Shown here: positions 1-64,000 of the stretch, piece after piece
Layout: each line of letters opens with the position of its first letter
How positions within the stretch are numbered: position 1 is the stretch's first letter
Assembly (NCBI RefSeq): GCF_009720625.1
Contig: NZ_CP046266.1
Coordinates: forward strand, 2,241,501-2,305,500
Length of the DNA: 64,000 nucleotides
Source of the DNA: Metabacillus sediminilitoris
Lineage (GTDB): Bacteria > Bacillota > Bacilli > Bacillales > Bacillaceae
Reading direction: 5' to 3'
Translations under genes and position numbers: made by a program
The notes under the pieces: model-generated
Databases searched by the model: none
Seen by the model: the letters and a program-made list of their open reading frames with translations, nothing else
Told to the model about the DNA's origin: nothing

Positions 1-1
1 T

Positions 2-904
2 GCAGATATGCAAATTAAGTTAGGTTTGAGTGATGTTATTATTGCAGGGGGAGCAGAAAGTATGAGTACGGCTCCTTATTATATTCGTGAGGCTCGTTTT
101 GGCTATCGTTCCGGAAACGGTTTGCTCCTTGATCCTAACACAGAGAGTCAGCCCTACTCCCAGCCCATTGAAAAGTATGGGAATTTAACAATGGGAATGA
201 CAGCTGAAAACTTAGCAAAAAAATATAAAATTGATCGATTAGAGCAGGATGAATTTGCTTTGAGAAGTCAAGAGTTAGCAGCAAAAGCTATCCAAAGCGG
301 ATTTTTTAAAGATCAAATCGTTCCATATGAAGTCAAGCAACGAAAAGAGACTATTCTTTTTGAGCAGGATGAGCATCCACGGAATACAACACTGGAAAAA
401 CTGTCAGTATTAAAACCTGTTTTTCAATCAGATGGAACCGTAACAGCTGGTAATGCAAGCGGTAGAAATGATGCGGCTTCCGCCATTCTTATGATGAATG
501 AGTCGATTGCAAAGGAAAGAGGCTTCAAGCCTAAAGCGAAAATAATCGCTCAAGCAAGTGTGGGAGTTGATCCTGACATCATGGGAATCGGTCCGGTGTA
601 TTCAACACAGAAAGTATTGAAAATGAGTGGACTTTCATTAAAAGATATTGGATTGATTGAACTGAATGAGGCTTTTTCCGCTCAAGCATTGGCCGTTATT
701 AAAGAACTCGATTTAAACTTAGATACAGTAAATGTAAACGGAGGTGCCATTGCACTCGGTCATCCTATCGGCGCAACAGGTGCCATTTTAACAACAAAAC
801 TTTTACATGAAATGGAACGCCGTGGAGAAAAGTACGGTCTAGTCACTCTATGTATCGGTGGAGGGCAAGGTATTTCGACTATTTTCGAAAATTTGCAGGT
901 ATAA
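2..904 (+). CDS. Acetyl-CoA acetyltransferase (thiolase), 5' end outside the window
   Basis: Thiolase joining or cleaving acetoacetyl-CoA in short-chain acyl-CoA metabolism, cytosolic. The reading frame is open to the first base of the window, so the N-terminal part with the nucleophilic cysteine lies upstream. Visible thiolase features are the GGAESMS stretch near the start, NASGRNDAAS in the middle, the NEAFSAQALA segment, GGAIALGHPIGATG (catalytic His) and the C-terminal CIGGGQG (second catalytic Cys). It ends 15 bp before the 3-hydroxyacyl-CoA dehydrogenase gene, so the two are co-transcribed. Whether it acts in degradation or synthesis cannot be told from sequence. Confidence 0.93.
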   Translation, partial: ADMQIKLGLSDVIIAGGAESMSTAPYYIREARFGYRSGNGLLLDPNTESQPYSQPIEKYGNLTMGMTAENLAKKYKIDRLEQDEFALRSQELAAKAIQSGFFKDQIVPYEVKQRKETILFEQDEHPRNTTLEKLSVLKPVFQSDGTVTAGNASGRNDAASAILMMNESIAKERGFKPKAKIIAQASVGVDPDIMGIGPVYSTQKVLKMSGLSLKDIGLIELNEAFSAQALAVIKELDLNLDTVNVNGGAIALGHPIGATGAILTTKLLHEMERRGEKYGLVTLCIGGGQGISTIFENLQV

Positions 905-919
905 TAGGGGGAAAGAGTC

Positions 920-1768
920 ATGACTAAGATAGCTATAATCGGTTCCGGTACAATGGGAAGAGGGATTGCATACGTTGCGGCGCTCAATGGTTTTTCTGTT
1001 GCATTGAATGATATTCATTCTGAATCATTGAAGCAAGCTGAAAACTATATTAAAGAAGAATTGATCAAAAGTGAAGAAAGAGGATATATTAGCAAAGACG
1101 ATATTGAAAGAAGTATGAATAACTTAACATTTTCTTTGGACATGAATGCTTGTGTTGAAGATTCAGAACTTGTTATTGAGGCTGTGCTTGAAATCATGGA
1201 TATGAAAATAAACGTATTCAAAGAACTTGATAGATTATGCCCTGATTATACGATTTTGGCAACCAATACGTCCACTATGAGCCCAACAGAAATAGGAGCT
1301 CAAACATCTCGTCCTGATAAAGTCATTGCAATGCATTTCTTTAACCCTGTTCATAAAATGAAGCTAATAGAAATAGTCAAAGGCCTTGATACTTCAAAAG
1401 AAACAATGGAGTTTGTTAAAAATATCGGCAAGAAGATGGGAAAAGAAACCGTAGAAGTTAATGAATTTCCTGGTTTTATTACAAGCAGAATGAATTGCCT
1501 TATTGGTAATGAGGCAATGAACATGTTGATGGAAGGGGTTGCATCAGCAGAAGATATTGATAAGTCTATTAAGCTAGGATTAAATCATCCGATGGGGCCT
1601 CTTGCACTTGCAGATTTAGTAGGTTTGGATACGAGATTACGCAATATGGAATACTTACATCAAACATTAGGGGAAAAGTATCGCCCTTGTCCGCTGCTAA
1701 CTAAGTATGTAAAAGCAGGAAAATTAGGAGTGAAATCAGGTTCAGGTTTTTTTAACTATTCATTATAA
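920..1768 (+). CDS. hbd: 3-hydroxybutyryl-CoA dehydrogenase
   Basis: NAD(P)-dependent oxidation of 3-hydroxyacyl-CoA to 3-ketoacyl-CoA, the step before thiolase. The 282 residues match the usual length. The N-terminal Rossmann motif GSGTMGRGIA starts at residue 9, followed by ATNTSTMSPTEI and the catalytic-histidine region MHFFNPVHKMKL. The C-terminal helical dimerisation half ends in KLGVKSGSGFFNYS. It has a GGGGAAAG ribosome site and sits directly behind the thiolase gene, suggesting a short-chain hydroxyacid or butyrate-type pathway. A factor-independent terminator follows at about 1879-1925. Confidence 0.93.
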   Translation: MTKIAIIGSGTMGRGIAYVAALNGFSVALNDIHSESLKQAENYIKEELIKSEERGYISKDDIERSMNNLTFSLDMNACVEDSELVIEAVLEIMDMKINVFKELDRLCPDYTILATNTSTMSPTEIGAQTSRPDKVIAMHFFNPVHKMKLIEIVKGLDTSKETMEFVKNIGKKMGKETVEVNEFPGFITSRMNCLIGNEAMNMLMEGVASAEDIDKSIKLGLNHPMGPLALADLVGLDTRLRNMEYLHQTLGEKYRPCPLLTKYVKAGKLGVKSGSGFFNYSL

Positions 1769-1878
1769 AAAAGATTAATATTCAATTTATATATTTGAGA
1801 TATAGAAGTCTTTTGGGGTACTTTTTACAAGATAAATCTGTTGCGAGATTAGTCATTTGTTCGGGACGGATATGAGAA

Positions 1879-1925
1879 AAGATGTGAAATAGAGATAGGT
1901 GAATGTTTTCACATCTTATTTTTTG
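1879..1925 (+). terminator. Intrinsic terminator after hbd
   Basis: The arms AAGATGTGAAA (1879-1889) and TTTCACATCTT (1907-1917) are perfectly complementary over 11 bp and are followed by ATTTTTT. It closes the thiolase-hbd transcript and separates it from the transporter gene. Confidence 0.8.
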
Positions 1926-1931
1926 ATCGTT

Positions 1932-1947
1932 TTGATAGCGCTATCAA
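1932..1947. promoter_or_regulatory. cre-like palindrome upstream of the CitMHS transporter
   Basis: TTGATAGCGCTATCAA is a perfect 16-bp palindrome. It agrees with the CcpA cre consensus (TGWAANCGNTNWCA) except for one base per half. Its position 49 bp before the transporter start suggests carbon catabolite control, which is inferred from motif and position only. Confidence 0.5.
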
Positions 1948-1995
1948 TGAATTGCGTAATAAAAGTGTAAAAGATTTGCACTAGGGGGGAAAAGG

Positions 1996-3300
1996 ATGTT
2001 AACGGTACTTGGATTAACAATGATAGCGGTATTTACCTATTTTATAATGTCGGGTCGCATGTCTTCTTTTACTGCATTAACGGTAATCCCGCTTTTATTT
2101 GCCATCATCGGAGGATTCGGTTCCAGTGTTGATACGATGATGCTTGATGGAATCAAGCTGGTTGCAACTTCAGCTGCATTCCTGTTATTTGCTCTTTTGT
2201 TTTTCGGAATCATGATAGACGCGGGTTTGTTTGATCCGTTAATCAATAGGATAATCAAGACAGTCAAAGGTGACCCACTTAAAGTAGCAGTCGGAACTGC
2301 TATTTTAACTCTTCTTGTTGCACTTGATGGGGATGGAACTACGACTTTTATCATTGTTGTCTCCTCAATGCTGCCTCTGTATAGAAGGTTAGATATGAAT
2401 CCATTGGTATTAGCAACAATTGCCATGCTTTCTTTTAGTGTGGTCTGTGGTTTAACGCCGTGGGGAGGACCTGGAATTCGAGCTTTATCTGTTTTAGGAT
2501 TAGAGCAGACAGACTTTTTTATACCTCTTATTCCCACTTTAATCGGCGGAGCAATATGGGTCATAATTGTCTCATTCATTTTGGGGAAAATGGAGAGAAA
2601 AAGACTTGGGGTAGTTGATATAGATGAATATGAAAATGCAGCATATACGATAGAAATTGCTGCTGCACAAGAGTGTTCAATTAAGCGTCCACAGATGTTA
2701 TGGATAAATTTGAGTTTAACTATTATCGTCATGGCAGTGCTGATAATGGGGCTAATGAAACCAGCTGTTCTCTTTTTGGTGGCGGTTGTTATTGCTATGT
2801 TAATCAATTATCCTACTATAGAGCAGCAGAAAGAAAGAATTAACGCCCACGGAGCTAATGCATTGATGGTATTATTGGTTGTATTTGCTGGCGGCGCTTT
2901 TACCGGAATTTTATCTGGGACAGAAATGGTCGATTCAATAGCAGATGATTTGGTATCAATTATTCCAGAATCATGGGGAAGTTATTTCTCTGTAATTATT
3001 GCATTAATCAGTATTCCATTTACTTTTGTCATGTCAAATGATGCATTTTATTTTGGTGTAGTGCCTATCTTTGCAAATACAGCTGTGGCTTATGGAATTG
3101 AACCGATAGAAATTGTCAGAGCGGTTGTATTGTCACAATCAGCGCATTTTCTTCTTCCTTTAGTGCCAGCCACTATATTATTAATTGGGATGCTAAAAAT
3201 TAATATTGGAGAATATGTCAGATTTGCATTTAAATGGTCAGTTCTCACTAGTGTTGTCCTGATTTTAATTGCTTGGGCAACAGGTGCAATTATGAACTGA
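1996..3300 (+). CDS. CitMHS-family citrate/carboxylate:cation symporter
   Basis: Inner-membrane secondary transporter of the CitMHS family, whose characterised members take up metal-citrate with protons. The 434 residues form about 11-12 hydrophobic segments with the family's ALDGDGTTTF motif (about residues 114-123) and TPWGGPGIRA (about 153-162). The C-terminal half repeats the layout, with FVMSNDAFYFG. The GGGGGGAAAAGG ribosome site precedes ATG 1996. It lies between acyl-CoA genes and an IclR regulator, so the substrate may be a hydroxy acid or other short carboxylate rather than citrate. A cre-like site lies upstream. Confidence 0.88.
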   Translation: MLTVLGLTMIAVFTYFIMSGRMSSFTALTVIPLLFAIIGGFGSSVDTMMLDGIKLVATSAAFLLFALLFFGIMIDAGLFDPLINRIIKTVKGDPLKVAVGTAILTLLVALDGDGTTTFIIVVSSMLPLYRRLDMNPLVLATIAMLSFSVVCGLTPWGGPGIRALSVLGLEQTDFFIPLIPTLIGGAIWVIIVSFILGKMERKRLGVVDIDEYENAAYTIEIAAAQECSIKRPQMLWINLSLTIIVMAVLIMGLMKPAVLFLVAVVIAMLINYPTIEQQKERINAHGANALMVLLVVFAGGAFTGILSGTEMVDSIADDLVSIIPESWGSYFSVIIALISIPFTFVMSNDAFYFGVVPIFANTAVAYGIEPIEIVRAVVLSQSAHFLLPLVPATILLIGMLKINIGEYVRFAFKWSVLTSVVLILIAWATGAIMN

Positions 3301-3666
3301 TAATTAGAATGAGGAAAATCTCTAAGAGATAAGCTACATCCACGTAACATGATACAAAAGGGGTAATAATTCATTCAATTTTAAAAACAGAACTCATTTG
3401 TAGGGATAATAATGTTTACTTTTAGTAGAAATATAGTTTTACATCTTTCTATCTGGGTTTTTAATGATTGAAATTATAACTAAAAACAGACATAAAAAGA
3501 ACGATGATCTTTACATTAAGGGTCATCGTTTATCAACATTATTCTTACTATTTATAAGTTCTATTTAACAGAATCTTTTTTCGAAAATCAGCTTCATCTA
3601 ACTGTTTAGATGAAGCTGATTTTCTATTTTATTAAAAATATGCATTTGAAAATACAGAATATATTA
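3301..3666. other. Intergenic region between convergent genes
   Basis: AT-rich spacer of 366 bp holding the bidirectional terminator at 3584-3623. No open frame with a convincing ribosome site was seen. Confidence 0.6.
3584..3623. terminator. Bidirectional intrinsic terminator
   Basis: The arms AAAATCAGCTTCATCTA and TAGATGAAGCTGATTTT form a perfect 17-bp stem around ACTGTT. A/T tracts on both sides suit termination of the rightward transporter gene and the leftward iclR-type gene. Confidence 0.85.
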
Positions 3667-4428
3667 TCAAGGAATATTTCTTTCCATTGCATTTCCTATT
3701 TGCTTAGCAGCTTCTATTACATAGTTTGAAAATGAGGTAACTGTATCTTCTTCTTTCCGGAATACCGGACAATTGATTGATACACCAGCAAGGATTAATC
3801 CATCATTAGTCAATACAGGTGCGGAGACATTAAGAGCTCCTTCATATACTTCTCCTTCTGTATATGCAAATCCCTGTATTTTTATATTTTCTAGATCTTT
3901 TTTTAACTCATCAATATTTGTAAAACCTTCTGAAATGGCTCTTTGGAATACTTGTTCTTGTTGTAAAGGTTCCATAAATGCTAATAAAACTTTTCTTGAT
4001 GCACCACGATAAACAGGTCTACTTGCTCCAATAGGCGATGAAAATTTGATGTCGTTAGGGCTTTCGATTGAATCAATACAAACTCCTTCTAATGTGATAG
4101 GGTCGACAACATTTAAACTGATCGTTTCTCTTGTTGCTAGGGAAATCTTTTCCAGGAAAGGCCTAGCAACTTGTTGGAGTTTAAGATTGGGATTCGCATA
4201 CAAGCCAAGTTTATATGCATTTAATCCTAATCTGTATTTTCCTGTAGAAATATTTTTTGTTAAATATCCACTTTCAACTAGCGTGTTAACTAAGCGAAAC
4301 ATAACTGTTGATGAAATATTTAATTTATTAGTTAATTCTTTGACACTATATTCAATATCGTTTCCATGAAAATGATTCAAAACCATTAATCCTCTTCTTA
4401 ACGTTTGAGACGTCGATTTATCCGTCAT
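3667..4428 (-). CDS. IclR-family transcriptional regulator
   Basis: DNA-binding regulator with an N-terminal winged helix (SQTLRRGLMVLNHF, then VKELTNKLNISSTVMFRLVN) and a C-terminal IclR effector domain (GVCIDSIES, GASRPVYRGASRKVLLAF, SVNCP-like SINCPVF near the end). The ATG at 4428 is preferred because GGGGGA lies 10 bases upstream; a TTG at 4446 would overlap that ribosome site. It is convergent with the carboxylate transporter and divergent from the ABC operon, so either could be its target. IclR proteins often sense small organic acids. Confidence 0.88.
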   Translation of the reverse strand: MTDKSTSQTLRRGLMVLNHFHGNDIEYSVKELTNKLNISSTVMFRLVNTLVESGYLTKNISTGKYRLGLNAYKLGLYANPNLKLQQVARPFLEKISLATRETISLNVVDPITLEGVCIDSIESPNDIKFSSPIGASRPVYRGASRKVLLAFMEPLQQEQVFQRAISEGFTNIDELKKDLENIKIQGFAYTEGEVYEGALNVSAPVLTNDGLILAGVSINCPVFRKEEDTVTSFSNYVIEAAKQIGNAMERNIP

Positions 4429-4674
4429 AAAAACACATTCCCCCAACTATTAAAAAACTAATTGTTTATCAAACCTATAGAGTAAATTATATTATCCCAG
4501 CTAAAGGATTTCAATTTTCATCACCATCAAATATGTTTTAGAAACAATAACAATTATATGGTATTAAGTTTGATAGTACCTTATTGAAAACCCTGTTAGG
4601 ATTTATAAGTTATGATTTAATATTTTTTTATTTTTAAAATTATTGAAAAAATTAACTGATGATGATAATATTTA

Positions 4675-4699
4675 ATTATCGGATTGATAATCCGATAAT
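4675..4699. promoter_or_regulatory. 25-bp operator-like dyad
   Basis: ATTATCGGATT and AATCCGATAAT are perfect 11-bp inverted arms with a 3-bp spacer, followed by a further ATAATCGG half-like repeat. It lies in the 468-bp region between the divergent IclR gene and the ABC operon and is a natural candidate for the IclR binding site. The assignment is inference. Confidence 0.5.
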
Positions 4700-4806
4700 C
4701 GGTTTCGTTTTTAGTCCGTTTTTGCTTTTTTGAAAAGATTATGTTTTTTAAGTTTAATAGTTCAATACAAGAATTATTAAGCAAAAAAGAGATTGAATCC
4801 AACGAA

Positions 4807-4821
4807 ATGTAAACGTTATCA
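4807..4821. promoter_or_regulatory. cre box (CcpA site) before the ABC operon
   Basis: ATGTAAACGTTATCA matches the WTGNAANCGNWWNCA form of the catabolite responsive element at every specified position. It is 76 bp upstream of the binding-protein gene, implying glucose repression of the importer. Confidence 0.65.
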
Positions 4822-4896
4822 AAGGAGGGGAGATCAAGCACTAGAAAGAGTGTTGATGCTAGGTCAAGGCTTAAATATTAAGTAGGGGGAATATCT

Positions 4897-5982
4897 ATGA
4901 AAAGACTGCTTTTTTATGTAACTATATTAATTCTAGCTACAATTTTACTTGCGGGATGTGGGAAAAAAGAAGAGGCGACTGTTGGTAGTGATGGAGTTGA
5001 ACAAGAATTAGTAGTTGCAGGAAATCAGGATATGACAGATCTAATGAACCAGAAAATTTTTAAGTCTTTCCAAGAAAAATATCCAGATACGAAAGTCACG
5101 TATATTCCAGGAAACGGTGCGGAAACAGCAGCAAAAGTTAAAGCACAAAAGAACTCTCCGCAAATTGATGTTGCTATTCTAGAAATCAATTCACAAATTG
5201 ATGGATACAACAATAAACTTTGGTCCCCGCTTAATAAAGAGGACATTCCTAGTATGAACAAAATTGTACATGAAACGAATATTCCAGAAAACAGTGGTGT
5301 ACCAGTTTTTTACTCTCCACACGTAGTGTCCTATAACAAAGAATTAGTCGAAAGTAAAGGACTCCCTGTATTGACATCATGGAATGACTTAGCTTTACCT
5401 GAATTAAAAGGAAAGGTTGCTCTTCAAGATCCTGCAGGCAGTTTTGGCCGTACAGCGTTAATTATGCTTGCTTATGCTAACGGGGGATCAGAGAGCCAAA
5501 TTGAACCAGGATTTAAAAAATTAGCTGAAATTGCATCAAATCAGTCGACATTTTATAAGAATCAAAGCTTTATTAATCAAGCTCTGCAAGATGACTCAGC
5601 GGCATATACGGTTTGGGCTTTAAATCGACACCATACTTACCGTGAGGAAGGCAATCTGCCCCTTGAGTTTGTTGTACCTAAAGAAGGTGTTTACATTTCT
5701 AATTCCGGAATTGCGACATTGGTTGATGGAGCGAAGCACCCAAATGCTGCTAAAAAGTTTATTGATTTTATGTTGAGTGATGAAGTTCAAAAGTTATTGG
5801 CTGAAGATCTCTACCTTAATCCTGTTACTGATGTGAAGGTGTCTTCTGAAGTCGCTAAAAAGTTGGAGTTTGATAAGAGCAATAGTAAAGAATTCGACAA
5901 CAACGTTATTTCTAGTGAATTTCCAAAATGGCTCGAGCGGTTTAATCAAGAAATCTCACCTTTAATAGGAAAGGATATGTGA
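4897..5982 (+). CDS. ABC transporter substrate-binding lipoprotein (polyamine/iron type)
   Basis: Extracytoplasmic solute-binding protein of a PotD/AfuA-like ABC importer. The signal peptide ends in the lipobox LLAGC (lipid-modified Cys21), so the mature protein is membrane-tethered. The body resembles family 1/6/8 binding proteins: a KVTYIPGNGAETAAKVKAQ segment, ALQDPAGSFGR in the middle and a KFIDFMLSDEVQK helix near the end. It has a GGGGGAA ribosome site and is the first gene of a four-gene operon, overlapping or abutting the ATPase gene. The substrate is not evident from sequence; polyamines, iron chelates and phosphonates are all handled by relatives. Confidence 0.85.
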   Translation: MKRLLFYVTILILATILLAGCGKKEEATVGSDGVEQELVVAGNQDMTDLMNQKIFKSFQEKYPDTKVTYIPGNGAETAAKVKAQKNSPQIDVAILEINSQIDGYNNKLWSPLNKEDIPSMNKIVHETNIPENSGVPVFYSPHVVSYNKELVESKGLPVLTSWNDLALPELKGKVALQDPAGSFGRTALIMLAYANGGSESQIEPGFKKLAEIASNQSTFYKNQSFINQALQDDSAAYTVWALNRHHTYREEGNLPLEFVVPKEGVYISNSGIATLVDGAKHPNAAKKFIDFMLSDEVQKLLAEDLYLNPVTDVKVSSEVAKKLEFDKSNSKEFDNNVISSEFPKWLERFNQEISPLIGKDM

Positions 5983-5984
5983 CA

Positions 5985-7067
5985 ATGACGTATGATGTAG
6001 AGTTAAAAGGTATCAAGAAGAGTTTTAACAATCAAAACATAGTTAAAGAATTTAATCTTCAAGTCAAAAAAGGGGAGTTTATCTCCTTTCTAGGACCTTC
6101 TGGTTGCGGTAAAACTACTACATTGAATATGTTGGCAGGATTTTTAGAACCAAATGAAGGAGAATTATTTATAAAAGGGAAAAAGATGAATAAAATCCCC
6201 CCGTATAATAGAGAATTGGGGATGGTTTTCCAGACATATTCTCTATTTCCTCATATGACTATCTTTGAAAATGTAGCTTATGGATTGAAATTAAGAAAAG
6301 TACCTAAATCTGAGATTAAATTAAGAGTAAAAAAAGTGCTAGAACTTGTTCAGTTGCCCCATTTGAATGATCGTTTCCCTAATCAGCTTTCAGGTGGACA
6401 GAGGCAGCGAATTGCTATTGCTCGTGCTTTAGTTACAGAACCTTCAATTTTACTATTAGATGAACCGTTAAGTAATCTCGATGCTAAACTCCGTATTGAA
6501 CTAAGAGACGAGTTAAAACGCTTGCATAAACAATTGGGTGTAACCACTATATTTGTTACTCACGATCAGGAAGAAGCATTATCATTATCTGATCGTATCG
6601 TTGTCATGAGTCATGGGAATATTGAACAAATTGGAACTCCTGATGAGATTTATCACCGTCCAAAAACTGAGTTTGTACATACATTTATTGGGCAAACGAA
6701 TCGATTCCAGGGAAAGGTTGAAGCTGTAAATGGAAAAGAAGTTTGTATTTTATCAAGTGATGGCTTCCGTTTCAACACACTCAGCCAACAGAATAAATTT
6801 GAGGTAGGAGAACAAGTAAATCTATTCATTCGTCCTGAAAGTGTTTATTTATCTAAAGATTTTCATACAGACCAGAATATTACTAGTATTACTGGAACCA
6901 TTAAATTAGTAACATTTCTTGGTGCTGTTACAGAGTATCACATAACAGTTGGTAATCATGATTTAACAGTACGAACACAACAGCCCAAAAGTGAATGGAT
7001 GGAGGGTACTACTGTTTCATGTTACTGGGACATTAAAGATCAGCTGTTAATCAAAAGGGAGGAATGA
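5985..7067 (+). CDS. ABC importer ATPase (PotA-like)
   Basis: Cytosolic ATP-hydrolysing subunit. Walker A is GPSGCGKTT (about residue 38), the Q-loop is VFQTYSLFPHM, the signature is LSGGQRQR, Walker B is LLLDEPLSNLD and the switch is THDQEEA. After about residue 235 there is a TOBE-type regulatory extension (FIRPESVYL, then two small beta domains), as in PotA/FbpC ATPases. ATG 5985 is favoured over GTG 5979 because AAAGGA lies 9 bases before it. It overlaps or directly follows the binding-protein gene. Confidence 0.9.
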   Translation: MTYDVELKGIKKSFNNQNIVKEFNLQVKKGEFISFLGPSGCGKTTTLNMLAGFLEPNEGELFIKGKKMNKIPPYNRELGMVFQTYSLFPHMTIFENVAYGLKLRKVPKSEIKLRVKKVLELVQLPHLNDRFPNQLSGGQRQRIAIARALVTEPSILLLDEPLSNLDAKLRIELRDELKRLHKQLGVTTIFVTHDQEEALSLSDRIVVMSHGNIEQIGTPDEIYHRPKTEFVHTFIGQTNRFQGKVEAVNGKEVCILSSDGFRFNTLSQQNKFEVGEQVNLFIRPESVYLSKDFHTDQNITSITGTIKLVTFLGAVTEYHITVGNHDLTVRTQQPKSEWMEGTTVSCYWDIKDQLLIKREE

Positions 7068-7070
7068 TTT

Positions 7071-7967
7071 TTGGCACAGACTTCTCTATTAATTCATAAG
7101 ACAAAAAGTAATACATTTAATGTTTTTTCTTCTCGATGGGTCATTCCAATTCTTTTGGCACCGGCACTGATTATATTAATAGGTGTCTTCTTCATTCCAA
7201 TGATGTTGATGTTTATACAAAGTCTAATAGACGAACAGAGTAACTTTACGATAGCAAACTATTTAGTTTTTTTCCAAGAGCCATTTTATTGGGGAGTTCT
7301 TTGGCAAACGATCAAAATTAGTAGCTTGACAGTACTGGGTACATTAATTTTAAGTTATCCAGTAGCAATGTTTATGGCGGGTTCAACAGGTAAAATCAGA
7401 GCAATCGTAACCTTTCTTGTCTTATTGCCACACCTAGTCAGTGTTGTAATTAGAAATTTCGGCTGGACAATTATACTAAATGAACGTGGGTTAATTAATA
7501 CATTTCTTTTAGAGATAGGAATTATCAATCAGCCGCTACGGTTAATGTATAATGAATTAGGTACAGTGATTGGGTTAGTGGATTCATTTGTCGCTTACAT
7601 GATATTGGCCATTGCCACAAGTCTATATTCAATTAATCCTTCATTATATAAAGCTGGGGCAATCATGGGTGCGAATCGACTAAGATGCTTTTTTAGTATC
7701 ACATTCCCGCTAAGTTTGCCAGGGGTTTACTCAGGAATTGTTCTGGTTTTCAGTTTATCTATGAGTGCTTTTGTTACACCAACTCTCTTGGGTGGGACAA
7801 GCGTTAAGGTAATGCCAACATTAACCTATCAACAAATCATGTTTACACTGAATTGGCCACTAGGTGCGGCGATATCGTTTGTTCTTTTGGCAAGCACGAT
7901 ATTACTAGTCTCAACATTTACAAAACTAACAGAAACAAAACGATATAAGGAGGTATTTAAATCATGA
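7071..7967 (+). CDS. ABC importer permease 1 (PotB-like)
   Basis: Integral membrane subunit of the importer with about six hydrophobic segments. The coupling-helix EAA-like loop is KAGAIMGANRLRCFFSITFP (about residues 202-221), which docks on the ATPase in this family. Translation probably starts at TTG 7071, eight bases after GGGAGGAA. It follows the ATPase gene by 3 bp and overlaps the next permease gene by 4 bp, so it belongs to one operon encoding a heteromeric channel. Confidence 0.88.
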   Translation: MAQTSLLIHKTKSNTFNVFSSRWVIPILLAPALIILIGVFFIPMMLMFIQSLIDEQSNFTIANYLVFFQEPFYWGVLWQTIKISSLTVLGTLILSYPVAMFMAGSTGKIRAIVTFLVLLPHLVSVVIRNFGWTIILNERGLINTFLLEIGIINQPLRLMYNELGTVIGLVDSFVAYMILAIATSLYSINPSLYKAGAIMGANRLRCFFSITFPLSLPGVYSGIVLVFSLSMSAFVTPTLLGGTSVKVMPTLTYQQIMFTLNWPLGAAISFVLLASTILLVSTFTKLTETKRYKEVFKS

Positions 7968-8770
7968 TGAAACTCCGCTTTTCATGGCTCGGGGTTGTAA
8001 CTTTCTTTATTTTAATGATTACGATCGCGCCTTTTCTCGTGATTATTCCTAGTTCTTTTACTTCTGAGAACTTTGTATCGTTTCCACCTGAAGGATTGTC
8101 CCTAAAGTGGTATACAGGGATGATAAATATGCCCGGGATATTAGATGCGGTTGTGTTCAGTTTACAATTGGCTACAGTTACAGCAATTATATCAACAGTG
8201 TTTGGAACATTTGCAGGCTTATGTATTACAAAATATAACTTTAAAGGGAAACAAACAATTAATACTCTATTATTATCACCTTTAGCATTGCCTTCACTAA
8301 TTATAGGAATTGCCTTGTTAGTTTACTTTACTTATCTTGGATTAGCGGGCTCATTTACAGGTCTTTTGTTAGCGCATGTATTGATCACTATTCCATATGT
8401 CATCCGTTTTGTGTTAACAGGGATGGCCACCTTCGATGACAATTATGAAAAAGCAGCTGCTATTTTGGGAGCCAAACCTATACGAACTTTCTGGGATGTT
8501 ACCTTTCCGTTAATTCGTTCAGCAGTAGTTTCAGGGGCAGTTTTTTCATTTCTAATTTCATTTGATAATGTGACTATATCTTTGTTTTTGGTGTCTGCAG
8601 AAAGCATGACGTTGCCATTAATGATTTTTAACTATATCCAACAAAACTTAAGTCCGTTAATCTCTGCAGTATCAACTATGGTTATTCTATTAAGCTTAAT
8701 TCCAATCATAATTTTAGAAAAAGTGTATGGTCTTGATCGTCTGTTTGGTTTAAACTCAAATTCACATTAA
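7964..8770 (+). CDS. ABC importer permease 2 (PotC-like)
   Basis: Second membrane subunit of the importer, 268 residues with six predicted membrane segments. The EAA-like loop is EKAAAILGAKPIRTFWDVTF (about residues 165-184). Its ATG overlaps the stop of the first permease gene (ATGA), typical of translational coupling and of PotB/PotC pairs. It is the last gene of the operon, and an intrinsic terminator lies about 90 bp downstream. Confidence 0.88.
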   Translation: MMKLRFSWLGVVTFFILMITIAPFLVIIPSSFTSENFVSFPPEGLSLKWYTGMINMPGILDAVVFSLQLATVTAIISTVFGTFAGLCITKYNFKGKQTINTLLLSPLALPSLIIGIALLVYFTYLGLAGSFTGLLLAHVLITIPYVIRFVLTGMATFDDNYEKAAAILGAKPIRTFWDVTFPLIRSAVVSGAVFSFLISFDNVTISLFLVSAESMTLPLMIFNYIQQNLSPLISAVSTMVILLSLIPIIILEKVYGLDRLFGLNSNSH

Positions 8771-8858
8771 TTTCTTGAAAGTTATTTATGTTAATTAGAA
8801 AGTACAACGATAGTTTTAATCTTGATTATCATGCATTTTCAAATAAATTGAGGTATAG

Positions 8859-8885
8859 AAAGAGCAGGGCATTACTTGCTCTTTT
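8859..8885 (+). terminator. Intrinsic terminator after the ABC operon
   Basis: AAAGAGCA and TGCTCTTT pair around a 10-base loop and are followed by a T-rich run. Confidence 0.65.
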
Positions 8886-8890
8886 TAATA

Positions 8891-8916
8891 TTTTCAATTT
8901 TTATAAAAATTGAAAA
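8891..8916. promoter_or_regulatory. 26-bp perfect palindrome upstream of the thioesterase gene
   Basis: TTTTCAATTTTTA and its exact reverse complement meet at 8903/8904, giving a 26-bp self-complementary stretch. A TATAAT-like hexamer follows at about 8926. It may be an operator for a TetR-type factor, or a hairpin acting as part of the preceding terminator region. Confidence 0.4.
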
Positions 8917-8956
8917 AATATACTATATAATAGTAGAAAAAAGGGGAGGAATGAGA

Positions 8957-9358
8957 ATGGAACAAGATAAAAGGAGTAATCCTTTTCGGAATTTACTTCA
9001 AATAAAAGAAATTAATGCTGAAAATGGGGCTGCAGAAGTTAAGCTTGAAATATTCCCTGATCTTTTAAATTTCTCTGACAATGTACATGGCGGAGTACTT
9101 GCATCGCTCATTGACATTTCAATTGGTAGTGCAGTTCGTACAACACTTGATGATCGTTATCGCTCTGCAACAGTTGAATTAAAGATTAACTACATAAGAC
9201 CTGCAAATGGTTCATTCTTGTTAGCTAAATCTTCTTTATCTCATAGAGGAGGAACTTTATCTGTAGGTATATCTGAGATTTATAATGATCAAAACCAATT
9301 GGTTGCAATGGGAACTGCAACTTTTATCATTTTAAATAAAGATAGAACGAAAGAATAA
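8957..9358 (+). CDS. PaaI-family hotdog thioesterase
   Basis: Hydrolyses small acyl-CoA or aryl-CoA thioesters in the cytosol. The protein of about 133 residues is a single hotdog domain with the PaaI motif VHGGVLASLIDISIGSAV (about residues 39-56) and a strand pattern ending GTATFIIL. The ATG at 8957 has GGGGAGGA six bases upstream; an ATG at 8951 touches that site and is less likely. It stands alone and could remove stalled CoA thioesters from the neighbouring acyl-CoA pathway. Confidence 0.85.
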   Translation: MEQDKRSNPFRNLLQIKEINAENGAAEVKLEIFPDLLNFSDNVHGGVLASLIDISIGSAVRTTLDDRYRSATVELKINYIRPANGSFLLAKSSLSHRGGTLSVGISEIYNDQNQLVAMGTATFIILNKDRTKE

Positions 9359-9615
9359 ATTCAACTCTTTGACAGCATTGAGGTTAACCGCTTTCTATTT
9401 TTACTACCATTCATTCATAGGAGGTTTACTAAAAAAAGAAAGCAAGAAACGATCATTTTCAGAGAAGACCGTCACTGCAAGAGACCAAGGAAGCTCAAAT
9501 TAATTTTCGCCTTTAAAATATTATCTAAAAAGTTGTATTTTATTTATAAAAAAGTTTTTACAGATGTTTTATGCTTCTAAATTGATCAATGGTTTGACAG
9601 GGAAGGAGAAGAAAA

Positions 9616-10605
9616 TTGAAAAGGAAATGGAAAGTTCGATTAATTTGTTCTGTTTTTCTTATAACTTTACTATGCATGGCTGTTCATTTTCTGAAAGAAG
9701 ATGATAAGCCTAAAGTGGTGGTAATTTTAAAAAGGTTAGACGTAGAGTATTGGAAGGCTTTTGAATCAGGAGCCCAAAAGGCATTTGATGATTTTGACAT
9801 AGACGGTAAAATAATAGCACCTGAGAATGTATACCCCATCACAAATGAGGCTGACCTGTTAAAAAGAGTTTTAAAGCAAAATCCAGATGCACTTATCATT
9901 AGTCCAATTCATCCATCCCATACGATTCCTGTATTAAAAGAATATAAAAAAAGAAACATTCCCATATTGTTTGCGGGCAAGGATATGCAGTGGAACGAAA
10001 AAACCACATATATAGGAACTAATCATTCAATATTAGGGAAAAGAGCAGGGCAGCTATTGGCTTCCACACTACAGCCTGGAGATGAAGTAGCCATTATATA
10101 TGGAAAGTTAGAGAGCTCCGAGCAGGAGCGAATAAAAGGAGCGAAGGAAGTTTTGGAAGACGTTGGAATTAAGGTTGCCACTGAACGGTTTGGAGAAGAT
10201 CGATTTGAGAATCCAATACCAGTAATGGAGCATGTCTTGCAGGATTATCCTAATATTAAAGGTGTATTTGCCACAGGTGATCGAATCGCTCTAGAGACAT
10301 TGAAAGTAATAAAAGAAAATGACCTGAATATTCCCGTCGTTGGAACAGAAGGTAGCAGAGAAATGGTAAGGGCTATTGAATCCGGAATGCTCAGCGCTAC
10401 TATAGGGCAAAATCCTTATGATATCGGATATCTTAGCGTGGAACAAGCACAGAAAGCCATAAAGGGAGAATACGTAGAAAAAAGGATCGATATTGGAGTG
10501 GACATCGTCACAGAAGATAATGGAAAGGAAAGGTTAAATTTTCTAAACGAAATATTACATTCAAGGCTAGATAGAATTAACAATTTTGTACGGGAACTCT
10601 TATAA
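9616..10605 (+). CDS. Membrane-anchored periplasmic-binding-protein-like protein, paralogue A
   Basis: A 329-residue protein with an uncleaved-looking N-terminal hydrophobic anchor (about residues 8-25) and a sugar-binding (LacI/ribose-binding type, Peripla_BP_4) domain. Visible are KPKVVVILKRLDVEYWKAFE, ISPIHPSHTIPVL, NEKTTYIGTNH and a C-terminal NPYDIGYLSVEQAQKAI. It starts at TTG with GGAAGGAG upstream. No lipobox and no ABC permease or ATPase genes are nearby, so it is an orphan binding protein, perhaps a sensor partner. A paralogue at 24894-25844 shares about half its residues by eye, and both are followed by the same 312-bp repeat. Confidence 0.8.
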   Translation: MKRKWKVRLICSVFLITLLCMAVHFLKEDDKPKVVVILKRLDVEYWKAFESGAQKAFDDFDIDGKIIAPENVYPITNEADLLKRVLKQNPDALIISPIHPSHTIPVLKEYKKRNIPILFAGKDMQWNEKTTYIGTNHSILGKRAGQLLASTLQPGDEVAIIYGKLESSEQERIKGAKEVLEDVGIKVATERFGEDRFENPIPVMEHVLQDYPNIKGVFATGDRIALETLKVIKENDLNIPVVGTEGSREMVRAIESGMLSATIGQNPYDIGYLSVEQAQKAIKGEYVEKRIDIGVDIVTEDNGKERLNFLNEILHSRLDRINNFVRELL

Positions 10606-10799
10606 GATAAGATTAGATAACTGTTTCCTCGACAAGATACCTATCTCCTGCCAGAAAAGTTTGGACAAAAAGTAAAGATGGCTAGAAATAAAGCAAGAGA
10701 TTCCTTTTGGACTTGTTTTAATCAAGCACCTAGTTTTAATACACTCAAACAATATAAGAATGATATCAATTTAGATATCAAAATCGACCAGCGAATATG
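10606..10799 (+). other. Spacer with an unrecognised short open stretch
   Basis: Between paralogue A and the repeat, a frame is open for about 55 codons (containing KMARNKARDSFW) up to a stop just before the repeat. It has no convincing start or ribosome site. It reads like the tail of a lost gene, but I do not recognise it. Confidence 0.3.
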
Positions 10800-11111
10800 T
10801 TAAGATTTTTAAATTTATAGGTATACATCATTTTCACCCTAACGGGTGCCTAACAGAGGACTGAATCAAAAGGCGAACACCCGCAGAAACCTTCAGCAAA
10901 AGAAAGAGACGTATATAGACAAAGATTTTTGGAAACAAAAGGGTGGAAGATCACTCGAATTTGGAGTCGAAATTGGCGGAAGAACTCAAGTGCGGAAATT
11001 GAAAAGATTGATCAATTGGTTAAAAATTAAAAAAGAAGAGAATGTTTAGGTGAAAGTTATGGCTTAAATTATAGGTATACCAATATGGTATACCTATTTT
11101 TGTATGAATGT
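10800..11111. repeat. 312-bp direct repeat, copy 1 (left border of the malate block)
   Basis: This segment recurs at 26202-26513 in the same orientation with roughly 95% identity by eye. The motif ATAGGTATAC near the left end (10817-10826) reappears inverted near the right end (11088-11097), where it is part of a hairpin (11071-11097) followed by TTTTTG. Inside is a GTG-started 67-codon frame (10846-11049; ends INWLKIKKEENV) conserved in the other copy. No transposase is encoded, so a MITE-like element or a decayed gene cassette are both possible. Confidence 0.8.
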
Positions 11112-11131
11112 TACCCAAGTCCTGTCATTTT

Positions 11132-11403
11132 TTATTGATCACAAGAAATACCATCTCCATCACGATCCAATTTACTACTATAACCAGGCTCCCCCTTTCT
11201 AATTGGGGCTGCTCAGCATCTCTTACTTCAGAACAGTTATTGTATATAACTGTCTCTTCCGGTTCTTCAATAGGTTCTGGCTCAGGCTCAATAATTTCTT
11301 CTTGTTGTTAAGGTTCAGCCTCTGATTCATTCTCTACTGGTTCTTTTTCCTCCTCTAATGGTTTTTCTTCTAGCTCTTCTAGAGTGTTTTTATTTTTGTT
11401 ATC
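11132..11403 (-). pseudogene. Excalibur-domain surface protein relic
   Basis: On the minus strand an acidic, proline-rich linker (EPVENESEAEP, EPEPEPIEEPEE) leads into a C-terminal excalibur calcium-binding domain (YNNCSEVRDA, then GEPGYSSKLDRDGDGISCDQ and stop). A stop codon interrupts the linker and a one-base deletion breaks the frame between the two parts of the domain. There is no N-terminus or signal peptide. It is the decayed 3' end of a secreted or wall protein, lying next to the direct repeat. Confidence 0.72.
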
Positions 11404-11546
11404 TTATAATGTCAGTAAAGTCCGAGTTTACTAGATTTTTTCTTGCACTAGAACCAATTCATTGAACAATACGTTTGTAAGCAACTTTTTTGCGGCTTAC
11501 TTTTTTTATTTTCAAAACATTAATATAAATTTCATAAACTGTTTTT

Positions 11547-11561
11547 TTGGAAGCGTTACAA
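11547..11561. promoter_or_regulatory. cre-like site before the hydroxycarboxylate transporter
   Basis: TTGGAAGCGTTACAA fits the WTGNAANCGNWWNCA cre form with one mismatch and lies 42 bp before the transporter start. It suggests CcpA control of malate or citrate uptake. Confidence 0.45.
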
Positions 11562-11602
11562 CTATTATGTAGATACAGAAATAGTAAAGGAGGAATAACT
11601 TC

Positions 11603-12943
11603 ATGGAAACAGCAAGAAAATTGGAAACGCTTCAACATGAACATGAAAAACAAGGGTTTCTTACAAAGCTCAAACAAGTAAAGGTAGGGGTTATCCCATT
11701 ACCACTATATTTAGTATTAGCGGCAATTGTTTATGGTGCATCTGTTTATAATCAACTACCTCCAGACATGATCGGAGGATTTGCGGTTATTATGGTGCTT
11801 GGAATTTTACTAGGTGACCTTGGAATGAAAATTCCTATTTTAAAAGACATTGGCGGACCTGCTATATTGGCCCTGCTTGTTCCATCTGTTCTCGTATTTT
11901 TTAACATCTTTAATCCGGCTTCGATGGAAGCGGTGACAACATTAATGAAAACGTCTAACTTTCTTTATTTGTATATTTCTGTTTTAGTAGCTGGAAGTAT
12001 CCTGGGAATGAATCGCAGAGTCTTGATTCAAGGTTTTTCAAAAATGTTTATACCGCTTGTTCTCGGAACTGTAGCATCTATTGTTGTTGGTATATCAGTT
12101 GGAGCACTTTTTGGATATGAAATGAAGCATACCTTTTTCTATATCATTGTTCCTATTATTGGCGGAGGAGTTGGTGAAGGAATTCTACCATTATCACTAG
12201 CATACTCGCAAATTTTAGGTGGATCAGCTGAAACGTATGTATCTCAAATGATCCCTGCTGCAGTCATTGGAAATATCGTCGCAGTTATATGTGCAGGATT
12301 AATGAAAAATTTAGGTGAAAGAAAGCCAGAGCTTACTGGAAATGGCGTATTAGTCAAAGCAAAAGACGGCGTAAAAGAGATGAAGAACGAGAATACAAAT
12401 ATAAATGCGCCAGTCGATTTTTCATTAATGGGTGCAGGTTTACTGCTTGCCTGTGGTTTTTTCATCTTCGGTCAATTTGCCCATATGTTTTTAGGCATTC
12501 CTGGTCCAGTTTTAATGATTGTGGCTGCTACATTGGTTAAATGTCTTCAGCTAATGCCGGCAAAAATGGAACAGGGTGCATTTCATCTTTATAAATTTGT
12601 TTCTACAGGTTTAACTTGGCCGCTTATGGTAGGGTTGGGAATGCTGTTTATTCCATTGGAGGATGTTGTGAAAATTGTAACTCCTGCTTATGTGGTAGTT
12701 TGTATGTCTGTTGTGCTCGCAATGGTTGGGACAGGTTATATTGTTGGTAAATTCCTAAATATGCATCCGGTTGAATCAGCGATTGTAACTGGGTGTCATA
12801 GCGGATTAGGGGGAACAGGGGACGTAGCAATTTTGTCTGCCTCCAACAGAATGTCATTAATGCCATTTGCACAAGTAGCAACAAGACTTGGTGGTGCTGC
12901 TACAGTAATCATGGCAACACTCTTAATGAAGCTATTGAGTTAA
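11603..12943 (+). CDS. 2-hydroxycarboxylate transporter (malate/citrate, MaeN/CimH type)
   Basis: Secondary transporter of the 2HCT family, which in Bacillus and relatives moves malate or citrate with Na+ or H+. The 446 residues hold about 11 hydrophobic segments. The two family re-entrant motifs are present: GGGVGEGILPLSLAYS (about residues 193-208) and GTGDVAILSASNRMSL (about 409-424), with a conserved TRLGGA near the end. The AAAGGAGGAA site precedes ATG 11603. Neighbouring malate enzymes and a DcuS/CitA-like sensor favour malate as substrate. Confidence 0.9.
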   Translation: METARKLETLQHEHEKQGFLTKLKQVKVGVIPLPLYLVLAAIVYGASVYNQLPPDMIGGFAVIMVLGILLGDLGMKIPILKDIGGPAILALLVPSVLVFFNIFNPASMEAVTTLMKTSNFLYLYISVLVAGSILGMNRRVLIQGFSKMFIPLVLGTVASIVVGISVGALFGYEMKHTFFYIIVPIIGGGVGEGILPLSLAYSQILGGSAETYVSQMIPAAVIGNIVAVICAGLMKNLGERKPELTGNGVLVKAKDGVKEMKNENTNINAPVDFSLMGAGLLLACGFFIFGQFAHMFLGIPGPVLMIVAATLVKCLQLMPAKMEQGAFHLYKFVSTGLTWPLMVGLGMLFIPLEDVVKIVTPAYVVVCMSVVLAMVGTGYIVGKFLNMHPVESAIVTGCHSGLGGTGDVAILSASNRMSLMPFAQVATRLGGAATVIMATLLMKLLS

Positions 12944-13010
12944 AAGGATAAGGGAAATCAAGGAAAGCTTGGTGTTCATTCCAGGATTTTAGTGATTTAG
13001 TATAAATTTG

Positions 13011-13150
13011 TTATTTGGAAATTTCACTCAAAGCTTGCCCAGCTTTTTTATCAGCAACAGCAAGATCCCCTAAGAGCTGCAATGCCCACTAATGATCCAT
13101 CATCTACAATAGGTAAACGACGAATTTGATGCTTGCCATCAGGTTACTAG
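13011..13150 (-). pseudogene. CBS-domain protein relic (3' end)
   Basis: Reading leftward, fragments HQIRRLPIVDDGSLVGIAAL and GDLAVADKKAGQALSEIS then stop resemble the C-terminal CBS repeat of YhcV-like proteins. At least two single-base indels separate the pieces. No start or N-terminal repeat remains. Confidence 0.6.
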
Positions 13151-13205
13151 TTTCAGAAACAGACATAATTAAGAGTAAATTATGAAGGAAAGTAAGAGGA
13201 TTAGA

Positions 13206-13856
13206 ATGAAAAATCAAAGTTATACGTCAGTAAAGGTGATGATAGCTGATCCATCAGCGCTTGGTCTATTTGGTTTAGCAATGGTTACGCTTGTAGCATC
13301 ATCACAAAAATTAGGTTTAACAGAAGGTACGGCATTAATCTTGCCATGGGCATTTTTTTTAGGGGGTATTGCTCAATTAATTGCCAGCTTTTTTGATGCT
13401 AAGCATAATAATGTATTTGGAACAACGGCATTTGGTGCATTTGGATTGTTTTGGTTCGGTGTCGGTACAAGCTGGTTGATCCAAATGGGGGCTTTAGGAG
13501 ACACGGTCTTGGCAAATGCTGATTCTAAACAGCTGGGTGTTGCATTCATTGGCTATTTAATTTTTAGCTTATTTATGACAATCGGTGCAATGGAAACTCA
13601 TAAAGTGCTGTTTTTTATTTTCGTACTCATTGATTTCTTATTTATTGGATTATCCTTAAGTTCGTTTGATATTATGTACGAATTTTCACATATGCTTGCA
13701 GCCATCTCTGAATTGCTTATTGCGCTACTTTCATTTTATGGTTCTGCTGCAGCTGTTTTAAACACTCACTTTCAACAAGTTGTGTTACCTGTAGGAAAAC
13801 CATTTCGCATATTCATAAACGATAATAGAAAAGAAATAAGAAAAGCTACAGCTTAA
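13206..13856 (+). CDS. Acetate/succinate transporter (GPR1/FUN34/SatP family)
   Basis: Six-segment membrane protein of the AceTr family, which carries acetate and succinate with protons. The signature DPSALGLFGLAMVTL near the N-terminus corresponds to the family NPAPLGL motif, and the FGTTAFGAFGLFWF segment follows. The ATG at 13206 has AGAGG six bases upstream; an in-frame ATG at 13182 also has a weak site and would add eight residues. Between the malate transporter and acetate kinase it completes an organic-acid uptake set. Confidence 0.87.
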   Translation: MKNQSYTSVKVMIADPSALGLFGLAMVTLVASSQKLGLTEGTALILPWAFFLGGIAQLIASFFDAKHNNVFGTTAFGAFGLFWFGVGTSWLIQMGALGDTVLANADSKQLGVAFIGYLIFSLFMTIGAMETHKVLFFIFVLIDFLFIGLSLSSFDIMYEFSHMLAAISELLIALLSFYGSAAAVLNTHFQQVVLPVGKPFRIFINDNRKEIRKATA

Positions 13857-14340
13857 GGTGGCTTAGAAGAATAGTTGGATAAACGTTATTGAAATATCTC
13901 ACTTGGAATGTATGTAAATCTTATAAATTTCCGGTAAAAATGATTAGTGTACTAGCTCTTATAATATCTGTCCAACTTAGTGTAGCCTTTTCAGGAATTA
14001 CGGCTTTTGCATACAGGGCTGATCAAGGCCGATGTGTTTTTTTACCAAAATACTTTCCCTAGGATTAAAGGAAATCTAGTTGCTGTTGTCTCAGATGGAA
14101 ACGCTGTACTTGACTTGGGAATATTTTCAGTTAATAAGTAAGCCTCTTTCACGTTAGTTGTCAGTAAAATATTTATTTCATTTAAAACTTTAAACTTGGA
14201 CTCTATAAGTCTAATAATAGACAGTTGTAAGTATGTTAAAGATTATTTTACTAAATGGTAAAGGGCATATTTATTCATGTCACTAGTCAATAGAATAACG
14301 CCTTTCCATATAGGACTTTAGTGATTGAGGAGATAGATAG
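13857..14340. other. Intergenic region with a gene relic
   Basis: A spacer of 484 bp without an intact gene. It contains the malic-enzyme fragment at 14064-14123 and otherwise AT-rich sequence, suggesting remodelling of this part of the cluster. Confidence 0.5.
14064..14123 (+). pseudogene. Malic enzyme gene fragment
   Basis: Twenty codons read IKGNLVAVVSDGNAVLDLGI. They align with KGNLVAVVSNGTAVLGLGN of the intact malic enzyme gene (around position 21225) at about 80% of bases by eye. Nothing upstream or downstream continues the homology, so it is a small relic of a second malic enzyme copy or of a rearrangement within the cluster. Confidence 0.65.
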
Positions 14341-14523
14341 ATGATTTTAAAAAAATTAACCAAAAATCGCTTGATAACCATTATTTATTTTCAGAATGGA
14401 TTGCTTAAAACATGCAAAGGTCGAGTATATAAACTTAATTATTTCAATCAGACTATTAATGTAATAAACGAAAAGCAAAATGCGATCTCCATTCGTTTAT
14501 CAAGTATTAAGGAAATTCATTAG
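14341..14523 (+). CDS. Small YolD-like protein
   Basis: A 60-residue protein, basic and mostly beta-strand, with the pattern IIYFQNG..KTCKGRVYKLN....INVINEKQN followed by a short C-terminal helix-like end. The shape and spacing resemble the YolD-like domain of Bacillus phage and chromosomal proteins, though here it forms the whole protein. GAGGAG lies eight bases before ATG 14341. It precedes acetate kinase by 67 bp; its role is unknown. Confidence 0.55.
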   Translation: MILKKLTKNRLITIIYFQNGLLKTCKGRVYKLNYFNQTINVINEKQNAISIRLSSIKEIH

Positions 14524-14590
14524 TACATTCTAGATATCTAATATGTTTCTAAAAACGAAATGGTTTAGATGAAAAGGAGCAGGAAATATC

Positions 14591-15796
14591 ATGTCAAAAA
14601 TAATAGCAATCAATGCAGGAAGCTCTTCTTTAAAATTCCAGTTATTTGAAATGCCGAGTGAAGAAGTACTTACAGCTGGGTTAGTAGAACGTATCGGCTT
14701 AGATAAAGGAGTATTTACTATTTTAGTGAACGGAGAAAAAGTAAAAGAAATAATAGACATTCCAGACCATTCTGTTGCGGTTAAGATGCTTCTTAGCAAG
14801 CTTACACATTTTGGAATTCTCGATTCTTTAAATGAAATTGAAGGAATCGGTCATCGTGTTGTACACGGTGGTGAGATTTTTAATGACTCAGTTTTAATTA
14901 CAGATGAAACACTTCAAAAAATTGAGGAGTTATCTGATTTAGCCCCACTTCATAACCCAGCAAATGTTGTTGGAATTAAAGCATTCAAAGAAGTTTTACC
15001 AAATGTAAATGCAGTAGCAGTTTTTGACACGGCATTCCATCAAACAATGCCAGAACGATCATTCTTATATAGTTTACCATATGAATATTATGAAAAATAT
15101 GGAATTCGCAAATATGGCTTTCATGGTACCTCACATAAATATGTATCTGAAAGGGCAGCAGAATTATTAGGGCGTCCGATCGAACAATTACGATTGATTT
15201 CTTGTCACTTAGGAAATGGAGCGAGTATAGCAGCAATTGAAGGCGGGAAATCTATTGATACTTCAATGGGCTTTACACCACTTGCAGGTGTTGCAATGGG
15301 AACTCGTTCAGGGAACATTGACCCAGCGCTGATTCCATTTATTATGGAAAAAACAGGTCAATCAGAAATGGAAGTGTTAGATATTTTAAATAAAAAGAGT
15401 GGTATATTGGGCATTTCAGGTTTATCAAGCGATCTTCGTGACATCGAACAAGCTGCTGAAGAAGGAAATGAACGAGCAGAAACAGCTCTTGAAGTATTCG
15501 GTAGTAGAATTCATAAATATATAGGTTCTTACGCAGCACAAATGTCTGGAGTAGATGCAATTCTTTTTACTGCTGGAATTGGGGAAAACAGTGATATTAT
15601 CCGTTCACGTGTATTACGTGGTTTGGAATTCATGGGTGTTTATTGGGATCCTGAACGTAATCAGGTCCGTGGTGAAGAAAGATTTATTAGCTATCCGCAT
15701 TCTCCGGTAAAAGTTATCATTATTCCGACAAATGAAGAAGTTATGATTGCTCGTGATGTACAACAAATAGCGGTACCTGTACCTGTACTTCATTGA
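14591..15796 (+). CDS. ackA: Acetate kinase
   Basis: Converts acetate and ATP to acetyl phosphate, or makes ATP from acetyl phosphate in overflow metabolism; cytosolic. The 401 residues show [15 protein letters not shown] at the N-terminus, GHRVVHGGE, the catalytic [10 protein letters not shown] segment, [11 protein letters not shown] and [10 protein letters not shown] with the adenosine-binding GIGENS. A strong AAAAGGAGCAGG ribosome site precedes the ATG. This is probably an extra copy, because the housekeeping ackA of Bacillus lies in an unrelated neighbourhood. It fits acetate release or use beside the acetate transporter. Confidence 0.95.
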
Positions 15797-15905
15797 GATA
15801 AGGACTTAGGATGCCTTGGTTAGAATTAATCGGTACTTTAGGGAATGGAATGTTAATAATTGAGTAATTAAAAAAAGTAAAATTAGTGATGGATTTTTCT
15901 CTATT

Positions 15906-15949
15906 TATGTTATACTATTCGTAGATTTTTAGATAAATAGTATAACTCA
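15906..15949. promoter_or_regulatory. Candidate CcpN operators over an extended -10 promoter of gapB
   Basis: TATGTTATACT (15906-15916) fits the CcpN motif TRTGHYATAYW as I recall it. An inverted near-match, AGTATAACTCA (15939-15949), has one mismatch. The first copy also contains TGTTATACT, an extended -10 promoter element. In B. subtilis CcpN represses gapB and pckA on glycolytic carbon, so the placement is sensible; binding is inferred. Confidence 0.5.
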
Positions 15950-15973
15950 ATAGATTGAGGGGGACATATTAAA

Positions 15974-17002
15974 ATGATTAATGTGGCTATTAACGGGTTT
16001 GGACGTATTGGAAGAATGGTGTTTCGTCAAGCGATAAAAGAAAGCTCATTCCAGGTCGTAGCAATTAATGCGAGCTATCCTGCAGAGACGTTGGCACACC
16101 TTTTAAAGTACGACACAGTACACGGGAAGTTTGACGGTACTGTAGAGGTTTCGCAAGATCACTTATTGGTGGATGGTAAGTTAGTTCAACTTCTTAATCA
16201 TCGTAATCCTCAAGAGCTTCCTTGGAAGGAGCTGGGAATAGATGTTGTGATTGAAGCAACAGGAAAATTTAATGCAAAAGAACAAGCAAGTCTACATCTA
16301 GAAGCAGGGGCAAAGAAGGTCGTTTTAACAGCTCCAGGTAAAAATGAAGATGTTACGATTGTAGTTGGTGTAAACGATGAGCAATTGGATATTACAAAAC
16401 ACGATGTGATCTCAAATGCCTCCTGTACAACTAATTGTCTTGCTCCAGTCGTCAAGCTGTTAGATGAACAATTCGGCATAGAGAATGGCTTAATGACTAC
16501 TGTACATGCATATACAAATGATCAAAATAATATTGATAATCCACATAAAGATTTACGTAGAGCTCGTGCATGCGCACAATCTATTATTCCAACTACAACA
16601 GGTGCTGCTAAAGCTTTAGCAAAGGTACTACCACATTTAACCGGCAAATTACATGGTATGGCACTACGCGTTCCGACACCAAATGTTTCGCTTGTAGATC
16701 TTGTAGTAGACGTAAAATGTGATGTGACAGTGGAACAAATTAATAATGCCTTCCAGACTGCGGCCCAAGGATCAATGAAGGGTATTATAGAATTCTGTCA
16801 TTCACCGCTTGTGTCAGTAGATTTCAATACAAATACAAGTTCGTCTATTATTGATGGTTTATCTACAATCGTTATGGGAACCCGTAAGGTAAAGGTTCTT
16901 GCCTGGTATGATAATGAGTGGGGCTACTCCTGCCGCGTTGTAGATCTCGTAAAGCTAGTAGCAGATCAGATTGCTAGCCAAAAAAAATTACAACATGTTT
17001 AA
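15974..17002 (+). CDS. gapB: Glyceraldehyde-3-phosphate dehydrogenase, gluconeogenic GapB type
   Basis: Phosphorylating GAPDH of 342 residues with the Rossmann start INGFGRIGRMVFR and catalytic Cys151 in SNASCTTNCLAP. Substrate-binding stretches DLRRARACAQSIIPTTTGAA and WYDNEWGYSCRVVDL are present. After the first strand pair it reads INASYPAETLAHLLKYDT. This is the pattern of Bacillus GapB, in which the NAD-selecting Asp of GapA is replaced, pointing to NADP use and gluconeogenic direction. GAGGGGG lies before ATG. It sits between acetate kinase and PEP carboxykinase genes, with candidate CcpN sites upstream. Confidence 0.93.
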   Translation: MINVAINGFGRIGRMVFRQAIKESSFQVVAINASYPAETLAHLLKYDTVHGKFDGTVEVSQDHLLVDGKLVQLLNHRNPQELPWKELGIDVVIEATGKFNAKEQASLHLEAGAKKVVLTAPGKNEDVTIVVGVNDEQLDITKHDVISNASCTTNCLAPVVKLLDEQFGIENGLMTTVHAYTNDQNNIDNPHKDLRRARACAQSIIPTTTGAAKALAKVLPHLTGKLHGMALRVPTPNVSLVDLVVDVKCDVTVEQINNAFQTAAQGSMKGIIEFCHSPLVSVDFNTNTSSSIIDGLSTIVMGTRKVKVLAWYDNEWGYSCRVVDLVKLVADQIASQKKLQHV

Positions 17003-17158
17003 GTCGATGACTTCATTACTAGCAACTTAAGGTTCAAATACTTTCAGAAGAATTCACCAACAAAACCCTATAAATAGTATGAATCATTTAAGTTAATGTA
17101 TGTACTATTTGCGGGAATTACAAGAAATTTTCAAAAAAGATAAAAGGATGATATAGAT

Positions 17159-18745
17159 ATGAGTAGTGTGAACGTACAAATTGAATTACATGAGTTATTA
17201 AATGGAAGTAATGCACAAGTTCAATTAAGTGTTTCGCAGTTAGTGGAAAAAGTAATTAAGAGGGGAGAAGGTAAATTAACTTCTACCGGTGCTGTCTCTG
17301 TTTCAACAGGTAAATACACAGGTCGTTCTCCTAAAGATAAATTCATTGTTAAGGAAGCATCTACTGCTGATAAAATTGATTGGGGTACTGTAAACCAACC
17401 GATTTCCCAACAGCATTTTGATAATCTGTACACAAAGGTATTAGAATACTTAAAAGAAAAAGAAGAAATCTTCGTATTTAAAGGCTTTGCCGGAGCGGAT
17501 CACAGCCACCGTCTTCCAATTCAAGTTATAAATGAATATGCTTGGCATAACTTATTTGCACATCAATTGTTTATCCGTCCGACAGGGATTGATTCCCCGA
17601 AACATGATGAACAATTTACAATCGTATCTGCTCCAACATTTAAAGCTAATCCGGATATTGACGGTACAAATTCTGAAACGTTCATCATTGTTTCTTTTGA
17701 AAAGCGTGTTATTCTGATCGGCGGTACTGAGTATGCAGGTGAAATGAAGAAATCCATCTTCTCTATCATGAACTACTTGTTGCCGGAACAAGACATTTTA
17801 CCTATGCACTGTTCTGCAAACGTAGGTGAAGAAGGCAATGTGGCATTGTTCTTCGGCTTATCGGGTACAGGAAAGACAACGCTTTCTGCAGATCCAAACC
17901 GCAAGTTAATCGGTGATGACGAGCATGGCTGGTCTGATAACGGTGTATTTAATATTGAAGGCGGCTGCTATGCAAAGTGCGTGAACTTATCTCGCGAGAA
18001 GGAACCTCAAATCTTTGATGCGATTACATTCGGGTCTGTATTGGAAAATGTTATTATCTGCGAGAATACTGGTCTTGCAAATTACAATGATGTATCCCTA
18101 ACAGAAAATACACGTGCAGCGTATCCAATTGATGCAATCGATAATATCATGCTTCCAAGTGTTGCCGGACACCCAAATACAATTGTGTTCTTAACAGCTG
18201 ATGCATTCGGCGTATTGCCTCCAATCAGCAAGTTATCTAAAGAACAAGCCATGTACCATTTCTTAAGCGGTTATACTAGTAAGCTAGCAGGAACAGAGCG
18301 GGGGGTTACATCTCCAGAAGTAACCTTTTCTACATGCTTTGGTTCTCCATTCCTGCCGCTTAACGCATCTCGTTATGCAGAAATGCTTGGGGAAAAAATA
18401 GAAAAGCACAACTCAAACGTATTCTTAGTAAATACTGGTTGGACTGGTGGAGAATATGGCATAGGTCACCGTATGAACCTTTCCTACACTCGAGCAATGG
18501 TGAGAGCAGCACTTAACGGAGAATTAGATAACGTGGAAACCGGAAAGGACGATATCTTTGGTCTGGAAATTCCACTTAAAGTTCCAGGTGTACCTGACGA
18601 CGTATTAATTCCAGAAAAAACATGGACTGACAAGGAAGCTTATAAAGCAAAAGCCTTAGACCTTGCTAGCAAGTTCAATGAAAACTTCAAAAAGTTTACA
18701 AGCGTATCTGAAGATATTGTAAAGCTTGGCGGACCTCTGGTATAA
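17159..18745 (+). CDS. pckA: Phosphoenolpyruvate carboxykinase (ATP)
   Basis: Converts oxaloacetate and ATP to PEP and CO2, the first gluconeogenic step from C4 acids. The 528 residues fit the ATP-dependent class. Motifs are [16 protein letters not shown] near residue 45, the kinase-1a P-loop [11 protein letters not shown] (about 233-243), [14 protein letters not shown] and the C-terminal adenine-binding [12 protein letters not shown]. It follows gapB by 156 bp with its own AAAGGATGA site and ends before a strong terminator. With Mqo it would move malate into PEP. Confidence 0.96.
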
Positions 18746-18881
18746 CGAAAACTGAATGTTCAGCTCTTAAGCTGGTGTAAAAATAATTTAATAGAGACAT
18801 AGAAACCTAAATGACAACTTGTTCAATGACAGCTTATGATGAATTTCCAAACCATTCTATATAAATTCTATTTTCAATTTG

Positions 18882-18919
18882 GACAGACTTCACCCATTGG
18901 GTGAAGTTGTCTTTTTTTT
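18882..18919 (+). terminator. Intrinsic terminator after pckA
   Basis: A GC-rich hairpin (ACTTCACCC and GGGTGAAGT core, flanked by GACA/TGTC) is followed by eight consecutive T residues. Confidence 0.88.
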
Positions 18920-19078
18920 AGCTTATGCATCGAATGCCATTCAAACATCAAGAGACTTATTCAATTGATTTAAAGCCCGACAGACAAGCTTTCATCCTTT
19001 GCCTATGATCAATCGTCCCAAGGGCATTCGATCGGATTTGAAGTGGATATGAATATTAATAAGGAAAGGAGAGTTAAA

Positions 19079-20584
19079 ATGAGCAACAGAGAAACGAAAA
19101 CAGACGTAATTTTAATTGGTGCCGGAATCATGAGTGCTACTTTGGGGACACTTCTGAAAGAATTAGTACCAAACTGGAAAATTAAGGTATTTGAAAAGCT
19201 TACAAACGCAGGAGGGGAAAGCTCTAACGAATGGAATAATGCAGGCACAGGTCATGCCGCACTGTGCGAGCTTAACTATACGGTCGAAAATCCGGATGGA
19301 TTGATTGATATTAGTAAAGCAATAAAGATTAATGAACAATTTCAAGTTTCAATGCAGTTTTGGTCATATCTTGTAAACAACAAGCTGATCCAAAATCCAC
19401 AAGATTTTATCATGCCATTGCCTCATATGAGCTTAGTTCAAGGGGAACAAAATGTTTCGTTTTTAAAAAAAAGATTTGAAGCGTTATCAAAGAACCCATT
19501 GTTTCAAGGAATGGAATTTTCCGATGATCCTGAAAAACTAATGGAATGGATTCCGCTTATTATGCAAGATCGCACATCGAATGAGCCTATTGCAGCAACA
19601 AAGATCGACTCTGGTACTGATATCAACTTTGGAGCTTTATCCCGCATGTTGTTTGACCACTTAGAGACTAAAAATGTCGATTTACACTACAATCATAGTG
19701 TTACTGATATGAAACGTACGAGCGATGGTCTATGGGAATTAAAAGTACGGAATTCGGGTAGCGGTACTGTCGAATGCCATAATGCAAAATTTGTCTTTAT
19801 CGGAGGCGGAGGAGGAAGTCTGCACCTACTGCAAAAATCCGGCATTCCTGAAGGAAAACATATGGGGGGGTTCCCGGTAAGCGGATTATTTATGGTGTGT
19901 AATAATCCAGATGTAGTAGAGCAGCATCATGCAAAAGTATACGGAAAAGCTAAGGTTGGTGCTCCTCCAATGTCTGTTCCGCACCTGGACACAAGATTTA
20001 TTGATAATAAGAAATCATTACTATTCGGACCATTTGCTGGCTTCACACCAAAGTTCTTGAAAAACGGTTCAATGTTTGATTTGATCACTTCCGTAAAACC
20101 GGATAATCTCGTAACGATGTTGGCAGCAGGTGCAAAAAACATGTCATTGACAAAATACCTGATCCAGCAAGTGATGTTATCAAAAGAACAGCGCATGGAA
20201 GAATTACGTGAATTTATTCCGAACGCAAAAAGTGAGGATTGGGATTTAGTCGTAGCAGGCCAGCGGGTGCAGGTGATTAAAGATACGGAAGCTGGTAAAG
20301 GAACACTTCAATTTGGAACGGAAGTTGTTAGTGCAGCTGATGGTTCAATTGCAGCATTGCTTGGTGCTTCCCCTGGTGCCTCTACCGCCGTGCACGTCAT
20401 GCTAGAAGTACTAGAAAAATGTTTCCCTGAACATATAAATGAGTGGGAAACGAAAATGAAAGAAATGATTCCTTCTTATGGTATATCGCTAATGGATAAT
20501 CGAGAACTTCTGAACGAAATCCATACCTCAACAGCTAAAACACTTGGTCTAGCAGAAAAAGAGCCGGAACTTGTATTTAGTTAA
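19079..20584 (+). CDS. mqo: Malate:quinone oxidoreductase
   Basis: Peripheral-membrane FAD enzyme oxidising malate to oxaloacetate with electrons passed to quinone. The start is set at ATG 19079, preceded by GGAAAGGAGAG; an ATG 36 bp earlier lacks a site. The N-terminal FAD fold is [17 protein letters not shown]. Other Mqo hallmarks are [37 protein letters not shown] and [12 protein letters not shown], ending with [20 protein letters not shown]. The 501-residue length fits the family. In this block it feeds oxaloacetate to PckA. Confidence 0.95.
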
Positions 20585-20604
20585 TTATTGAAAAAGCGAT
20601 GATT

Positions 20605-20645
20605 GAAAAAAGTATCCTAGAGAGTAGACATTAGAGTACTTTTTT
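20605..20645 (+). terminator. Probable intrinsic terminator after mqo
   Basis: AAAAAAGTA and TACTTTTTT flank an imperfect stem with CTA/TAG pairing and end in a T run. The remaining region to 21040 (about 400 bp, AT-rich) shows no gene; it must hold the malic enzyme promoter. Confidence 0.55.
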
Positions 20646-21040
20646 ATACTATCAGAAATTATATTTTATGGTTGATAGCATAAGGGGATTTTCAAGGTGA
20701 AGGTCTAATTTTCTTATTGTCTTTTCTAGAGTTGTTTTCATATAAAAACTAAAGCTTCCGCCATAAGACCTGGTGAAAAGTAAGTTTTTTAATTAATTTT
20801 CTTAAATTAAAAAACAATTAAAAAAGTTAAATATACTATGAAGCTTTCTAAAAACACTATAATCTTTACTAAAGAAAGAGAATGAAAAAATTAGTCAATG
20901 GGAAGCGCTTTTTTTCCTAATTTGTACAATCTAAAAAGACAATATATTTAATATGTTTAGTGCTCTAAATTAAAATTAATCTATTAATCTACCAATTCAA
21001 TAAGTCTTATAAAATTCTACAAAAGCAGGGTGATTCCGTT

Positions 21041-22240
21041 ATGTCAACATTACGAGAAGAAGCATTAAAAATGCATCAAGAAAATAGAGGTAAACTTAGT
21101 GTTAGTTCTAAAGTCAAGGTACGTGATGCAAAAGATTTAAGTCTTGCATACTCACCAGGTGTAGCTGAGCCATGTTTAGCTATTCATGAGAATGAAGGTA
21201 AAGTATATGATTATACAATGAAGGGAAATCTGGTTGCTGTCGTTTCAAATGGAACCGCTGTCCTTGGGCTTGGAAATATCGGGCCGAAAGCAGCTATGCC
21301 GGTAATGGAAGGGAAGGCATTGTTATTTAAAGAATTTGCAAATGTAGATGCCTTTCCACTATGCATAAACTCGACTGATACGGATAAAATTGTCGAGCAC
21401 GTTAAAATGTTAGAGCCTACTTTTGGCGGAATAAACTTAGAAGATATTGCGGCACCGCAATGCTTCGAAATTGAAGAGCGTTTACACAAAGAGTGTGATA
21501 TTCCTATTTTCCATGATGACCAACATGGAACAGCTATTGTAACCGCAGCAGGACTCATTAATGCTCTGAAACTAGCAAACAAAAATATTGTGGATATTCG
21601 TGTCGTAGCAAATGGAGCTGGGGCTGCAGGCGTTGCTATTGTCAAGCTGTTGCTGAGTATGGGTGTGAAAGATGTCATTTTATGTGATACAAAAGGAATC
21701 ATTTATAAAGGCCGTCCGGTGGGTATGAATAAATTTAAAGAAGAAATGGCAAGGATTACAAATAAAGAACAAAAGCAAGGGTCATTAGCAGATGCATTGC
21801 AGGGTGCAGATGTGTTTGTCGGGGTCTCTGCCGCAGGAGCAGTTACAAAAGAGATGGTTCGTTCTATGAATGAGAATCCAATTATTTTTGCTATGGCTAA
21901 TCCGACACCAGAAATTATGCCGGAGGAGGCAAAAGAAGCAGGAGCACTTGTAGTTGGAACAGGACGCTCTGATTTCCCGAACCAAGTTAATAATGTCCTT
22001 GCATTCCCAGGGATTTTCCGTGGTGCTTTAGATGTTCGTGCAAAGGAAATTAATGAAGGAATGAAAATTGCTGCTGTTTATGCTATCACTGATTTAATTA
22101 GCAGTGAAGAGCTTCACGCTGATTATGTCATTCCAGATCCATTTGACCCAAGAGTAGCGAAACATGTAGCAGAAGCTGTTGCAGCTGCAGCAATAAAAAC
22201 AGGGGTTGCGCAAAAAACATTTGATTTTACAACCACTTAA
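21041..22240 (+). CDS. Malic enzyme (NAD(P)-dependent, short bacterial type)
   Basis: Oxidative decarboxylation of malate to pyruvate. The 399-residue, YtsJ-like single-chain form shows SLAYSPGVAEPC near the N-terminus, NGTAVLGLGNIGPKAAMPVM, metal-binding FHDDQHGTAIVTAAGL and the Rossmann motif ANGAGAAGVAIVKLLL (about residues 188-203), then AMANPTPEI. GGGTGATTCC lies before the ATG. Directly downstream is a two-component system of the CitA/DcuS-MalR kind, matching the malate-sensing arrangement in B. subtilis. Coenzyme preference cannot be fixed from sequence. Confidence 0.94.
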   Translation: MSTLREEALKMHQENRGKLSVSSKVKVRDAKDLSLAYSPGVAEPCLAIHENEGKVYDYTMKGNLVAVVSNGTAVLGLGNIGPKAAMPVMEGKALLFKEFANVDAFPLCINSTDTDKIVEHVKMLEPTFGGINLEDIAAPQCFEIEERLHKECDIPIFHDDQHGTAIVTAAGLINALKLANKNIVDIRVVANGAGAAGVAIVKLLLSMGVKDVILCDTKGIIYKGRPVGMNKFKEEMARITNKEQKQGSLADALQGADVFVGVSAAGAVTKEMVRSMNENPIIFAMANPTPEIMPEEAKEAGALVVGTGRSDFPNQVNNVLAFPGIFRGALDVRAKEINEGMKIAAVYAITDLISSEELHADYVIPDPFDPRVAKHVAEAVAAAAIKTGVAQKTFDFTTT

Positions 22241-22327
22241 AGATTCGTTTATCTGGTATTAAGGAAATTGCTAAACCATTGCTAATTATAACTCCAGATC
22301 AAGTTAAAATAGAAATTTTACTTTTAT

Positions 22328-22365
22328 AGCCTTCCTAATAATCTGTTTAGGTAAGGCTTTTATTT
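22328..22365 (+). terminator. Intrinsic terminator after malic enzyme
   Basis: AGCCTT.CCTAA pairs with TTAGG.AAGGCT, followed by TTTATTTT. It separates the enzyme gene from the sensor kinase gene. Confidence 0.75.
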
Positions 22366-22432
22366 TACAATAGCTTAGTTAAAGCTGTATTGAATGAAAG
22401 AATAAGCAGGAACGTTTTTAGGAGTGGACTCA

Positions 22433-24037
22433 TTGTCAAAACAAAAATTTAAGCTAAGTACTATTATCATTTTCTTTGTATGCTTGGTTGTTCTTTTATC
22501 ATTGCTTTTTACTGATTTATTAATTAGTCAAACAGTAAGCGAATCGATTCGTAGCAGTCAAGAAGAAAAAGCAAAGATTGTATCACGAACAGTTGCCAAA
22601 TCTGAAATTGTTAGAAGTGGACTTGAGAGAGAAGATGATAGTGGTGCAATACAAGAGTATACAGTCGATATTCAACAAGCAGCTGATGTTCTTTTTGTTG
22701 TAGTGATGGATATAAACGGAATTAGAAAATCTCATCCTGATCCAGGAGAAATTGGGAAACACTTTATCGGCGGAGATGAAGAAGTGGTATTAAACGGAAA
22801 AGAGAATATCTCGATATCGAAAGGGACACTAGGACAGTCATTACGTGCATTTACTCCTATCTATAATGATGAAAAGGAACAGGTAGGAGCAGTTGTAGTT
22901 GGGATATCCCTCAATAATGTTGAACAAGCACTTGAAAGTGGTCATAAAAATATTTTAATTGGCTCGAGCTTAGGTATTTTAGTAGGTATCATAGGTGCAG
23001 TTTTCCTGGCAAGATATATTAAAAAGGTTTTATTTGGATTAGAACCCTCTGCGATTGCAAAAATTCATGAGGAAAGAAATACGATGCTGCAATCTGTTCA
23101 TGAAGGAATTATTGCAGTTGATAAAAATGCAATAATAACTCTTGTCAATAAATCAGCATTACGAACCTTTATGAATATGGGATTGCAAGGTAATCCTGTA
23201 GGAAGGAAACTGACCGATTTTCTGCCATTTTCAAAATTGGAACGGGTGATAAAAACAGGAAGGTCCGAAAAAGATGAAGAGATAACGGTCAATGGTGTAA
23301 CACTTTTATCGAATCGAGCTCCGTTGATTGTAAACCAAGAAATAGTTGGAGCAATCTCAACATTCAGGGACAAAACTGAAGTCCACCAATTAGCAGAGCA
23401 ATTAACGGGTGTTCGATTATATGCAGAAGCCTTGCGCGCCCAGTCACATGAGTTTATGAATCGACTGCATGTTATTCTTGGTATGGTTAAAATGGGATTT
23501 TATAATGAGTTAATCGATTTTATAAATGAAATTGTTGATCACCGTGTAAACGAAGTTAGTTATGTTACAAAAAATATGAAAGATCCTGTTCTTGCTGGGT
23601 TTATTATGGGCAAGCTTAGTACGGCAAGAGAAAATAAGGTAGAGATGAAGATAGATAATAAGACAGTCATTCCAAAATCCAGTGAGGATCATGTTACACA
23701 TGAATTAATTACCATTATCGGAAATGTCGTAGATAATGCGATAGAAGCCATGAGTGAAATGAAGGAAAAGAAGCTTCTGTTAAAGTTAAACTATAATAAA
23801 AATCAACTTCGAATTAAAGTCCAGGATACGGGGCCTGGTCTTAAAAAGGAACAATTTACTCACATATTTAAGAAGGGGTATTCGACAAAGGGAGAAAATC
23901 GAGGCTATGGATTATATTTAGTGAGTAAAAGTGTCGAAGTTTTAGGAGGATCTATCCAACTAAACTTAAGTGTTGAAAAAGGAACAGAGTTTATTATTCA
24001 AATTCCTTACAAGGGAGAGCAGGAGACAAATGATTAA
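22433..24037 (+). CDS. Sensor histidine kinase of the CitA/DcuS/MalK family
   Basis: Membrane sensor, most likely for an extracellular C4 dicarboxylate or citrate. One N-terminal membrane segment (about residues 10-32) leads into an extracytoplasmic PDC/PAS-like domain with HPDPGEIGKHFIGGDE, the CitA-type ligand pocket region. A second membrane segment, a cytosolic PAS domain and the dimerisation box LRAQSHEFMNRLHVI (phospho-His about 339) follow, then an ATPase domain with GNVVDNAIEAM and KGYSTKGENRGYGLYLV. TTG 22433 has AGGAG eight bases upstream; GTG 22424 is possible. It overlaps the response regulator gene. Confidence 0.92.
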   Translation: MSKQKFKLSTIIIFFVCLVVLLSLLFTDLLISQTVSESIRSSQEEKAKIVSRTVAKSEIVRSGLEREDDSGAIQEYTVDIQQAADVLFVVVMDINGIRKSHPDPGEIGKHFIGGDEEVVLNGKENISISKGTLGQSLRAFTPIYNDEKEQVGAVVVGISLNNVEQALESGHKNILIGSSLGILVGIIGAVFLARYIKKVLFGLEPSAIAKIHEERNTMLQSVHEGIIAVDKNAIITLVNKSALRTFMNMGLQGNPVGRKLTDFLPFSKLERVIKTGRSEKDEEITVNGVTLLSNRAPLIVNQEIVGAISTFRDKTEVHQLAEQLTGVRLYAEALRAQSHEFMNRLHVILGMVKMGFYNELIDFINEIVDHRVNEVSYVTKNMKDPVLAGFIMGKLSTARENKVEMKIDNKTVIPKSSEDHVTHELITIIGNVVDNAIEAMSEMKEKKLLLKLNYNKNQLRIKVQDTGPGLKKEQFTHIFKKGYSTKGENRGYGLYLVSKSVEVLGGSIQLNLSVEKGTEFIIQIPYKGEQETND

Positions 24038-24746
24038 TGTTCTAATTGTAGATGATGACCCGATGGTAGCAGAGTTTAATAAACAATACTTAAAAAAAAT
24101 TGATGGTTTTATTTTAGTAGGTATCGCACATTCGGTAAATGAAGCGACAAAAATGATCAATCATCAAAAAGTTGATCTAGTACTTTTAGATATCTACATG
24201 CCGGGTGAAAATGGGTTGACTTTATTAAGTAAAATAAGAAAAGAAAAAAAAGAATTAGATGTCATTCTAATAACTGCGGCTTCAGACGTAGATAAAATTC
24301 AGACTGGGCTAAGATATGGAGCTGTAGATTATTTAATAAAACCATTTGAGTTTAAGAGATTTCAAAAAGCACTTATATCTTACAAAGAACAATACTTATA
24401 TTTAAATCAACAAACTAAGATGAACCAGAAGGATTTAGATGAGCTCCTACTGGTGAAACAGGATGAATTAGTTACCGCTAAACCAATAAAGCCTCTGCCA
24501 AAAGGTTTATCTAGAGAGACTTTAAAAGTAGTTTTTAGTGCGATTAAAAAGCAAGCGAATTTTCCATTTACGACAGATGAAATGGCTGAAATTACAGAAA
24601 TTTCAAGAGTTTCCATTAGGAAGTATTTAAAATTTTTAAGTGAGGTTCATGTTATTGATGAAACATTAACTTATGGTATTGGTAGACCTATTTATTCTTA
24701 TATGTATAACGAGGAAAATGAATCGATTCTTAAACAATATATGTAA
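24030..24746 (+). CDS. Response regulator of the CitB/DcuR/MalR family
   Basis: Cytosolic partner of the preceding kinase. A receiver domain starts NVLIVDDDPMVAEF, with phospho-acceptor Asp54 in LLDIYMPGENGL and the conserved Lys in DYLIKPFEF. A linker and a C-terminal helix-turn-helix (TTDEMAEITEISRVSIRKYL) follow. The ATG at 24030 overlaps the kinase stop by 8 bp, with GCAGGAGA upstream, so the two are translationally coupled. Likely targets are the malate transporter and malic enzyme genes of this block, by analogy to MalKR. Confidence 0.92.
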   Translation: MINVLIVDDDPMVAEFNKQYLKKIDGFILVGIAHSVNEATKMINHQKVDLVLLDIYMPGENGLTLLSKIRKEKKELDVILITAASDVDKIQTGLRYGAVDYLIKPFEFKRFQKALISYKEQYLYLNQQTKMNQKDLDELLLVKQDELVTAKPIKPLPKGLSRETLKVVFSAIKKQANFPFTTDEMAEITEISRVSIRKYLKFLSEVHVIDETLTYGIGRPIYSYMYNEENESILKQYM

Positions 24747-24893
24747 TTAAAAAAGATATCAATAATTACGTTTTACAATGTGAATATCACACATAACAGA
24801 CTTCAAGGAATCGTACTTTTAATCTCAATTCTATTAAAATATGATCTCCTTTCGTTCTGCAAATATAAAGAAAGCATGAGGGGGAAGCGTATA

Positions 24894-25844
24894 GTGAAAA
24901 AAAATTTGATCGTTCCATTAGCCTTTTTCTTTTTCATCATGGCTTTCACAAGTTTTACAGTTTGGTTTATTAAGGAAAAGGATAAGCCTAAGATTATGAT
25001 CGTTACACATAGATTAGATATCGAGTATTGGAAAATATTTGAGTCAGGAGCCGAAAAAGCCTTCCAAGATTTAAATCTAAAGGGTAAAGTCATAGCTCCT
25101 GAATCGATCTATCCTATTAGTAATCAGCCTAAAATGTTAAAAAAGGTTCTTACTCAACAACCTGATGCGCTAATTGTAGCCCCTATTGATGAAGAGGTTA
25201 CTATTCCTGCATTGATGGAATATAAGAAAAAAAATATTCCTGTGCTCCTTGTGTCTAGGGACATTGAATGGGAAGATAAAACCGCCTTTATTGGACCGGA
25301 CCACTATGAATTGGGTGAGATGTCAGGAAAGTTATTGGGTTCAATGCTGCAGCCAGGAGATCAAGTCGCTATCATTTTTGGGCTAGCATATGATCAAGTT
25401 ATGATTGATCGAATGAACGGGGCAAAGAAGGTTTTGAAGAATATCGGAATAGAGGTTGTTACAGAAAGATCAGGGTATGACGATTTGGCAAATCCAACAC
25501 CAGTGATGGGAAGCATTTTGCAATCGTATCCAAATATTAAAGGGGTAATTGCTACTTCTGACCGCTTAGCTCTAGAGGCATTAGGAACAATAGAGGAAAA
25601 AGGGATGAAAATCCCTGTTATTGGTACAGATGGTATAATAGAAATGACAGAATTTGTTGAGTCAGGAAAGGTAGATGCCACTATAGCGCAGAATCCTTAT
25701 GATATGGGATATCTAAGCGTAGTACAGGCACTGAAAGCAATTGAAGGAGACAATACCGAAAAGATAATTGATAGTGGAATTGATATCATAACTAAGGATA
25801 ATGCGGAAGATAAAATAAACTTTTTAAAAAAATTATTACGGTAA
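24894..25844 (+). CDS. Membrane-anchored periplasmic-binding-protein-like protein, paralogue B
   Basis: A roughly 316-residue protein with an N-terminal membrane anchor (LIVPLAFFFFIMAF) and a ribose-binding-type domain. It matches paralogue A through YWK.FESGA.KAF, VAPIDEEVTIPALMEYKKK, LQPGDQVAIIFG, PNIKGVIATSDRLALEAL and AQNPYDMGYLSVVQALKAI. GTG 24894 is chosen because GAGGGGGAAG lies about six bases upstream; longer frames lack a site. It is 147 bp behind the malate-type response regulator, so it may assist sensing, as binding proteins do in Bacillus DctB-DctSR. No transporter subunits are nearby. Confidence 0.8.
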   Translation: MKKNLIVPLAFFFFIMAFTSFTVWFIKEKDKPKIMIVTHRLDIEYWKIFESGAEKAFQDLNLKGKVIAPESIYPISNQPKMLKKVLTQQPDALIVAPIDEEVTIPALMEYKKKNIPVLLVSRDIEWEDKTAFIGPDHYELGEMSGKLLGSMLQPGDQVAIIFGLAYDQVMIDRMNGAKKVLKNIGIEVVTERSGYDDLANPTPVMGSILQSYPNIKGVIATSDRLALEALGTIEEKGMKIPVIGTDGIIEMTEFVESGKVDATIAQNPYDMGYLSVVQALKAIEGDNTEKIIDSGIDIITKDNAEDKINFLKKLLR

Positions 25845-26015
25845 AGTAAAATCTTCTACTATTATTTTTTTGTAATAAATAATGACGTCCTATAGATGTG
25901 TGGGTTTTGCAATTTACCTTTTGGTATTTCGAACAAGGAACAACGCGATCACTTCTCAACTAACTTCATTAGGTGTAATCCCCATTCGTTTGCAATATTC
26001 CCCCAATGCTCGAAT

Positions 26016-26200
26016 TTTCAAGGAAAACAGATAAGAAAAAAAGATGTAGTAATTAACATGGATGATATAAAGGGTTATCTTAATGTGAGGAAAGAACGAT
26101 ATGGTGGGACAGATGCTGAATATGAATATTTTTTTTTTTCAAAATATAATGGCTCCCCTTCCCATCTTTCTATTAGATCAATTCAAGACTGAGTTAGAAA
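26016..26200 (+). pseudogene. Tyrosine recombinase (integrase) relic
   Basis: A fragment reads GKQIRKKDVVINMDDIKGYL, then EYFFFSKYNGSPSHLSIRSI, QD, stop, VRK. This resembles the middle of the XerC/D-like catalytic domain (G-K-K..V.ln..i..yL....ylFlS..g..ls.rsiq..vrk). The in-frame TGA probably replaces a Trp codon. The catalytic HxxR and Tyr regions are absent, because the 312-bp repeat begins immediately after. The upstream continuation is not recognisable. Confidence 0.5.
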
Positions 26201-26201
26201 A

Positions 26202-26513
26202 TTAAGATTTTTAAATTTATAGTATACATCATTTTTACCCATAACGGGTGCCTAACAGAGGACTGAATCAAAAGACGAACACCCACAGAAACCTTCAGCA
26301 AAAGAAAGAGACGTATATAGACAAAGATTTTTGGAAACAAAAGGGTGGAAGATCACTCGAATTTGGAGTCGAAATTGGTGGAAGAACTCAAGTGCGGAAA
26401 TTGAAAAGATTGCTCAATTGGTTAAAAATGGTAAAAGGAGAGAATATTAAGGAGAAAGTTATGGCTTAAATTATAGGTATACCAATATGGTATACCTATT
26501 TTTGTATGAATGT
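26202..26513. repeat. 312-bp direct repeat, copy 2 (right border of the malate block)
   Basis: Same orientation as copy 1 at 10800-11111, with only scattered substitutions and two compensating single-base indels. The internal GTG frame (26248-26469) is longer here because of 3' differences, and the hairpin plus TTTTTG end is retained. It abuts the integrase relic on its left. The repeats are 15.4 kb apart and enclose the whole malate and gluconeogenesis block. Confidence 0.8.
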
Positions 26514-26607
26514 ATGCGGGGATTTTGTATACAAAGAAGATTTTTTGATTTGTCTTATTACACAATTGTGCCCGATGTTTTTGCGATTGTTGCTGGACTA
26601 TTTTACG

Positions 26608-26991
26608 TTATGATGGCACAAAATCAATCTTTTTGTTTAAGATGTTGTCCTCTAAGACAGATGATTTATCACCATATACTTTCGTAATATGATTTTCTCC
26701 CCAAGCACATAAAGAATCCAAAATACTTTTCAAACTCCAGCCATATTCGCTAAGCTCATATTCCACTTTTGGGGGAATTTCATTATAAATAATCCGTTTA
26801 ATAATTCCATCCTGTTCTAATTCACGTAATTGTTGAGTTAACATTTTCTGTGTGATAGCAGGCATAAGGCGTTTTAATTCACTTGTTCGTTTCTTACCAT
26901 GTGTTAAATGACAAAGGATTACACACTTCCATTTCCCACCTATAACCTCAAGTGTAGCTTCAACCGAAATATTATACTTTTTAGTAGACAT
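26608..26991 (-). CDS. HxlR-family transcriptional regulator
   Basis: Small winged-helix repressor or activator (127 residues) with the HxlR signature: TLEVIGGKWKCVILCHLTHG, then TSELKRLMPAITQKMLTQQL, RELEQDGIIKR and PPKVEYELSEYGWSL. These factors commonly respond to electrophiles or redox stress. ATG 26991 has AGGAGG seven bases upstream. It diverges from a broken MFS gene and the redox-enzyme genes that follow, its likely targets. Confidence 0.9.
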   Translation of the reverse strand: MSTKKYNISVEATLEVIGGKWKCVILCHLTHGKKRTSELKRLMPAITQKMLTQQLRELEQDGIIKRIIYNEIPPKVEYELSEYGWSLKSILDSLCAWGENHITKVYGDKSSVLEDNILNKKIDFVPS

Positions 26992-27184
26992 ACTTATCCT
27001 CCTACTCAATATTTATAGGCACTAAAAAGTACCTATATCACTTTCAGGTGCTTATATAACTTTAAAGTGCGTACTTACTTTTATAAAACACACTCCTTAT
27101 AATACATCTTGCGGACATTTTCTACCAGACTTTTTGCAGTTCATGTTCTAGAAAAATTTCACATCACTAGAAAGCAGGAAGGCC

Positions 27185-27779
27185 ATGGAAAATAAAAAAA
27201 GTACATGGGCACTTTTAGCTTTAGCAGTAAGTACATTTGCAATTGGAACAACAGAATTTATAAGTGTTGGTTTATTACCCCTCATTGCAAATGACATGCA
27301 TATTTCTGTTACAACAGCCGGCTTAACGGTTTCCTTTTATGCATTGGGAGTAACATTTAAGAGCACCCATTCTGACTCCGTTAACATCAAGCCTATCACG
27401 AAAAGGTTTGCTGCTTTGGATTATGGTCGTCTTTATTGTGGGAAATACTCTTGCAGCAAGTGCAGCGAGTTTTGAAGTGTTGATAGTTGCGCGTGTAATC
27501 ACAGCTTTTTCACATGGAGTATTCATGTCTGTGGGTTCAACCATTGCTGCTGATGTAGTTCCTGATAATCGTAGAGCCAGTGCCATTTCCATAATGTTTT
27601 CAGGACTAACTATAGAAATCTTGACTGGAGTACCTTTTGGTACTTTTATTGGTCAACAATTTGGATGGAGAGAAGCCTTCATTGCAATTGTCATTGTTGG
27701 AATCATTGGAGCTGTGATCCTTACTAGTTGGAGCATGGCTTTAGAGAAAAAAGATCAAAAAAATGTAAATGTATCATAA
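27185..27779 (+). pseudogene. MFS efflux transporter, frameshifted and C-terminally truncated
   Basis: The first 58 codons encode MFS segments (FAIGTTEFISVGLLPLIAND, LTVSFYALGVTF). At about 27357 the frame shifts by one base; the other frame then continues APILTPLTSSLSRKGLLLWI through a segment containing RVITAFSHGVFMSVGST and PFGTFIGQQFGWREAF. The gene ends after six membrane segments, so about half the normal length of roughly 390 residues is missing. It resembles the AraJ/YdhP type of DHA1 drug or sugar efflux pump. It is probably inactive. Confidence 0.82.
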
Positions 27780-27801
27780 AACGATTATGGGGGTAAAAGA
27801 T

Positions 27802-28278
27802 ATGAGTGCTTCAAGTATGGGTGAAATAAGAAAAAAAATTTTAATAGAGGAGGAAACACTTCAATTTTCCTCTTTTACAAATGAAGATGCCTTTCAATTA
27901 GGTTTATTAATCGTTGAAACAGCAAAGCAAGAGGGGAAATCGATTGCTGTTGATATAACAAAAAATGGTGTGCAATTATTTCATTTCAAGATGACAGGGA
28001 CGACTGAGGAAAATACCATATGGATTGAGCGTAAAAAACGGGTCGTTTCTCTGCATAATCATAGCTCGTATTATATGCAGATACAAAGTGAGATAAATGG
28101 AATCCCGCACCATGAAGAATACCGTTTAGATGCCTCGGAATACGCTGCGTTTGGTGGAGCATTTCCCATCCAAATAAAAAACGTAGGGACTATTGGGATG
28201 ATAACAGTATCAGGATTAACCCCAGAAGAAGATCATGAATTGGTGATTAGAGCAGTTAAAAATTATTTAAACAATTAG
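27802..28278 (+). CDS. UPF0303 (HbpS/GlcG-like) family protein
   Basis: A single-domain protein of about 158 residues related to the UPF0303/DUF336 fold, some members of which bind haem or flavin-like ligands. Features are a helical [39 protein letters not shown] and a C-terminal [20 protein letters not shown] glycine-rich strand. ATG 27802 with GGGGGTAAAAG is the better start. It lies between broken efflux and tautomerase genes in a rightward redox cluster. Function is uncertain. Confidence 0.82.
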
Positions 28279-28320
28279 TTGTAGTTAGTGAATAAATAAT
28301 CAGTTTTAGGGAGTGATACT

Positions 28321-28794
28321 ATGCCATTAATTGAGCTAAATACTTGGCCAACCATGTCAACAGACGAAAAAAAGGAATTCATTTATACTGTAACCGAACT
28401 TACAACAAAATTATTAAAGATTGTCCCTGACAAAATTCAAGTATTGATAAATGAACTTGAGAAAGAAAACTGGGGAAAAGCTGGGGCAGTTGCAATCGAT
28501 GCTACCTTTGCTGAGAAGAGCAGGGTGGTCAATTGGGATACAAAAGAGTCTTATCATATGCCGGAAAGTAACATAGATGGAATGGCTATCATCACGATTG
28601 ATATTTGGAATACGTTTGATCAAGATACAAAGGATAAGTGGGTAAACCAGCTTACACAAATAACATCTAAATATACTCATGCACCTTTGGATAAAGTACT
28701 TATCGTCATTCGTGAAATGATTCCAGGGAACTGGGGACAAAGTGGTGTAACGGGAGCAGATAAAGACTTTCTTTCAAAGAGTAGAACATTTTAA
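28321..28794 (+). CDS. Tandem-domain tautomerase-family protein
   Basis: Two 4-oxalocrotonate-tautomerase-like units in one chain. The first (PLIELNTWPTMSTDEKKEFI) has the catalytic amino-terminal Pro right after Met1. The second begins at about residue 84 (MAIITIDIWNTFDQDTKDKW) with Ala in the matching place. Each ends with a similar NWG(K/Q)(A/S)G element (ENWGKAGAVA and GNWGQSGVTG). At 157 residues it is about twice the usual 60-75. GGGAGTGATACT precedes ATG. Neighbouring oxidoreductases suggest a role in removing reactive carbonyl or aromatic compounds. Confidence 0.8.
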   Translation: MPLIELNTWPTMSTDEKKEFIYTVTELTTKLLKIVPDKIQVLINELEKENWGKAGAVAIDATFAEKSRVVNWDTKESYHMPESNIDGMAIITIDIWNTFDQDTKDKWVNQLTQITSKYTHAPLDKVLIVIREMIPGNWGQSGVTGADKDFLSKSRTF

Positions 28795-28846
28795 AAACCA
28801 CTAAATCTTATCAATTCAAATCAAATAATAATGGAGGTTCATTGTA

Positions 28847-29689
28847 ATGATAAAAAATTTACAAGATACAACAACTTTGCATAACGGCGTAAAAATGCCT
28901 TGGTTTGGTATCGGGGTATTTAAAGTAGAAGAAGGGCATGTGTTAGTTAACTCTGTAAAAGCAGCTATTAAGCATGGTTATCGTAGTGTTGATACGGCAG
29001 CCATCTATGAAAATGAAGAAGGAGTCGGACAAGGTATTCGTGAAGGGATTCAAGAAGCAGGCATTTCAAGAGAAGAGTTGTTTGTGACTTCCAAAGTTTG
29101 GAATGCTGATTTAGGATACGAATCTACGATAGCAGCATACGAAACAAGCTTAAAAAAACTTGGATTGGAGTATTTAGACTTATACCTCATTCACTGGCCT
29201 GTAGAAGGCAAATACAAAGATGCTTGGAGAGCATTAGAGACCCTTTATAAAGAAGGGCGAGTAAAAGCGATAGGGGTAAGTAATTTCCAAATCCATCACC
29301 TTGAAGACTTGATGAAAGACGCAGAGATTAAACCAATGGTGAACCAAGTGGAATACCATCCACGTTTGACACAAAAAGAACTTCAAGCATTTTGTCAGGA
29401 ACAAGGAATTCAGCTAGAAGCCTGGTCTCCATTAATGCAAGGACAGTTACTGGATAATGAAGTTTTAACAGAGATTGCAAATAAGTATAACAAATCTGTT
29501 GCTCAAATCATTTTACGCTGGGACTTACAAAATGGTGTTGTAACCATTCCGAAATCTGTAAAAGAACATCGGATTGTTGAAAACGCAACGGTATTTGATT
29601 TTGAATTAACGAAAGAAGATATGGAACAAATTGATAGCTTGAATCAGAATCACCGAGTTGGTCCAGACCCAGACAATTTTGATTTTTAA
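28847..29689 (+). CDS. Aldo/keto reductase
   Basis: NADPH-dependent carbonyl reductase of 280 residues with a TIM-barrel layout. Signatures are GYRSVDTAAIYENEEGVGQG (catalytic Asp and Tyr), SKVW (catalytic Lys), the DLYLIHWPVEGKYKDAW strand with His, GVSNFQIHHLEDL and the coenzyme-binding IPKSVKEHRI. ATGGAGGTTC is the ribosome site. Close to Bacillus YvgN/YtbE methylglyoxal reductases by pattern. A degraded C-terminal copy lies at 30820-30930. Confidence 0.92.
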   Translation: MIKNLQDTTTLHNGVKMPWFGIGVFKVEEGHVLVNSVKAAIKHGYRSVDTAAIYENEEGVGQGIREGIQEAGISREELFVTSKVWNADLGYESTIAAYETSLKKLGLEYLDLYLIHWPVEGKYKDAWRALETLYKEGRVKAIGVSNFQIHHLEDLMKDAEIKPMVNQVEYHPRLTQKELQAFCQEQGIQLEAWSPLMQGQLLDNEVLTEIANKYNKSVAQIILRWDLQNGVVTIPKSVKEHRIVENATVFDFELTKEDMEQIDSLNQNHRVGPDPDNFDF

Positions 29690-29749
29690 TTAGGTACAGA
29701 GGAGTATAAACACATTTCTTTCGTTATATCCCTTTTGAGAAAAGAGTGG

Positions 29750-29781
29750 CTCCTCTTATTTTCTGTTAAAAATAAGAGGAG
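29750..29781. other. 13-bp inverted repeat hairpin
   Basis: CTCCTCTTATTTT and AAAATAAGAGGAG pair perfectly around CTGTTA between the aldo/keto reductase and SDR genes. No T run follows, so termination would be weak; it could be a processing hairpin. Confidence 0.5.
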
Positions 29782-29866
29782 TAATCCACACTATTAACAA
29801 TATAACAGTAATTATTCATTCCTACATAAGTCAATGATTTGAAACACGAATCTGGGAGGGATTTAC

Positions 29867-30661
29867 ATGCATCTGCATTTAAAAGGGAAAACGGCACTGG
29901 TTACTGGGTCTACGGCAGGAATTGGGAAAGCAATTGCTACGTCATTAGTGGCGGAAGGTGCCACTGTACTTATTAATGGACGTCGTGAAGAAAATGTTAA
30001 TCAAACTATAAAAGAAATTCGAGCACAGTATCCTGATGCCATCCTTCAATCAGTAGTAGCTGATCTAGGAACAGAACAAGGGTGTCAAAAGGTTATTGAG
30101 AAGTACTCTGAAGTAGACATTCTTATTAACAACCTAGGAATTTTTGAACCTAAAGAATATTTTGATATCCCTGATGAAGATTGGTTTAAGATGTTTGAAG
30201 TCAACATTATGAGTGGTGTTCGACTTACTCGCTGGTATCTAAAACAAATGATTCAAAGAAAAGAAGGCAGAGTTATCTTTATTGCTAGCGAAGCAGCCAT
30301 TATGCCATCTCAAGAAATGGCTCATTATAGTGCCACTAAGACTATGCAGCTCTCACTTTCTCGTAGTTTAGCTGAGTTGACTAAAGGAACAAATGTAACT
30401 GTCAATACTATTATGCCTGGTTCCACTCTAACAGAAGGAGTGGAAAATATGTTAAATAGTCTTTATCCTAATGACAGATTGACAATAGAAGAAGCTGAAA
30501 AGCGATTTATGAAAGAGAATCGGCCAACCTCCATTATTCAAAGACTTATTCGACCGGAAGAAATTGCCCATCTCTCCACATTCTTAAGTAGTCCTCTTTC
30601 CTCAGCCATTAATGGTTCCGCGTTGCGAATAGACGGGGGATTAGTACGTAGTGTATTTTAA
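29867..30661 (+). CDS. Short-chain dehydrogenase/reductase
   Basis: Classical SDR of 264 residues. The NAD(P) motif is TGSTAGIGKAIA (TGxxxGIG), a basic INGRREENV after strand 2 suggests NADP, and NNLGIF corresponds to NNAG. The catalytic residues are Ser in FIASEAAIMPS, then Tyr and Lys in HYSATKTMQLSLSRSLAEL. The C-terminus IDGGLVRSVF is complete. GGGAGGGATTT is the ribosome site. Same-strand context suggests co-regulation with the aldo/keto reductase; the substrate is unknown. Confidence 0.9.
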   Translation: MHLHLKGKTALVTGSTAGIGKAIATSLVAEGATVLINGRREENVNQTIKEIRAQYPDAILQSVVADLGTEQGCQKVIEKYSEVDILINNLGIFEPKEYFDIPDEDWFKMFEVNIMSGVRLTRWYLKQMIQRKEGRVIFIASEAAIMPSQEMAHYSATKTMQLSLSRSLAELTKGTNVTVNTIMPGSTLTEGVENMLNSLYPNDRLTIEEAEKRFMKENRPTSIIQRLIRPEEIAHLSTFLSSPLSSAINGSALRIDGGLVRSVF

Positions 30662-30689
30662 TAAACGAACAAAAGAAACGCTAACATAG

Positions 30690-30789
30690 TACTCTGTCAA
30701 AGAGAAAGATGGTAAGCCGAATGATTTGCATTTTTACTCATTATACAAGCCGAGCAATTGGCGGAGCGGGATTTATCATCATAGAAATG
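30690..30789 (+). pseudogene. Old-yellow-enzyme (NADH:flavin oxidoreductase) relic
   Basis: Codons YSVKEKDGKPNDLHF, then after a one-base shift THYTSRAIGGAGFIIIEM, match the N-terminal part of YqjM-type enoate reductases (motifs DGKxNDWH and RAxGGxGLIIIE). The remainder is gone. Confidence 0.65.
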
Positions 30790-30819
30790 AATAAACGAAC
30801 ATAGGATCATGCAAAATTA

Positions 30820-30930
30820 AAATGCAGTATTTTTGATTTTGATGATCAACTTAAAAGGTTGAAAAAATAAATGCATAAATTGAAAAAAAGCATCGAGTCA
30901 ATTCAGACCCTGATAAGTTTATTTTTAATT
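30820..30930 (+). pseudogene. Aldo/keto reductase C-terminal relic
   Basis: Broken fragments resembling NATVFDFEL, followed by KHRVNSDPDKFIF, correspond to the C-terminus of the intact reductase (ending NHRVGPDPDNFDF). Indels interrupt the frame. It indicates a lost second reductase gene. Confidence 0.45.
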
Positions 30931-30979
30931 GGTTTAGTGGTTTTCGAAATTCATAATAAATAAGGAACGGGGGAGAATT

Positions 30980-31273
30980 ATGAGCGAAATTATAATCAAT
31001 GCAGTTTTAAAAGCTAAACCGGGAAAAGGAGAACTGCTTCGAACAGAGTTATTAAATATTATTGAAGCATCTCGAGCCGAGGATAGCTGCCTTCAATATA
31101 CTCTTCATGAATCCGTTGAAAATAATGATACATTTGTTTTCTACGAAAGATGGAAAGATGAAAAGGCACTTGCTACACATATTGAAACGGATCATTATAA
31201 GCATTATCGCCAGCAAACAGAACAGCTGCTTGAAAAACGAGATGTTTATCGTTTACAAATAATAACCCCTTAA
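30980..31273 (+). CDS. ABM-domain (antibiotic biosynthesis monooxygenase-like) protein
   Basis: A 97-residue ferredoxin-like ABM domain, as in YgiN/YdhR quinol monooxygenases. It starts IIINAVLKAKPGKGELL and has AEDSCLQYTLHES, FVFYERWKDEKALATHIETD and a C-terminal strand RLQII. AACGGGGGAG precedes the ATG. Dimeric cytosolic proteins of this type oxidise or bind quinols and similar aromatics, consistent with the redox cluster around it. Confidence 0.88.
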   Translation: MSEIIINAVLKAKPGKGELLRTELLNIIEASRAEDSCLQYTLHESVENNDTFVFYERWKDEKALATHIETDHYKHYRQQTEQLLEKRDVYRLQIITP

Positions 31274-31287
31274 TGGCCGACACCTGT

Positions 31288-31318
31288 GCACCGTTCATTT
31301 TCTGAACGGTGCTTCCTT
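31288..31318. terminator. Intrinsic terminator between convergent genes
   Basis: GCACCGTTCA and TGAACGGTGC form a perfect 10-bp stem around TTTTC, followed by a T-rich stretch. Confidence 0.75.
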
Positions 31319-32091
31319 TATGTCATCGAGATTTTTCCTTTCAACGATTGTATCAAGATCTTTTGTTTGCTATCGGATTCTTTACGAGCAATAACTGAAA
31401 TTTTACGAGTGATTTTGAAGTTTGTAATAGGAATCGCCTTAATATTGTCACTAAGTTGGTTAATAAAAATTTCAGGAAGAATAGATATACCTAAATTAGC
31501 CTCAATAAAGTCAATTTCTAAAGCAATATTTAGCTTTTCTCCTTTTTCTAAAAACGCTTTTTCCACTAACATTCTCGCATCGCAACCCTCAGCTAACATG
31601 ACAAAAGTTTCCTCTATCATTTCATCAAAAGATACTTCTTCTTTCTGACCATATTTCGGGTGTTGGCGATTCACAAATAACAGAAACTCTTCTTCAATTA
31701 ATGGAGACGAATAGAATTTATGATTCACATCACTATCGTTAAATACTGCCGCATCAATATTTCTATTTTCTAAATTATTTAGAAGGTCAAAGAAGCTATA
31801 GGATACTTTAATTTTAATTTCCGACCTGTTCTTTAAGCGTTTATTTTGTGCTAAGTGATAAGGTAAATAAACAGTGGCTACGCTTGGCCATGAACCAATG
31901 GTAAGAAATGCTTTTTCTTTCTCCTGACTAAGGATAATTTCTCTTTTCATTACATTCACTTCGTTAATGATATTTTTACTTCTATTAAATAAGATTTGAC
32001 CTGTAGGAGTTAAGGAAACCCCCACTGATGAACGCATTAATAACGTGGTTCCTAATTCTATTTCTAAATTGCGAATTTGTTTGTAATGCAC
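31318..32091 (-). pseudogene. LysR-type regulator, N-terminally truncated
   Basis: A 257-codon frame begins inside the helix-turn-helix (KQIRNLEIELGTTLLMRSS, SLTPTGQILFNRSKNI) and lacks the first 30 or so residues of a LysR DNA-binding domain. In the effector domain the usual stretch between IDFIE and NLGISILPE is missing, an in-frame deletion of perhaps 10-15 residues. The sequence upstream of 32091 is unrelated. It is convergent with the ABM gene and was probably the cluster regulator, now inactive. Confidence 0.7.
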
Positions 32092-32506
32092 CTGTTATTT
32101 AATTTACGAACAATATAATGACTTTTTACTTTCTTGTGTCGTTCTACGATACGTGGGCAAAAAGAAAAACAAAAATAAAAAGAAAAATAAAAACAACAAC
32201 AAAAAGAAAAAGCTTTTAACCCAAGTATAGAGAATAATCCAGAAGTAGAGGGTCAATCACATATCCAAAAAACAATCATGTGAAAGTGGTAGTTGTTTTC
32301 TTTTGGAATAGCCAACCGTAACTGAATTTAGCAAAAAACGTTTCTTACACATTGTGAGGAACGTTTTTTATTTAGAGGATGAGCACATCAACCAAATTAC
32401 ACAGAATAGCGTTGTCACAAAATGTTCACATTTTAATCCGCTACTTTTCATCTCATTTTCCCTATATAGTCTATGAAAATAATTTTTCTAGATGAAAGGA
32501 TAGTGA
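32092..32506. other. Junction region with a repeat of replication-gene sequence
   Basis: 415 bp without an intact gene. It holds an A-rich Lys/Asn-coding tract (32160-32215), a fragment at 32220-32266 resembling 33040-33090 of the downstream gene (shared GTATAGAGAATAATCCAGAA) and a terminator at 32333-32370. It appears to be the edge of an inserted replication module. Confidence 0.5.
32333..32370 (+). terminator. Intrinsic terminator
   Basis: AAAAAACGTTTCTTACA pairs with TGTGAGGAACGTTTTTT (two G-U pairs) around a short loop, ending in a T run. Confidence 0.75.
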
Positions 32507-33442
32507 TTGAAAATGGCAAAATATCGTATGGTGAGAGTTGATTTTTGGAAGAATCCGATTGCTTTAGAAGAAATGACCCCTGAGGATAAGTATTTTTACC
32601 TTTATCTTCTTACGAATTCAAATACAACTCAAATTGGCATCTATCGAATGACGAAGAAACAAATGGCGTTTGATTTAGGGTATTCGATTGAGACTGTCCA
32701 ATCATTAATGGAACGATTCACCCTGCATCACAAACTGATCCGTTACAATCCGATCACAAGAGAACTCGCGATTAAAAACTGGGGGAAAGATAACCTGCAA
32801 AAGGGCGGGAAGCCTGTTATGGATTGTATAAAAACTGAATTAAAAGATGTCGAGGATACCTCGCTTATTTCATATGTTGCCGAAGCCATTACAAAAGAGG
32901 AAATTCGCAGTCTATATGAATCTTTTTGTAAACAAGATGGAGAGAAGGAAATTAGCGATCAAGCTGATGATGATACATATCCAGAAACTGAATGTGAGGA
33001 ACTTGACGATTCTTTCGTACCTGGTGATACGGTACTTGGACAACAACCAGGTATAGAGAATAATCCAGAAATAGAGGATCAAACACAAGATGTGAAAGAA
33101 ATTGTTGAGTTCTGGGATAACAATGGCTTTGGTCTTTCAAATATAAATGCGAAACTGCAGCTGTTATCCTGGTTAGAGGATTCTAGCTTTTTACAACCAA
33201 AAGCTGTGATCTTAAAAGCGATGGCAATTGCCTGTGCGAATAACAAGCGAAAGCTCAATTATATTGTAGGGATTCTGAAAAACTGGGAAAATGAATCATT
33301 ACTAACTATTGAAGAAATTGACTCTTATCATGAGAACCCAAGGCCAGTTCCTAAGAATAAGCATTCAACCGAATCATTTCCTGCTGGTAGAGCGATCCCA
33401 GATGAAGTAAACCTTGATCTATCAGCAGGTGAAGATTGGTGA
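32507..33442 (+). CDS. DnaD-like phage/plasmid replication initiation protein
   Basis: A 311-residue protein with an N-terminal winged-helix replication-initiator-like region (RMVRVDFWKNPIALEEMTPE, KYFYLYLLTNSNTTQIGIYR). An acidic linker (about residues 145-200) is followed by a C-terminal DnaB_2/DnaD-type helical domain (EIVEFWDNNGFGLSNINAKL, AIACANNKRKLNYIVGILKNW). AAAGGA lies six bases before TTG 32507; ATG 32513 is the alternative. It overlaps the helicase gene, as in lactococcal and Bacillus phage replication modules, where such proteins load the helicase. Confidence 0.83.
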   Translation: MKMAKYRMVRVDFWKNPIALEEMTPEDKYFYLYLLTNSNTTQIGIYRMTKKQMAFDLGYSIETVQSLMERFTLHHKLIRYNPITRELAIKNWGKDNLQKGGKPVMDCIKTELKDVEDTSLISYVAEAITKEEIRSLYESFCKQDGEKEISDQADDDTYPETECEELDDSFVPGDTVLGQQPGIENNPEIEDQTQDVKEIVEFWDNNGFGLSNINAKLQLLSWLEDSSFLQPKAVILKAMAIACANNKRKLNYIVGILKNWENESLLTIEEIDSYHENPRPVPKNKHSTESFPAGRAIPDEVNLDLSAGEDW

Positions 33443-34698
33443 ATATTGCGGAAAAAGCGTTCCTAGGTACATTGATGAAGGCAGAGTACCTGCTCAAGGA
33501 TACCGTTATAAAACCCCAGCATCTGGAAGGAACAAGGCATCAAGAATTAATGCGAAGAATGGTGGAATTTAACCGAGCTGGTAAGAATATTGATTTAATC
33601 ACCTTAACAACCTTACCAGACCTCGAATCATTTGGCGGCATGTCTTACCTTTCAGAGCTGTTATCATATGCGGATGTTGAGAAATTTGAAGGTACGGAAA
33701 AGCTCATACTTGATCTTTGGAAGGAACGGGAAAAGAAAAACATTTTAACCAATGCAGCTGTGAATGATTGGGATATTACAAAGGTCATTACTGAATTGGA
33801 TAACATAAACCAAATGAAAGTGGACGATCATACGTCCATCCAACAAGCATTGACAGCTATCTATGAGGCACCATGGGAGGATCAAACAATCCTAAAAACT
33901 GCCACAACAGGTATCAAAAAGCTCAACGAAATGACAGGAGGCTTTCAGGATGGAGAAGTGACAATCCTAGCGGCAAGACCCTCGATGGGAAAAACCGACG
34001 TCATGCTTCACTTTGCAAAGATGTCCGGCTGGGCTGGCTATTTGCCGCTCGTCTTCTCGTTGGAAATGCCTGAAAAGCTGATCACCAAACGAATAATTGC
34101 TTCTACAGGGGGATTTAACCGCAGAAAAATGCGGGACCCGAAAAGAATGCTAAATGAAGATCAAAAGAATAAATGGTCGGATGTGATTGGCAACCTCAAT
34201 GAAACACATATGCAAATTTTTGATGGTGCTGGTCAAACGGTTGCTGAAATGAGGGCAAAAACGCGAAAATTATTGCATCAATTTCCAAACAAAAAACCAA
34301 TTCTTTTTATCGATTACCTAACACTCATCCGTTCTGGCGAACATTACGGAGGGAATTCTCATATGCAGGTGACGGAAATATCCAAATCGCTCAAAACGAT
34401 GGCAAAGGATTTTCAGTGCCCAGTCGTTTGTCTGGCGCAGCTGAATCGATCGGTGGAATCAAGAGCTAATAAACGGCCGATGATGTCAGATATACGGGAA
34501 TCAGGCAGTGTGGAACAGGATGCCGATGTGATTTTGTTCTTGTATCGTGAAGCATATTATGACAAGGACTCTCAGGATCAAACACTAGAAATCATTGTTT
34601 CGAAAAACCGGAATGGTCCAGTTGGAACCGTCGCCGTTCATTACAATGAGTATACAGGAATGATTGAGGAGAAAAAGGAGCAGAATCTTATTCATTGA
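33436..34698 (+). CDS. DnaB-like replicative helicase (phage type)
   Basis: Hexameric 5'-3' helicase of 420 residues. An N-terminal DnaB domain (EKAFLGTLMKAEYLL, MVEFNRAGKNIDLITL) leads to a RecA-like core. The core has Walker A AARPSMGKTD (about residues 182-191), VFSLEMPEKLITKR, Walker [32 protein letters not shown] and arginine-finger region [10 protein letters not shown]. The start is TTG 33436 or GTG 33439, overlapping the upstream stop. Together with the DnaD-like gene it forms a mobile-element replication module. A decayed partial copy occurs at 48007-48423. Confidence 0.9.
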   Translation: MVNIAEKAFLGTLMKAEYLLKDTVIKPQHLEGTRHQELMRRMVEFNRAGKNIDLITLTTLPDLESFGGMSYLSELLSYADVEKFEGTEKLILDLWKEREKKNILTNAAVNDWDITKVITELDNINQMKVDDHTSIQQALTAIYEAPWEDQTILKTATTGIKKLNEMTGGFQDGEVTILAARPSMGKTDVMLHFAKMSGWAGYLPLVFSLEMPEKLITKRIIASTGGFNRRKMRDPKRMLNEDQKNKWSDVIGNLNETHMQIFDGAGQTVAEMRAKTRKLLHQFPNKKPILFIDYLTLIRSGEHYGGNSHMQVTEISKSLKTMAKDFQCPVVCLAQLNRSVESRANKRPMMSDIRESGSVEQDADVILFLYREAYYDKDSQDQTLEIIVSKNRNGPVGTVAVHYNEYTGMIEEKKEQNLIH

Positions 34699-34754
34699 TA
34701 ACCTTAAGTACGAAGACCAAAGGCGAAAAAATTCTTAAATCGAGGTGTTAGCAC

Positions 34755-35183
34755 GTGATTGTGAAGGATCTTTACCTGGAATCTATTCGTTTTGAGGAAT
34801 CATCGTTGGCCCATTATATTCACCATTTACTTGAAGAGGGGAATATTGAATTGGATGACAATATATCCAGCATAGATTTTGATCAGGCGGATCATCGGAA
34901 GGTAGCAGAAATGATTGAAGGCAATGTATTAGGGTTTCATAAGGTTGGTGTTTACTCATTGAAGATGAACGAGAGTGATTTTGTCTTTATATATGCTGAG
35001 AGTGAGCAAGAGGCAATCCGATTCTATAGTGAAACATTTCATGAAACCCCATTGAACTGTTATGAATATTCGCTGGATTTCGAGCTTGTAAGAGGGAATG
35101 GAGTGATTTCGTTTCGGGATATGAGGAAGGAGTTTATGAGTTTTCCGGTTGTAGCAGGATATTTTCAGAAAACGGAGAGTTAG
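34755..35183 (+). CDS. Conserved hypothetical protein of the replication module
   Basis: I do not recognise the family. The 142 residues are acidic and soluble (net-negative, no membrane segment or signal) with mixed helix and strand. Conserved-looking stretches shared with the second copy are LYLESIRFEESSLAHYIHHL, AEMIEGNVLGFHKVGVYSLK and SLDFELVRGNGVISFR. GTG 34755 follows GAGGTGTTAGCAC. Its co-duplication with the helicase (48480-48916) links it to the module. Confidence 0.6.
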   Translation: MIVKDLYLESIRFEESSLAHYIHHLLEEGNIELDDNISSIDFDQADHRKVAEMIEGNVLGFHKVGVYSLKMNESDFVFIYAESEQEAIRFYSETFHETPLNCYEYSLDFELVRGNGVISFRDMRKEFMSFPVVAGYFQKTES

Positions 35184-35559
35184 GGAATGCTATTTTCCTT
35201 TATTGCTTTTCTAAACTATGTATTAATATATAATATATATTGGAATCTGGAATAAAGAAATTCCAATCAGAGAGAACGTTTAAATGAACGAATACTTCAA
35301 ATATCTCGTTAAAACAAAAGGAAAAAGGAAGAAATAGGTTTTTGTCAGCTAATTAATAGATTCTAGGAAAGACTAAATATTGTTGACTCTTAACCGTTAA
35401 AGTGTGATCGATTTGGTATGAAAAGGTATTTTGCGTGGTTTTAAAGATTTAGTTTGCGTAAAAAAACCTAGCAACTTTTTATTCAATCGTTACTAAACTT
35501 AAGTTCCATTTGGTGAACAGTGTAACTGTTCACCACTATCCTAGAAAAGGTTAAAATAC
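35184..35559. other. Intergenic region with an 11-bp-arm inverted repeat
   Basis: AT-rich, no gene seen. TGGTGAACAGT and ACTGTTCACCA (35511-35535, 3-bp loop) form a perfect dyad just before the LacI relic. It could be a terminator on either strand or an operator. Confidence 0.5.
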
Positions 35560-36108
35560 CTAATTTATGCTGTTCACTTTATTGGCGTATAAGTTTTTAA
35601 CAGAATTTCGTGCAATTAAAATAGGCTCTATAGTTGTTTTCATTGGAGATTTATTAAAATTTTTATGTTCAATTTGTTCTAAAATAAAACGGCAAGTGGC
35701 TTATGCAACTTCCTTTGTGGGTTGTGAAACTACTGTTAGGTCATGTAGAGGAGCCCAATTAACATCATCAAACATAATAAAACTAATATCATTTGGTATT
35801 AAAATTTTCCTTTCTTTACATACCTTTAAAACATCGATCCCGATAGTATTTGTTCCTGCAATTATTCCTGTAGGTTGTATTTGATCAATTTTTTGCGAAA
35901 TCATGTTATTTAAATTAGTTTGGTAAGGAACGTACATTATGTTTAATTCATTAAATGGGATATTCTCTTCTTTTAAAGCTTGTTTATATCCTTTCGAACT
36001 AAGGTCTTCAAATTTTTTATAGATTGATAATGTAGGATATACAGTCAATAATAAAATATTTGAATGTCCATTTTGAATTAGATGTTTTGTAGCCATATGC
36101 CATTGTTC
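35560..36108 (-). pseudogene. LacI-family regulator, C-terminal effector domain relic
   Basis: Minus-strand sugar-binding-domain sequence: QWHMATKHLIQNGHSNILLL, GYKQALKEENIPF, PTGIIAGTNTIGIDVLKVCK, DISFIMFDD and LTVVSQPTKEVA. An internal TAA (probably from a Tyr codon) follows, and the frame then continues ATCRFILEQIEHKNF to IARNSV and a stop at 35560. The DNA-binding half is absent, replaced by resolvase sequence. Confidence 0.75.
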
Positions 36109-36385
36109 GTTTACGAATAATATCTCGGTCAAACATTGCCGATACTGTTAACATTCCAAACATAGCTTTTCCTGCAGATGCTAACAAATTCTACTTCCTT
36201 TTCTCTAAGATCATCAGCAATTTCAATTGTTTTTTTGTTGATCTGGCTAAACGATCCTCACGATCATCTTTTGCACCTGATACTTTTTCTTTAAAAATTT
36301 CATAACAACCAAATTCATTTAGTACATCTAATTGTAAATCTACTGACTGATCGATGGTACTAACATTGCGTACCCAATTATCCAT
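36096..36385 (-). pseudogene. Serine resolvase/invertase relic
   Basis: Minus-strand pieces in two frames: VSTIDQSVDLQLDVLNEFGC and KEKVSGAKDDRE, then DRLARSTKK, IADDLREKEVEFVS and AGKAMFGMLTVSAMFDRDII. They match the resolvase catalytic domain with an internal deletion after KDDRE and at least one frameshift. The helix-turn-helix end is lost, as the sequence runs straight into the LacI relic. It is related to, but distinct from, the resolvase at 51780-52175. Confidence 0.72.
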
Positions 36386-36706
36386 AAAATTCTAATTCAA
36401 TACATGAATTACACCAAAAATGTCCCTTTATGATAGATAGATTTTGATGTGAATTTTGAAATGAAAATAATAGTAAGATAGTAGGTTTTCAAGGTTGTTT
36501 AGATAATTCTCAAAAAACATGGTTTTTGATAGTTTTTGAGAAATAATATTTTTTCCTTAGTGTGAAATTGGATCGGGGAAGGCTGGATTAGAACTAACAG
36601 GGACATAAAATTCTAGACAGGCCTGTCTAGAAGGTTTTTTATTATGATTTTATGAGTCAAAACTTCCAAGCTTTGACACTGATATTAGTAAATAAAATTC
36701 TATTAA
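36386..36706. other. Intergenic region with a 22-bp palindrome
   Basis: No gene seen. TTCTAGACAGG and its exact complement form a 22-bp palindrome at 36611-36632, followed by GGTTTTTT. The spacer to the regulator gene is AT-rich. Confidence 0.5.
36611..36640 (+). terminator. Palindromic terminator-like hairpin
   Basis: A perfect 22-bp palindrome (TTCTAGACAGG/CCTGTCTAGAA) with a following T6 tract. No rightward gene now precedes it, so it is probably left from a lost transcript. Confidence 0.6.
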
Positions 36707-37471
36707 TTAAATGTTTTCGGGGATTACCATCACTTCAATCGCATGCTTATTGAGTATTTCCCGCATTTTTGGTACATCTTTATCAGTAATAACTATATCA
36801 ATGGCATCTAATTCACACACCTTTTGAAAAAAGGATTTATTGAATTTGGTTGAATCAGCAAGCACGATGACCTGGTCAGAACGCTTAATAATCTCGTTAA
36901 GTAAAAGGCCTTCTTCTTCAATTGAAGTAGATAGTCCTTCAGAAGATATACCGCAAGTACCAATTAAACATTTATTTACATGATAATTTTGAACATCTCT
37001 TATCGTTTTTGAACCATAAATGGCTTGATGTCTATGATTTAATGTACCACTTAAGATGTTAATTTTTAAATCCTCTCTTTGGCTTAATGTACTGGCAATG
37101 TTAATTGAATTAGTCACGATCGTATTGTTCCGACTCGTTAAATATTTGACAACGAATTGAACGGTCGTCGAGGCATCAAGAATAAGATGTTCTTCGTCAT
37201 TTATTAAAGAAGCCGCCATCTTTCCAATGTTACTTTTAGCTTTCAATTCCATATTCATACGTTGATCATAATTATAAACTTCATTAGATAACAGACGTTT
37301 TTTTGCCCCGCCACGTATACGAATGATTTTCTTTAAATCTTCCAATTTTATTAAATCTCTTCTGGCAGTATCTTTGGATACATGATTTATTTTACAAATG
37401 GTTTCAATGTCAATCCGATTATACTCGTTTAAATATTGAATAATGGCGTCCAGGCGCTCATCTTGTAACAT
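36707..37471 (-). CDS. DeoR-family transcriptional regulator
   Basis: A 254-residue regulator with an N-terminal DeoR helix-turn-helix (ERLDAIIQYLNEYNRIDIET, HVSKDTARRDLIKLEDLKKI) and the RIRGGA motif. The C-terminal sugar-phosphate sensor domain shows LILDASTTVQFVVKYL, NSINIAS, LIGTCGISSEGLSTS and VIVLADSTKF. The length is normal. It faces leftward, while a frameshifted gene start (37741) and the Tat genes lie to the right, so its original target operon may have been lost. Confidence 0.9.
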   Translation of the reverse strand: MLQDERLDAIIQYLNEYNRIDIETICKINHVSKDTARRDLIKLEDLKKIIRIRGGAKKRLLSNEVYNYDQRMNMELKAKSNIGKMAASLINDEEHLILDASTTVQFVVKYLTSRNNTIVTNSINIASTLSQREDLKINILSGTLNHRHQAIYGSKTIRDVQNYHVNKCLIGTCGISSEGLSTSIEEEGLLLNEIIKRSDQVIVLADSTKFNKSFFQKVCELDAIDIVITDKDVPKMREILNKHAIEVMVIPENI

Positions 37472-37687
37472 ATTCTCACCTCATTGATTTGATTATATTT
37501 TCTATTAACTATTTTTGCAATAAAAGGTATTTTAGGCTATGCGCAATTAGGTATTTATATAATGAAATGGCTATGGATTTTAAAAAAAGTATACTAGATA
37601 AACAATTTTCTAACCTTACATTCATATGAAAAAGGATCATATTGGAGGGGTCCTAGCCGTTATACGTAAAAAAATAATAACAGATAG

Positions 37688-37722
37688 ACTGGGCACGGAT
37701 ATTCATGGATATCCATGCCAGT
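37688..37722. other. Imperfect hairpin upstream of a broken gene
   Basis: ACTGGGCACGGATAT and ATATCCATGCCAGT pair with one mismatch and one bulge. No T run follows. It lies 19 bp before the frameshifted gene start at 37741. Confidence 0.4.
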
Positions 37723-37740
37723 TTAAAAAAAGGGGGATAA

Positions 37741-37849
37741 ATGAAGGAATTAGACAATCATTTGGAAAACCAAACTAATAGTGTTATTTTTGTTATATCT
37801 TCCAATTATGATAGGATCTATCAATTATTTTGATATTAGCTTATGGTAG
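37741..37849 (+). pseudogene. N-terminal relic of a possible membrane transporter
   Basis: GGGGGATAA precedes an ATG reading KELDNHLENQTNSVIFVISS. After a one-base shift it continues IMIGSINYFDISLW and stops inside the 3' end of tatC. A charged start followed by one hydrophobic segment suggests the first membrane helix of a transporter that has been lost. The family is not identifiable. Confidence 0.35.
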
Positions 37850-38618
37850 TGCCATGGCTATTAGATGAAGAAATTGAATCAATTTCTTCATTATTTTCCT
37901 TTGCTCGTTGTAGTTTTTTATACACTATTTTAGATAAACTTACACTACATTCATACAAGAGTAATAAGGGGATGATCACTAAAATATCTGATAGAAAATC
38001 TGGCGGTGAAATTAAAATCGAAACAACAATTAATACAAAGTAAGCATGCTTCCTGATATTTTGTAAACGGTATGGATCAATAATTCCTAAACTTGTTAAA
38101 AACATAATGACAACAGGTAACTCAAATAAGACTCCCATAGGTAATGTCATATGAAGCAAAAAACGGAAATACTTTTCTGTTGTAAAGAAAGTCGTAAACA
38201 TATCGTTTGAAAGTGACATTAAAAAATTTAGAACCAGAGGGAATAAAATAAAGTAACCAAAACTAATTCCTAACAGAAATAGAATAAATAGTGCTGGAAT
38301 ATATGCAATTGTAATTTTACGTTCTTTTTGTGTTAACGCTGGACGTACAAACAGCCAAGTTTGATGAGCTGCAACTGGAATAGTAGCTGTTATGGAAACG
38401 ATGGTAGCAATAATTAAATAAACGAGCAGGATATCACTTGGCCCTAACAATGCTAGCTTAAACGGTAAATCTTTCACTATTATATGATAAATATCTTGAA
38501 CAAATACAAATGATAGTATTAAAGTCAGGAAGAATGTGACTAAAGTGATAATAATACGTTTTCGTAATTCCTCGAGGTGCTGTATTGTATTTATGTTTTT
38601 TTTATCTTCCAATTTCAT
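37836..38618 (-). CDS. tatC: Twin-arginine translocase subunit TatC
   Basis: Receptor subunit of the Tat export machinery, six membrane segments, 260 residues. It begins IQHLEELRKRIIITLVTFF (the conserved HLEELRxR). It shows the extracytoplasmic PSDILLVYL stretch, the cytosolic AHQTWLFVRPALTQKERK loop (family FxxPGLxxxER) and FGYFILFPLVLNFL. It follows tatA by 55 bp and the exported amidohydrolase gene on the same strand, forming a substrate-translocase operon like Bacillus phoD-tatAdCd. Confidence 0.93.
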   Translation of the reverse strand: MKLEDKKNINTIQHLEELRKRIIITLVTFFLTLILSFVFVQDIYHIIVKDLPFKLALLGPSDILLVYLIIATIVSITATIPVAAHQTWLFVRPALTQKERKITIAYIPALFILFLLGISFGYFILFPLVLNFLMSLSNDMFTTFFTTEKYFRFLLHMTLPMGVLFELPVVIMFLTSLGIIDPYRLQNIRKHAYFVLIVVSILISPPDFLSDILVIIPLLLLYECSVSLSKIVYKKLQRAKENNEEIDSISSSNSHGTTIS

Positions 38619-38673
38619 CTCTCCGTAAAAAGGAAATGTAAGATAGATCCTACATCTCCTTTTAATCTATTGA

Positions 38674-38865
38674 TTAGTTTGCTTTCCTTTTTGATTCTTC
38701 TTCATTCGTGTCATCCGCTACAAGATCTCTTGTAGACTTTTTAAACTCTCTTAATGTAGAGCCGAATGCACGTCCAATTTCAGGTAACTTTGAAGGTCCG
38801 AAAATAATAAGAGCAATCACTAAAATAAGTATTAATCCTGGTATTCTAATATTTTGTAGCATCAT
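38674..38865 (-). CDS. tatA: Twin-arginine translocase subunit TatA
   Basis: Pore-forming Tat component of 63 residues: a short N-terminal membrane helix ([12 protein letters not shown]), the conserved [14 protein letters not shown] hinge and amphipathic helix, then [13 protein letters not shown] and a charged tail. AGGAGGTAA lies before ATGATG. Gram-positive TatA proteins do the work of both TatA and TatB, so this gene with tatC makes a complete minimal translocase. Confidence 0.93.
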
Positions 38866-38932
38866 TTACCTCCTAAATTTTAATGATCTATAAGGATTCA
38901 AAATTAATAGTAAACAAGTAAATATTTTGAAA

Positions 38933-40333
38933 TTAACGGTAATCTAGATGGCCTGATGATAGTTCGCCTTTATGTAGAACTGCATCACGCTCAGGCAGTC
39001 GGGCTACAGCTTCAGCAGAGCAGCTTGCAGGGACTAAAACGGCCGTTGCATCGTCACCAACATTTGGCCATACTTGCTTGCCATTTGCGTCTAATGGTGT
39101 AATTCCGCCGGTAGCAAGGGAAAGGGCACGTGAAAGATTATATTCGTTTTTCCAGCCATATACTATTGCTGCGACATGTGCCTTTTGAAGAGTATCACCA
39201 ATTCCAAATGGATCCCAGTGATCTGTAATACTGTCATTACCAAGCATGACATTTACGTTTTGCTTTTGAAGAATAGGAATTGGCATTATGAAACCACCGA
39301 TTGGAACGGTTGATGCAATCGATATGCCTAACGATGCAAGTCGATTAGCTGTTTCTATAGCTACACTCTCTGGTAAAGAGGTGAGTCCGAATCCATGACT
39401 GATTGTTACCTTACCCTGTAAACCAGCTTCTTCAGTAAGATCAGCCAATCTGTGAATCGTCTTTAAGCCTGTTTCGCCTACTTCATGAAGGTGAATATCA
39501 ATCCCTACCTTATGGTCTACTGCAATTTGTATTGTAGTTTGAAGTGATTTTTCCATATCCCCGTCAAAAAGGGTTGGATCTACTCCACCGACATGTGTAA
39601 CTCCAAGCTGCATTGCCTCACGTAATAAACCTTCGGAATTGGATCGAAGTAAGCCATGTTGTGGGAAAGCAACAATTTCATGAGAAATTTTATCTGAATA
39701 GTTTGCTAAAGCGAGCTTAAGCTTCTCAAGATTTTTTAACCCTACGACTGGATCAATATTACAATGGCTTCTTACATACGTGGTACCATATCCAAGAATC
39801 AATTCAATTAATTTCTCCGCTCGCTCCTGGGCAGTTGGCAGTAACTCTAATAGAAGGGTTTTCTCTAATTCTATTACATCAAAAATACCACTTTTTCTCG
39901 TTGCTGCTGCTTTCCATGGACCTCCATAATATGTTTTATCCAAATGAATATGCATATCTTTAAAGGATGGAAGCAGGAGCATTCCTTTTGCGTCATAGCA
40001 ATCAATATTTCTTTTATAATCTGCCTTTGTATCTAGTATTTTAGTAATTTTACCTTTATCAATTTGAATATTACGTAATACACTTTCGGTTGCAACTACC
40101 TCACCATTTTCAAACTTATATCCACTTTCCAGTCGAACATTCAATAACATATAGGAGCTGTTTTTTGAGGGTTTCTTGCTGTGATGTTTATTACTTTTTT
40201 CTCCTGCACTAGCTGTTTCTGGAGCGATTAAACCCATCGTACCAGTTACACCTAAAATAGCGGAAGCGCTTCCAATTTTACAAGCATTTCCTAAAAATTT
40301 TCTGCGAGACAAACCTATGTTTTCTTGATTCAT
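38933..40333 (-). CDS. Tat-exported amidohydrolase (cytosine-deaminase-like)
   Basis: A 466-residue metal-dependent hydrolase with an N-terminal twin-arginine signal (SRRKFLG at residues 9-15, hydrophobic core, cleavage expected near TASAGE). Metal ligands of the CodA-like fold are visible: HIHLDK, IHLHEVGE, ISHGFGL and the catalytic Asp in GNDSITDHWDP. Other CodA-like stretches are RSHCNIDP and GLLRSNSEGLLREA. It has the first position in an operon with tatA and tatC, so a cofactor-loaded enzyme is exported by its own translocase. The substrate (cytosine, creatinine or another cyclic amide) is unknown. Confidence 0.88.
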   Translation of the reverse strand: MNQENIGLSRRKFLGNACKIGSASAILGVTGTMGLIAPETASAGEKSNKHHSKKPSKNSSYMLLNVRLESGYKFENGEVVATESVLRNIQIDKGKITKILDTKADYKRNIDCYDAKGMLLLPSFKDMHIHLDKTYYGGPWKAAATRKSGIFDVIELEKTLLLELLPTAQERAEKLIELILGYGTTYVRSHCNIDPVVGLKNLEKLKLALANYSDKISHEIVAFPQHGLLRSNSEGLLREAMQLGVTHVGGVDPTLFDGDMEKSLQTTIQIAVDHKVGIDIHLHEVGETGLKTIHRLADLTEEAGLQGKVTISHGFGLTSLPESVAIETANRLASLGISIASTVPIGGFIMPIPILQKQNVNVMLGNDSITDHWDPFGIGDTLQKAHVAAIVYGWKNEYNLSRALSLATGGITPLDANGKQVWPNVGDDATAVLVPASCSAEAVARLPERDAVLHKGELSSGHLDYR

Positions 40334-40703
40334 CTGGAAAATCCTCCTCTTATAAACTTGTATGATAGAATGATCATGATAAAAATGATAGAAACTATTG
40401 GTCGAAAAATTTTTCTCTTGTTTTAAATGAATTTACATACAAGAAAAATCTGGTAGTAGTTTGGATCTTATTAAGCATTTTAGATTGAAAATCAAACTTA
40501 TAGCCCATCCTTTAACATAATCACTCCTTGTAAACAATTATAAGGAGTATTAAGGTAAATTGCAATAAAACTTGCATTTTTTTAAGTTAAATTAAGTTTT
40601 TTTGTAGTAGGCTGAATACTTAATTAGTATTTGGTAATAGGGGATCATTACTTAAAAGTATCGAAACTGTTTTTTAAGCCCTGTATTATCAAGGTATTAT
40701 AAG
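40334..40703. other. Intergenic region upstream of the Tat operon
   Basis: About 370 bp, very AT-rich. It must hold the leftward promoter of the Tat operon. No open frame or clear operator was recognised. Confidence 0.4.
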
Positions 40704-40832
40704 GTGTGTATCTTAAAAGGAGTCCGTATTCTTGGAACAATTGAGGGACACGATAAATACTCCATTATGGTTAAATCTAATGGAAAACAGCAGACTCTTT
40801 ATAAACATTCTATATTTACAATTGTTAGATAG
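40704..40832 (+). pseudogene. Hfq-like C-terminal fragment
   Basis: Forty-two codons read CILKGVRILGTIEGHDKYSI, then MVKSNGKQQTLYKHSIFTIV and stop. They align with Bacillus Hfq from [20 protein letters not shown] through the Sm2 motif YKHAIST. The N-terminal helix and first strand with the Q/D/LN motif are not found upstream, although the frame stays open for several codons. It is probably a truncated Hfq/Sm-like gene; a short functional version cannot be excluded. Confidence 0.5.
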
Positions 40833-40974
40833 GGCAGACTCTGTCTTATTTTAATACTTTAATATTGTTGTATAAGCGATATTAAATTGCTTAAGGAAAA
40901 AGCACCAAGATAAATATGCTAGCAACTGCTTGTGATTTTCCTAAGAATAAAAGATAAAAAACACAAGAAGTGAA

Positions 40975-41090
40975 CCCCTTTCATTAGAGAGCTGGAGGAC
41001 TGGCCTTATGAAGCCCGGCAACCATTCAACAACTTTGTTGAAAAGGTGCTAATTCCTGCAAAGCATATTGTTTGACAAATAAGAGAGGTC
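40975..41090 (+). ncRNA. S-box (SAM) riboswitch, apparently orphaned
   Basis: The aptamer core is recognisable: TTAGAGAGCTGGAGGACTGG, CCTTATGAAGCCCGGCAACC and GGTGCTAATTCCTGCAAA, then a closing ATAAGAGAG. The order and spacing match the S-box class. No methionine or sulfur gene follows. The next 170 bp hold only a small relic and a terminator, and a second riboswitch starts at 41495. Confidence 0.88.
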
Positions 41091-41172
41091 TTTTGTTTTT
41101 GGTAAGGTATAAGCTAAAAGCTAAAAGATTGTCAAGCTTCAATACTTTTTATATAAAAATTTCATACAAAAT

Positions 41173-41232
41173 ACGGTGATGGTTGAAGCGGCAGAACAAA
41201 CGAGAGAAAAGTTGTTCGTGAAAAAGGGATAA
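41173..41232 (+). pseudogene. Short C-terminal relic behind the S-box
   Basis: A frame reads TVMVEAAEQTREKLFVKKG and stops. It has no start or ribosome site. It may be the tail of the gene once controlled by the S-box; I cannot identify the family. Confidence 0.3.
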
Positions 41233-41265
41233 TAACATAGGTAAGTAAGATATTATGTTAAGCTA

Positions 41266-41295
41266 AAAACGAGATCTTTTACCAGATCTCGTTTT
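41266..41295 (+). terminator. Intrinsic terminator after the S-box relic
   Basis: AAAACGAGATCT and AGATCTCGTTTT pair perfectly over 12 bp with a 6-base loop. Confidence 0.8.
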
Positions 41296-41494
41296 ATATT
41301 TTGATTGTCTCTAGTTTGCCTAAGAGGACACAGACTCTTCATATTTACAAATCGTCTGTTGACAACAAGATGTATTAAAACTAACATTAGAGTTGATTTC
41401 AGTTGAAATTTTTTAGGTTTATTACAGTAAAAGTCGTAAAGGTTACTTAAATTTTCTATTTTTAGATTAACTTTAAAAATATTATATATCTTGG

Positions 41495-41690
41495 AAATAG
41501 GTGCGAGTTAAAGCATTAAAAAGCTTTATCAGCTTAAAAGGGAAGTCGGTTAAACTCCGGCACGGACCCGCCACTGTAATGGGTATCAGTATGAAATGCT
41601 GATTAGTTTCAGAAAAACCACTGGGTTGTACCTGGGAAGGTCTGAACGTTATGCCCTTAGTCAGGAGACCTGCCTATTTTAACATCGCTG
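41495..41690 (+). ncRNA. Cobalamin riboswitch
   Basis: Conserved AdoCbl aptamer elements appear in order: AATAGGTGC, AAAAGGGAAGTCGG, GGCACGGACCCGCCACTGTA, CACTGG, TGGGAAGGT and the B12 box TTAGTCAGGAGACCTGCCT. It precedes a terminator and a nickel/peptide-type ABC operon. B12 control of such importers usually means uptake of cobalt or a corrinoid precursor. Confidence 0.93.
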
Positions 41691-41723
41691 TTAGACCTAC
41701 GGGATTTTAGGGAGGTGGTTAGG

Positions 41724-41828
41724 ATGCTGATAACCAATTGTCTGAATCCATCTCTATATCTAATCGATGATATTGAAATGTTCAGTGATTCCCTTTATTT
41801 ATCAAAAGAAGCATTTCTGACCTCATGA
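41724..41828 (+). CDS. 34-codon leader ORF between B12 riboswitch and ABC operon
   Basis: GGGAGGTGGTTAGG immediately precedes an ATG that opens a frame beginning MLITNCLNPSLYLI and ending SKEAFLTS, stop TGA at 41826-41828. The last seven sense codons lie in the 5' arm of the terminator at 41809-41849, so a translating ribosome would block the hairpin. No homologue is known to me. The good ribosome site and overlap suggest a leader peptide linking riboswitch state to attenuation. Confidence 0.5.
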   Translation: MLITNCLNPSLYLIDDIEMFSDSLYLSKEAFLTS

Positions 41829-41849
41829 GCCGGTCAGAAATGCTTTTTT
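41809..41849 (+). terminator. Attenuator between B12 riboswitch and ABC operon
   Basis: AAGCATTTCTGACC and GGTCAGAAATGCTT form a perfect 14-bp stem around TCATGAGCC and end in a T7 tract. It lies 33 bp before the first transporter gene. Confidence 0.88.
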
Positions 41850-41881
41850 TATTTTTTTACATAACAATGGAGGTTTTCGAT

Positions 41882-43432
41882 ATGGTAAAAAACAGTCATC
41901 AAAAATACGCCTTAGTTTTTTGGATGGTTTTCTGTAGTCTCATTCTCTCTCTAGCTGGATGCGCGGGAGTGGAAAAGGAAGGAGCTGTAGTTACAGCATC
42001 TGACAAGAAAGTAACTCTGGCTTTTCCATGGAGTCCGCAAAGCCTTGACCCACATGGCAGTGATAGTTGGGAAATTATGCGTTCAGGTATGGGGGAAACA
42101 TTGGTGAAGTTAAATGAAGAATTGAAGCCCACTCCCTGGCTGGCGAAAGAATGGAAGCAAGAAAATGAAACGACATGGGTATTCAAGTTGGAGGACAATG
42201 TAAGTTTCCATAACGGGAAAGCAATGGACGCAGCCAGTGTGAAAGAATCATTGCTTAGGTCTTTAAAGAAGGATCAAAAAGCGAAGGATTTATTACAAGT
42301 AGAATCAATGGAAGTACTTTCAGAAAACGAATTAAAAATTGTAACGAAACAACCGAATGCGGCTTTGATCGCACATTTAGCCGATCCGTCTACCATCATT
42401 GCTGATGTAACGACCATCAAAGATAAAAATAACGATCCTGCGTTTACCGGATCGTTTAAATTTAAACAGTTTAACAAAGATGAATCCCTTGTTGTAGAGA
42501 GATATGAAGATTATTGGGGGAAAGAAGCGTTACTGTCAGAAGTAACAATCAAATTTATACCAGATGGAAATACACGATTAATGGCACTGCAATCCGGGGA
42601 TGTTGACGCTGCAACTGATATTCCTATTGATAATATAACTTTGTTGGAGAAGGACGAGAAATTTGATGTATTCACGGCCCCATCACTTCGGACCCATATG
42701 TTGCTTTTTAATATGAGTTCCCCTCTATTTAAGGATGTGGCTCTTCGAAAAGTCATTGATATGTCCATTCCACGTGCAGATATTGTCAAATCGATTATGA
42801 TGGATCAAGGTACGGAAGCAAAGAGCCCATTCCCAGAAATATTGCCATTCGGTAAAGTGGAGAAGGAAAAAGCAACAGAGTCGATTGAACAATTAATGAA
42901 ACAGAGAGGGTGGAAGAAAAACGCAGATGCAATGTGGGAAAAGCAAGGGAAACCATTTGAAGTGACGCTGTTAACCTTTCCACAACGACCAGAATTAACC
43001 GTCATGGCGGAAACGATTCAAAGTGAATTATTAAATGAAGGGATCAAAGTCAACATTCGTCAGGTGGAGAATATCGATGAGGTGCTAGCAAATGATGATT
43101 GGGATTTATCTATGTATAGCATGTTAACGGCACATACCGGTGATCCCCAATATTTTTTAAATATTTTCTATCAATCTGATAGTGAATCAAACGTTAGTCA
43201 CTATGTTTCACCTTCCCTTGATCTTATGATTGGTGAACTAAATCATACAACTGATTGGACAAAACGTAACCAGTTAGCTTTACAAATACAAGAAATGATT
43301 AATAAAGATCTGCCGCAGTCGTTTATCGTTCATCCGAAAACGGTATTCGGTGTTAGAAATGGAGTCAAAGGATTCACGCCTCACCCAATTGAGTATTACT
43401 ATATTCATTCCCAAATTGATGTGAATGAGTGA
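41882..43432 (+). CDS. Nickel/peptide-type ABC substrate-binding lipoprotein (NikA-like)
   Basis: Family 5 solute-binding lipoprotein of 516 residues. The signal peptide ends in LSLAGC (lipid-modified Cys). The mature chain shows LAFPWSPQSLDPHG, ETLVKLNEELKPTPWLAKEW, WVFKLEDNVSFHNGK, AFTGSFKFKQFNKDESLV and IPDGNTRLMALQSGDVDAA, all typical of NikA/OppA relatives. ATG 41882 has TGGAGG eight bases upstream; the earlier in-frame ATG lies inside the terminator. The upstream cobalamin riboswitch makes cobalt or a cobalt complex a better guess than nickel or peptides. Confidence 0.88.
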   Translation: MVKNSHQKYALVFWMVFCSLILSLAGCAGVEKEGAVVTASDKKVTLAFPWSPQSLDPHGSDSWEIMRSGMGETLVKLNEELKPTPWLAKEWKQENETTWVFKLEDNVSFHNGKAMDAASVKESLLRSLKKDQKAKDLLQVESMEVLSENELKIVTKQPNAALIAHLADPSTIIADVTTIKDKNNDPAFTGSFKFKQFNKDESLVVERYEDYWGKEALLSEVTIKFIPDGNTRLMALQSGDVDAATDIPIDNITLLEKDEKFDVFTAPSLRTHMLLFNMSSPLFKDVALRKVIDMSIPRADIVKSIMMDQGTEAKSPFPEILPFGKVEKEKATESIEQLMKQRGWKKNADAMWEKQGKPFEVTLLTFPQRPELTVMAETIQSELLNEGIKVNIRQVENIDEVLANDDWDLSMYSMLTAHTGDPQYFLNIFYQSDSESNVSHYVSPSLDLMIGELNHTTDWTKRNQLALQIQEMINKDLPQSFIVHPKTVFGVRNGVKGFTPHPIEYYYIHSQIDVNE

Positions 43433-43440
43433 GGGATGAA

Positions 43441-44370
43441 ATGATTCGCTTTTGTCTAGAACGTATTGCTCAATTGATGATGGTCATCTTTTTTGTCTCC
43501 ACACTTACTTTTTTACTTTTAAGGTTAGCTCCGGGAGATCCCGCTTATATATTATTAACCACACACGATGTTCCTGCTTCTGAAGAAGCCTTGAGCGCTT
43601 TACGAAAAGAGCTGGGGTTAACAGAACCGTTATGGACCCAATATGTACACTGGGTAACAGATGCTTTTACCTGGCAGTGGGGGACATCTTATGTTTCAAA
43701 AGAACCTGTGACGGAAGAATTGTTCAGGAGGATACCTGCAACTTTAGAACTGGCAACTGCTGGTTTGATGGTGATGATATTTATCACCTTTATTTTGGGG
43801 ATCTCCACTGCCATTTACTCAAATGGATTGCTGGATCTAGTAGGAAGGCTTATGGCTCTTTTAGGATCTTCCATCCCTTCTTTCTGGCTTGGATTCTTAT
43901 TTATTTATTTTTTTTCAGTCCAATATGGATGGCTTCCTTCTATGGGACGTGGTACATTAAAACATCTTATTTTACCAGCTATCACCCTTGGATTAGGAAT
44001 GGGAACGATTTATGCACGTGTATTACGCACCAATATGCTTGAAATGATGAATCAACATTTTATAAAAGCAGCTAAGGCAAGAGGCCTGTCAAATAGGCGT
44101 ATATTAGTATTTCAAGTGTTCAAACACGCCTTCTTGCCTGTTGTAACGATGTTAGGGACAAGCTTTGCGTTTATGTTAGGCGGAAGTATTATTGTAGAGT
44201 CAATCTTTTCTTGGCCAGGTTTAGGAAAATATATTGTTGAGGCCATTAATATGAGAGATTATCCTGTCATTCAAGGCTATGTCATGTTTACTTCTTTCTT
44301 ATTTGTATCCATTCATATTGTCGTTGATATGATTTATGTACTGTTAGATCCGAGGTTAAGAGTTCGTTAG
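43441..44370 (+). CDS. ABC importer permease (NikB/OppB-like)
   Basis: Membrane subunit with about six segments, beginning CLERIAQLMMVIFFVSTLTF and continuing LRLAPGDPAYIL, the family N-terminal motif. The coupling loop IKAAKARGLSNRRILVFQVF (EAA motif) and ESIFSWPGLGKYIVEAI are visible. ATG 43441 with GAGG six bases upstream is preferred over GTG 43429, which overlaps the previous stop. It pairs with the next gene to form the channel. Confidence 0.9.
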   Translation: MIRFCLERIAQLMMVIFFVSTLTFLLLRLAPGDPAYILLTTHDVPASEEALSALRKELGLTEPLWTQYVHWVTDAFTWQWGTSYVSKEPVTEELFRRIPATLELATAGLMVMIFITFILGISTAIYSNGLLDLVGRLMALLGSSIPSFWLGFLFIYFFSVQYGWLPSMGRGTLKHLILPAITLGLGMGTIYARVLRTNMLEMMNQHFIKAAKARGLSNRRILVFQVFKHAFLPVVTMLGTSFAFMLGGSIIVESIFSWPGLGKYIVEAINMRDYPVIQGYVMFTSFLFVSIHIVVDMIYVLLDPRLRVR

Positions 44371-44382
44371 GGGGAACCATTT

Positions 44383-45210
44383 ATGAAAAAAGTTCCGTAT
44401 TCATTAAATATAAGCTTAATTGTGGGGATTAGCTTACTTATAATAATCGTTTTGATCGGTCTTTTTGCACCATGGGTTTCTCCTCACGACCCTTTAGCGG
44501 TTAATCTGTCAAATAGGCTGGCATTTCCAAGCTGGAATTACCCGTTTGGAACAGATCATTTGGGACGTTGCGTCTTATCGCGAATTATTTATGGAATAAG
44601 AGTAAGTGTTGCATTTGCGTTTCTCATCATGATGTTTACGTTCATTATTAGTCTTCCTATTGGACTTTTAACAGGGTATTGGCGCGGGCGAACGGACCAT
44701 CTTTTTATGCGTTTGATTGATGGTACGCTTGCCATTCCAGATATTGTACTCACAATCGCTATTGTAGGAGTATTAGGCCCTGGTTTCGTTAACATGATGA
44801 TCGCCATCATTATGGTTCGGTGGGCGAATTACGTTCGACTTATCCGTAGTCTTGTCTTAAAAAGTTGTGAGGAAGATTATATACTATCGGCTCGGATGTC
44901 AGGGAACTCACATCTGCGTATTATGAGGCGCTATGTTCTTCCTGACATTTTTTCGCCTCTCGTTGTTTTTGGGGCACTGGATATGGGAAAAATCGTCCTT
45001 TTAATGGCGGGACTTTCTTTTTTAGGGTTGGGTACTCAGCCACCAACACCAGAATGGGGAGTCATGCTGCGTGATGCAACAGCCTATTTTCAAATTGCGC
45101 CTCATGTGATGATTTTTCCTGGTATGGCCATGTTGTTTTTCGTTTTAGCCTGTCAGCTAATCAGTGACCGGTTTAGAAAGTGGAATGCTGCTACTTTAAA
45201 AGAGGTGTAA
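44383..45210 (+). CDS. ABC importer permease (NikC/OppC-like)
   Basis: Second channel subunit, 275 residues. The N-terminal LFAPWVSPHDPLAVNLSNRL and FGTDHLGRCVLSRIIYGIRV are hallmark OppC/NikC stretches, and the coupling loop is YILSARMSGNSHLRIMRRYV. It ends with FLGLGTQPPTPEWGVMLRDA. TAGGGGGAA lies eight bases before the ATG. It is in the same operon, 12 bp behind the first permease gene. Confidence 0.92.
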   Translation: MKKVPYSLNISLIVGISLLIIIVLIGLFAPWVSPHDPLAVNLSNRLAFPSWNYPFGTDHLGRCVLSRIIYGIRVSVAFAFLIMMFTFIISLPIGLLTGYWRGRTDHLFMRLIDGTLAIPDIVLTIAIVGVLGPGFVNMMIAIIMVRWANYVRLIRSLVLKSCEEDYILSARMSGNSHLRIMRRYVLPDIFSPLVVFGALDMGKIVLLMAGLSFLGLGTQPPTPEWGVMLRDATAYFQIAPHVMIFPGMAMLFFVLACQLISDRFRKWNAATLKEV

Positions 45211-45211
45211 G

Positions 45212-45931
45212 ATGACGATAAGCATAAAATCCTTATTAAGTGTTGAACACTTAGAAATTTCTTATCAAGATAAAGAAAAGTTGAAGCCGATTGTCCAGGA
45301 TGTAACGTTTCAATTATATCCGGGTGAAATGGTTGCACTGACAGGAACAAGTGGATGTGGGAAAAGTTTGACTGCCCATGCCGTTGTTGGGTTGTTGGAA
45401 ACGGGGTATAAAGTGACAAACGGTCAGATTTATTACAAGAATCAAAATATCATTGATTATGATGAAAAGGACTGGCAAAGCCTCCGACGTGAGGAAGTCG
45501 CCTTACTCATCCAACATTCATTAAATGGTTTAAACCCGATTCGCACTGTGAAAAAACAGATGGTTGAAACATTGAATCAAAAGAAAAAGTGGTCGAGAAA
45601 AGACGTAAATACCTATTTGCATTCTCTTTTGCATCAAGTTGGTTTTACCGATCCGGAACATATATTATCCTCTTATCCGTTTGAATTAAGCGGAGGCATG
45701 CGCCAGCGGATATTGTTAGCGATGATGATAAGCATAAGACCCAAGATATTGATTGCAGACGAACCAACAACAGCCCTTGATATAATAAATAGAGAAAAGG
45801 TATTGACCTTGTTGAAGAAGCTACAACACGATTTTGAGCTGACAATTTTACTTATTTCTCATGATTATGAAAGTATAAAAAAGTTTGCAGATCGTGTGAT
45901 TCAGATGGATCAAGGAGGAATCATTACCTAA
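45212..45931 (+). CDS. ABC importer ATPase (NikD/OppD-like)
   Basis: First ATPase of the importer, 239 residues, shorter than OppD because it lacks the C-terminal oligopeptide/iron-sulfur extension, as in NikD. Walker A is GTSGCGKSLT, Q-loop IQHSLNGLNP, signature LSGGMRQR, Walker B LIADEPTTALD and switch SHDYES. It overlaps the last ATPase gene by one base. Confidence 0.9.
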   Translation: MTISIKSLLSVEHLEISYQDKEKLKPIVQDVTFQLYPGEMVALTGTSGCGKSLTAHAVVGLLETGYKVTNGQIYYKNQNIIDYDEKDWQSLRREEVALLIQHSLNGLNPIRTVKKQMVETLNQKKKWSRKDVNTYLHSLLHQVGFTDPEHILSSYPFELSGGMRQRILLAMMISIRPKILIADEPTTALDIINREKVLTLLKKLQHDFELTILLISHDYESIKKFADRVIQMDQGGIIT

Positions 45932-46704
45932 TGTTGCTTGAATTACGTTATGTGACAAAAGAATATCCGTTGAGATCAAGGCGAAAATCCTTATTTAAAC
46001 CGAATCCACGTTTGAAAGCCGTTAACCAAATCAATCTGACCATAAAAAAAGGGGAAAGTGTAGGGTTGGTTGGTGAAAGCGGTAGCGGGAAAAGTACATT
46101 AGCAAAATTGATAATGAAAATGGAGTCAGTAACATCTGGACAAATTTTATTAAACGGTCAACCGATTCATGGAAGGCAAATAAATGATGTGAAGATGTAT
46201 AAACAGATGCAGTTAGTATTGCAGGATTCATCTTCTTCCTTACATCCAAAAATGCAAGTGAAGGAAATCTTGGAAGAACCGCTTCGTAATTATTTTCCAG
46301 AAGAAAAAACAGTGTGGGAAGTAACAATCCGAAAATTACTTAAGCTGGTGGATCTTGACTCTTCTTTTTTATCCAGATATCCTCATCAATTAAGTGGCGG
46401 ACAAAAGCAGCGAGTGTGCATCGCGAAAGCTTTAGCTGTCCAGCCGGAAATCATTATATTTGATGAATCAATTGCCAGCTTGGATCAGGCATCTCAAATG
46501 GATATCATAAATATGCTGAAACATATCCAAAAAAAACAACAATTATCTTATTTATTTATTACCCATGATCTTAAATCGACTCAACAACTGTGTGATCGGG
46601 TTATGGTCATGTATCAAGGAGAACTAGTAGAAACATTCAGCCGTTGGGATTCTCAGCAACTAAGTCATCCTTATTCGCGTTTATTATTCCAACATCTTGA
46701 TTAA
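45931..46704 (+). CDS. ABC importer ATPase (NikE/OppF-like)
   Basis: Second ATPase of the importer, 257 residues. Walker A is GESGSGKSTLAK, the Q-loop is VLQDSSSSLHP, signature LSGGQKQR, Walker B IIFDESIASLD and switch THDLKS. The short NikE-like C-terminus ends HPYSRLLFQHL. It completes a five-gene importer under the cobalamin riboswitch. Confidence 0.9.
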   Translation: MLLELRYVTKEYPLRSRRKSLFKPNPRLKAVNQINLTIKKGESVGLVGESGSGKSTLAKLIMKMESVTSGQILLNGQPIHGRQINDVKMYKQMQLVLQDSSSSLHPKMQVKEILEEPLRNYFPEEKTVWEVTIRKLLKLVDLDSSFLSRYPHQLSGGQKQRVCIAKALAVQPEIIIFDESIASLDQASQMDIINMLKHIQKKQQLSYLFITHDLKSTQQLCDRVMVMYQGELVETFSRWDSQQLSHPYSRLLFQHLD

Positions 46705-47082
46705 CAATAAATGAGTTGATATCTAGTGTTGACAACTATTATATAATCGAAATTTTATTATGTTATAAAATATGGAAATAAAAAGAGCGTACGTTGGTTT
46801 TATGAGAATCAAAAGCATCTTTGGAACTTAAATACGAGCTAGATAAAATTAATGTAACTATGATGTAATAACAACTCATATAAGTTTTATAAACACCCCT
46901 GTCAGTTTATTTACCCCTACCGTGGAACCTATGTATAAATCGTGTGTTTACTTTTTGAGCAAAAAGTTAATAGATTATTAAATTGTGATAAATCTACAAT
47001 CCATTCCTATGAAAGCTGAGGGGAAAATCAAACAAAAATTGCAACGTAAATATAAAAATAAAGTGAAGGAGAGAGGCTTGTG
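46705..47082. other. Intergenic region before the methyltransferase gene
   Basis: About 375 bp of AT-rich DNA containing TTGACA at 46728 and several A/T-rich -10-like hexamers. No gene or clear hairpin was recognised. Confidence 0.4.
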
Positions 47083-47919
47083 ATGGTAATGACAAATACG
47101 AGATACGATTACATTGAGTTGTGGAAGGAATCTATGACAGATCATAACGGGAACATGCCGAAACGCATGATAGATGATGCGGTCGAAGAAGCTTTTTGGT
47201 CATCGATGTTGGAAAAGAAAAAACAGCAAAAACTGGATCCGTATGCGCAAGTGGTACAGAGGGAGATTCTCTCTCTTCTAAATGGTGACGATCACGTATT
47301 GGAAATCGGTCCAGGATGGGGAAACTACACATTTGCAATTGCCGAAAATGTTAAAAGACTAACCTGTATCGACAGTTCAAAAAGCATTGTACAATTTTTA
47401 GAGTCTCAGGCAACCGCCAAAAACGTTTATAATATGAAACTCATTCATGGTAAATGGGAGAGCGAAACAGAAATTGAAAAGTATAATGTTGTATTTGGAT
47501 TCAACTGCTATTACCGAATGTACGATATTGAAAAAGCACTATTGAAAATGAATAAATCTGCACAGCGTCTAGCTATTGTTGGGATGACAACAGGACCAGA
47601 AAAACCCCATTATATGGATCTACATAAAAAGGGATACAAAATAAATCTGAGGCGACGAGATTATATTCACATACTTAATGTACTTTATCAGCTTGGAATC
47701 ATGGCAAACTGTAAAATAGTAAAACTACAAAGTAAGAAAAGCTATTTATCTTACGAGGAATTAATTCGAGATAATACTACAAAGATTTTAGATGCTCATT
47801 ATAATGCTAATGAAGTTGAAATGGTTATAAATAGGTATATAACAGAGAAGGATGGTAAATTTGAGTACATATATCCTTTTCATGCTGCTTTATTGTATTG
47901 GAACCCAATAAATTTGTGA
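47083..47919 (+). CDS. Class I SAM-dependent methyltransferase
   Basis: A roughly 278-residue enzyme with the SAM-binding motif I HVLEIGPGWGNYTFAIAE (about residues 70-87), acidic motif II LTCIDSSKS and a later NVVFGFNCYYRMYDIEKALL. An N-terminal helical region (YDYIELWKESM, DDAVEEAFWSSMLEKKKQQK) may contact the substrate. GGAGAGAGG lies upstream of closely spaced GTG/ATG starts. It follows the riboswitch-controlled importer, so a role with an imported metal chelate or corrinoid is possible but unproven. Confidence 0.8.
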   Translation: MVMTNTRYDYIELWKESMTDHNGNMPKRMIDDAVEEAFWSSMLEKKKQQKLDPYAQVVQREILSLLNGDDHVLEIGPGWGNYTFAIAENVKRLTCIDSSKSIVQFLESQATAKNVYNMKLIHGKWESETEIEKYNVVFGFNCYYRMYDIEKALLKMNKSAQRLAIVGMTTGPEKPHYMDLHKKGYKINLRRRDYIHILNVLYQLGIMANCKIVKLQSKKSYLSYEELIRDNTTKILDAHYNANEVEMVINRYITEKDGKFEYIYPFHAALLYWNPINL

Positions 47920-48006
47920 AATTTCTATTTTGCCTTTTCAATTGAACAATCAACGATCTTTGGTTCAGATGTTTCTTCTTGAATACAAGGAGATCACCCT
48001 TAGTTT

Positions 48007-48423
48007 ATTTCCCAAACAAAAAACCGATTCTTTTTATCGATTACTTAACACTCATCCGTTCTGGTGAACATTATGGAGGGAATTCCATTTACAGGTTACG
48101 GAAATATCGAAATCACTCAAAACGATGGCAAAGGATTTTCAATGCCCAGTCATTAGTCTAGCGCAGCTAAATCGATCGGTGGAATCAAGAGCCAATAAAC
48201 GGCCGATGATGTCAGATATTCGGGAATCGGCCAGTGTCGAACAAGACGCCGATGTCATTTGTTCCTGTATCGGGAATCATATTATGACACGGAATGTCAG
48301 GATCAAACGCTTGATATCATTGTTTCGAAAAACAGGAATGGTCCAGTTGGAACCGTTGCCGTTCATTACAATGAGTATACAGGAATGATTGAGGAGCACA
48401 AGGAACAGAGGCTTATTCATTGA
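48007..48423 (+). pseudogene. DnaB-like helicase 3' fragment (second copy)
   Basis: Near-identical to the 3' third of the helicase gene at 34282-34698. It begins at [20 protein letters not shown] and contains [20 protein letters not shown]. Single-base losses after GGNS (about 48088) and after DVI (about 48258) break the frame. The stop and downstream spacer (AAGACCAAAGGCGAAAAAAT) are also conserved. Confidence 0.85.
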
Positions 48424-48479
48424 TACGCTTAAGCACGAAGACCAAAGGCGAAAAAATTCTCATATCGAGGTGTTATCAC

Positions 48480-48916
48480 GTGATTGTGAAAGATCTTTAC
48501 CTGGATTCGATCCGTTTTGAAGAATCGTCATTGGCCCATTACCTCTACCATTTACTTGAAAAGGGGAATTTGAATTGAATGATAACATTTCCAACATTGA
48601 CTTTGACAAAGCAGATCATCAGAAAGTAGCGGAAATGATTGAAAGCAATGTGTTAGGTTTTCATAAGCTTGGTGTTTACTCATTGAAGATGAACGAGAGT
48701 GATTTTGTCTTTATATTTGCTTGTAGTGAGCAAGAGGCAGTCCGATTTTATACAGAGATATTTCATTATGCCCCATTGAATTGTCATGAGTATTCGTTGG
48801 ATTTCGAGCTTGTAAGAGGGAATGGTGTGGTTTCGTTTCGGGAGATTATAGCGAAGTCGGTTGAAAAAATGCATTCACAAAGAGGAATTAGAGTAACTAC
48901 TATACGCCAAACTTGA
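48480..48916 (+). pseudogene. Second copy of the replication-module hypothetical gene
   Basis: Starts GTG with the same GAGGTGTTATCAC leader and reads IVKDLYLDSIRFEESSLAHY. It then loses one base at about 48570 (GGGGAATTTGAAT against GGGGAATATTGAAT). The rest continues in another frame (AEMIESNVLGFHKLGVYSLK) and diverges after SLDFELVRGNGVVSFRE. It is inactive and a companion of the helicase fragment. Confidence 0.8.
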
Positions 48917-49223
48917 AAAAGACCAGCCCTTTTAAAGGATTCATATTCTGTGAAAATTTAACAGTGAGTAATCCCTAACAAAAGATGCTCCCTTATATGA
49001 CGAACGGCTGCTTTAATTAAATAATGTTTTTCAACGATCAGGTGCTTGAACAAGGATAAGCGCTTATTTCATTTTAGGGACATATTGGGGAGTAACGGGA
49101 TTGTTAAAATGATCTAAACTAGTCCATCGGAACTGTTTTTTGTAACCTTTACATTTTCAACATATTTCATCAACATTTGCCTATTAAAATTAATTTGATT
49201 TTAAATTTTAGGAGGTAGTTTAG
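48917..49223. other. Intergenic region before the secreted PLD gene
   Basis: AT-rich spacer of 307 bp. No gene or strong hairpin was seen; it should contain the promoter for the next gene. Confidence 0.4.
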
Positions 49224-51242
49224 TTGAAGAAATGGATTTCTTTTTTTCCTGCATTTATTCTATTGTTTTCTATTTTTTTTCCTTTAATGCAGAGTACTGC
49301 TACAAACGTAAATGCGGCAGGAACAACAAATGTGGTCATCAACGAGATAGCTTGGATGGGTACTTCTATTGACTACAATGATGAATGGATTGAGCTTTAC
49401 AATAACTCCGGGTCACCTGTAGTACTGGATGGCTGGAAGTTAAATACGGCCGATGGTACACCATCCATAACACTAAGTGGTACGATTCCGGCATATGGCT
49501 ATTATTTATTGGAAAGAACAGATGATCAAGCCGTATCCGGTATTGCTGCAGACCTAATATACAGCGGGGCACTTAGCAATACAGGAGAACAACTAAAGCT
49601 TATCGATTTAGCGGGTTCAGTAATAGACGAAGTTGATACGTGGTATGCAGGTGATAATACTGCCAAAGCAACGATGGAACGCATCGATCCGAACGTAGGA
49701 GGAATTTCATCATCAAACTGGGCAACTGCCAACCAGAGCTATGCCAATGGTTTGGGAACGCCAAAAGCCTTCAATTCAACAGGCACTGATGGTAGTGGTT
49801 CAATTGACGATGGGGGCGGTACAAATACACCTCCACCAACATCAAATGTATGTAATGACAGAACACAACATCTAAATAATGTGTCCGAGGCTGAAGGAGC
49901 GGTAAATGTTTATTTTAACAAGTGTGCATTCCCGCAATATGCTTCGATTGGAAATGAAGCAAATTACAATGTGAATTTTGAAGATATTTTAATCAAGCGT
50001 TTAAGTTCAGCGACAAAAAGCATTGATTTAGCCACTTACGAAATTAATTTGCCACGCGTGGTTGATACCCTGATTCAAAAGGCAGCGGAAGGTATTGATG
50101 TTCGTGTCATCGCTGATTCCAAAGATTCAGCAGATCCTCATTATGCTGAGCGTTTTGAAACCATGCGACTTTATTTGGAAAAAATGGTTCGCGGGCAAGA
50201 CTCAATAATTGGGACCGCCGATGACATTGTGGTCTTTTCAGATTCTCCTATGTTTGCAGTAGAGGATAGTGCCAAAAGAACAAGTTATGGCCTACCTTCT
50301 GCAGCAAATGATATCAATCAAGTAACCGTAACAATTGGAAACAGTTCTGTAACTGGCCGTTTATACATAAATGGTGAATCAAAATCTGCAGGAAACTATT
50401 ATAGTCCTGATAATCAGATGCACAACAAATTCGCTATTATCGACGACAGATGGGTTTTTACAGGAACTTGGAATTTTACTGTGACAGGACTCTATGGGTC
50501 TGATGAAAATATGCAACAGGGCATCTTAGATGGGAACCAGAATCATATTAATGAAATTAACTGGCCTCAGCTTGCAGCGATTTATGAAACAGAATTTAAT
50601 GAAATGTGGGGAGCCAGCACATTGAATCCTGATCCTGTTGTATCAAACTTCAGCAGCCGTAAAACTGATAATACGACACATGTTATTGACATTAACGGAA
50701 AAAAGGTGGAAATTTACTTTTCGGCTGGTGACAACGCCGTTGGAAAGATGGCTGAGATGATTCGGAATGAAGCACATTATAATACTTTTTTTACTATTTT
50801 CGCCTGGAGTGACCAAGCTTTAGTAGATGAGCTTAAAAACAAATGGGAAGGGTCTTACAATGACCTTCAAGGAACTCTTACTGGTTTTGATGTAAAAGGC
50901 TTGTTTGATTCGGATTTCTGGAATCAATGGTGGTCTGCAAGTGTTGATATGACAGGACGAACAGCTTCTCAGACGAGTGTCAATAATCCTAATACACGCT
51001 GGAAGAATCCTGCACCTGTGTTTCAGGATGCAGAAGTGCGAAAACTGCATAGCAAGACAATGATTATTGATGCAGATACAAATAGTGATCCGACGGTTAT
51101 AGTTGGATCTACGAATTGGAGCAATAACGGTAATAATGTAAACGATGAAAACATGCTAATCATTCATGATGCCGCTATTGCTAATCAATTCGTTCAGGAA
51201 TTTAACGCTCGCTATGTTCAAGCCGGCGGAACAATACAATAA
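49224..51242 (+). CDS. Secreted lamin-tail-domain phospholipase D-like protein
   Basis: A 672-residue exported protein with a signal peptide ending near VNAAG. It has a lamin tail domain (about residues 35-180: NVVINEIAWMGTS, NDEWIELYNNSG, LDGWKL, GTIPAYGYYLLERTD). A short Gly/Pro-rich linker (TPPPTSN) leads to two PLD catalytic motifs: HNKFAIIDDRWVFTGTWNFT (about 391-410) and HSKTMIIDADTNSDPTVIVG followed by STNWSNNG (about 610-640). TTG 49224 follows AGGAGGTAG. PLD enzymes of this build act as nucleases or lipases; lamin-tail domains occur on secreted nucleases, which favours extracellular DNA. Confidence 0.9.
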   Translation: MKKWISFFPAFILLFSIFFPLMQSTATNVNAAGTTNVVINEIAWMGTSIDYNDEWIELYNNSGSPVVLDGWKLNTADGTPSITLSGTIPAYGYYLLERTDDQAVSGIAADLIYSGALSNTGEQLKLIDLAGSVIDEVDTWYAGDNTAKATMERIDPNVGGISSSNWATANQSYANGLGTPKAFNSTGTDGSGSIDDGGGTNTPPPTSNVCNDRTQHLNNVSEAEGAVNVYFNKCAFPQYASIGNEANYNVNFEDILIKRLSSATKSIDLATYEINLPRVVDTLIQKAAEGIDVRVIADSKDSADPHYAERFETMRLYLEKMVRGQDSIIGTADDIVVFSDSPMFAVEDSAKRTSYGLPSAANDINQVTVTIGNSSVTGRLYINGESKSAGNYYSPDNQMHNKFAIIDDRWVFTGTWNFTVTGLYGSDENMQQGILDGNQNHINEINWPQLAAIYETEFNEMWGASTLNPDPVVSNFSSRKTDNTTHVIDINGKKVEIYFSAGDNAVGKMAEMIRNEAHYNTFFTIFAWSDQALVDELKNKWEGSYNDLQGTLTGFDVKGLFDSDFWNQWWSASVDMTGRTASQTSVNNPNTRWKNPAPVFQDAEVRKLHSKTMIIDADTNSDPTVIVGSTNWSNNGNNVNDENMLIIHDAAIANQFVQEFNARYVQAGGTIQ

Positions 51243-51255
51243 TCATATAATAGTA

Positions 51256-51304
51256 GCTGGTCCTCAAGGTGAGATACATTCACCTATCAAGGACCGGCTT
51301 TTTT
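51256..51304 (+). terminator. Intrinsic terminator after the PLD gene
   Basis: AGCTGGTCCT...AGGTGA and TCACCT...AGGACCGGCT form a long interrupted stem, followed by TTTTTT. Confidence 0.8.
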
Positions 51305-51334
51305 AACATTACTTGTGCCCCTTGAGATCATATT

Positions 51335-51482
51335 GAGAAACAAAGGGACGGTTCCTTTGTTTCTTCTATTCATTCCTAGCAATTTGAAAGAAACTTGAGA
51401 TGATTGAGAACTGTACTGTAAGTCTTTAAAACTTAGAATAGGGTAGAAGCTAGGAAACATAAGAACCGTCCCCGTGTTTCTC
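51335..51482. repeat. REP/BIME-like inverted repeat pair
   Basis: The left unit GAAACAAAGGGACGGTTCCT is itself a hairpin (GAAACAAAGG/CCTTTGTTTC). The right unit reads, on the minus strand, GAAACACGGGGACGGTTCTT and is the left unit inverted. About 90 bp separate them. Such GGGACGGTTC palindromes are typical REP sequences mobilised by RAYT (Y1) transposases in Bacilli and Clostridia; no transposase is present here. Confidence 0.65.
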
Positions 51483-51594
51483 TTGAAATGAAAGGTACAA
51501 ACATAAAAAAGGTAAAGAAGGCAATAAACTGAATAAATATAATCAGCCATGTTCCCATCCCAAAGTTAGATAGAGATTTTTTTATTAACAACAT
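51483..51594 (-). pseudogene. N-terminal fragment of a membrane protein
   Basis: ATG 51594 (minus) with GGGGAGAGA upstream begins LLIKKSLSNFGMGTW, then LIIFIQFIAFFTFFMFVPFI, one amphipathic stretch and a long membrane helix. The frame then enters the REP-like unit. It looks like the start of a transporter gene cut off by that insertion; the family is not identifiable. Confidence 0.4.
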
Positions 51595-51779
51595 GTTCTC
51601 TCCCCATGATGGAATTTTTCTAACTTGTCTTTCAAATCGTATACTACAGCTTTAATTTGCATTTTTTATGGAGATTATATTAAGGTTTGGTTACAGAATT
51701 AAAAAAATATTTCGATACTGTTATGTACATAGGTGAATAAGTAAGTCCTAATGAGTGTAAAGCAATAAGAAAAGGTGAT

Positions 51780-52175
51780 ATGTTCGTTATTTATAAGTTA
51801 GACCGTTTAGCACGCTCTACAAAGCAGCTTTATACTATTCATGAAGATTTAGAGCAAAAAGGGGTTAATTTTGTATCAGTAAGCGATAGCATAGACACGA
51901 CAACAGCAGCCGGAAGAGCTATGTTTGGTATGATTGCAGTATTCGCAGAGTTTGAGCGTAACCTTATTAGAGAGCGTACTAGAGCTGGGTTAGAATCAGC
52001 TAAGAAACAAGGTCGAACAGGTGGAAGACCACCGTTAACAGAAAAACAAAAACAACAGATTGTAACGCTGTTTAAAGGTGGAGAACGTGCCATAGATATT
52101 GCAAAAGAATACGGAATAGGAAGAAGTACCGTATATAAAGTATTGAATGAAGTTGAAGGTTTTGAAGTTAAATAA
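51780..52175 (+). pseudogene. Serine resolvase lacking its catalytic N-terminus
   Basis: 131 codons covering the second half of a resolvase: YKLDRLARSTKQLYTIHEDL, IDTTTAAGRAMFGMIAVFAE, FERNLIRERTRAGLESAKKQ and GRTGGRPPLTEKQ, then a helix-turn-helix AIDIAKEYGIGRSTVYKVLN. The first 55 or so residues with the catalytic Ser and first Arg residues are missing, and stops occur upstream in frame. The DNA-binding part could still be made, but recombination activity should be lost. Confidence 0.82.
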
Positions 52176-52210
52176 CCTGGTTTATTAAGATTTAACCGGT
52201 TATTCATTTT
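52171..52210 (+). terminator. Intrinsic terminator after the resolvase fragment
   Basis: AATAACC.GGTT and AACC.GGTTATT pair around a 10-base loop and overlap the last codon and stop; a T-rich run follows. Confidence 0.65.
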
Positions 52211-52415
52211 TAAATATTAAGGTCAATATTGAGATTAATTTTAAGGCGAGAGAACAAAAGGAAAGAAAAATGATTGTTTTCTTATTATGCAAACGGGCCA
52301 TTATAAGGTTGCATAAAACCCCACTTTTTATGCAGCTGCCAGGCTTCTTCAGAAGCCAAAAACGTTGATAAATCAACGATGTATAATATCATGTTTAAAC
52401 GATAAAAAACGAAGC

Positions 52416-52453
52416 AACGCCAAACCTTTGATACGTCTAGGTTTGGCGTTTTT
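52416..52453 (+). terminator. Intrinsic terminator just upstream of the group II intron
   Basis: AACGCCAAACCT and AGGTTTGGCGTT form a perfect 12-bp stem with a T5 end. The surrounding 52205-52479 contains no intact gene. Confidence 0.85.
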
Positions 52454-52479
52454 GCTAACTTCATATAGTTGGCATTATG

Positions 52480-53262
52480 GTGCGACAAGAAGTCGCATTC
52501 ACACAGTGTAGCTTACGCTACTTATCTAGACACAAAGATGATCTCCAGCCGAAACTGCATGCTTGGTAACGAGTTTGTAGGTTGCATGAGGAAATGAGGA
52601 AACAGAGGACAAGTGTATGGTCCGGAATACTGCTAGGAGAAGACAGATATGGTGAACAAAAGTGAAGGTTTGTAAGCTTCGTAACAACTAGCTCGAGATA
52701 ATGCATAGTTTCGCTTGGGTATTGGTAAGGGGAAAAGCAGATTCATAATGCTACTGTGTTGTGTCCCACATCTTGCCCGTAGTAAAGAACCCACCTAACC
52801 CTGTCGTATCTGTGGAATGCGGAACTTGGTAAGCCCTATGTCATCTGTATTAACAGTAGAGAGGTTGCAAAACCAATCGATGTGGCAGAGGGTATGGGAT
52901 ATTGGAGAAAGCAAAAGCCGTCGCACCGAAAGGTAACAGAAAACAGGAATCTGTATAACTGGACGGATACTGTCGCCAGCTTTGGCAAACCCATGACAGG
53001 CTCGAAAGAGAGCTGACTTCCAATAGGTCTTCAACACGAAAATAAATTTGTGTAATTTCTGAAGAAAAGGAGCGTGCAGTTATGTACACCTCGAAACGAG
53101 CGTCGGCGCACGCCTCGTATACAAATTGGAATTCAGTAAACTGGAATGAAATTCAAAAGTATGTGACGAAGCTACGACAAAGAATTTATCGTGCCGAACA
53201 ACTCAATCAACAAAGGAAAGTACGAAAACTTCAACGACTACTCCTGCGGAGTGAAGCGAATC
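52480..53262 (+). mobile_element. Truncated group II intron
   Basis: The 5' boundary GTGCGACAAGAAGTCGCATT matches the group II start consensus GUGYG followed by a stem. About 600 bp of GC-richer, structured non-coding sequence (domain I-III type, with segments such as AGAGAGCTGACTTCC) precede an ORF whose first 60 codons are the N-terminus of an intron-encoded reverse transcriptase. Homology stops near 53262; no further RT, domain V or domain VI was found. It cannot be autonomous. Confidence 0.75.
53082..53262 (+). pseudogene. Group II intron reverse transcriptase/maturase, N-terminal fragment
   Basis: AAAGGAGCGTGCAGTT precedes an ATG encoding NWNSVNWNEIQKYVTKLRQR, IYRAEQLNQQRKVRKLQRLL and LRSEAN. 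This is the typical first 60 residues of chloroplast-like-class intron RTs (W..I.W..v...v..LQ.RIy.A...g....v..LQ.LL.rS). The polymerase, maturase and endonuclease domains are absent; what follows is unrelated AT-rich DNA. Confidence 0.8.
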
Positions 53263-53692
53263 ATGAGAAAAAGCGAGAAATCCAGAGTTATTCCTTTCTT
53301 TATAGAGGGAGATTTAATAGTTATTTTATATACAAAATTGATTGTAGTCTTCCAAGGCTCTGTGCTTTTTACATACTACCTCTTTCTACCATGACTTTCT
53401 CACCATTTTACATTTTTTTCTAAATAACAATTGACATTTTTTGAATATAGGTTAAAATTTTGCATTAGGTAAACTTTTTTTGATAAAGCAATTAACTTAC
53501 GTAAAAACAAATACGCATAAGGGAGAGCTATTAAATAAGTACTTGTATCTAACCCCTATATAAAACAGGAATCCTTTAAAAACTAAATAATTATCTAGTC
53601 TTTAAGAGTTAGTTGAGAAAGAAGATATCCTTAACTAGCAAGGTAATTGAAATGACAAGTCACAATTTTGACCTGAAAAGGAGGAATTAATT
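53263..53692. other. Intergenic region with a promoter
   Basis: AT-rich, no gene. TTGACA (53431-53436) and TAAAAT (53453-53458) are separated by 16 bp, a good housekeeping-sigma promoter for the following two-gene operon. Confidence 0.5.
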
Positions 53693-55201
53693 ATGAAGGA
53701 ATCAATCAAATCTATCGCAATTGTTGGAGGTGGTGCTGCAGGCATTTCCTTATTTAATTACTTCACAAAGAAGATTAATGGAAATAATGTGAATATTACC
53801 CTATATGAAAAAAAATCTTATGTCGGTCCAGGGATTGCCTATCAAGATGATTACGATTTTTTGTTATTAAATAGGCATTCAAAACAAATGTCTGTTATGG
53901 TTGAAGAGCCTGATCACTTTTGGAATTGGTATAAAAGCCAATATAAAGTAAGATTTGAACAGGAGGAATTCTTACCAAGAAGCGTATTTGGTGAATATCT
54001 TAAGAATGTTTTTGAGAAAAGTGTAGAGAGAGCTATCGAGAAAAATATAGCAGTTTGTGTTAAATACAGTGAAGTATCATATTTAAGGAAAGAAAGAAAT
54101 TATGTTCTCATGACACGTGACGGTGAAACTCAGGAGTTTGATCTAGTGTTGTTATGCTTAGGTAATACGAGATTACACGATCATTATTACTTAAATGGAC
54201 AGCCGCAGTTCATATATAACCCTTACCCACTTAAACAAACAGTATCTTTAATTCCTAAAAACGCTAATATTGCTATATTAGGTTCCAGTTTAACTGCTGT
54301 AGATATTTGTTTAACTCTTAAGGAAAACGGACATAACGGAAAAATTGACATGCTATCTAGAAATGGAGAACTTCCTTCTGTAAGAGGAGAAGCTAAGCCA
54401 CATAAACTTAAATATTTGACTTATGATTCACTGAACCAAATCCTTTTAAAAAGAAATGGTCAAATAAGGTTAAGAGATATTACTAAACTAATTAAGAAAG
54501 AGTTTGAGGAAACAGGTCTGGAATGGAAATCAATATTAGCCCCTAAATCTCATGATTCAAATGCTAAAAAGAAATTAGAAGAAGAAATAAAGAATGTTTT
54601 ACACCAGAGTGCTTGGCAATCCGTGCTAATGTCTACAAATGAAATAATTGAAAAATATTGGCACTTTTTAAATGAGGAGGATAAAGATATTTATTTAAAT
54701 AAATACGATCGAATTTTTATGAGTAGAAGAAATCCAATGCCTTTAGTGAATGCAACTAAGATTTTAAATTTAATGAATAAAGGTCAGCTTTCCCTGAAAA
54801 GCGATGTTGTATTTATTGATTACCTCAAGGATCATACATTCTATGTGCAATTTAATAATAGAGAGTACATAAACTATAATTGGATTATCAATGCAACTGG
54901 TCCGTCTAAACATCTTTCTGGTCCTTGTAAAAGTGGATTAATTGGCTCCCTAATCAGCAATGGCTATGCCACTATTAATAATTATGGTGGGGTAAAAACT
55001 GATTTTGATTCTGGGGCTTTAATCAATAAAAGTGGTCAGCCTGATACAAACCTAAGAGCTTTAGGACATATTACTTGTGGAACTTACTACTTTACAAACT
55101 CAATGGAAATGATTGCAAAACATGCTAAACAAATATCAGAAGACATTTCCGATTTAATTAACCAATCTTTACAAGAAGAAAAAGATTTTGTATCTATTTA
55201 A
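53693..55201 (+). CDS. FAD/NAD(P)-binding protein
   Basis: A 502-residue flavoprotein-like enzyme. The N-terminal dinucleotide fold is SIAIVGGGAAGISLFNYF, followed by YEKKSYVGPGIAY, LLNRHSKQMSVM and FLPRSVFGEYL (the PF13454-type FAD/NAD(P)-binding pattern). A second Rossmann motif is NIAILGSSLTAVDICLTL (about residues 195-212), and INATGPSKHL lies near the C-terminus. AAGGAGGAATT precedes the ATG. It is followed 12 bp later by an exporter gene, so the pair may make and export, or inactivate and expel, a small molecule. The reaction is unknown. Confidence 0.78.
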   Translation: MKESIKSIAIVGGGAAGISLFNYFTKKINGNNVNITLYEKKSYVGPGIAYQDDYDFLLLNRHSKQMSVMVEEPDHFWNWYKSQYKVRFEQEEFLPRSVFGEYLKNVFEKSVERAIEKNIAVCVKYSEVSYLRKERNYVLMTRDGETQEFDLVLLCLGNTRLHDHYYLNGQPQFIYNPYPLKQTVSLIPKNANIAILGSSLTAVDICLTLKENGHNGKIDMLSRNGELPSVRGEAKPHKLKYLTYDSLNQILLKRNGQIRLRDITKLIKKEFEETGLEWKSILAPKSHDSNAKKKLEEEIKNVLHQSAWQSVLMSTNEIIEKYWHFLNEEDKDIYLNKYDRIFMSRRNPMPLVNATKILNLMNKGQLSLKSDVVFIDYLKDHTFYVQFNNREYINYNWIINATGPSKHLSGPCKSGLIGSLISNGYATINNYGGVKTDFDSGALINKSGQPDTNLRALGHITCGTYYFTNSMEMIAKHAKQISEDISDLINQSLQEEKDFVSI

Positions 55202-55213
55202 GGAGTCACAGAA

Positions 55214-56449
55214 ATGGAAAGTAAAAATAGACTCTTACTAATCTTTATATTAATCACACTTGTTTCCATTCCTCAAGCTTCTATTGGATTGTATATCCCT
55301 TCTTTACCATACATGATTAAAGCGTTAAATACTAATAGTAGTGAACTACAGCTTACATTGAGTATATACATGATTGGTTATGCATTGTCGACATTAGTAT
55401 GTGGTATTTTATCAGACAGATATGGAAGGAAAATTGTTATTGTCACTGGATTAGTTACTTACTTATTTGCTACATTACTCTGTCTAACTGCCAACAATGT
55501 TGATATGTTGATCATCGGACGATTCTTACAAGCTCTTGGTGGCTGTTGTGGAACTGTAGTAGCCCGAGTTATTGTAAAAGATGTCTTTGACAATAAAGAG
55601 CAGGTTCGGATTTTAACTTATCTATCAACTGCGATTGCAGTTACTCCAGCAATTGCTCCGATCATTGGTGGCTACCTAGAAACTTACTTTGGATGGAGAT
55701 CGGGCTTTTTAGTTCTCTGTCTGATTGCTCTAATGGCTTTAATTCTTTCTACTTTTGGTTTGAAAGAAACTAATAAGAACCCTGATCCGAATGCTACAAA
55801 TATTATTACTATACTAAATAACTATAGATATCTTTTAACTCAAAGATTATTTTTAGCGTACAGTGTTTCTATTGGTCTTGCATGGTGTGCTTATTATTCT
55901 TTCATACAGTCATCGTCTTTTGTGTTTCAAAGTGTCTTTAAAGTAACACCGACTGTTTATGGTGCTATGTATGCAATAATCATCATAGGCTATATTATAG
56001 GTACTACGTTTACAAGACGATATTCCAATAAAATTGGAATAGATAATGTAATCATGTATGAAAGCTTAGTCGCTTTAGGATCTTCAATTTTAATGCTTAC
56101 TCTAACTTACTTTAAACTAGGACTAATTTTGAGCATTTTGGTACCTATGACTATTCTTATGATGGGAGTCGGTGGAATTTTTCCAGCTTGTCAAGCTGCG
56201 GTCATGCGACCATTCACTCACATTGCAGGAACTGCATCAGGATTGTTTTTCTTTATCCAAATGATTTTTGGAGCAATTTGTGGTCTTATTCTTAGTAGCT
56301 TCCATATCCATTCACAAGTGCCTATGGTGTTAACAATTGTTGTATCTTGCCTTCTACTATCGTTAAGTTCCTACCTTCTTCTACCAAAAAATAGGAATAT
56401 CATAACGAGTAAGGGGTATTCTTCGGATTCTGGTTCAAGAAATCTATGA
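55214..56449 (+). CDS. Bcr/CflA-type MFS drug efflux transporter
   Basis: Twelve-segment major facilitator of 411 residues. It shows GLYIPSLPYMIKALNTNSSE, LTLSIYMIGYALSTLVCGIL, the MFS motif A SDRYGRKIVI, RFLQALGGCCGTVVARVIVK and FDNKEQVRILTYLSTAIAVT, then PIIGGYLETYFGWRSGF; this set is characteristic of Bcr/CflA proteins. AAGGAGTCAC lies before ATG. It is co-transcribed with the FAD-binding protein gene. The substrate may be a metabolite made by, or related to, that enzyme. Confidence 0.9.
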   Translation: MESKNRLLLIFILITLVSIPQASIGLYIPSLPYMIKALNTNSSELQLTLSIYMIGYALSTLVCGILSDRYGRKIVIVTGLVTYLFATLLCLTANNVDMLIIGRFLQALGGCCGTVVARVIVKDVFDNKEQVRILTYLSTAIAVTPAIAPIIGGYLETYFGWRSGFLVLCLIALMALILSTFGLKETNKNPDPNATNIITILNNYRYLLTQRLFLAYSVSIGLAWCAYYSFIQSSSFVFQSVFKVTPTVYGAMYAIIIIGYIIGTTFTRRYSNKIGIDNVIMYESLVALGSSILMLTLTYFKLGLILSILVPMTILMMGVGGIFPACQAAVMRPFTHIAGTASGLFFFIQMIFGAICGLILSSFHIHSQVPMVLTIVVSCLLLSLSSYLLLPKNRNIITSKGYSSDSGSRNL

Positions 56450-57361
56450 AATTTTTACTTACTGATACTACTAAATTAAACTGTCACTTATGTATCAACC
56501 TAAAATAATTGATAGAATGCACCTTTTATCTTTGTTTACATGTAAGCAAAGATAAGTGGTTAAGGACTTGACTTAGAGCCTCTGTGGGCATGATTGGTCT
56601 TGATAGGCTGAAGCAGTTGTTTCAGTAGGCGTACAATCCGAGCCTATCATACCCCCCCTCCAAGTAAAGTCCTATCGTTGTTTACGTTGAATACGGTGGA
56701 AAATCATACTGTATATAAAAGATCCGTTAACTCAATAAGTAAAAGTTCCAATAAGATAAATTTTATTGAAACATGTATCGTTCTTCGTAAAGGTCCATTT
56801 TTATGAACAAGTAGAAAGCTCGGACTCCATTAGGATCCGGGCTTTCTATAATATTGTTAGCCTCCCTCAGTTAGATACATTTATCTCTCGAATGCTCACT
56901 TATTCGCAGGATTTCAAACCACATGATCGAACAAAAACGGATGATGGAATGAATTTTGATAATATTGGCTACGTGAAGGCATGCGGAAATAGAGGAGGTA
57001 GAAACAACTCCAATTATTACCATATGATGCACGCATTCTCCACGCCGCCCCTGGAGGCTATCCCTCCCATGTCTCAACGGGTCTAAGCCCTCTCATTCCT
57101 TCGTCATGCCTATCCAAGGGGTGGAGGCCGGTTTTGCTAACGGAACGGGTCGGTGCCCTTTGGTTAAACACATCCAGTACTCCGTGCTTTCTTTGAGATC
57201 CTACGAATAAGGCAACATTCGAAAAATACTAATCTAAATATTAATTGATAGGTATTTACTTTATAAGTTTCAGTTATGCTGCTAATAGTGTTAAAGGTTG
57301 TACTTTTTGAGGACTATAAGATTCATTACGTCGGGCCATTCCTACTAATATTCTTGCAAGC
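56450..57361. other. Long intergenic region left of the IS110 transposase
   Basis: About 900 bp with no supported gene. A terminator-like hairpin lies at 56813-56847 (AGAAAGCTCGGA/TCCGGGCTTTCT). The segment 56980-57190 is clearly GC-richer than its surroundings and looks like foreign debris. The last 100 bp or so may be the right end of the IS110 element. Confidence 0.5.
56813..56850 (+). terminator. Intrinsic terminator-like hairpin
   Basis: AGAAAGCTCGGA and TCCGGGCTTTCT form a 12-bp stem with one mismatch around a 10-base loop, followed by ATAATATT. The T run is weak. Confidence 0.5.
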
Positions 57362-58546
57362 TTACCAATCAGTTTCATAATTGATTTCATTTTCTTCATT
57401 ATTTTCTTTAACATTGTTGGAGTGAAGCTCTTTGAACTCGGAATTGTTCATGATAAGACTCATCGTCGCTAAATACAAGAAACGTCGCAGTCTGGATCTC
57501 CCACGTTTAGAGATGACGATTTGTCCTTTCCATTTACCCGAGCTAGCCTCTGCTAGATGTAATCCTCCATGTCTTAATAGAGAGTTTCCATGGGCAAAAC
57601 CACTTAAATCTCCTGCTTCTCCTAAAATGCCTGCTAGTGTAATTTCACTAATTCCTTTAATGGCAAGTAATTTCCTTGCGAAAGGAATTTGTTTAAGTAC
57701 ACCAGTAACTTCTTTTTCGACTCTTTCGAGTTGAGCTGTAGTGAGATCAAATTCTTCAAGTAATTGTTCTAAGTGTAGTTTATAAGCATCATGTGCTTGG
57801 TGACTACCAACAGAATGTTTGGCCAATTCTATTAGTAACTGTGCTTTTTTTAAACCAGCGTGTCTCTTCATCACTGTTTTCCAACCGTTAACTATATCCT
57901 GTGCTTCCATGGAACGTAGTTCCATTGGTGTAGGAAATAAGCGAAGAGTCGCGATTGACCCTTTACCTTTGACGTCTTTAAATACCTGTCGAAGTTCAGG
58001 GAAGACAACATCTACCCAACGATTTATTTGGTTGATGGAACTGACGAGCCGTTTAACAATCACGTCACGGTTAGCCATTAATACTCGAAGTTTTTCGAAA
58101 GGCTCTGAAGATGGACGAATCAAAGCATAGTAACCATTCTTAACCATATCAGCGATGACGAGAGCGTCTTTTATATCACTTTTGGATTGGGTGTTATCTC
58201 GGTTTTCCTTATTCTTTTTTACAAGGTGAGGATTAACTGTTACGACATCAATGTTTTGTTCATATAGCCATTTTGATAAGTTAATCCAGTAGTGTCCGGT
58301 AGGCTCCATACCAACTATTGCTTTATCAAAATTTTTTAAATCTTTTAATCCTTTGATCCATTCTAGTAACCTAGTAAAGCCCACTTCATTATTTTCGAAA
58401 GAGAGAGGATTACCAACCACAATACCACGATAATTTACAGCTCGAGCTACATGGACTTGTTGGGCAATATCAACACCGACAACGAGATGGCGGTCTGAGA
58501 TTCTTTCAATAAGTTGATTTTGTTTGTCTTGCATTTTATACTTCAT
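57362..58546 (-). CDS. IS110-family transposase
   Basis: RuvC-like DEDD recombinase of 394 residues. The N-terminal catalytic domain shows VGVDIAQQVHVARAV (Asp), IVGMEPTGHYWINLSKWL (Glu) and KSDIKDALVIADMVKNG (Asp, Asp). The C-terminal IS116/IS110/IS902 domain has IKGISEITLAGILGEAGDLS, GGLHLAEASSGKWKGQ and RGRSRLRRFLYLATMSL, containing the serine used for strand exchange. AAGGAGGAAAC precedes the start. The gene looks intact; a structured non-coding end lies upstream at 58547-58870. Confidence 0.93.
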   Translation of the reverse strand: MKYKMQDKQNQLIERISDRHLVVGVDIAQQVHVARAVNYRGIVVGNPLSFENNEVGFTRLLEWIKGLKDLKNFDKAIVGMEPTGHYWINLSKWLYEQNIDVVTVNPHLVKKNKENRDNTQSKSDIKDALVIADMVKNGYYALIRPSSEPFEKLRVLMANRDVIVKRLVSSINQINRWVDVVFPELRQVFKDVKGKGSIATLRLFPTPMELRSMEAQDIVNGWKTVMKRHAGLKKAQLLIELAKHSVGSHQAHDAYKLHLEQLLEEFDLTTAQLERVEKEVTGVLKQIPFARKLLAIKGISEITLAGILGEAGDLSGFAHGNSLLRHGGLHLAEASSGKWKGQIVISKRGRSRLRRFLYLATMSLIMNNSEFKELHSNNVKENNEENEINYETDW

Positions 58547-58676
58547 AGTAGAGTTTCCTCCTTAAGATTTGAGTTTAGAGTGGTGTCTATATTCAATCTT
58601 ACTGAGGAGCTCTTTTTTTATCAAAGTCAATAATTAACTCTCTACAGGAATGCTAATGGGGAACTAAAAATGCGTA

Positions 58677-58768
58677 ATAGACACAAAAACTTCGGTACAA
58701 GGTCATCGATGCAGCAACAAAACAATGATGGAATCTTGACCTTGTACCTTAAAGAATAAGGTGTCTAT
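58677..58768 (-). ncRNA. Candidate IS110 guide (bridge) RNA region
   Basis: Upstream of the transposase, nested inverted arms occur: ATAGACAC/GTGTCTAT (58677-58684, 58761-58768) around GGTACAAGGTC/GACCTTGTACC (58694-58704, 58738-58748). GGTGTCTAT is also found at 58582-58590. IS110-group elements encode a bridge RNA in the end upstream of the recombinase, which fits this location. Extent and transcription are inferred. Confidence 0.45.
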
Positions 58769-58870
58769 TCCTCTGATGTTTATACCAAAAAATGTAAAAA
58801 AGATAAAAATTTCATTGCGTAGTTCGCTAAAACTGTGAAAGAGGCTACTGGAGAAAAGGATTGAGAGAGA

Positions 58871-59065
58871 ATGAAGAATTTAGCCGATTTAAATAGTCAA
58901 TATGAAACAATCTTACATTTAAATATTAGCGATAATGAGAAGGATAAAAAATTAGCTTTTCTAATGGATTACATGGAGAAACATTTCAATATTCCAACTT
59001 TGAGAAATGTTGAGTGGGAAAAAGAAAATAAAGCTGTCATTGCCTTGTATAGAAAATATCAATGA
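58871..59065 (+). CDS. Small conserved-looking hypothetical protein
   Basis: A 64-residue soluble, charged protein (LADLNSQYETILHLNISDNE, FLMDYMEKHFNIPTLRNVEW, AVIALYRKYQ), mainly helical. GATTGAGAGAG precedes ATG. I recognise the general look of small Bacillus hypothetical proteins but not a family. It sits between the IS110 element and a decayed zinc-ribbon gene. Confidence 0.55.
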   Translation: MKNLADLNSQYETILHLNISDNEKDKKLAFLMDYMEKHFNIPTLRNVEWEKENKAVIALYRKYQ

Positions 59066-59106
59066 GTCGTAAATTTTAAGGGCTTTTTAAAAAAGAGGTG
59101 AAGGTA

Positions 59107-59237
59107 TTGAAGACATGCTCGTATTGCGGAAGTAAGATAGAACCTATCAATATCATTTTTATTGTGAATTTTGCGAAATGAAGATTGATCGGATAAATGT
59201 TCAAGAGAACGGTAAACGAAAAAACTTTCTTCCTTAG
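59107..59237 (+). pseudogene. Zinc-ribbon protein, frameshifted
   Basis: TTG start after GAGGTGAAGG. It reads KTCSYCGSKIEP, then after loss of one base YQYHFYCEFCEMKIDRINVQ and ENGKRKNFLP, stop. The two CxxC pairs would bind one zinc ion. In the present frame it stops after about 24 codons. Confidence 0.65.
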
Positions 59238-59479
59238 TCGCAACTTTCTCCACAGGTTTTGAACCAGAACCTTATTTTTAAACTTTTTAATAATTAATAA
59301 AACATTTTATTCCTCTGTTTTCAAAGGAGAATGAATATATTAGTAGAATTATTAAGCACATATAAAGAAAAGATTGTTTGTGTAACAGTTAAAATCATAA
59401 TATTTACAATAACTTAACAATACATTGCTTTAGAAAGAGATAATTGGTAAAATGTTGAATTAGATTGGTGGTATTTAAC

Positions 59480-59794
59480 ATGATTGGAAGAATAACGGAA
59501 AAAATAATGTTGAAACATGTAGAAAGAAAACTAGGTAAATATGATATTACACTTATGCATTTTATCCCTGGACGTATTCGCCTTCAATCCCCTACATGGA
59601 AGAAAAATGTACTATTAATAAACACGATTATAGCAAAGTTAAAAGAGCAAATTTTAGTGTATGATGTACAGTTTACACAAGCAACTGGTAGTTTACTTAT
59701 TACATATGATGCGTCGCATGTGAGTGATATGAAGGAACTAGAATCATGGTTTTATATAGTTGATGAAGTTTATCAGAAAGAATTTATCCTCTAA
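59480..59794 (+). CDS. HMA2-like domain protein 1
   Basis: A 104-residue protein that is essentially one ferredoxin-like heavy-metal-associated (HMA2-type) domain. It contains ITLMHFIPGRIRLQSPTWKK, then LVYDVQFTQATGSLLITYD. The metal-binding CxxC of classic HMA domains is replaced by HxxPGRxRLQ. First gene of a metal-ATPase operon, 13 bp before the next gene. It may be a chaperone or regulatory subunit of the pump; metal identity is unknown. Confidence 0.7.
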   Translation: MIGRITEKIMLKHVERKLGKYDITLMHFIPGRIRLQSPTWKKNVLLINTIIAKLKEQILVYDVQFTQATGSLLITYDASHVSDMKELESWFYIVDEVYQKEFIL

Positions 59795-59807
59795 GGAGGG
59801 ATGAACA

Positions 59808-60335
59808 GTGGTACCTACTCTTGTGGGAATTGGAGCCTCTTTGATTGCTCCAAAAATAATGTCCCAATTCCGGGATCAGAAAGTAAAAGTAATCCATGCT
59901 ATGCCAGGTAGACTACGTTTACAATGTGATAGCTGGAAACATCCTATTGTAGCAGAAGCATTAGGTAAACAGGTACAGAGTCATCCCCTTATATTAACAT
60001 CTAAAGCATCAGAAATAACAGGAAGCCTTGTTATTGAATTTATTGTTCCTCATATTAGTCAAGATGAATTGGATGAAATAATGACTAACATTGTACAAAT
60101 AGCATCAAACGCAATCTTACATAAAGATGCTATGTTAATGAATGGCATGAAAAATACGTTACAGTTTATTGATAAAGGTATTAAGAAGCAAACCAATGGG
60201 TTTGCAGATTTTGATAGTCTCTTTATTTTATTCTTACTAGGAAAAGGAATACAATCCTTTGGCAATGCACCTGCTTTTTCAGCAAGCCTATTATATTGGT
60301 CTTATAGCATTATTAAGGGGGATTCAAATAGGTGA
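59808..60335 (+). CDS. HMA2-like domain protein 2
   Basis: A 175-residue protein: a short hydrophobic N-terminus (LVGIGASLIAPKIMSQF), an HMA2-like domain (KVIHAMPGRLRLQCDSWKHP, SEITGSLVIEFIV) and a C-terminal half with a hydrophobic segment (DSLFILFLLGKGIQSFG, PAFSASLLYWSYSII). GTG 59808 follows AAGGAGGGATGAACA. Its stop overlaps the GTG start of the P-type ATPase by 4 bp, implying coupled synthesis and probably physical association at the membrane. Confidence 0.72.
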   Translation: MVPTLVGIGASLIAPKIMSQFRDQKVKVIHAMPGRLRLQCDSWKHPIVAEALGKQVQSHPLILTSKASEITGSLVIEFIVPHISQDELDEIMTNIVQIASNAILHKDAMLMNGMKNTLQFIDKGIKKQTNGFADFDSLFILFLLGKGIQSFGNAPAFSASLLYWSYSIIKGDSNR

Positions 60336-62458
60336 TAACGAATACAGTGCGTATAGAACATTCTTTACCAGGAAGAACACGCTTTTATATTTCAAAAGTT
60401 ATAGAACCAGGTCAAATTGAATGCTGGTTACGATCTTTTCCTGGTGTTCGTTCGGCTGTTTATACGCAGATGACAGGAAGTATTCTAGTTTATCATGACT
60501 TAGAAATTTCTTTAGTAAAACTGAGACAATTCATTTTCTCATTTTTAAAAATCAATAACCCATCAGAATGGTTATCTTCGGTTTGGAAACAAATAGCACC
60601 AATTGTAAGCTCTATTACTATGTTTGTAGCAAATTGGTACATACAAAAATCTCCTGCCTCCATTATGTGGAAACATACATTTCATTTAGGAGCAATGGTA
60701 ACTGCAATTGCTACATCTTTTAATGTTATAAAAGATGGGATTTTAAACTTATTTAAAGAAAAAAAGGGAAATGCTAACACGTTGACTGCTGCTTCCATCT
60801 TTGCTTCCTTGTATATTGGTAACCCTGGATCTGCTTTGGTTATTACCATTATGTCTACTATTAGTGAATTACTAACCGAATATACATCCCAGCAAACAAA
60901 GCAATACATCCATTCTGTTTTAGAACTAGATACTTGTTATGCTTGGAAAGTTAATGAAGAAGGTATTGAAGAGAAAGTTTCATTAGAAGAAATACAAGTT
61001 GGCGATCGAGTAGTTGTGTTTACTGGAGAAAAAATTCCAGCAGATGGAGTCGTCATAGAAGGATATGGAACGGCAGATGAATCCTCTATTACTGGTGAGT
61101 ACATGCCAAAAGAATTAAAAAAAGACGAATGTGTATATGCAGGAAGTGTTTTGCAAAATGGTCACCTTATAGTAATAGTAGAGAAAGTGGGTGACGATAC
61201 AGCTATTTCTCGTATTGTCAAATTGTTAGAAGAAGCACAGGAAAAACAAGCACCTATTCAAAATATTGCTGATACCCTGGCTGAAAAGATGATACCTGTT
61301 TCATTTGGATTAGCACTGTTAACACTTCTTTTAACACGCAACGTCAATCGTTCCATGAACATGCTTGTTATTGACTTTATTTGTGGAATTAAATTATCTA
61401 CAGCGACTGCACTTTATGCTTCAATTGGTCGTGCTGCGAAAAAAGGAGCTATTGTAAAAGGTAGTCATCATATTGAAGAGATGTCTAAACTCACCACTAT
61501 TATTCTTGATAAAACAGGAACTATTACAGAAGGAGCACCTGTAGTACAACATGTTATTGCATGTGAAGGATACCAACAAGAGGATGTCATTCGCTTCGCT
61601 GCTACAGCTGAAAAGAATTCTTCGCATCCTATTGCTGATGCTATTGTTAAACAGGCTAGTAAATGGGGAATCCCAATTCCAATGCGAGATAACAATGCTC
61701 AAGTAGAAACAGTAGTCGGAAAAGGAATTAGTACCTTCTTAGATGGAAAACAAATTTTTGTAGGAAGTCTTCGCTTTATGAATGAGTCGAAAATTAAAGT
61801 AGATCATTTCCTTCACAAGTTAGAGAAAGATGAAAATGTAATCTATGTAGCCTACGATCAAACACTCATAGGTGTAGTGAGTATTTTCGATAAAATCCGA
61901 TCAGGTATGCACCGCACTGTTCAGCATCTTCGTAAACAAGGAATTGATGACATTATCATGCTCACAGGCGATAAACGCACCGTCGCAAGAGAAATGGCAC
62001 GACGTTTACGATTAAATTGGTATCATGCAGAGGCTCTGCCAGAAGACAAAGCTACTTATGTAAAACACTATGGGAAACGAGGATCTGTCATGATGGTAGG
62101 AGATGGAATAAATGATGCACCAGCTCTCGCTCATGCCGATGTAGGAGTCACAATGGGAGCTAAACGAACAGATATTGCATCAGAAGCGAGTGACGTCATT
62201 ATTACCTCCGATAACCCAGAAATGCTCTCAGAATTAGTAGGACTTTCTAGAAAAACGATGAATATTATTAAACAAAACTTCATTGTAACCTTTGCAATTA
62301 ATGGTCTTGCTATTTTATTTGGAGCATTGGGCATTTTTTCGCCAATCGTTGGAGCAGCTATTCATAATGCAGCTACGATTGGTGTAGTCATAAATAGTGC
62401 ACGTATTCTATGGACAGGAGATGAATCGAATGAATCCAAAGTTTTATGTTCTGCATGA
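60332..62458 (+). CDS. P1B-type metal-transporting ATPase with HMA2-like N-terminus
   Basis: A 708-residue P-type ATPase. An N-terminal HMA2-like domain (IEHSLPGRTRFYISKVIEPG) precedes the membrane core. The actuator loop has DESSITGEYMPKEL, the phosphorylation site is Asp393 in ILDKTGTITEGAP, the HP motif is KNSSHPIADAIV and the hinge is MVGDGINDAPALAHADVGVT. In the metal-selecting membrane helix the usual CPC is absent and the sequence is IDFICGIKLSTATAL, with a single Cys351. GTG start overlaps the upstream gene. Substrate metal cannot be predicted from known P1B classes. Confidence 0.9.
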   Translation: MITNTVRIEHSLPGRTRFYISKVIEPGQIECWLRSFPGVRSAVYTQMTGSILVYHDLEISLVKLRQFIFSFLKINNPSEWLSSVWKQIAPIVSSITMFVANWYIQKSPASIMWKHTFHLGAMVTAIATSFNVIKDGILNLFKEKKGNANTLTAASIFASLYIGNPGSALVITIMSTISELLTEYTSQQTKQYIHSVLELDTCYAWKVNEEGIEEKVSLEEIQVGDRVVVFTGEKIPADGVVIEGYGTADESSITGEYMPKELKKDECVYAGSVLQNGHLIVIVEKVGDDTAISRIVKLLEEAQEKQAPIQNIADTLAEKMIPVSFGLALLTLLLTRNVNRSMNMLVIDFICGIKLSTATALYASIGRAAKKGAIVKGSHHIEEMSKLTTIILDKTGTITEGAPVVQHVIACEGYQQEDVIRFAATAEKNSSHPIADAIVKQASKWGIPIPMRDNNAQVETVVGKGISTFLDGKQIFVGSLRFMNESKIKVDHFLHKLEKDENVIYVAYDQTLIGVVSIFDKIRSGMHRTVQHLRKQGIDDIIMLTGDKRTVAREMARRLRLNWYHAEALPEDKATYVKHYGKRGSVMMVGDGINDAPALAHADVGVTMGAKRTDIASEASDVIITSDNPEMLSELVGLSRKTMNIIKQNFIVTFAINGLAILFGALGIFSPIVGAAIHNAATIGVVINSARILWTGDESNESKVLCSA

Positions 62459-63020
62459 TATACCAGGCCGCCTTCGATTACAGATTCCATCCTTACGAGA
62501 CAAGACGGATTACAAGGAAATTGAGCATATGTTTTCTTCCCTCAAAGGTATTTTATTTGTGAGGGTAGAACCTACAATTCAAACCATGTTAATTAAATAT
62601 GATTTTTCACATCTTTCTCGTAATACTATTTTTCGGTATATATCTATTTTTTTTCAGCAAATTCGCTTAGATCCGTTAGATGATATTATGATTCAGATAG
62701 ATCCAACAACTCGAAAAGATTGGTTGCGGACTCTATTTTCTGGATGTTTATTATTGTTAGCAGGTATACGAAAGTCATCCTTCTATAAACCGGATGCTTT
62801 AGTATATGGAGCAGTTGTAGCCACTGGATATACTGTATTGTCTCATGGGTCGACGGATAAAATTAAGCATCCAGACATCATAACAGGCATAATTACTTTA
62901 TTATCCCTAGGTCCCTCTAATATGCTTTATGTGGCTATGATTACATGGATTGTCAACGTACTAGAGCTATTTCATGAAAAACAAAAATTTCAAACTCAAC
63001 GTCTACACACGATCATCTAG
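62430..63020 (+). CDS. HMA2-like domain protein 3
   Basis: A 196-residue protein with an N-terminal HMA2-like domain (YVLHDIPGRLRLQIPSLRDK, then FVRVEPTIQTMLIKYDFSHL). Two or three hydrophobic segments follow (TLFSGCLLLLAGI, ALVYGAVVATGYTVL, IITGIITLLSLGPSNMLYVA). ATG 62430 lies nine bases after GGAG and inside the last codons of the ATPase gene, so translation is coupled. The layout mirrors protein 2 and the ATPase N-terminus, suggesting duplication within the operon. Confidence 0.72.
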   Translation: MNPKFYVLHDIPGRLRLQIPSLRDKTDYKEIEHMFSSLKGILFVRVEPTIQTMLIKYDFSHLSRNTIFRYISIFFQQIRLDPLDDIMIQIDPTTRKDWLRTLFSGCLLLLAGIRKSSFYKPDALVYGAVVATGYTVLSHGSTDKIKHPDIITGIITLLSLGPSNMLYVAMITWIVNVLELFHEKQKFQTQRLHTII

Positions 63021-63083
63021 ATATTCATTCATGTCTTTTACATGAATTGATATATACAACTAATTTAATGGGGGAATTATACA

Positions 63084-63314
63084 ATGATTAATCGCGACTT
63101 TTTAATGGGTTTTGTATCAGGCACAGTAGTAGGTGCAGTGGGATACCGTTTGTATGAACAAAATGGAGGTCAATTACAAAGACTTGTACAACCTAATCAA
63201 TCGTTTAGAAGTGTACAAGGAGCAGGAGCACCTTCATATCAGCCTTCTGTAGAAGAGTTAGTAGCACAAAAAGAACGTTTAGAAGATATGATTGCAGAAC
63301 TTCAAGTACAATAA
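63084..63314 (+). CDS. Small membrane-anchored protein of the HMA2 operon
   Basis: 76 residues: a glycine-rich N-terminal membrane helix (FLMGFVSGTVVGAVGYRLYE), a flexible middle (QPNQSFRSVQGAGAPSYQPS) and a C-terminal coiled-coil-like helix (VEELVAQKERLEDMIAELQV). The shape recalls YtxH- or DUF5132-type small proteins. GGGGGAATT precedes the ATG. Last gene of the operon before a terminator; probably an accessory or assembly factor. Confidence 0.65.
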   Translation: MINRDFLMGFVSGTVVGAVGYRLYEQNGGQLQRLVQPNQSFRSVQGAGAPSYQPSVEELVAQKERLEDMIAELQVQ

Positions 63315-63328
63315 AATCTGCAATCATT

Positions 63329-63372
63329 AAAAGAATGAGAAACAGTTCCAGGCTGCTTCTCATTCTTTTTTA
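63329..63372 (+). terminator. Intrinsic terminator of the HMA2/ATPase operon
   Basis: AAAAGAATGAGAA and TTCTCATTCTTTT form a perfect 13-bp stem and end in a T run. The following stretch to 63716 holds no recognisable gene. Confidence 0.88.
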
Positions 63373-63716
63373 TATAAAAAATAGGGGATCACAATAGATA
63401 GAAAAAACTCAATTCATTGACTTTACCTTCATATATAGCTACTTTGAATATTTTTCTATAGACAAACATTTTTACCTGACGTTAAAATGTTTCCTAAAGG
63501 AAAAACTTTATTTTATCATAATGGAATAACAAAAAAAAATCAATATAAAATCTAAAAAATGGTAAAAATGTTAGCATCTAAAGAGGTGTTTTTTGCTCTA
63601 TGGGGCGCTACCCTATATTGAAAATGTAGCTGTTCAAAAAAGGCTTAACATAAAAATAATGCCGGCTTTCTCAATTGGTGATAAAACCTTGTCATTTATC
63701 CGTTATATAAATACCT

Positions 63717-64000
63717 CTATTTTATTTTTGAGATAATCAACCCAACAATAATAATCGAAAATCCCAATAATGTTTTCCAAGTAGGAATTTCCTTTAGAAA
63801 CATATATCCCATCATCAATGAGATCAGAATTTCTATTCCTTTAGAGGTAACTAAGACATACGTCAGGTTGTCTACAGCTTTAAACCCAAACTTTATTCCA
63901 TAACCGATTAGCATATTTGCGGTTAAAAATAACGGTAAGACAAGGAGCTGGAACTTAAGTGTTTCCCAAAAAGCTGGATCAATGTGTTTGCTTTGATAAG
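63717..64000 (-). CDS. EamA/DMT-type transporter, 5' end outside the window
   Basis: The frame is open to the right edge. The visible C-terminal 93 residues include hydrophobic segments FQLLVLPLFLTANMLIGYGI, YVLVTSKGIEILISLMMGYM, FLKEIPTWKT and LLGFSIIIVGLIIS. This is the end of an EamA/drug-metabolite transporter, with the typical short loop between the last two helices. The substrate is unknown. Confidence 0.68.
   Translation of the reverse strand, partial: YQSKHIDPAFWETLKFQLLVLPLFLTANMLIGYGIKFGFKAVDNLTYVLVTSKGIEILISLMMGYMFLKEIPTWKTLLGFSIIIVGLIISKIK

Follow-up and report, generated by a model that had tools for sequence, protein, structure and literature searches.

Between positions 10,800 and 26,513 of the window (the whole 64,000-nucleotide stretch of the Metabacillus sediminilitoris genome analysed here), profile searches recover every gene that the sequence-only reading had listed between two repeats, all of them on the forward strand. 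The block opens with a 2-hydroxycarboxylate (2HCT, malate/citrate type) transporter (11603..12943, PF03390 523 bits), which falls just under the TIGR00783 cut-off (521 vs 549) and for which malate and citrate are candidate substrates, and with a yaaH-type acetate uptake transporter (Gpr1_Fun34_YaaH; 13182..13856, NF038013 95.7 bits, cut-off 50). Behind a relic of a malic enzyme gene (14064..14225, tblastn E 3e-6) and a small YolD-like ORF (14341..14523, PF08863 35.9 bits) come second copies of ackA, encoding acetate kinase (14591..15796, TIGR00016 585 bits), of a gapB-type glyceraldehyde-3-phosphate dehydrogenase gene (15974..17002, NF005830 669.9 bits, cut-off 546), of pckA, encoding PEP carboxykinase (ATP) (17159..18745, TIGR00224 813.7 bits), and of mqo, encoding malate:quinone oxidoreductase (19043..20584, TIGR01320 735.9 bits). 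A malic enzyme gene (21041..22240, PF00390 and PF03949) then precedes a two-component system, made of a DcuS/MalK-family sensor histidine kinase (22424..24037, NF008298 703 bits, cut-off 520), which stays below the cut-off of the MalK model (572 vs 800), and a DcuR/MalR-like response regulator (23970..24746, PF00072 101.7 bits; NF007750 244.5 bits, just under the cut-off of 262). The check for second copies elsewhere in the complete window genome, called for by the same reading, turned up paralogues of every block gene at 67-84% DNA identity, that of the regulator being found mainly by protein. Foreign base composition was rejected as an indicator, as GC content gives no signal (36.5% in the block, 35.7% in the window).

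The block is bracketed by two copies of a 312-bp repeat (10800..11111 and 26202..26513, both on the forward strand by DNA comparison), described earlier as about 95% identical in the same orientation and now measured at 95.5% identity over 313 columns, in that orientation. A search of the 5,602,542-bp single-contig genome (E <= 0.001) returned these two full copies and one weak 37-bp match, so the pair is far from chance. From about position 10889 on, the left copy consists of the last part of a helicase-nuclease gene (AAA_11/AAA_12/MTES_1575) together with the palindrome that follows; in another genome (G012) the repeat has its homologue in the 3′-terminal part of a long open gene, and, judged by this homology, it is the surviving tail of a helicase-nuclease gene otherwise lost. 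Contiguous with the tail, as in M. bambusae (G001), lies on the reverse strand the relic of a gene that we take, from its motif, to be Excalibur-like (11112..11233), and the whole of 10889-11233 aligns to the M. bambusae locus L085 at 85% over 348 columns. The repeat was rejected as a mobile element or an RNA, since the genome has no full copies beyond these two and the sequence is that of a gene tail, and an Rfam scan of it gave nothing at E up to 1. A composite transposon was rejected as well, the bracketing repeat being a gene tail rather than an IS; a scan of 20 flanking ORFs from G005, G013, G017, G011, G001 and G003 found no transposase. A plasmid search gave no match to the left copy, and a phage search none to the right one. 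Each copy is preceded by a gene for a sugar-type periplasmic binding protein, PBP1 (9616..10605, forward, PF13407 159 bits), which lies upstream of the left repeat and outside the block, and PBP2 (24780..25844, forward, PF13407 172 bits); the two share 67% DNA identity, and PBP2 was not found beside the blocks of other genomes.

The integrase relic said to adjoin the right repeat is indeed present, if small: it is a fragment of 44 codons (26058..26189, forward) of a plasmid-type XerS tyrosine recombinase (61.4% over 44 amino acids, E 1e-11), whose relatives are the XerS recombinases of large Bacillaceae plasmids, and it has no match in Pfam, PHROGs or solved structures. Intact integrase or conjugation genes are absent from the scanned genes of 10800-26513, and tRNA genes from the 64-kb window.

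Upstream of the block gapB, at -68, lies a predicted CcpN-type site (15906..15916, forward, TATGTTATACT), sites of this kind being called here with what we take to be the CcpN consensus. Putative sites accompany the block gapB in all five copies (at -64/-68), the core gapB in the one genome examined, and the core pckA in 13/13 testable genes (those with at least 149 bp upstream, out of 16 fetched from the 21 genomes compared), and none is found upstream of the block pckA in any of its five copies. CcpN represses PckA and GapB in B. subtilis, according to PMC6079084; the block gapB thus keeps a putative site like that of the core gene, whereas the block pckA is without one, and at least its oxaloacetate-to-PEP step should consequently escape the usual glucose repression. 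A corresponding escape of the block ackA from CcpA was rejected: the window genome has a cre-like site at its core ackA and none at the block ackA, but the control failed, with a cre-like site in just 1/20 core ackA genes (upstream sequence reached that position in 15 of the 20). Promoter alignments of the block genes show conserved stretches and no convincing common regulator box.

The genus comparison covered 21 Metabacillus genomes, the window genome (G000) included. Leaving aside yaaH, which is confined to the window's block copy and missing from those of G005, G013 and G017, the block is collinear in these four genomes, so that the search of relatives for the same gene order did find it, in differing surroundings. 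G003 and G001 retain decayed remnants of it and G011 a deleted form, which makes three more genomes that hold it in partial or decayed state. The YolD-like ORF recurs in the blocks of G017 and G001, and upstream of the kinase in the window genome's other malate cluster. Within 10-15 kb of the block, the flanks of G000, G005 and G013 have nothing in common above 35% amino-acid identity, and that of G017 (an assembly 89% complete with 7% contamination) shares with G005 and G011 just a second 2HCT gene, which follows the regulator. G005 and G011 are closely related, yet they carry the unit in different surroundings. G014, a close relative of G005, lacks at the corresponding site 14.8 kb of G005 sequence that include the block; the G014 junction is followed by multi-copy sequence, a 97.1% copy of which lies on another contig, so that the contig join across this block-less site is likely rather than proven. 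Patchy presence in the genus is thus joined, in G014 compared with G005, by a probable empty site, as expected of a genomic island; at the window's own locus, the left flank has only weak partial matches (64-69%), in 5/20 other genomes of the genus, and the right-flank genes are multi-copy. Direct repeats of other sequences stand at the block borders in G005 (23-24 bp), G011 (158-284 bp) and G017 (65 bp, the right copy lying within a gene), and none is found close to the block ends in G013. Those of G005 are inexact copies of a 23-bp motif that occurs once in the block-less site; the motif also ends a repeat of about 270 bp, which is found behind many genes in the G005/G011/G014 clade and is absent from G000.

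If the block had moved between species, its divergence should depart from that of the core genome, and at fourfold-degenerate sites it does. Between G000 and G005 the identity is 68.0% for eight block genes and 38.9% for seven core genes, without overlap (p 0.0003); the corresponding values are 61.5 and 39.3 for G013 (p 0.0003), and 66.9 and 39.9 for G017 (five core genes, p 0.0016), although such gene-wise p values overstate independence, the block genes being linked. Block and core do not differ significantly between G005 and G013 (p 0.07) or between G013 and G017 (p 0.065). Among quartet sites, 141/236 in the core back the species split, against 134/404 in the block, which is star-like. Discordance with the core genome is also seen in the PckA tree, where the block clade falls inside an Ectobacillus/B. 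cereus clade (99/97) and apart from the Metabacillus core (100/99). The block mqo, on the other hand, is not clearly separated from the Metabacillus core mqo (60/93), which makes the origins of the block mixed. Resolution is poor in the GapB tree (22/48 inner branches under 80). As protein matches, block-type GapB (91-94%) occurs in Halalkalibacter, Salipaludibacillus, Neobacillus and Ectobacillus, and the block-type kinase (87%) in Halalkalibacter kiskunsagensis, which also has a GapB match.

Could the block go back to the ancestor of Metabacillus, having come down vertically, disappeared from most species and had its flanks scrambled by rearrangement? Its loss is common, judging by the remnants in G003 and G001 and the deleted form in G011; in the close pair G005/G011 the shared block genes (98.0-98.8%) are as similar as core genes (96.4-97.1%), and the second 2HCT gene behind the regulator is common to G005, G011 and G017. 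Such descent is nevertheless improbable, given that the block of G000 is closer to those of G005, G013 and G017 than any core gene tested, fourfold sites included, that its PckA belongs outside Metabacillus, that G005 and G011 differ in its surroundings, and that G014 runs across the site without it. That the window genome built the block itself, by copying its resident genes, is hardly credible: the paralogues are there, and the block mqo stands close to the Metabacillus core, but the paralogues reach only 69-84% (enzymes and carrier; 67% for the kinase) where the blocks of other species reach 81-93%, the order is identical in those species, and the foreign affinity of PckA speaks against it, so that such an origin is contradicted for pckA and gapB.

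A narrower question is whether homologous recombination between copies of the 312-bp repeat brought the block into the window genome, or can take it out, in a single crossover that involves a circle with the block and one repeat copy. The only full copies in 5.6 Mb both border the block, the unit has direct repeats at its borders in G005, G011 and G017 too, and the XerS fragment adjoins the right copy. The left copy, however, runs straight into the gene relic, just as the helicase tail does in M. bambusae (85% over 348 columns), which gives some of the bracketed DNA the look of an old neighbourhood; moreover, the 312-bp repeat has no match (E <= 0.001) in the other whole-block genomes G005, G013 and G017, and G013 is without a close direct repeat. 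We regard this route as possible, though doubtful.

The varied surroundings, the fourfold-site distances, the PckA tree and the block-less site of G014 support the idea of a transferable central-carbon module, and we consider the block to be a horizontally transferred set of second copies for growth on malate, with a probability of roughly 0.82. It has probably moved between Metabacillus lineages after the species split, and other Bacillaceae genera probably took part. As for the window genome, the block may have arrived there on a large plasmid, as suggested by the XerS fragment of plasmid type beside the right repeat. Three plasmid searches gave no carrier of the whole block; the 362-kb M. 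dongyingensis plasmid pBY2G20 has a kinase-regulator-2HCT-malic enzyme quartet and also xerS, and an Anoxybacillus amylolyticus plasmid (258 kb) has pckA (75%) and a gapB-like gene (77%), 113 kb apart. Quartets of this kind, also found on Metabacillus chromosomes (in the window genome at C1:1542170-1547193), are homologous to four genes of the block, that of pBY2G20 at 82% DNA identity in the 26% of the query that matched, but they differ from it in gene order and have no ackA, gapB, pckA or mqo. The block resembles metabolic genomic islands in its patchiness, variable surroundings, direct repeats and integrase remnant; unlike them, it brings no new catabolic pathway but central-carbon enzymes that the host already owns, without an intact integrase found and without a tRNA in the window.

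The targets of MalKR lie dispersed on the B. subtilis genome, whereas the block physically joins carrier, mqo, pckA, gapB, ackA and malic enzyme, as extra copies. According to PMC5419742, the targets of this system (also called YufLM) in B. subtilis are malate carriers and malic enzyme, and imported malate goes mostly into gluconeogenesis, with the excess leaving as overflow products. The block likewise has a DcuS/MalK-family kinase and its regulator beside a carrier and a malic enzyme, with control of these predicted by analogy. The two-component system would sense a C4-dicarboxylate and switch on the neighbouring genes; the 2HCT carrier would bring in malate, Mqo would turn it into oxaloacetate and PckA the latter into PEP, these steps following from the families identified; GapB would move the carbon on in the gluconeogenic direction, and the pyruvate/acetate overflow would fall to malic enzyme, AckA and YaaH. 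With a pckA that lacks the CcpN-type site, the block is probably a gluconeogenic bypass driven by malate.

Core gluconeogenic enzymes are usually regarded as fixed, vertically inherited and glucose-repressed. The block is not described in the literature retrieved, partly judged by title, on malate/gluconeogenic gene clusters, horizontal transfer in Metabacillus or acquired central carbon metabolism. It is tempting to speculate, although we think it rather unlikely, that central carbon metabolism itself travels in the Bacillaceae as a cassette, a malate-to-PEP bypass with a CcpN-free pckA being passed between genera and moved site-specifically, in an integron-like way, at the 23-bp motif in the G005/G011/G014 clade. 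On the main reading, a single acquisition of a mobile, clustered set with its own dicarboxylate sensor, and with no repressor site at pckA, would place malate-fed gluconeogenesis under different control, and it becomes testable whether catabolite control may be rewired by the gain of a paralogous module rather than by mutation of the resident genes.

The sequence-only reading placed a set of malate and gluconeogenesis genes between two same-orientation copies of a 312-bp repeat, and this arrangement proved real: the copies (10800-11111 and 26202-26513) are 95.5% identical, are the only two full ones in the single-contig genome (5,602,542 bp), and enclose all the named genes, i.e., those for a 2-hydroxycarboxylate transporter (2HCT), yaaH, ackA, gapB, pckA, mqo, malic enzyme, a DcuS/MalK-family kinase and a response regulator, together with a sugar-type binding protein. 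No tRNA was found in the 64-kb window. The main check of that reading was for second copies elsewhere in the genome, and these were found when 9400-26600 was compared to its own genome by blastn, at identities of 79% (2HCT), 77% (yaaH), 76% (ackA), 69% (gapB), 71% (pckA), 84% (mqo), 78% and 71% (malic enzyme, two paralogues and one, respectively) and 67% (kinase), the regulator's paralogue being matched across a short stretch only. The paralogues are scattered, with the exception of a second malate cluster (C1:1542170-1547193), ordered kinase-regulator-2HCT-malic enzyme, whose regulator shares 50% protein identity with that of the block. A malic enzyme relic at 14064-14225 hints at the block's origin as an outgrowth of a 2HCT-malic enzyme pair.

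Among the matches listed, the order 2HCT-ackA-gapB-pckA-mqo-malic enzyme-kinase-regulator occurs in four of the 21 Metabacillus genomes (the window's own, G000, and relatives G005, G013 and G017), with yaaH in the window's copy only. Across 80 family genomes (the same 21 plus 59 from five other genera), adjacent gapB and pckA matches were confined, among those listed, to these four and M. bambusae (G001). The latter retains 2HCT, an ackA fragment, gapB and pckA; another relative, G011, retains malic enzyme, kinase and regulator and shows a 7.5-kb internal deletion (mqo to 2HCT), and in G003 2HCT, pckA and mqo survive as broken pieces. The flanks of G000, G005 and G013 have nothing in common above 35% amino-acid identity over 10-15 kb per side (further on the window's right). 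The G017 contig extends 2.7 kb to the left and about 5.6 kb to the right of the block, and its sole shared flank feature is a further 2HCT gene that follows the regulator, common to G017, G005 and G011 (87-88%), which suggests that the unit is probably one gene longer in these three. In G013, a gene for HPr kinase/phosphorylase, a sensor of carbon catabolite control, adjoins the block (fetched stretch L074:13519-14463).

Transfer was assessed at the fourfold-degenerate sites of eight block genes and seven core genes (ackA, mqo, pckA, gyrB, parE, yaaH and a malic enzyme). Block and core identities do not overlap for G000-G005 (68.0% versus 38.9%), G000-G013 (61.5 versus 39.3) and G000-G017 (66.9 versus 39.9, five core genes); they are 63.4 versus 47.5 for G005-G017 (p 0.006) and 53.2 versus 45.1 for G013-G017 (p 0.065). 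For the closely related G005 and G013 the trend, if there is one, is reversed, with 58.2 in the block and 62.9 in the core (p 0.07). In parsimony quartets, one split is favoured by three core genes (141 of 236 sites); the eight block genes favour it at 134 of 404, the star-like expectation. Block PckA falls within an Ectobacillus/Bacillus cereus group clade (99/97), separate from the Metabacillus core PckA (100/99), and block AckA forms its own clade (100/100); block and core Mqo are not clearly separated (60/93). Block-type GapB, whose tree is poorly resolved, is found at 91-94% in Halalkalibacter, Salipaludibacillus, Neobacillus and Ectobacillus, the window genome's core GapB standing at 74%, and the kinase is matched at 87% in Halalkalibacter kiskunsagensis. 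The idea of a transferable second-copy module stands, and these proteins make its transfer across genera likely.

As to the vehicle, pBY2G20, a 362-kb plasmid of M. dongyingensis, carries a kinase-regulator-2HCT-malic enzyme quartet, and one Bacillus sp. CMF21 plasmid has a kinase match at 77%; plasmid searches did not find the whole block on a plasmid. The integrase relic noticed at the right repeat is a recombinase fragment (26058-26189) with 61% identity to the XerS proteins (annotated xerS) of large Bacillaceae plasmids, pBY2G20 among them. Plasmid-chromosome exchange of another gene set is reported, in PMC9040632, for the strain of pBY2G20.

The suggestion that the block is excised by recombination between its 312-bp repeats is unproven as a specific mechanism, and the block does not in general move by way of this repeat. 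The latter was matched in six of the 21 genus genomes (the window's own included), and the other whole-block genomes, G005, G013 and G017, are without any match. In G012 a long open gene, which encodes AAA_11, AAA_12 and MTES_1575 nuclease domains, is matched at its 3′ end. Since the match in M. bambusae runs beyond the repeat into the following gene relic, as at the window's left copy (348 columns, 85%), the left copy seems still to lie among its old neighbours and the right one to be an extra.

A site without the block is seen in G014, a relative 96.7-97.1% identical to G005 across three core genes, whose listed matches to the block are to core-type genes only. Its contig C5 follows the G005 left flank (98.9% over 14.65 kb) and directly enters right-flank sequence (95.6% over 1.46 kb) up to the contig end, where 1,136 bases agree without a difference with the beginning of contig C55; C55 in turn follows the G005 right flank at 98.2%. 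The C5-C55 join is likely rather than proven, because this stretch recurs at 97.1% identity on another G014 contig, C52. Given this direct passage between flanks, G005 has about 14.8 kb of extra DNA (C2:1918581-1933352), with AGACGTGTTAATTACACTTATCA at one end and a one-base-insertion version at the other, in direct orientation; the motif AGACATGTTAATAACACTTATCA is single at the G014 site. The site alone would fit either an acquisition by G005 or a deletion from G014. The same motif is the end of a dispersed repeat of ~270 bp; in G011, where the block has different neighbours, copies of this repeat lie at its borders. G017 has a 65-bp direct repeat (85%) at the left border and the second 2HCT end, and G013 has no direct repeat close to the block, its nearest pair (about 72% identical) lying some 7 and 3 kb outside.

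The ~270-bp repeat (e.g., L077:12592-12875) has no copy in the window's genome at E <= 1e-8, and 13-21 matches each in G002, G005, G006, G008 and G011. It is single-oriented within each of six stretches examined, 29 of 37 copies lie behind a same-strand ORF, and Rfam gave no family for four array stretches; further loci are in fetched stretches L265-L267 (G005:C2:80001-140000), L268-L270 (G002), L271 (G006) and L272 (G008). This terminator-like repeat looks like an integron-like or mobile 3′ element.

Elsewhere in the window, 26608-29689 holds an HxlR regulator, a shortened MFS gene, a tautomerase-domain protein and, by our reading, an aldo/keto reductase, with paralogous pieces (72-81%) at C1:404147-407001 and in several relatives. 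A phage-type replicative helicase (DnaB) sequence occurs twice, 13.7 kb apart (34282-35122 and 48009-48846, 88% identity), and is adjoined by a DnaD-like loader (32507-33442), the whole being a prophage remnant. Tandem SAM and cobalamin riboswitches (40978-41085 and 41482-41691) precede an apparent ABC transporter operon of the oligopeptide/nickel type (41825-46704), and an IS110-family transposase lies at 57362-58546.

For regulation, upstream regions were scanned for exact matches, within 150 bp, to TRTGHYATAYW, which we take to be the CcpN consensus. Such a site, whose background frequency in randomly chosen 150-bp pieces of the window is 0.5%, precedes core pckA in 13 of 16 fetched cases (the other three had just 6-52 bp of upstream sequence) and block pckA in none of five (250 bp upstream each). 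Block gapB has it in all five, at -64 or -68, as does the one core gapB checked. PMC6079084 describes repression of pckA and gapB by CcpN on glucose in B. subtilis. In the same species MalKR turns on malate carriers and a malic enzyme, and malate that has been taken up is channelled into gluconeogenesis, with acetate and other products as overflow (PMC5419742). On this reading the block would serve as a pathway induced by malate and, to judge from block pckA being without a CcpN-type site, its PEP step at least would escape glucose repression.
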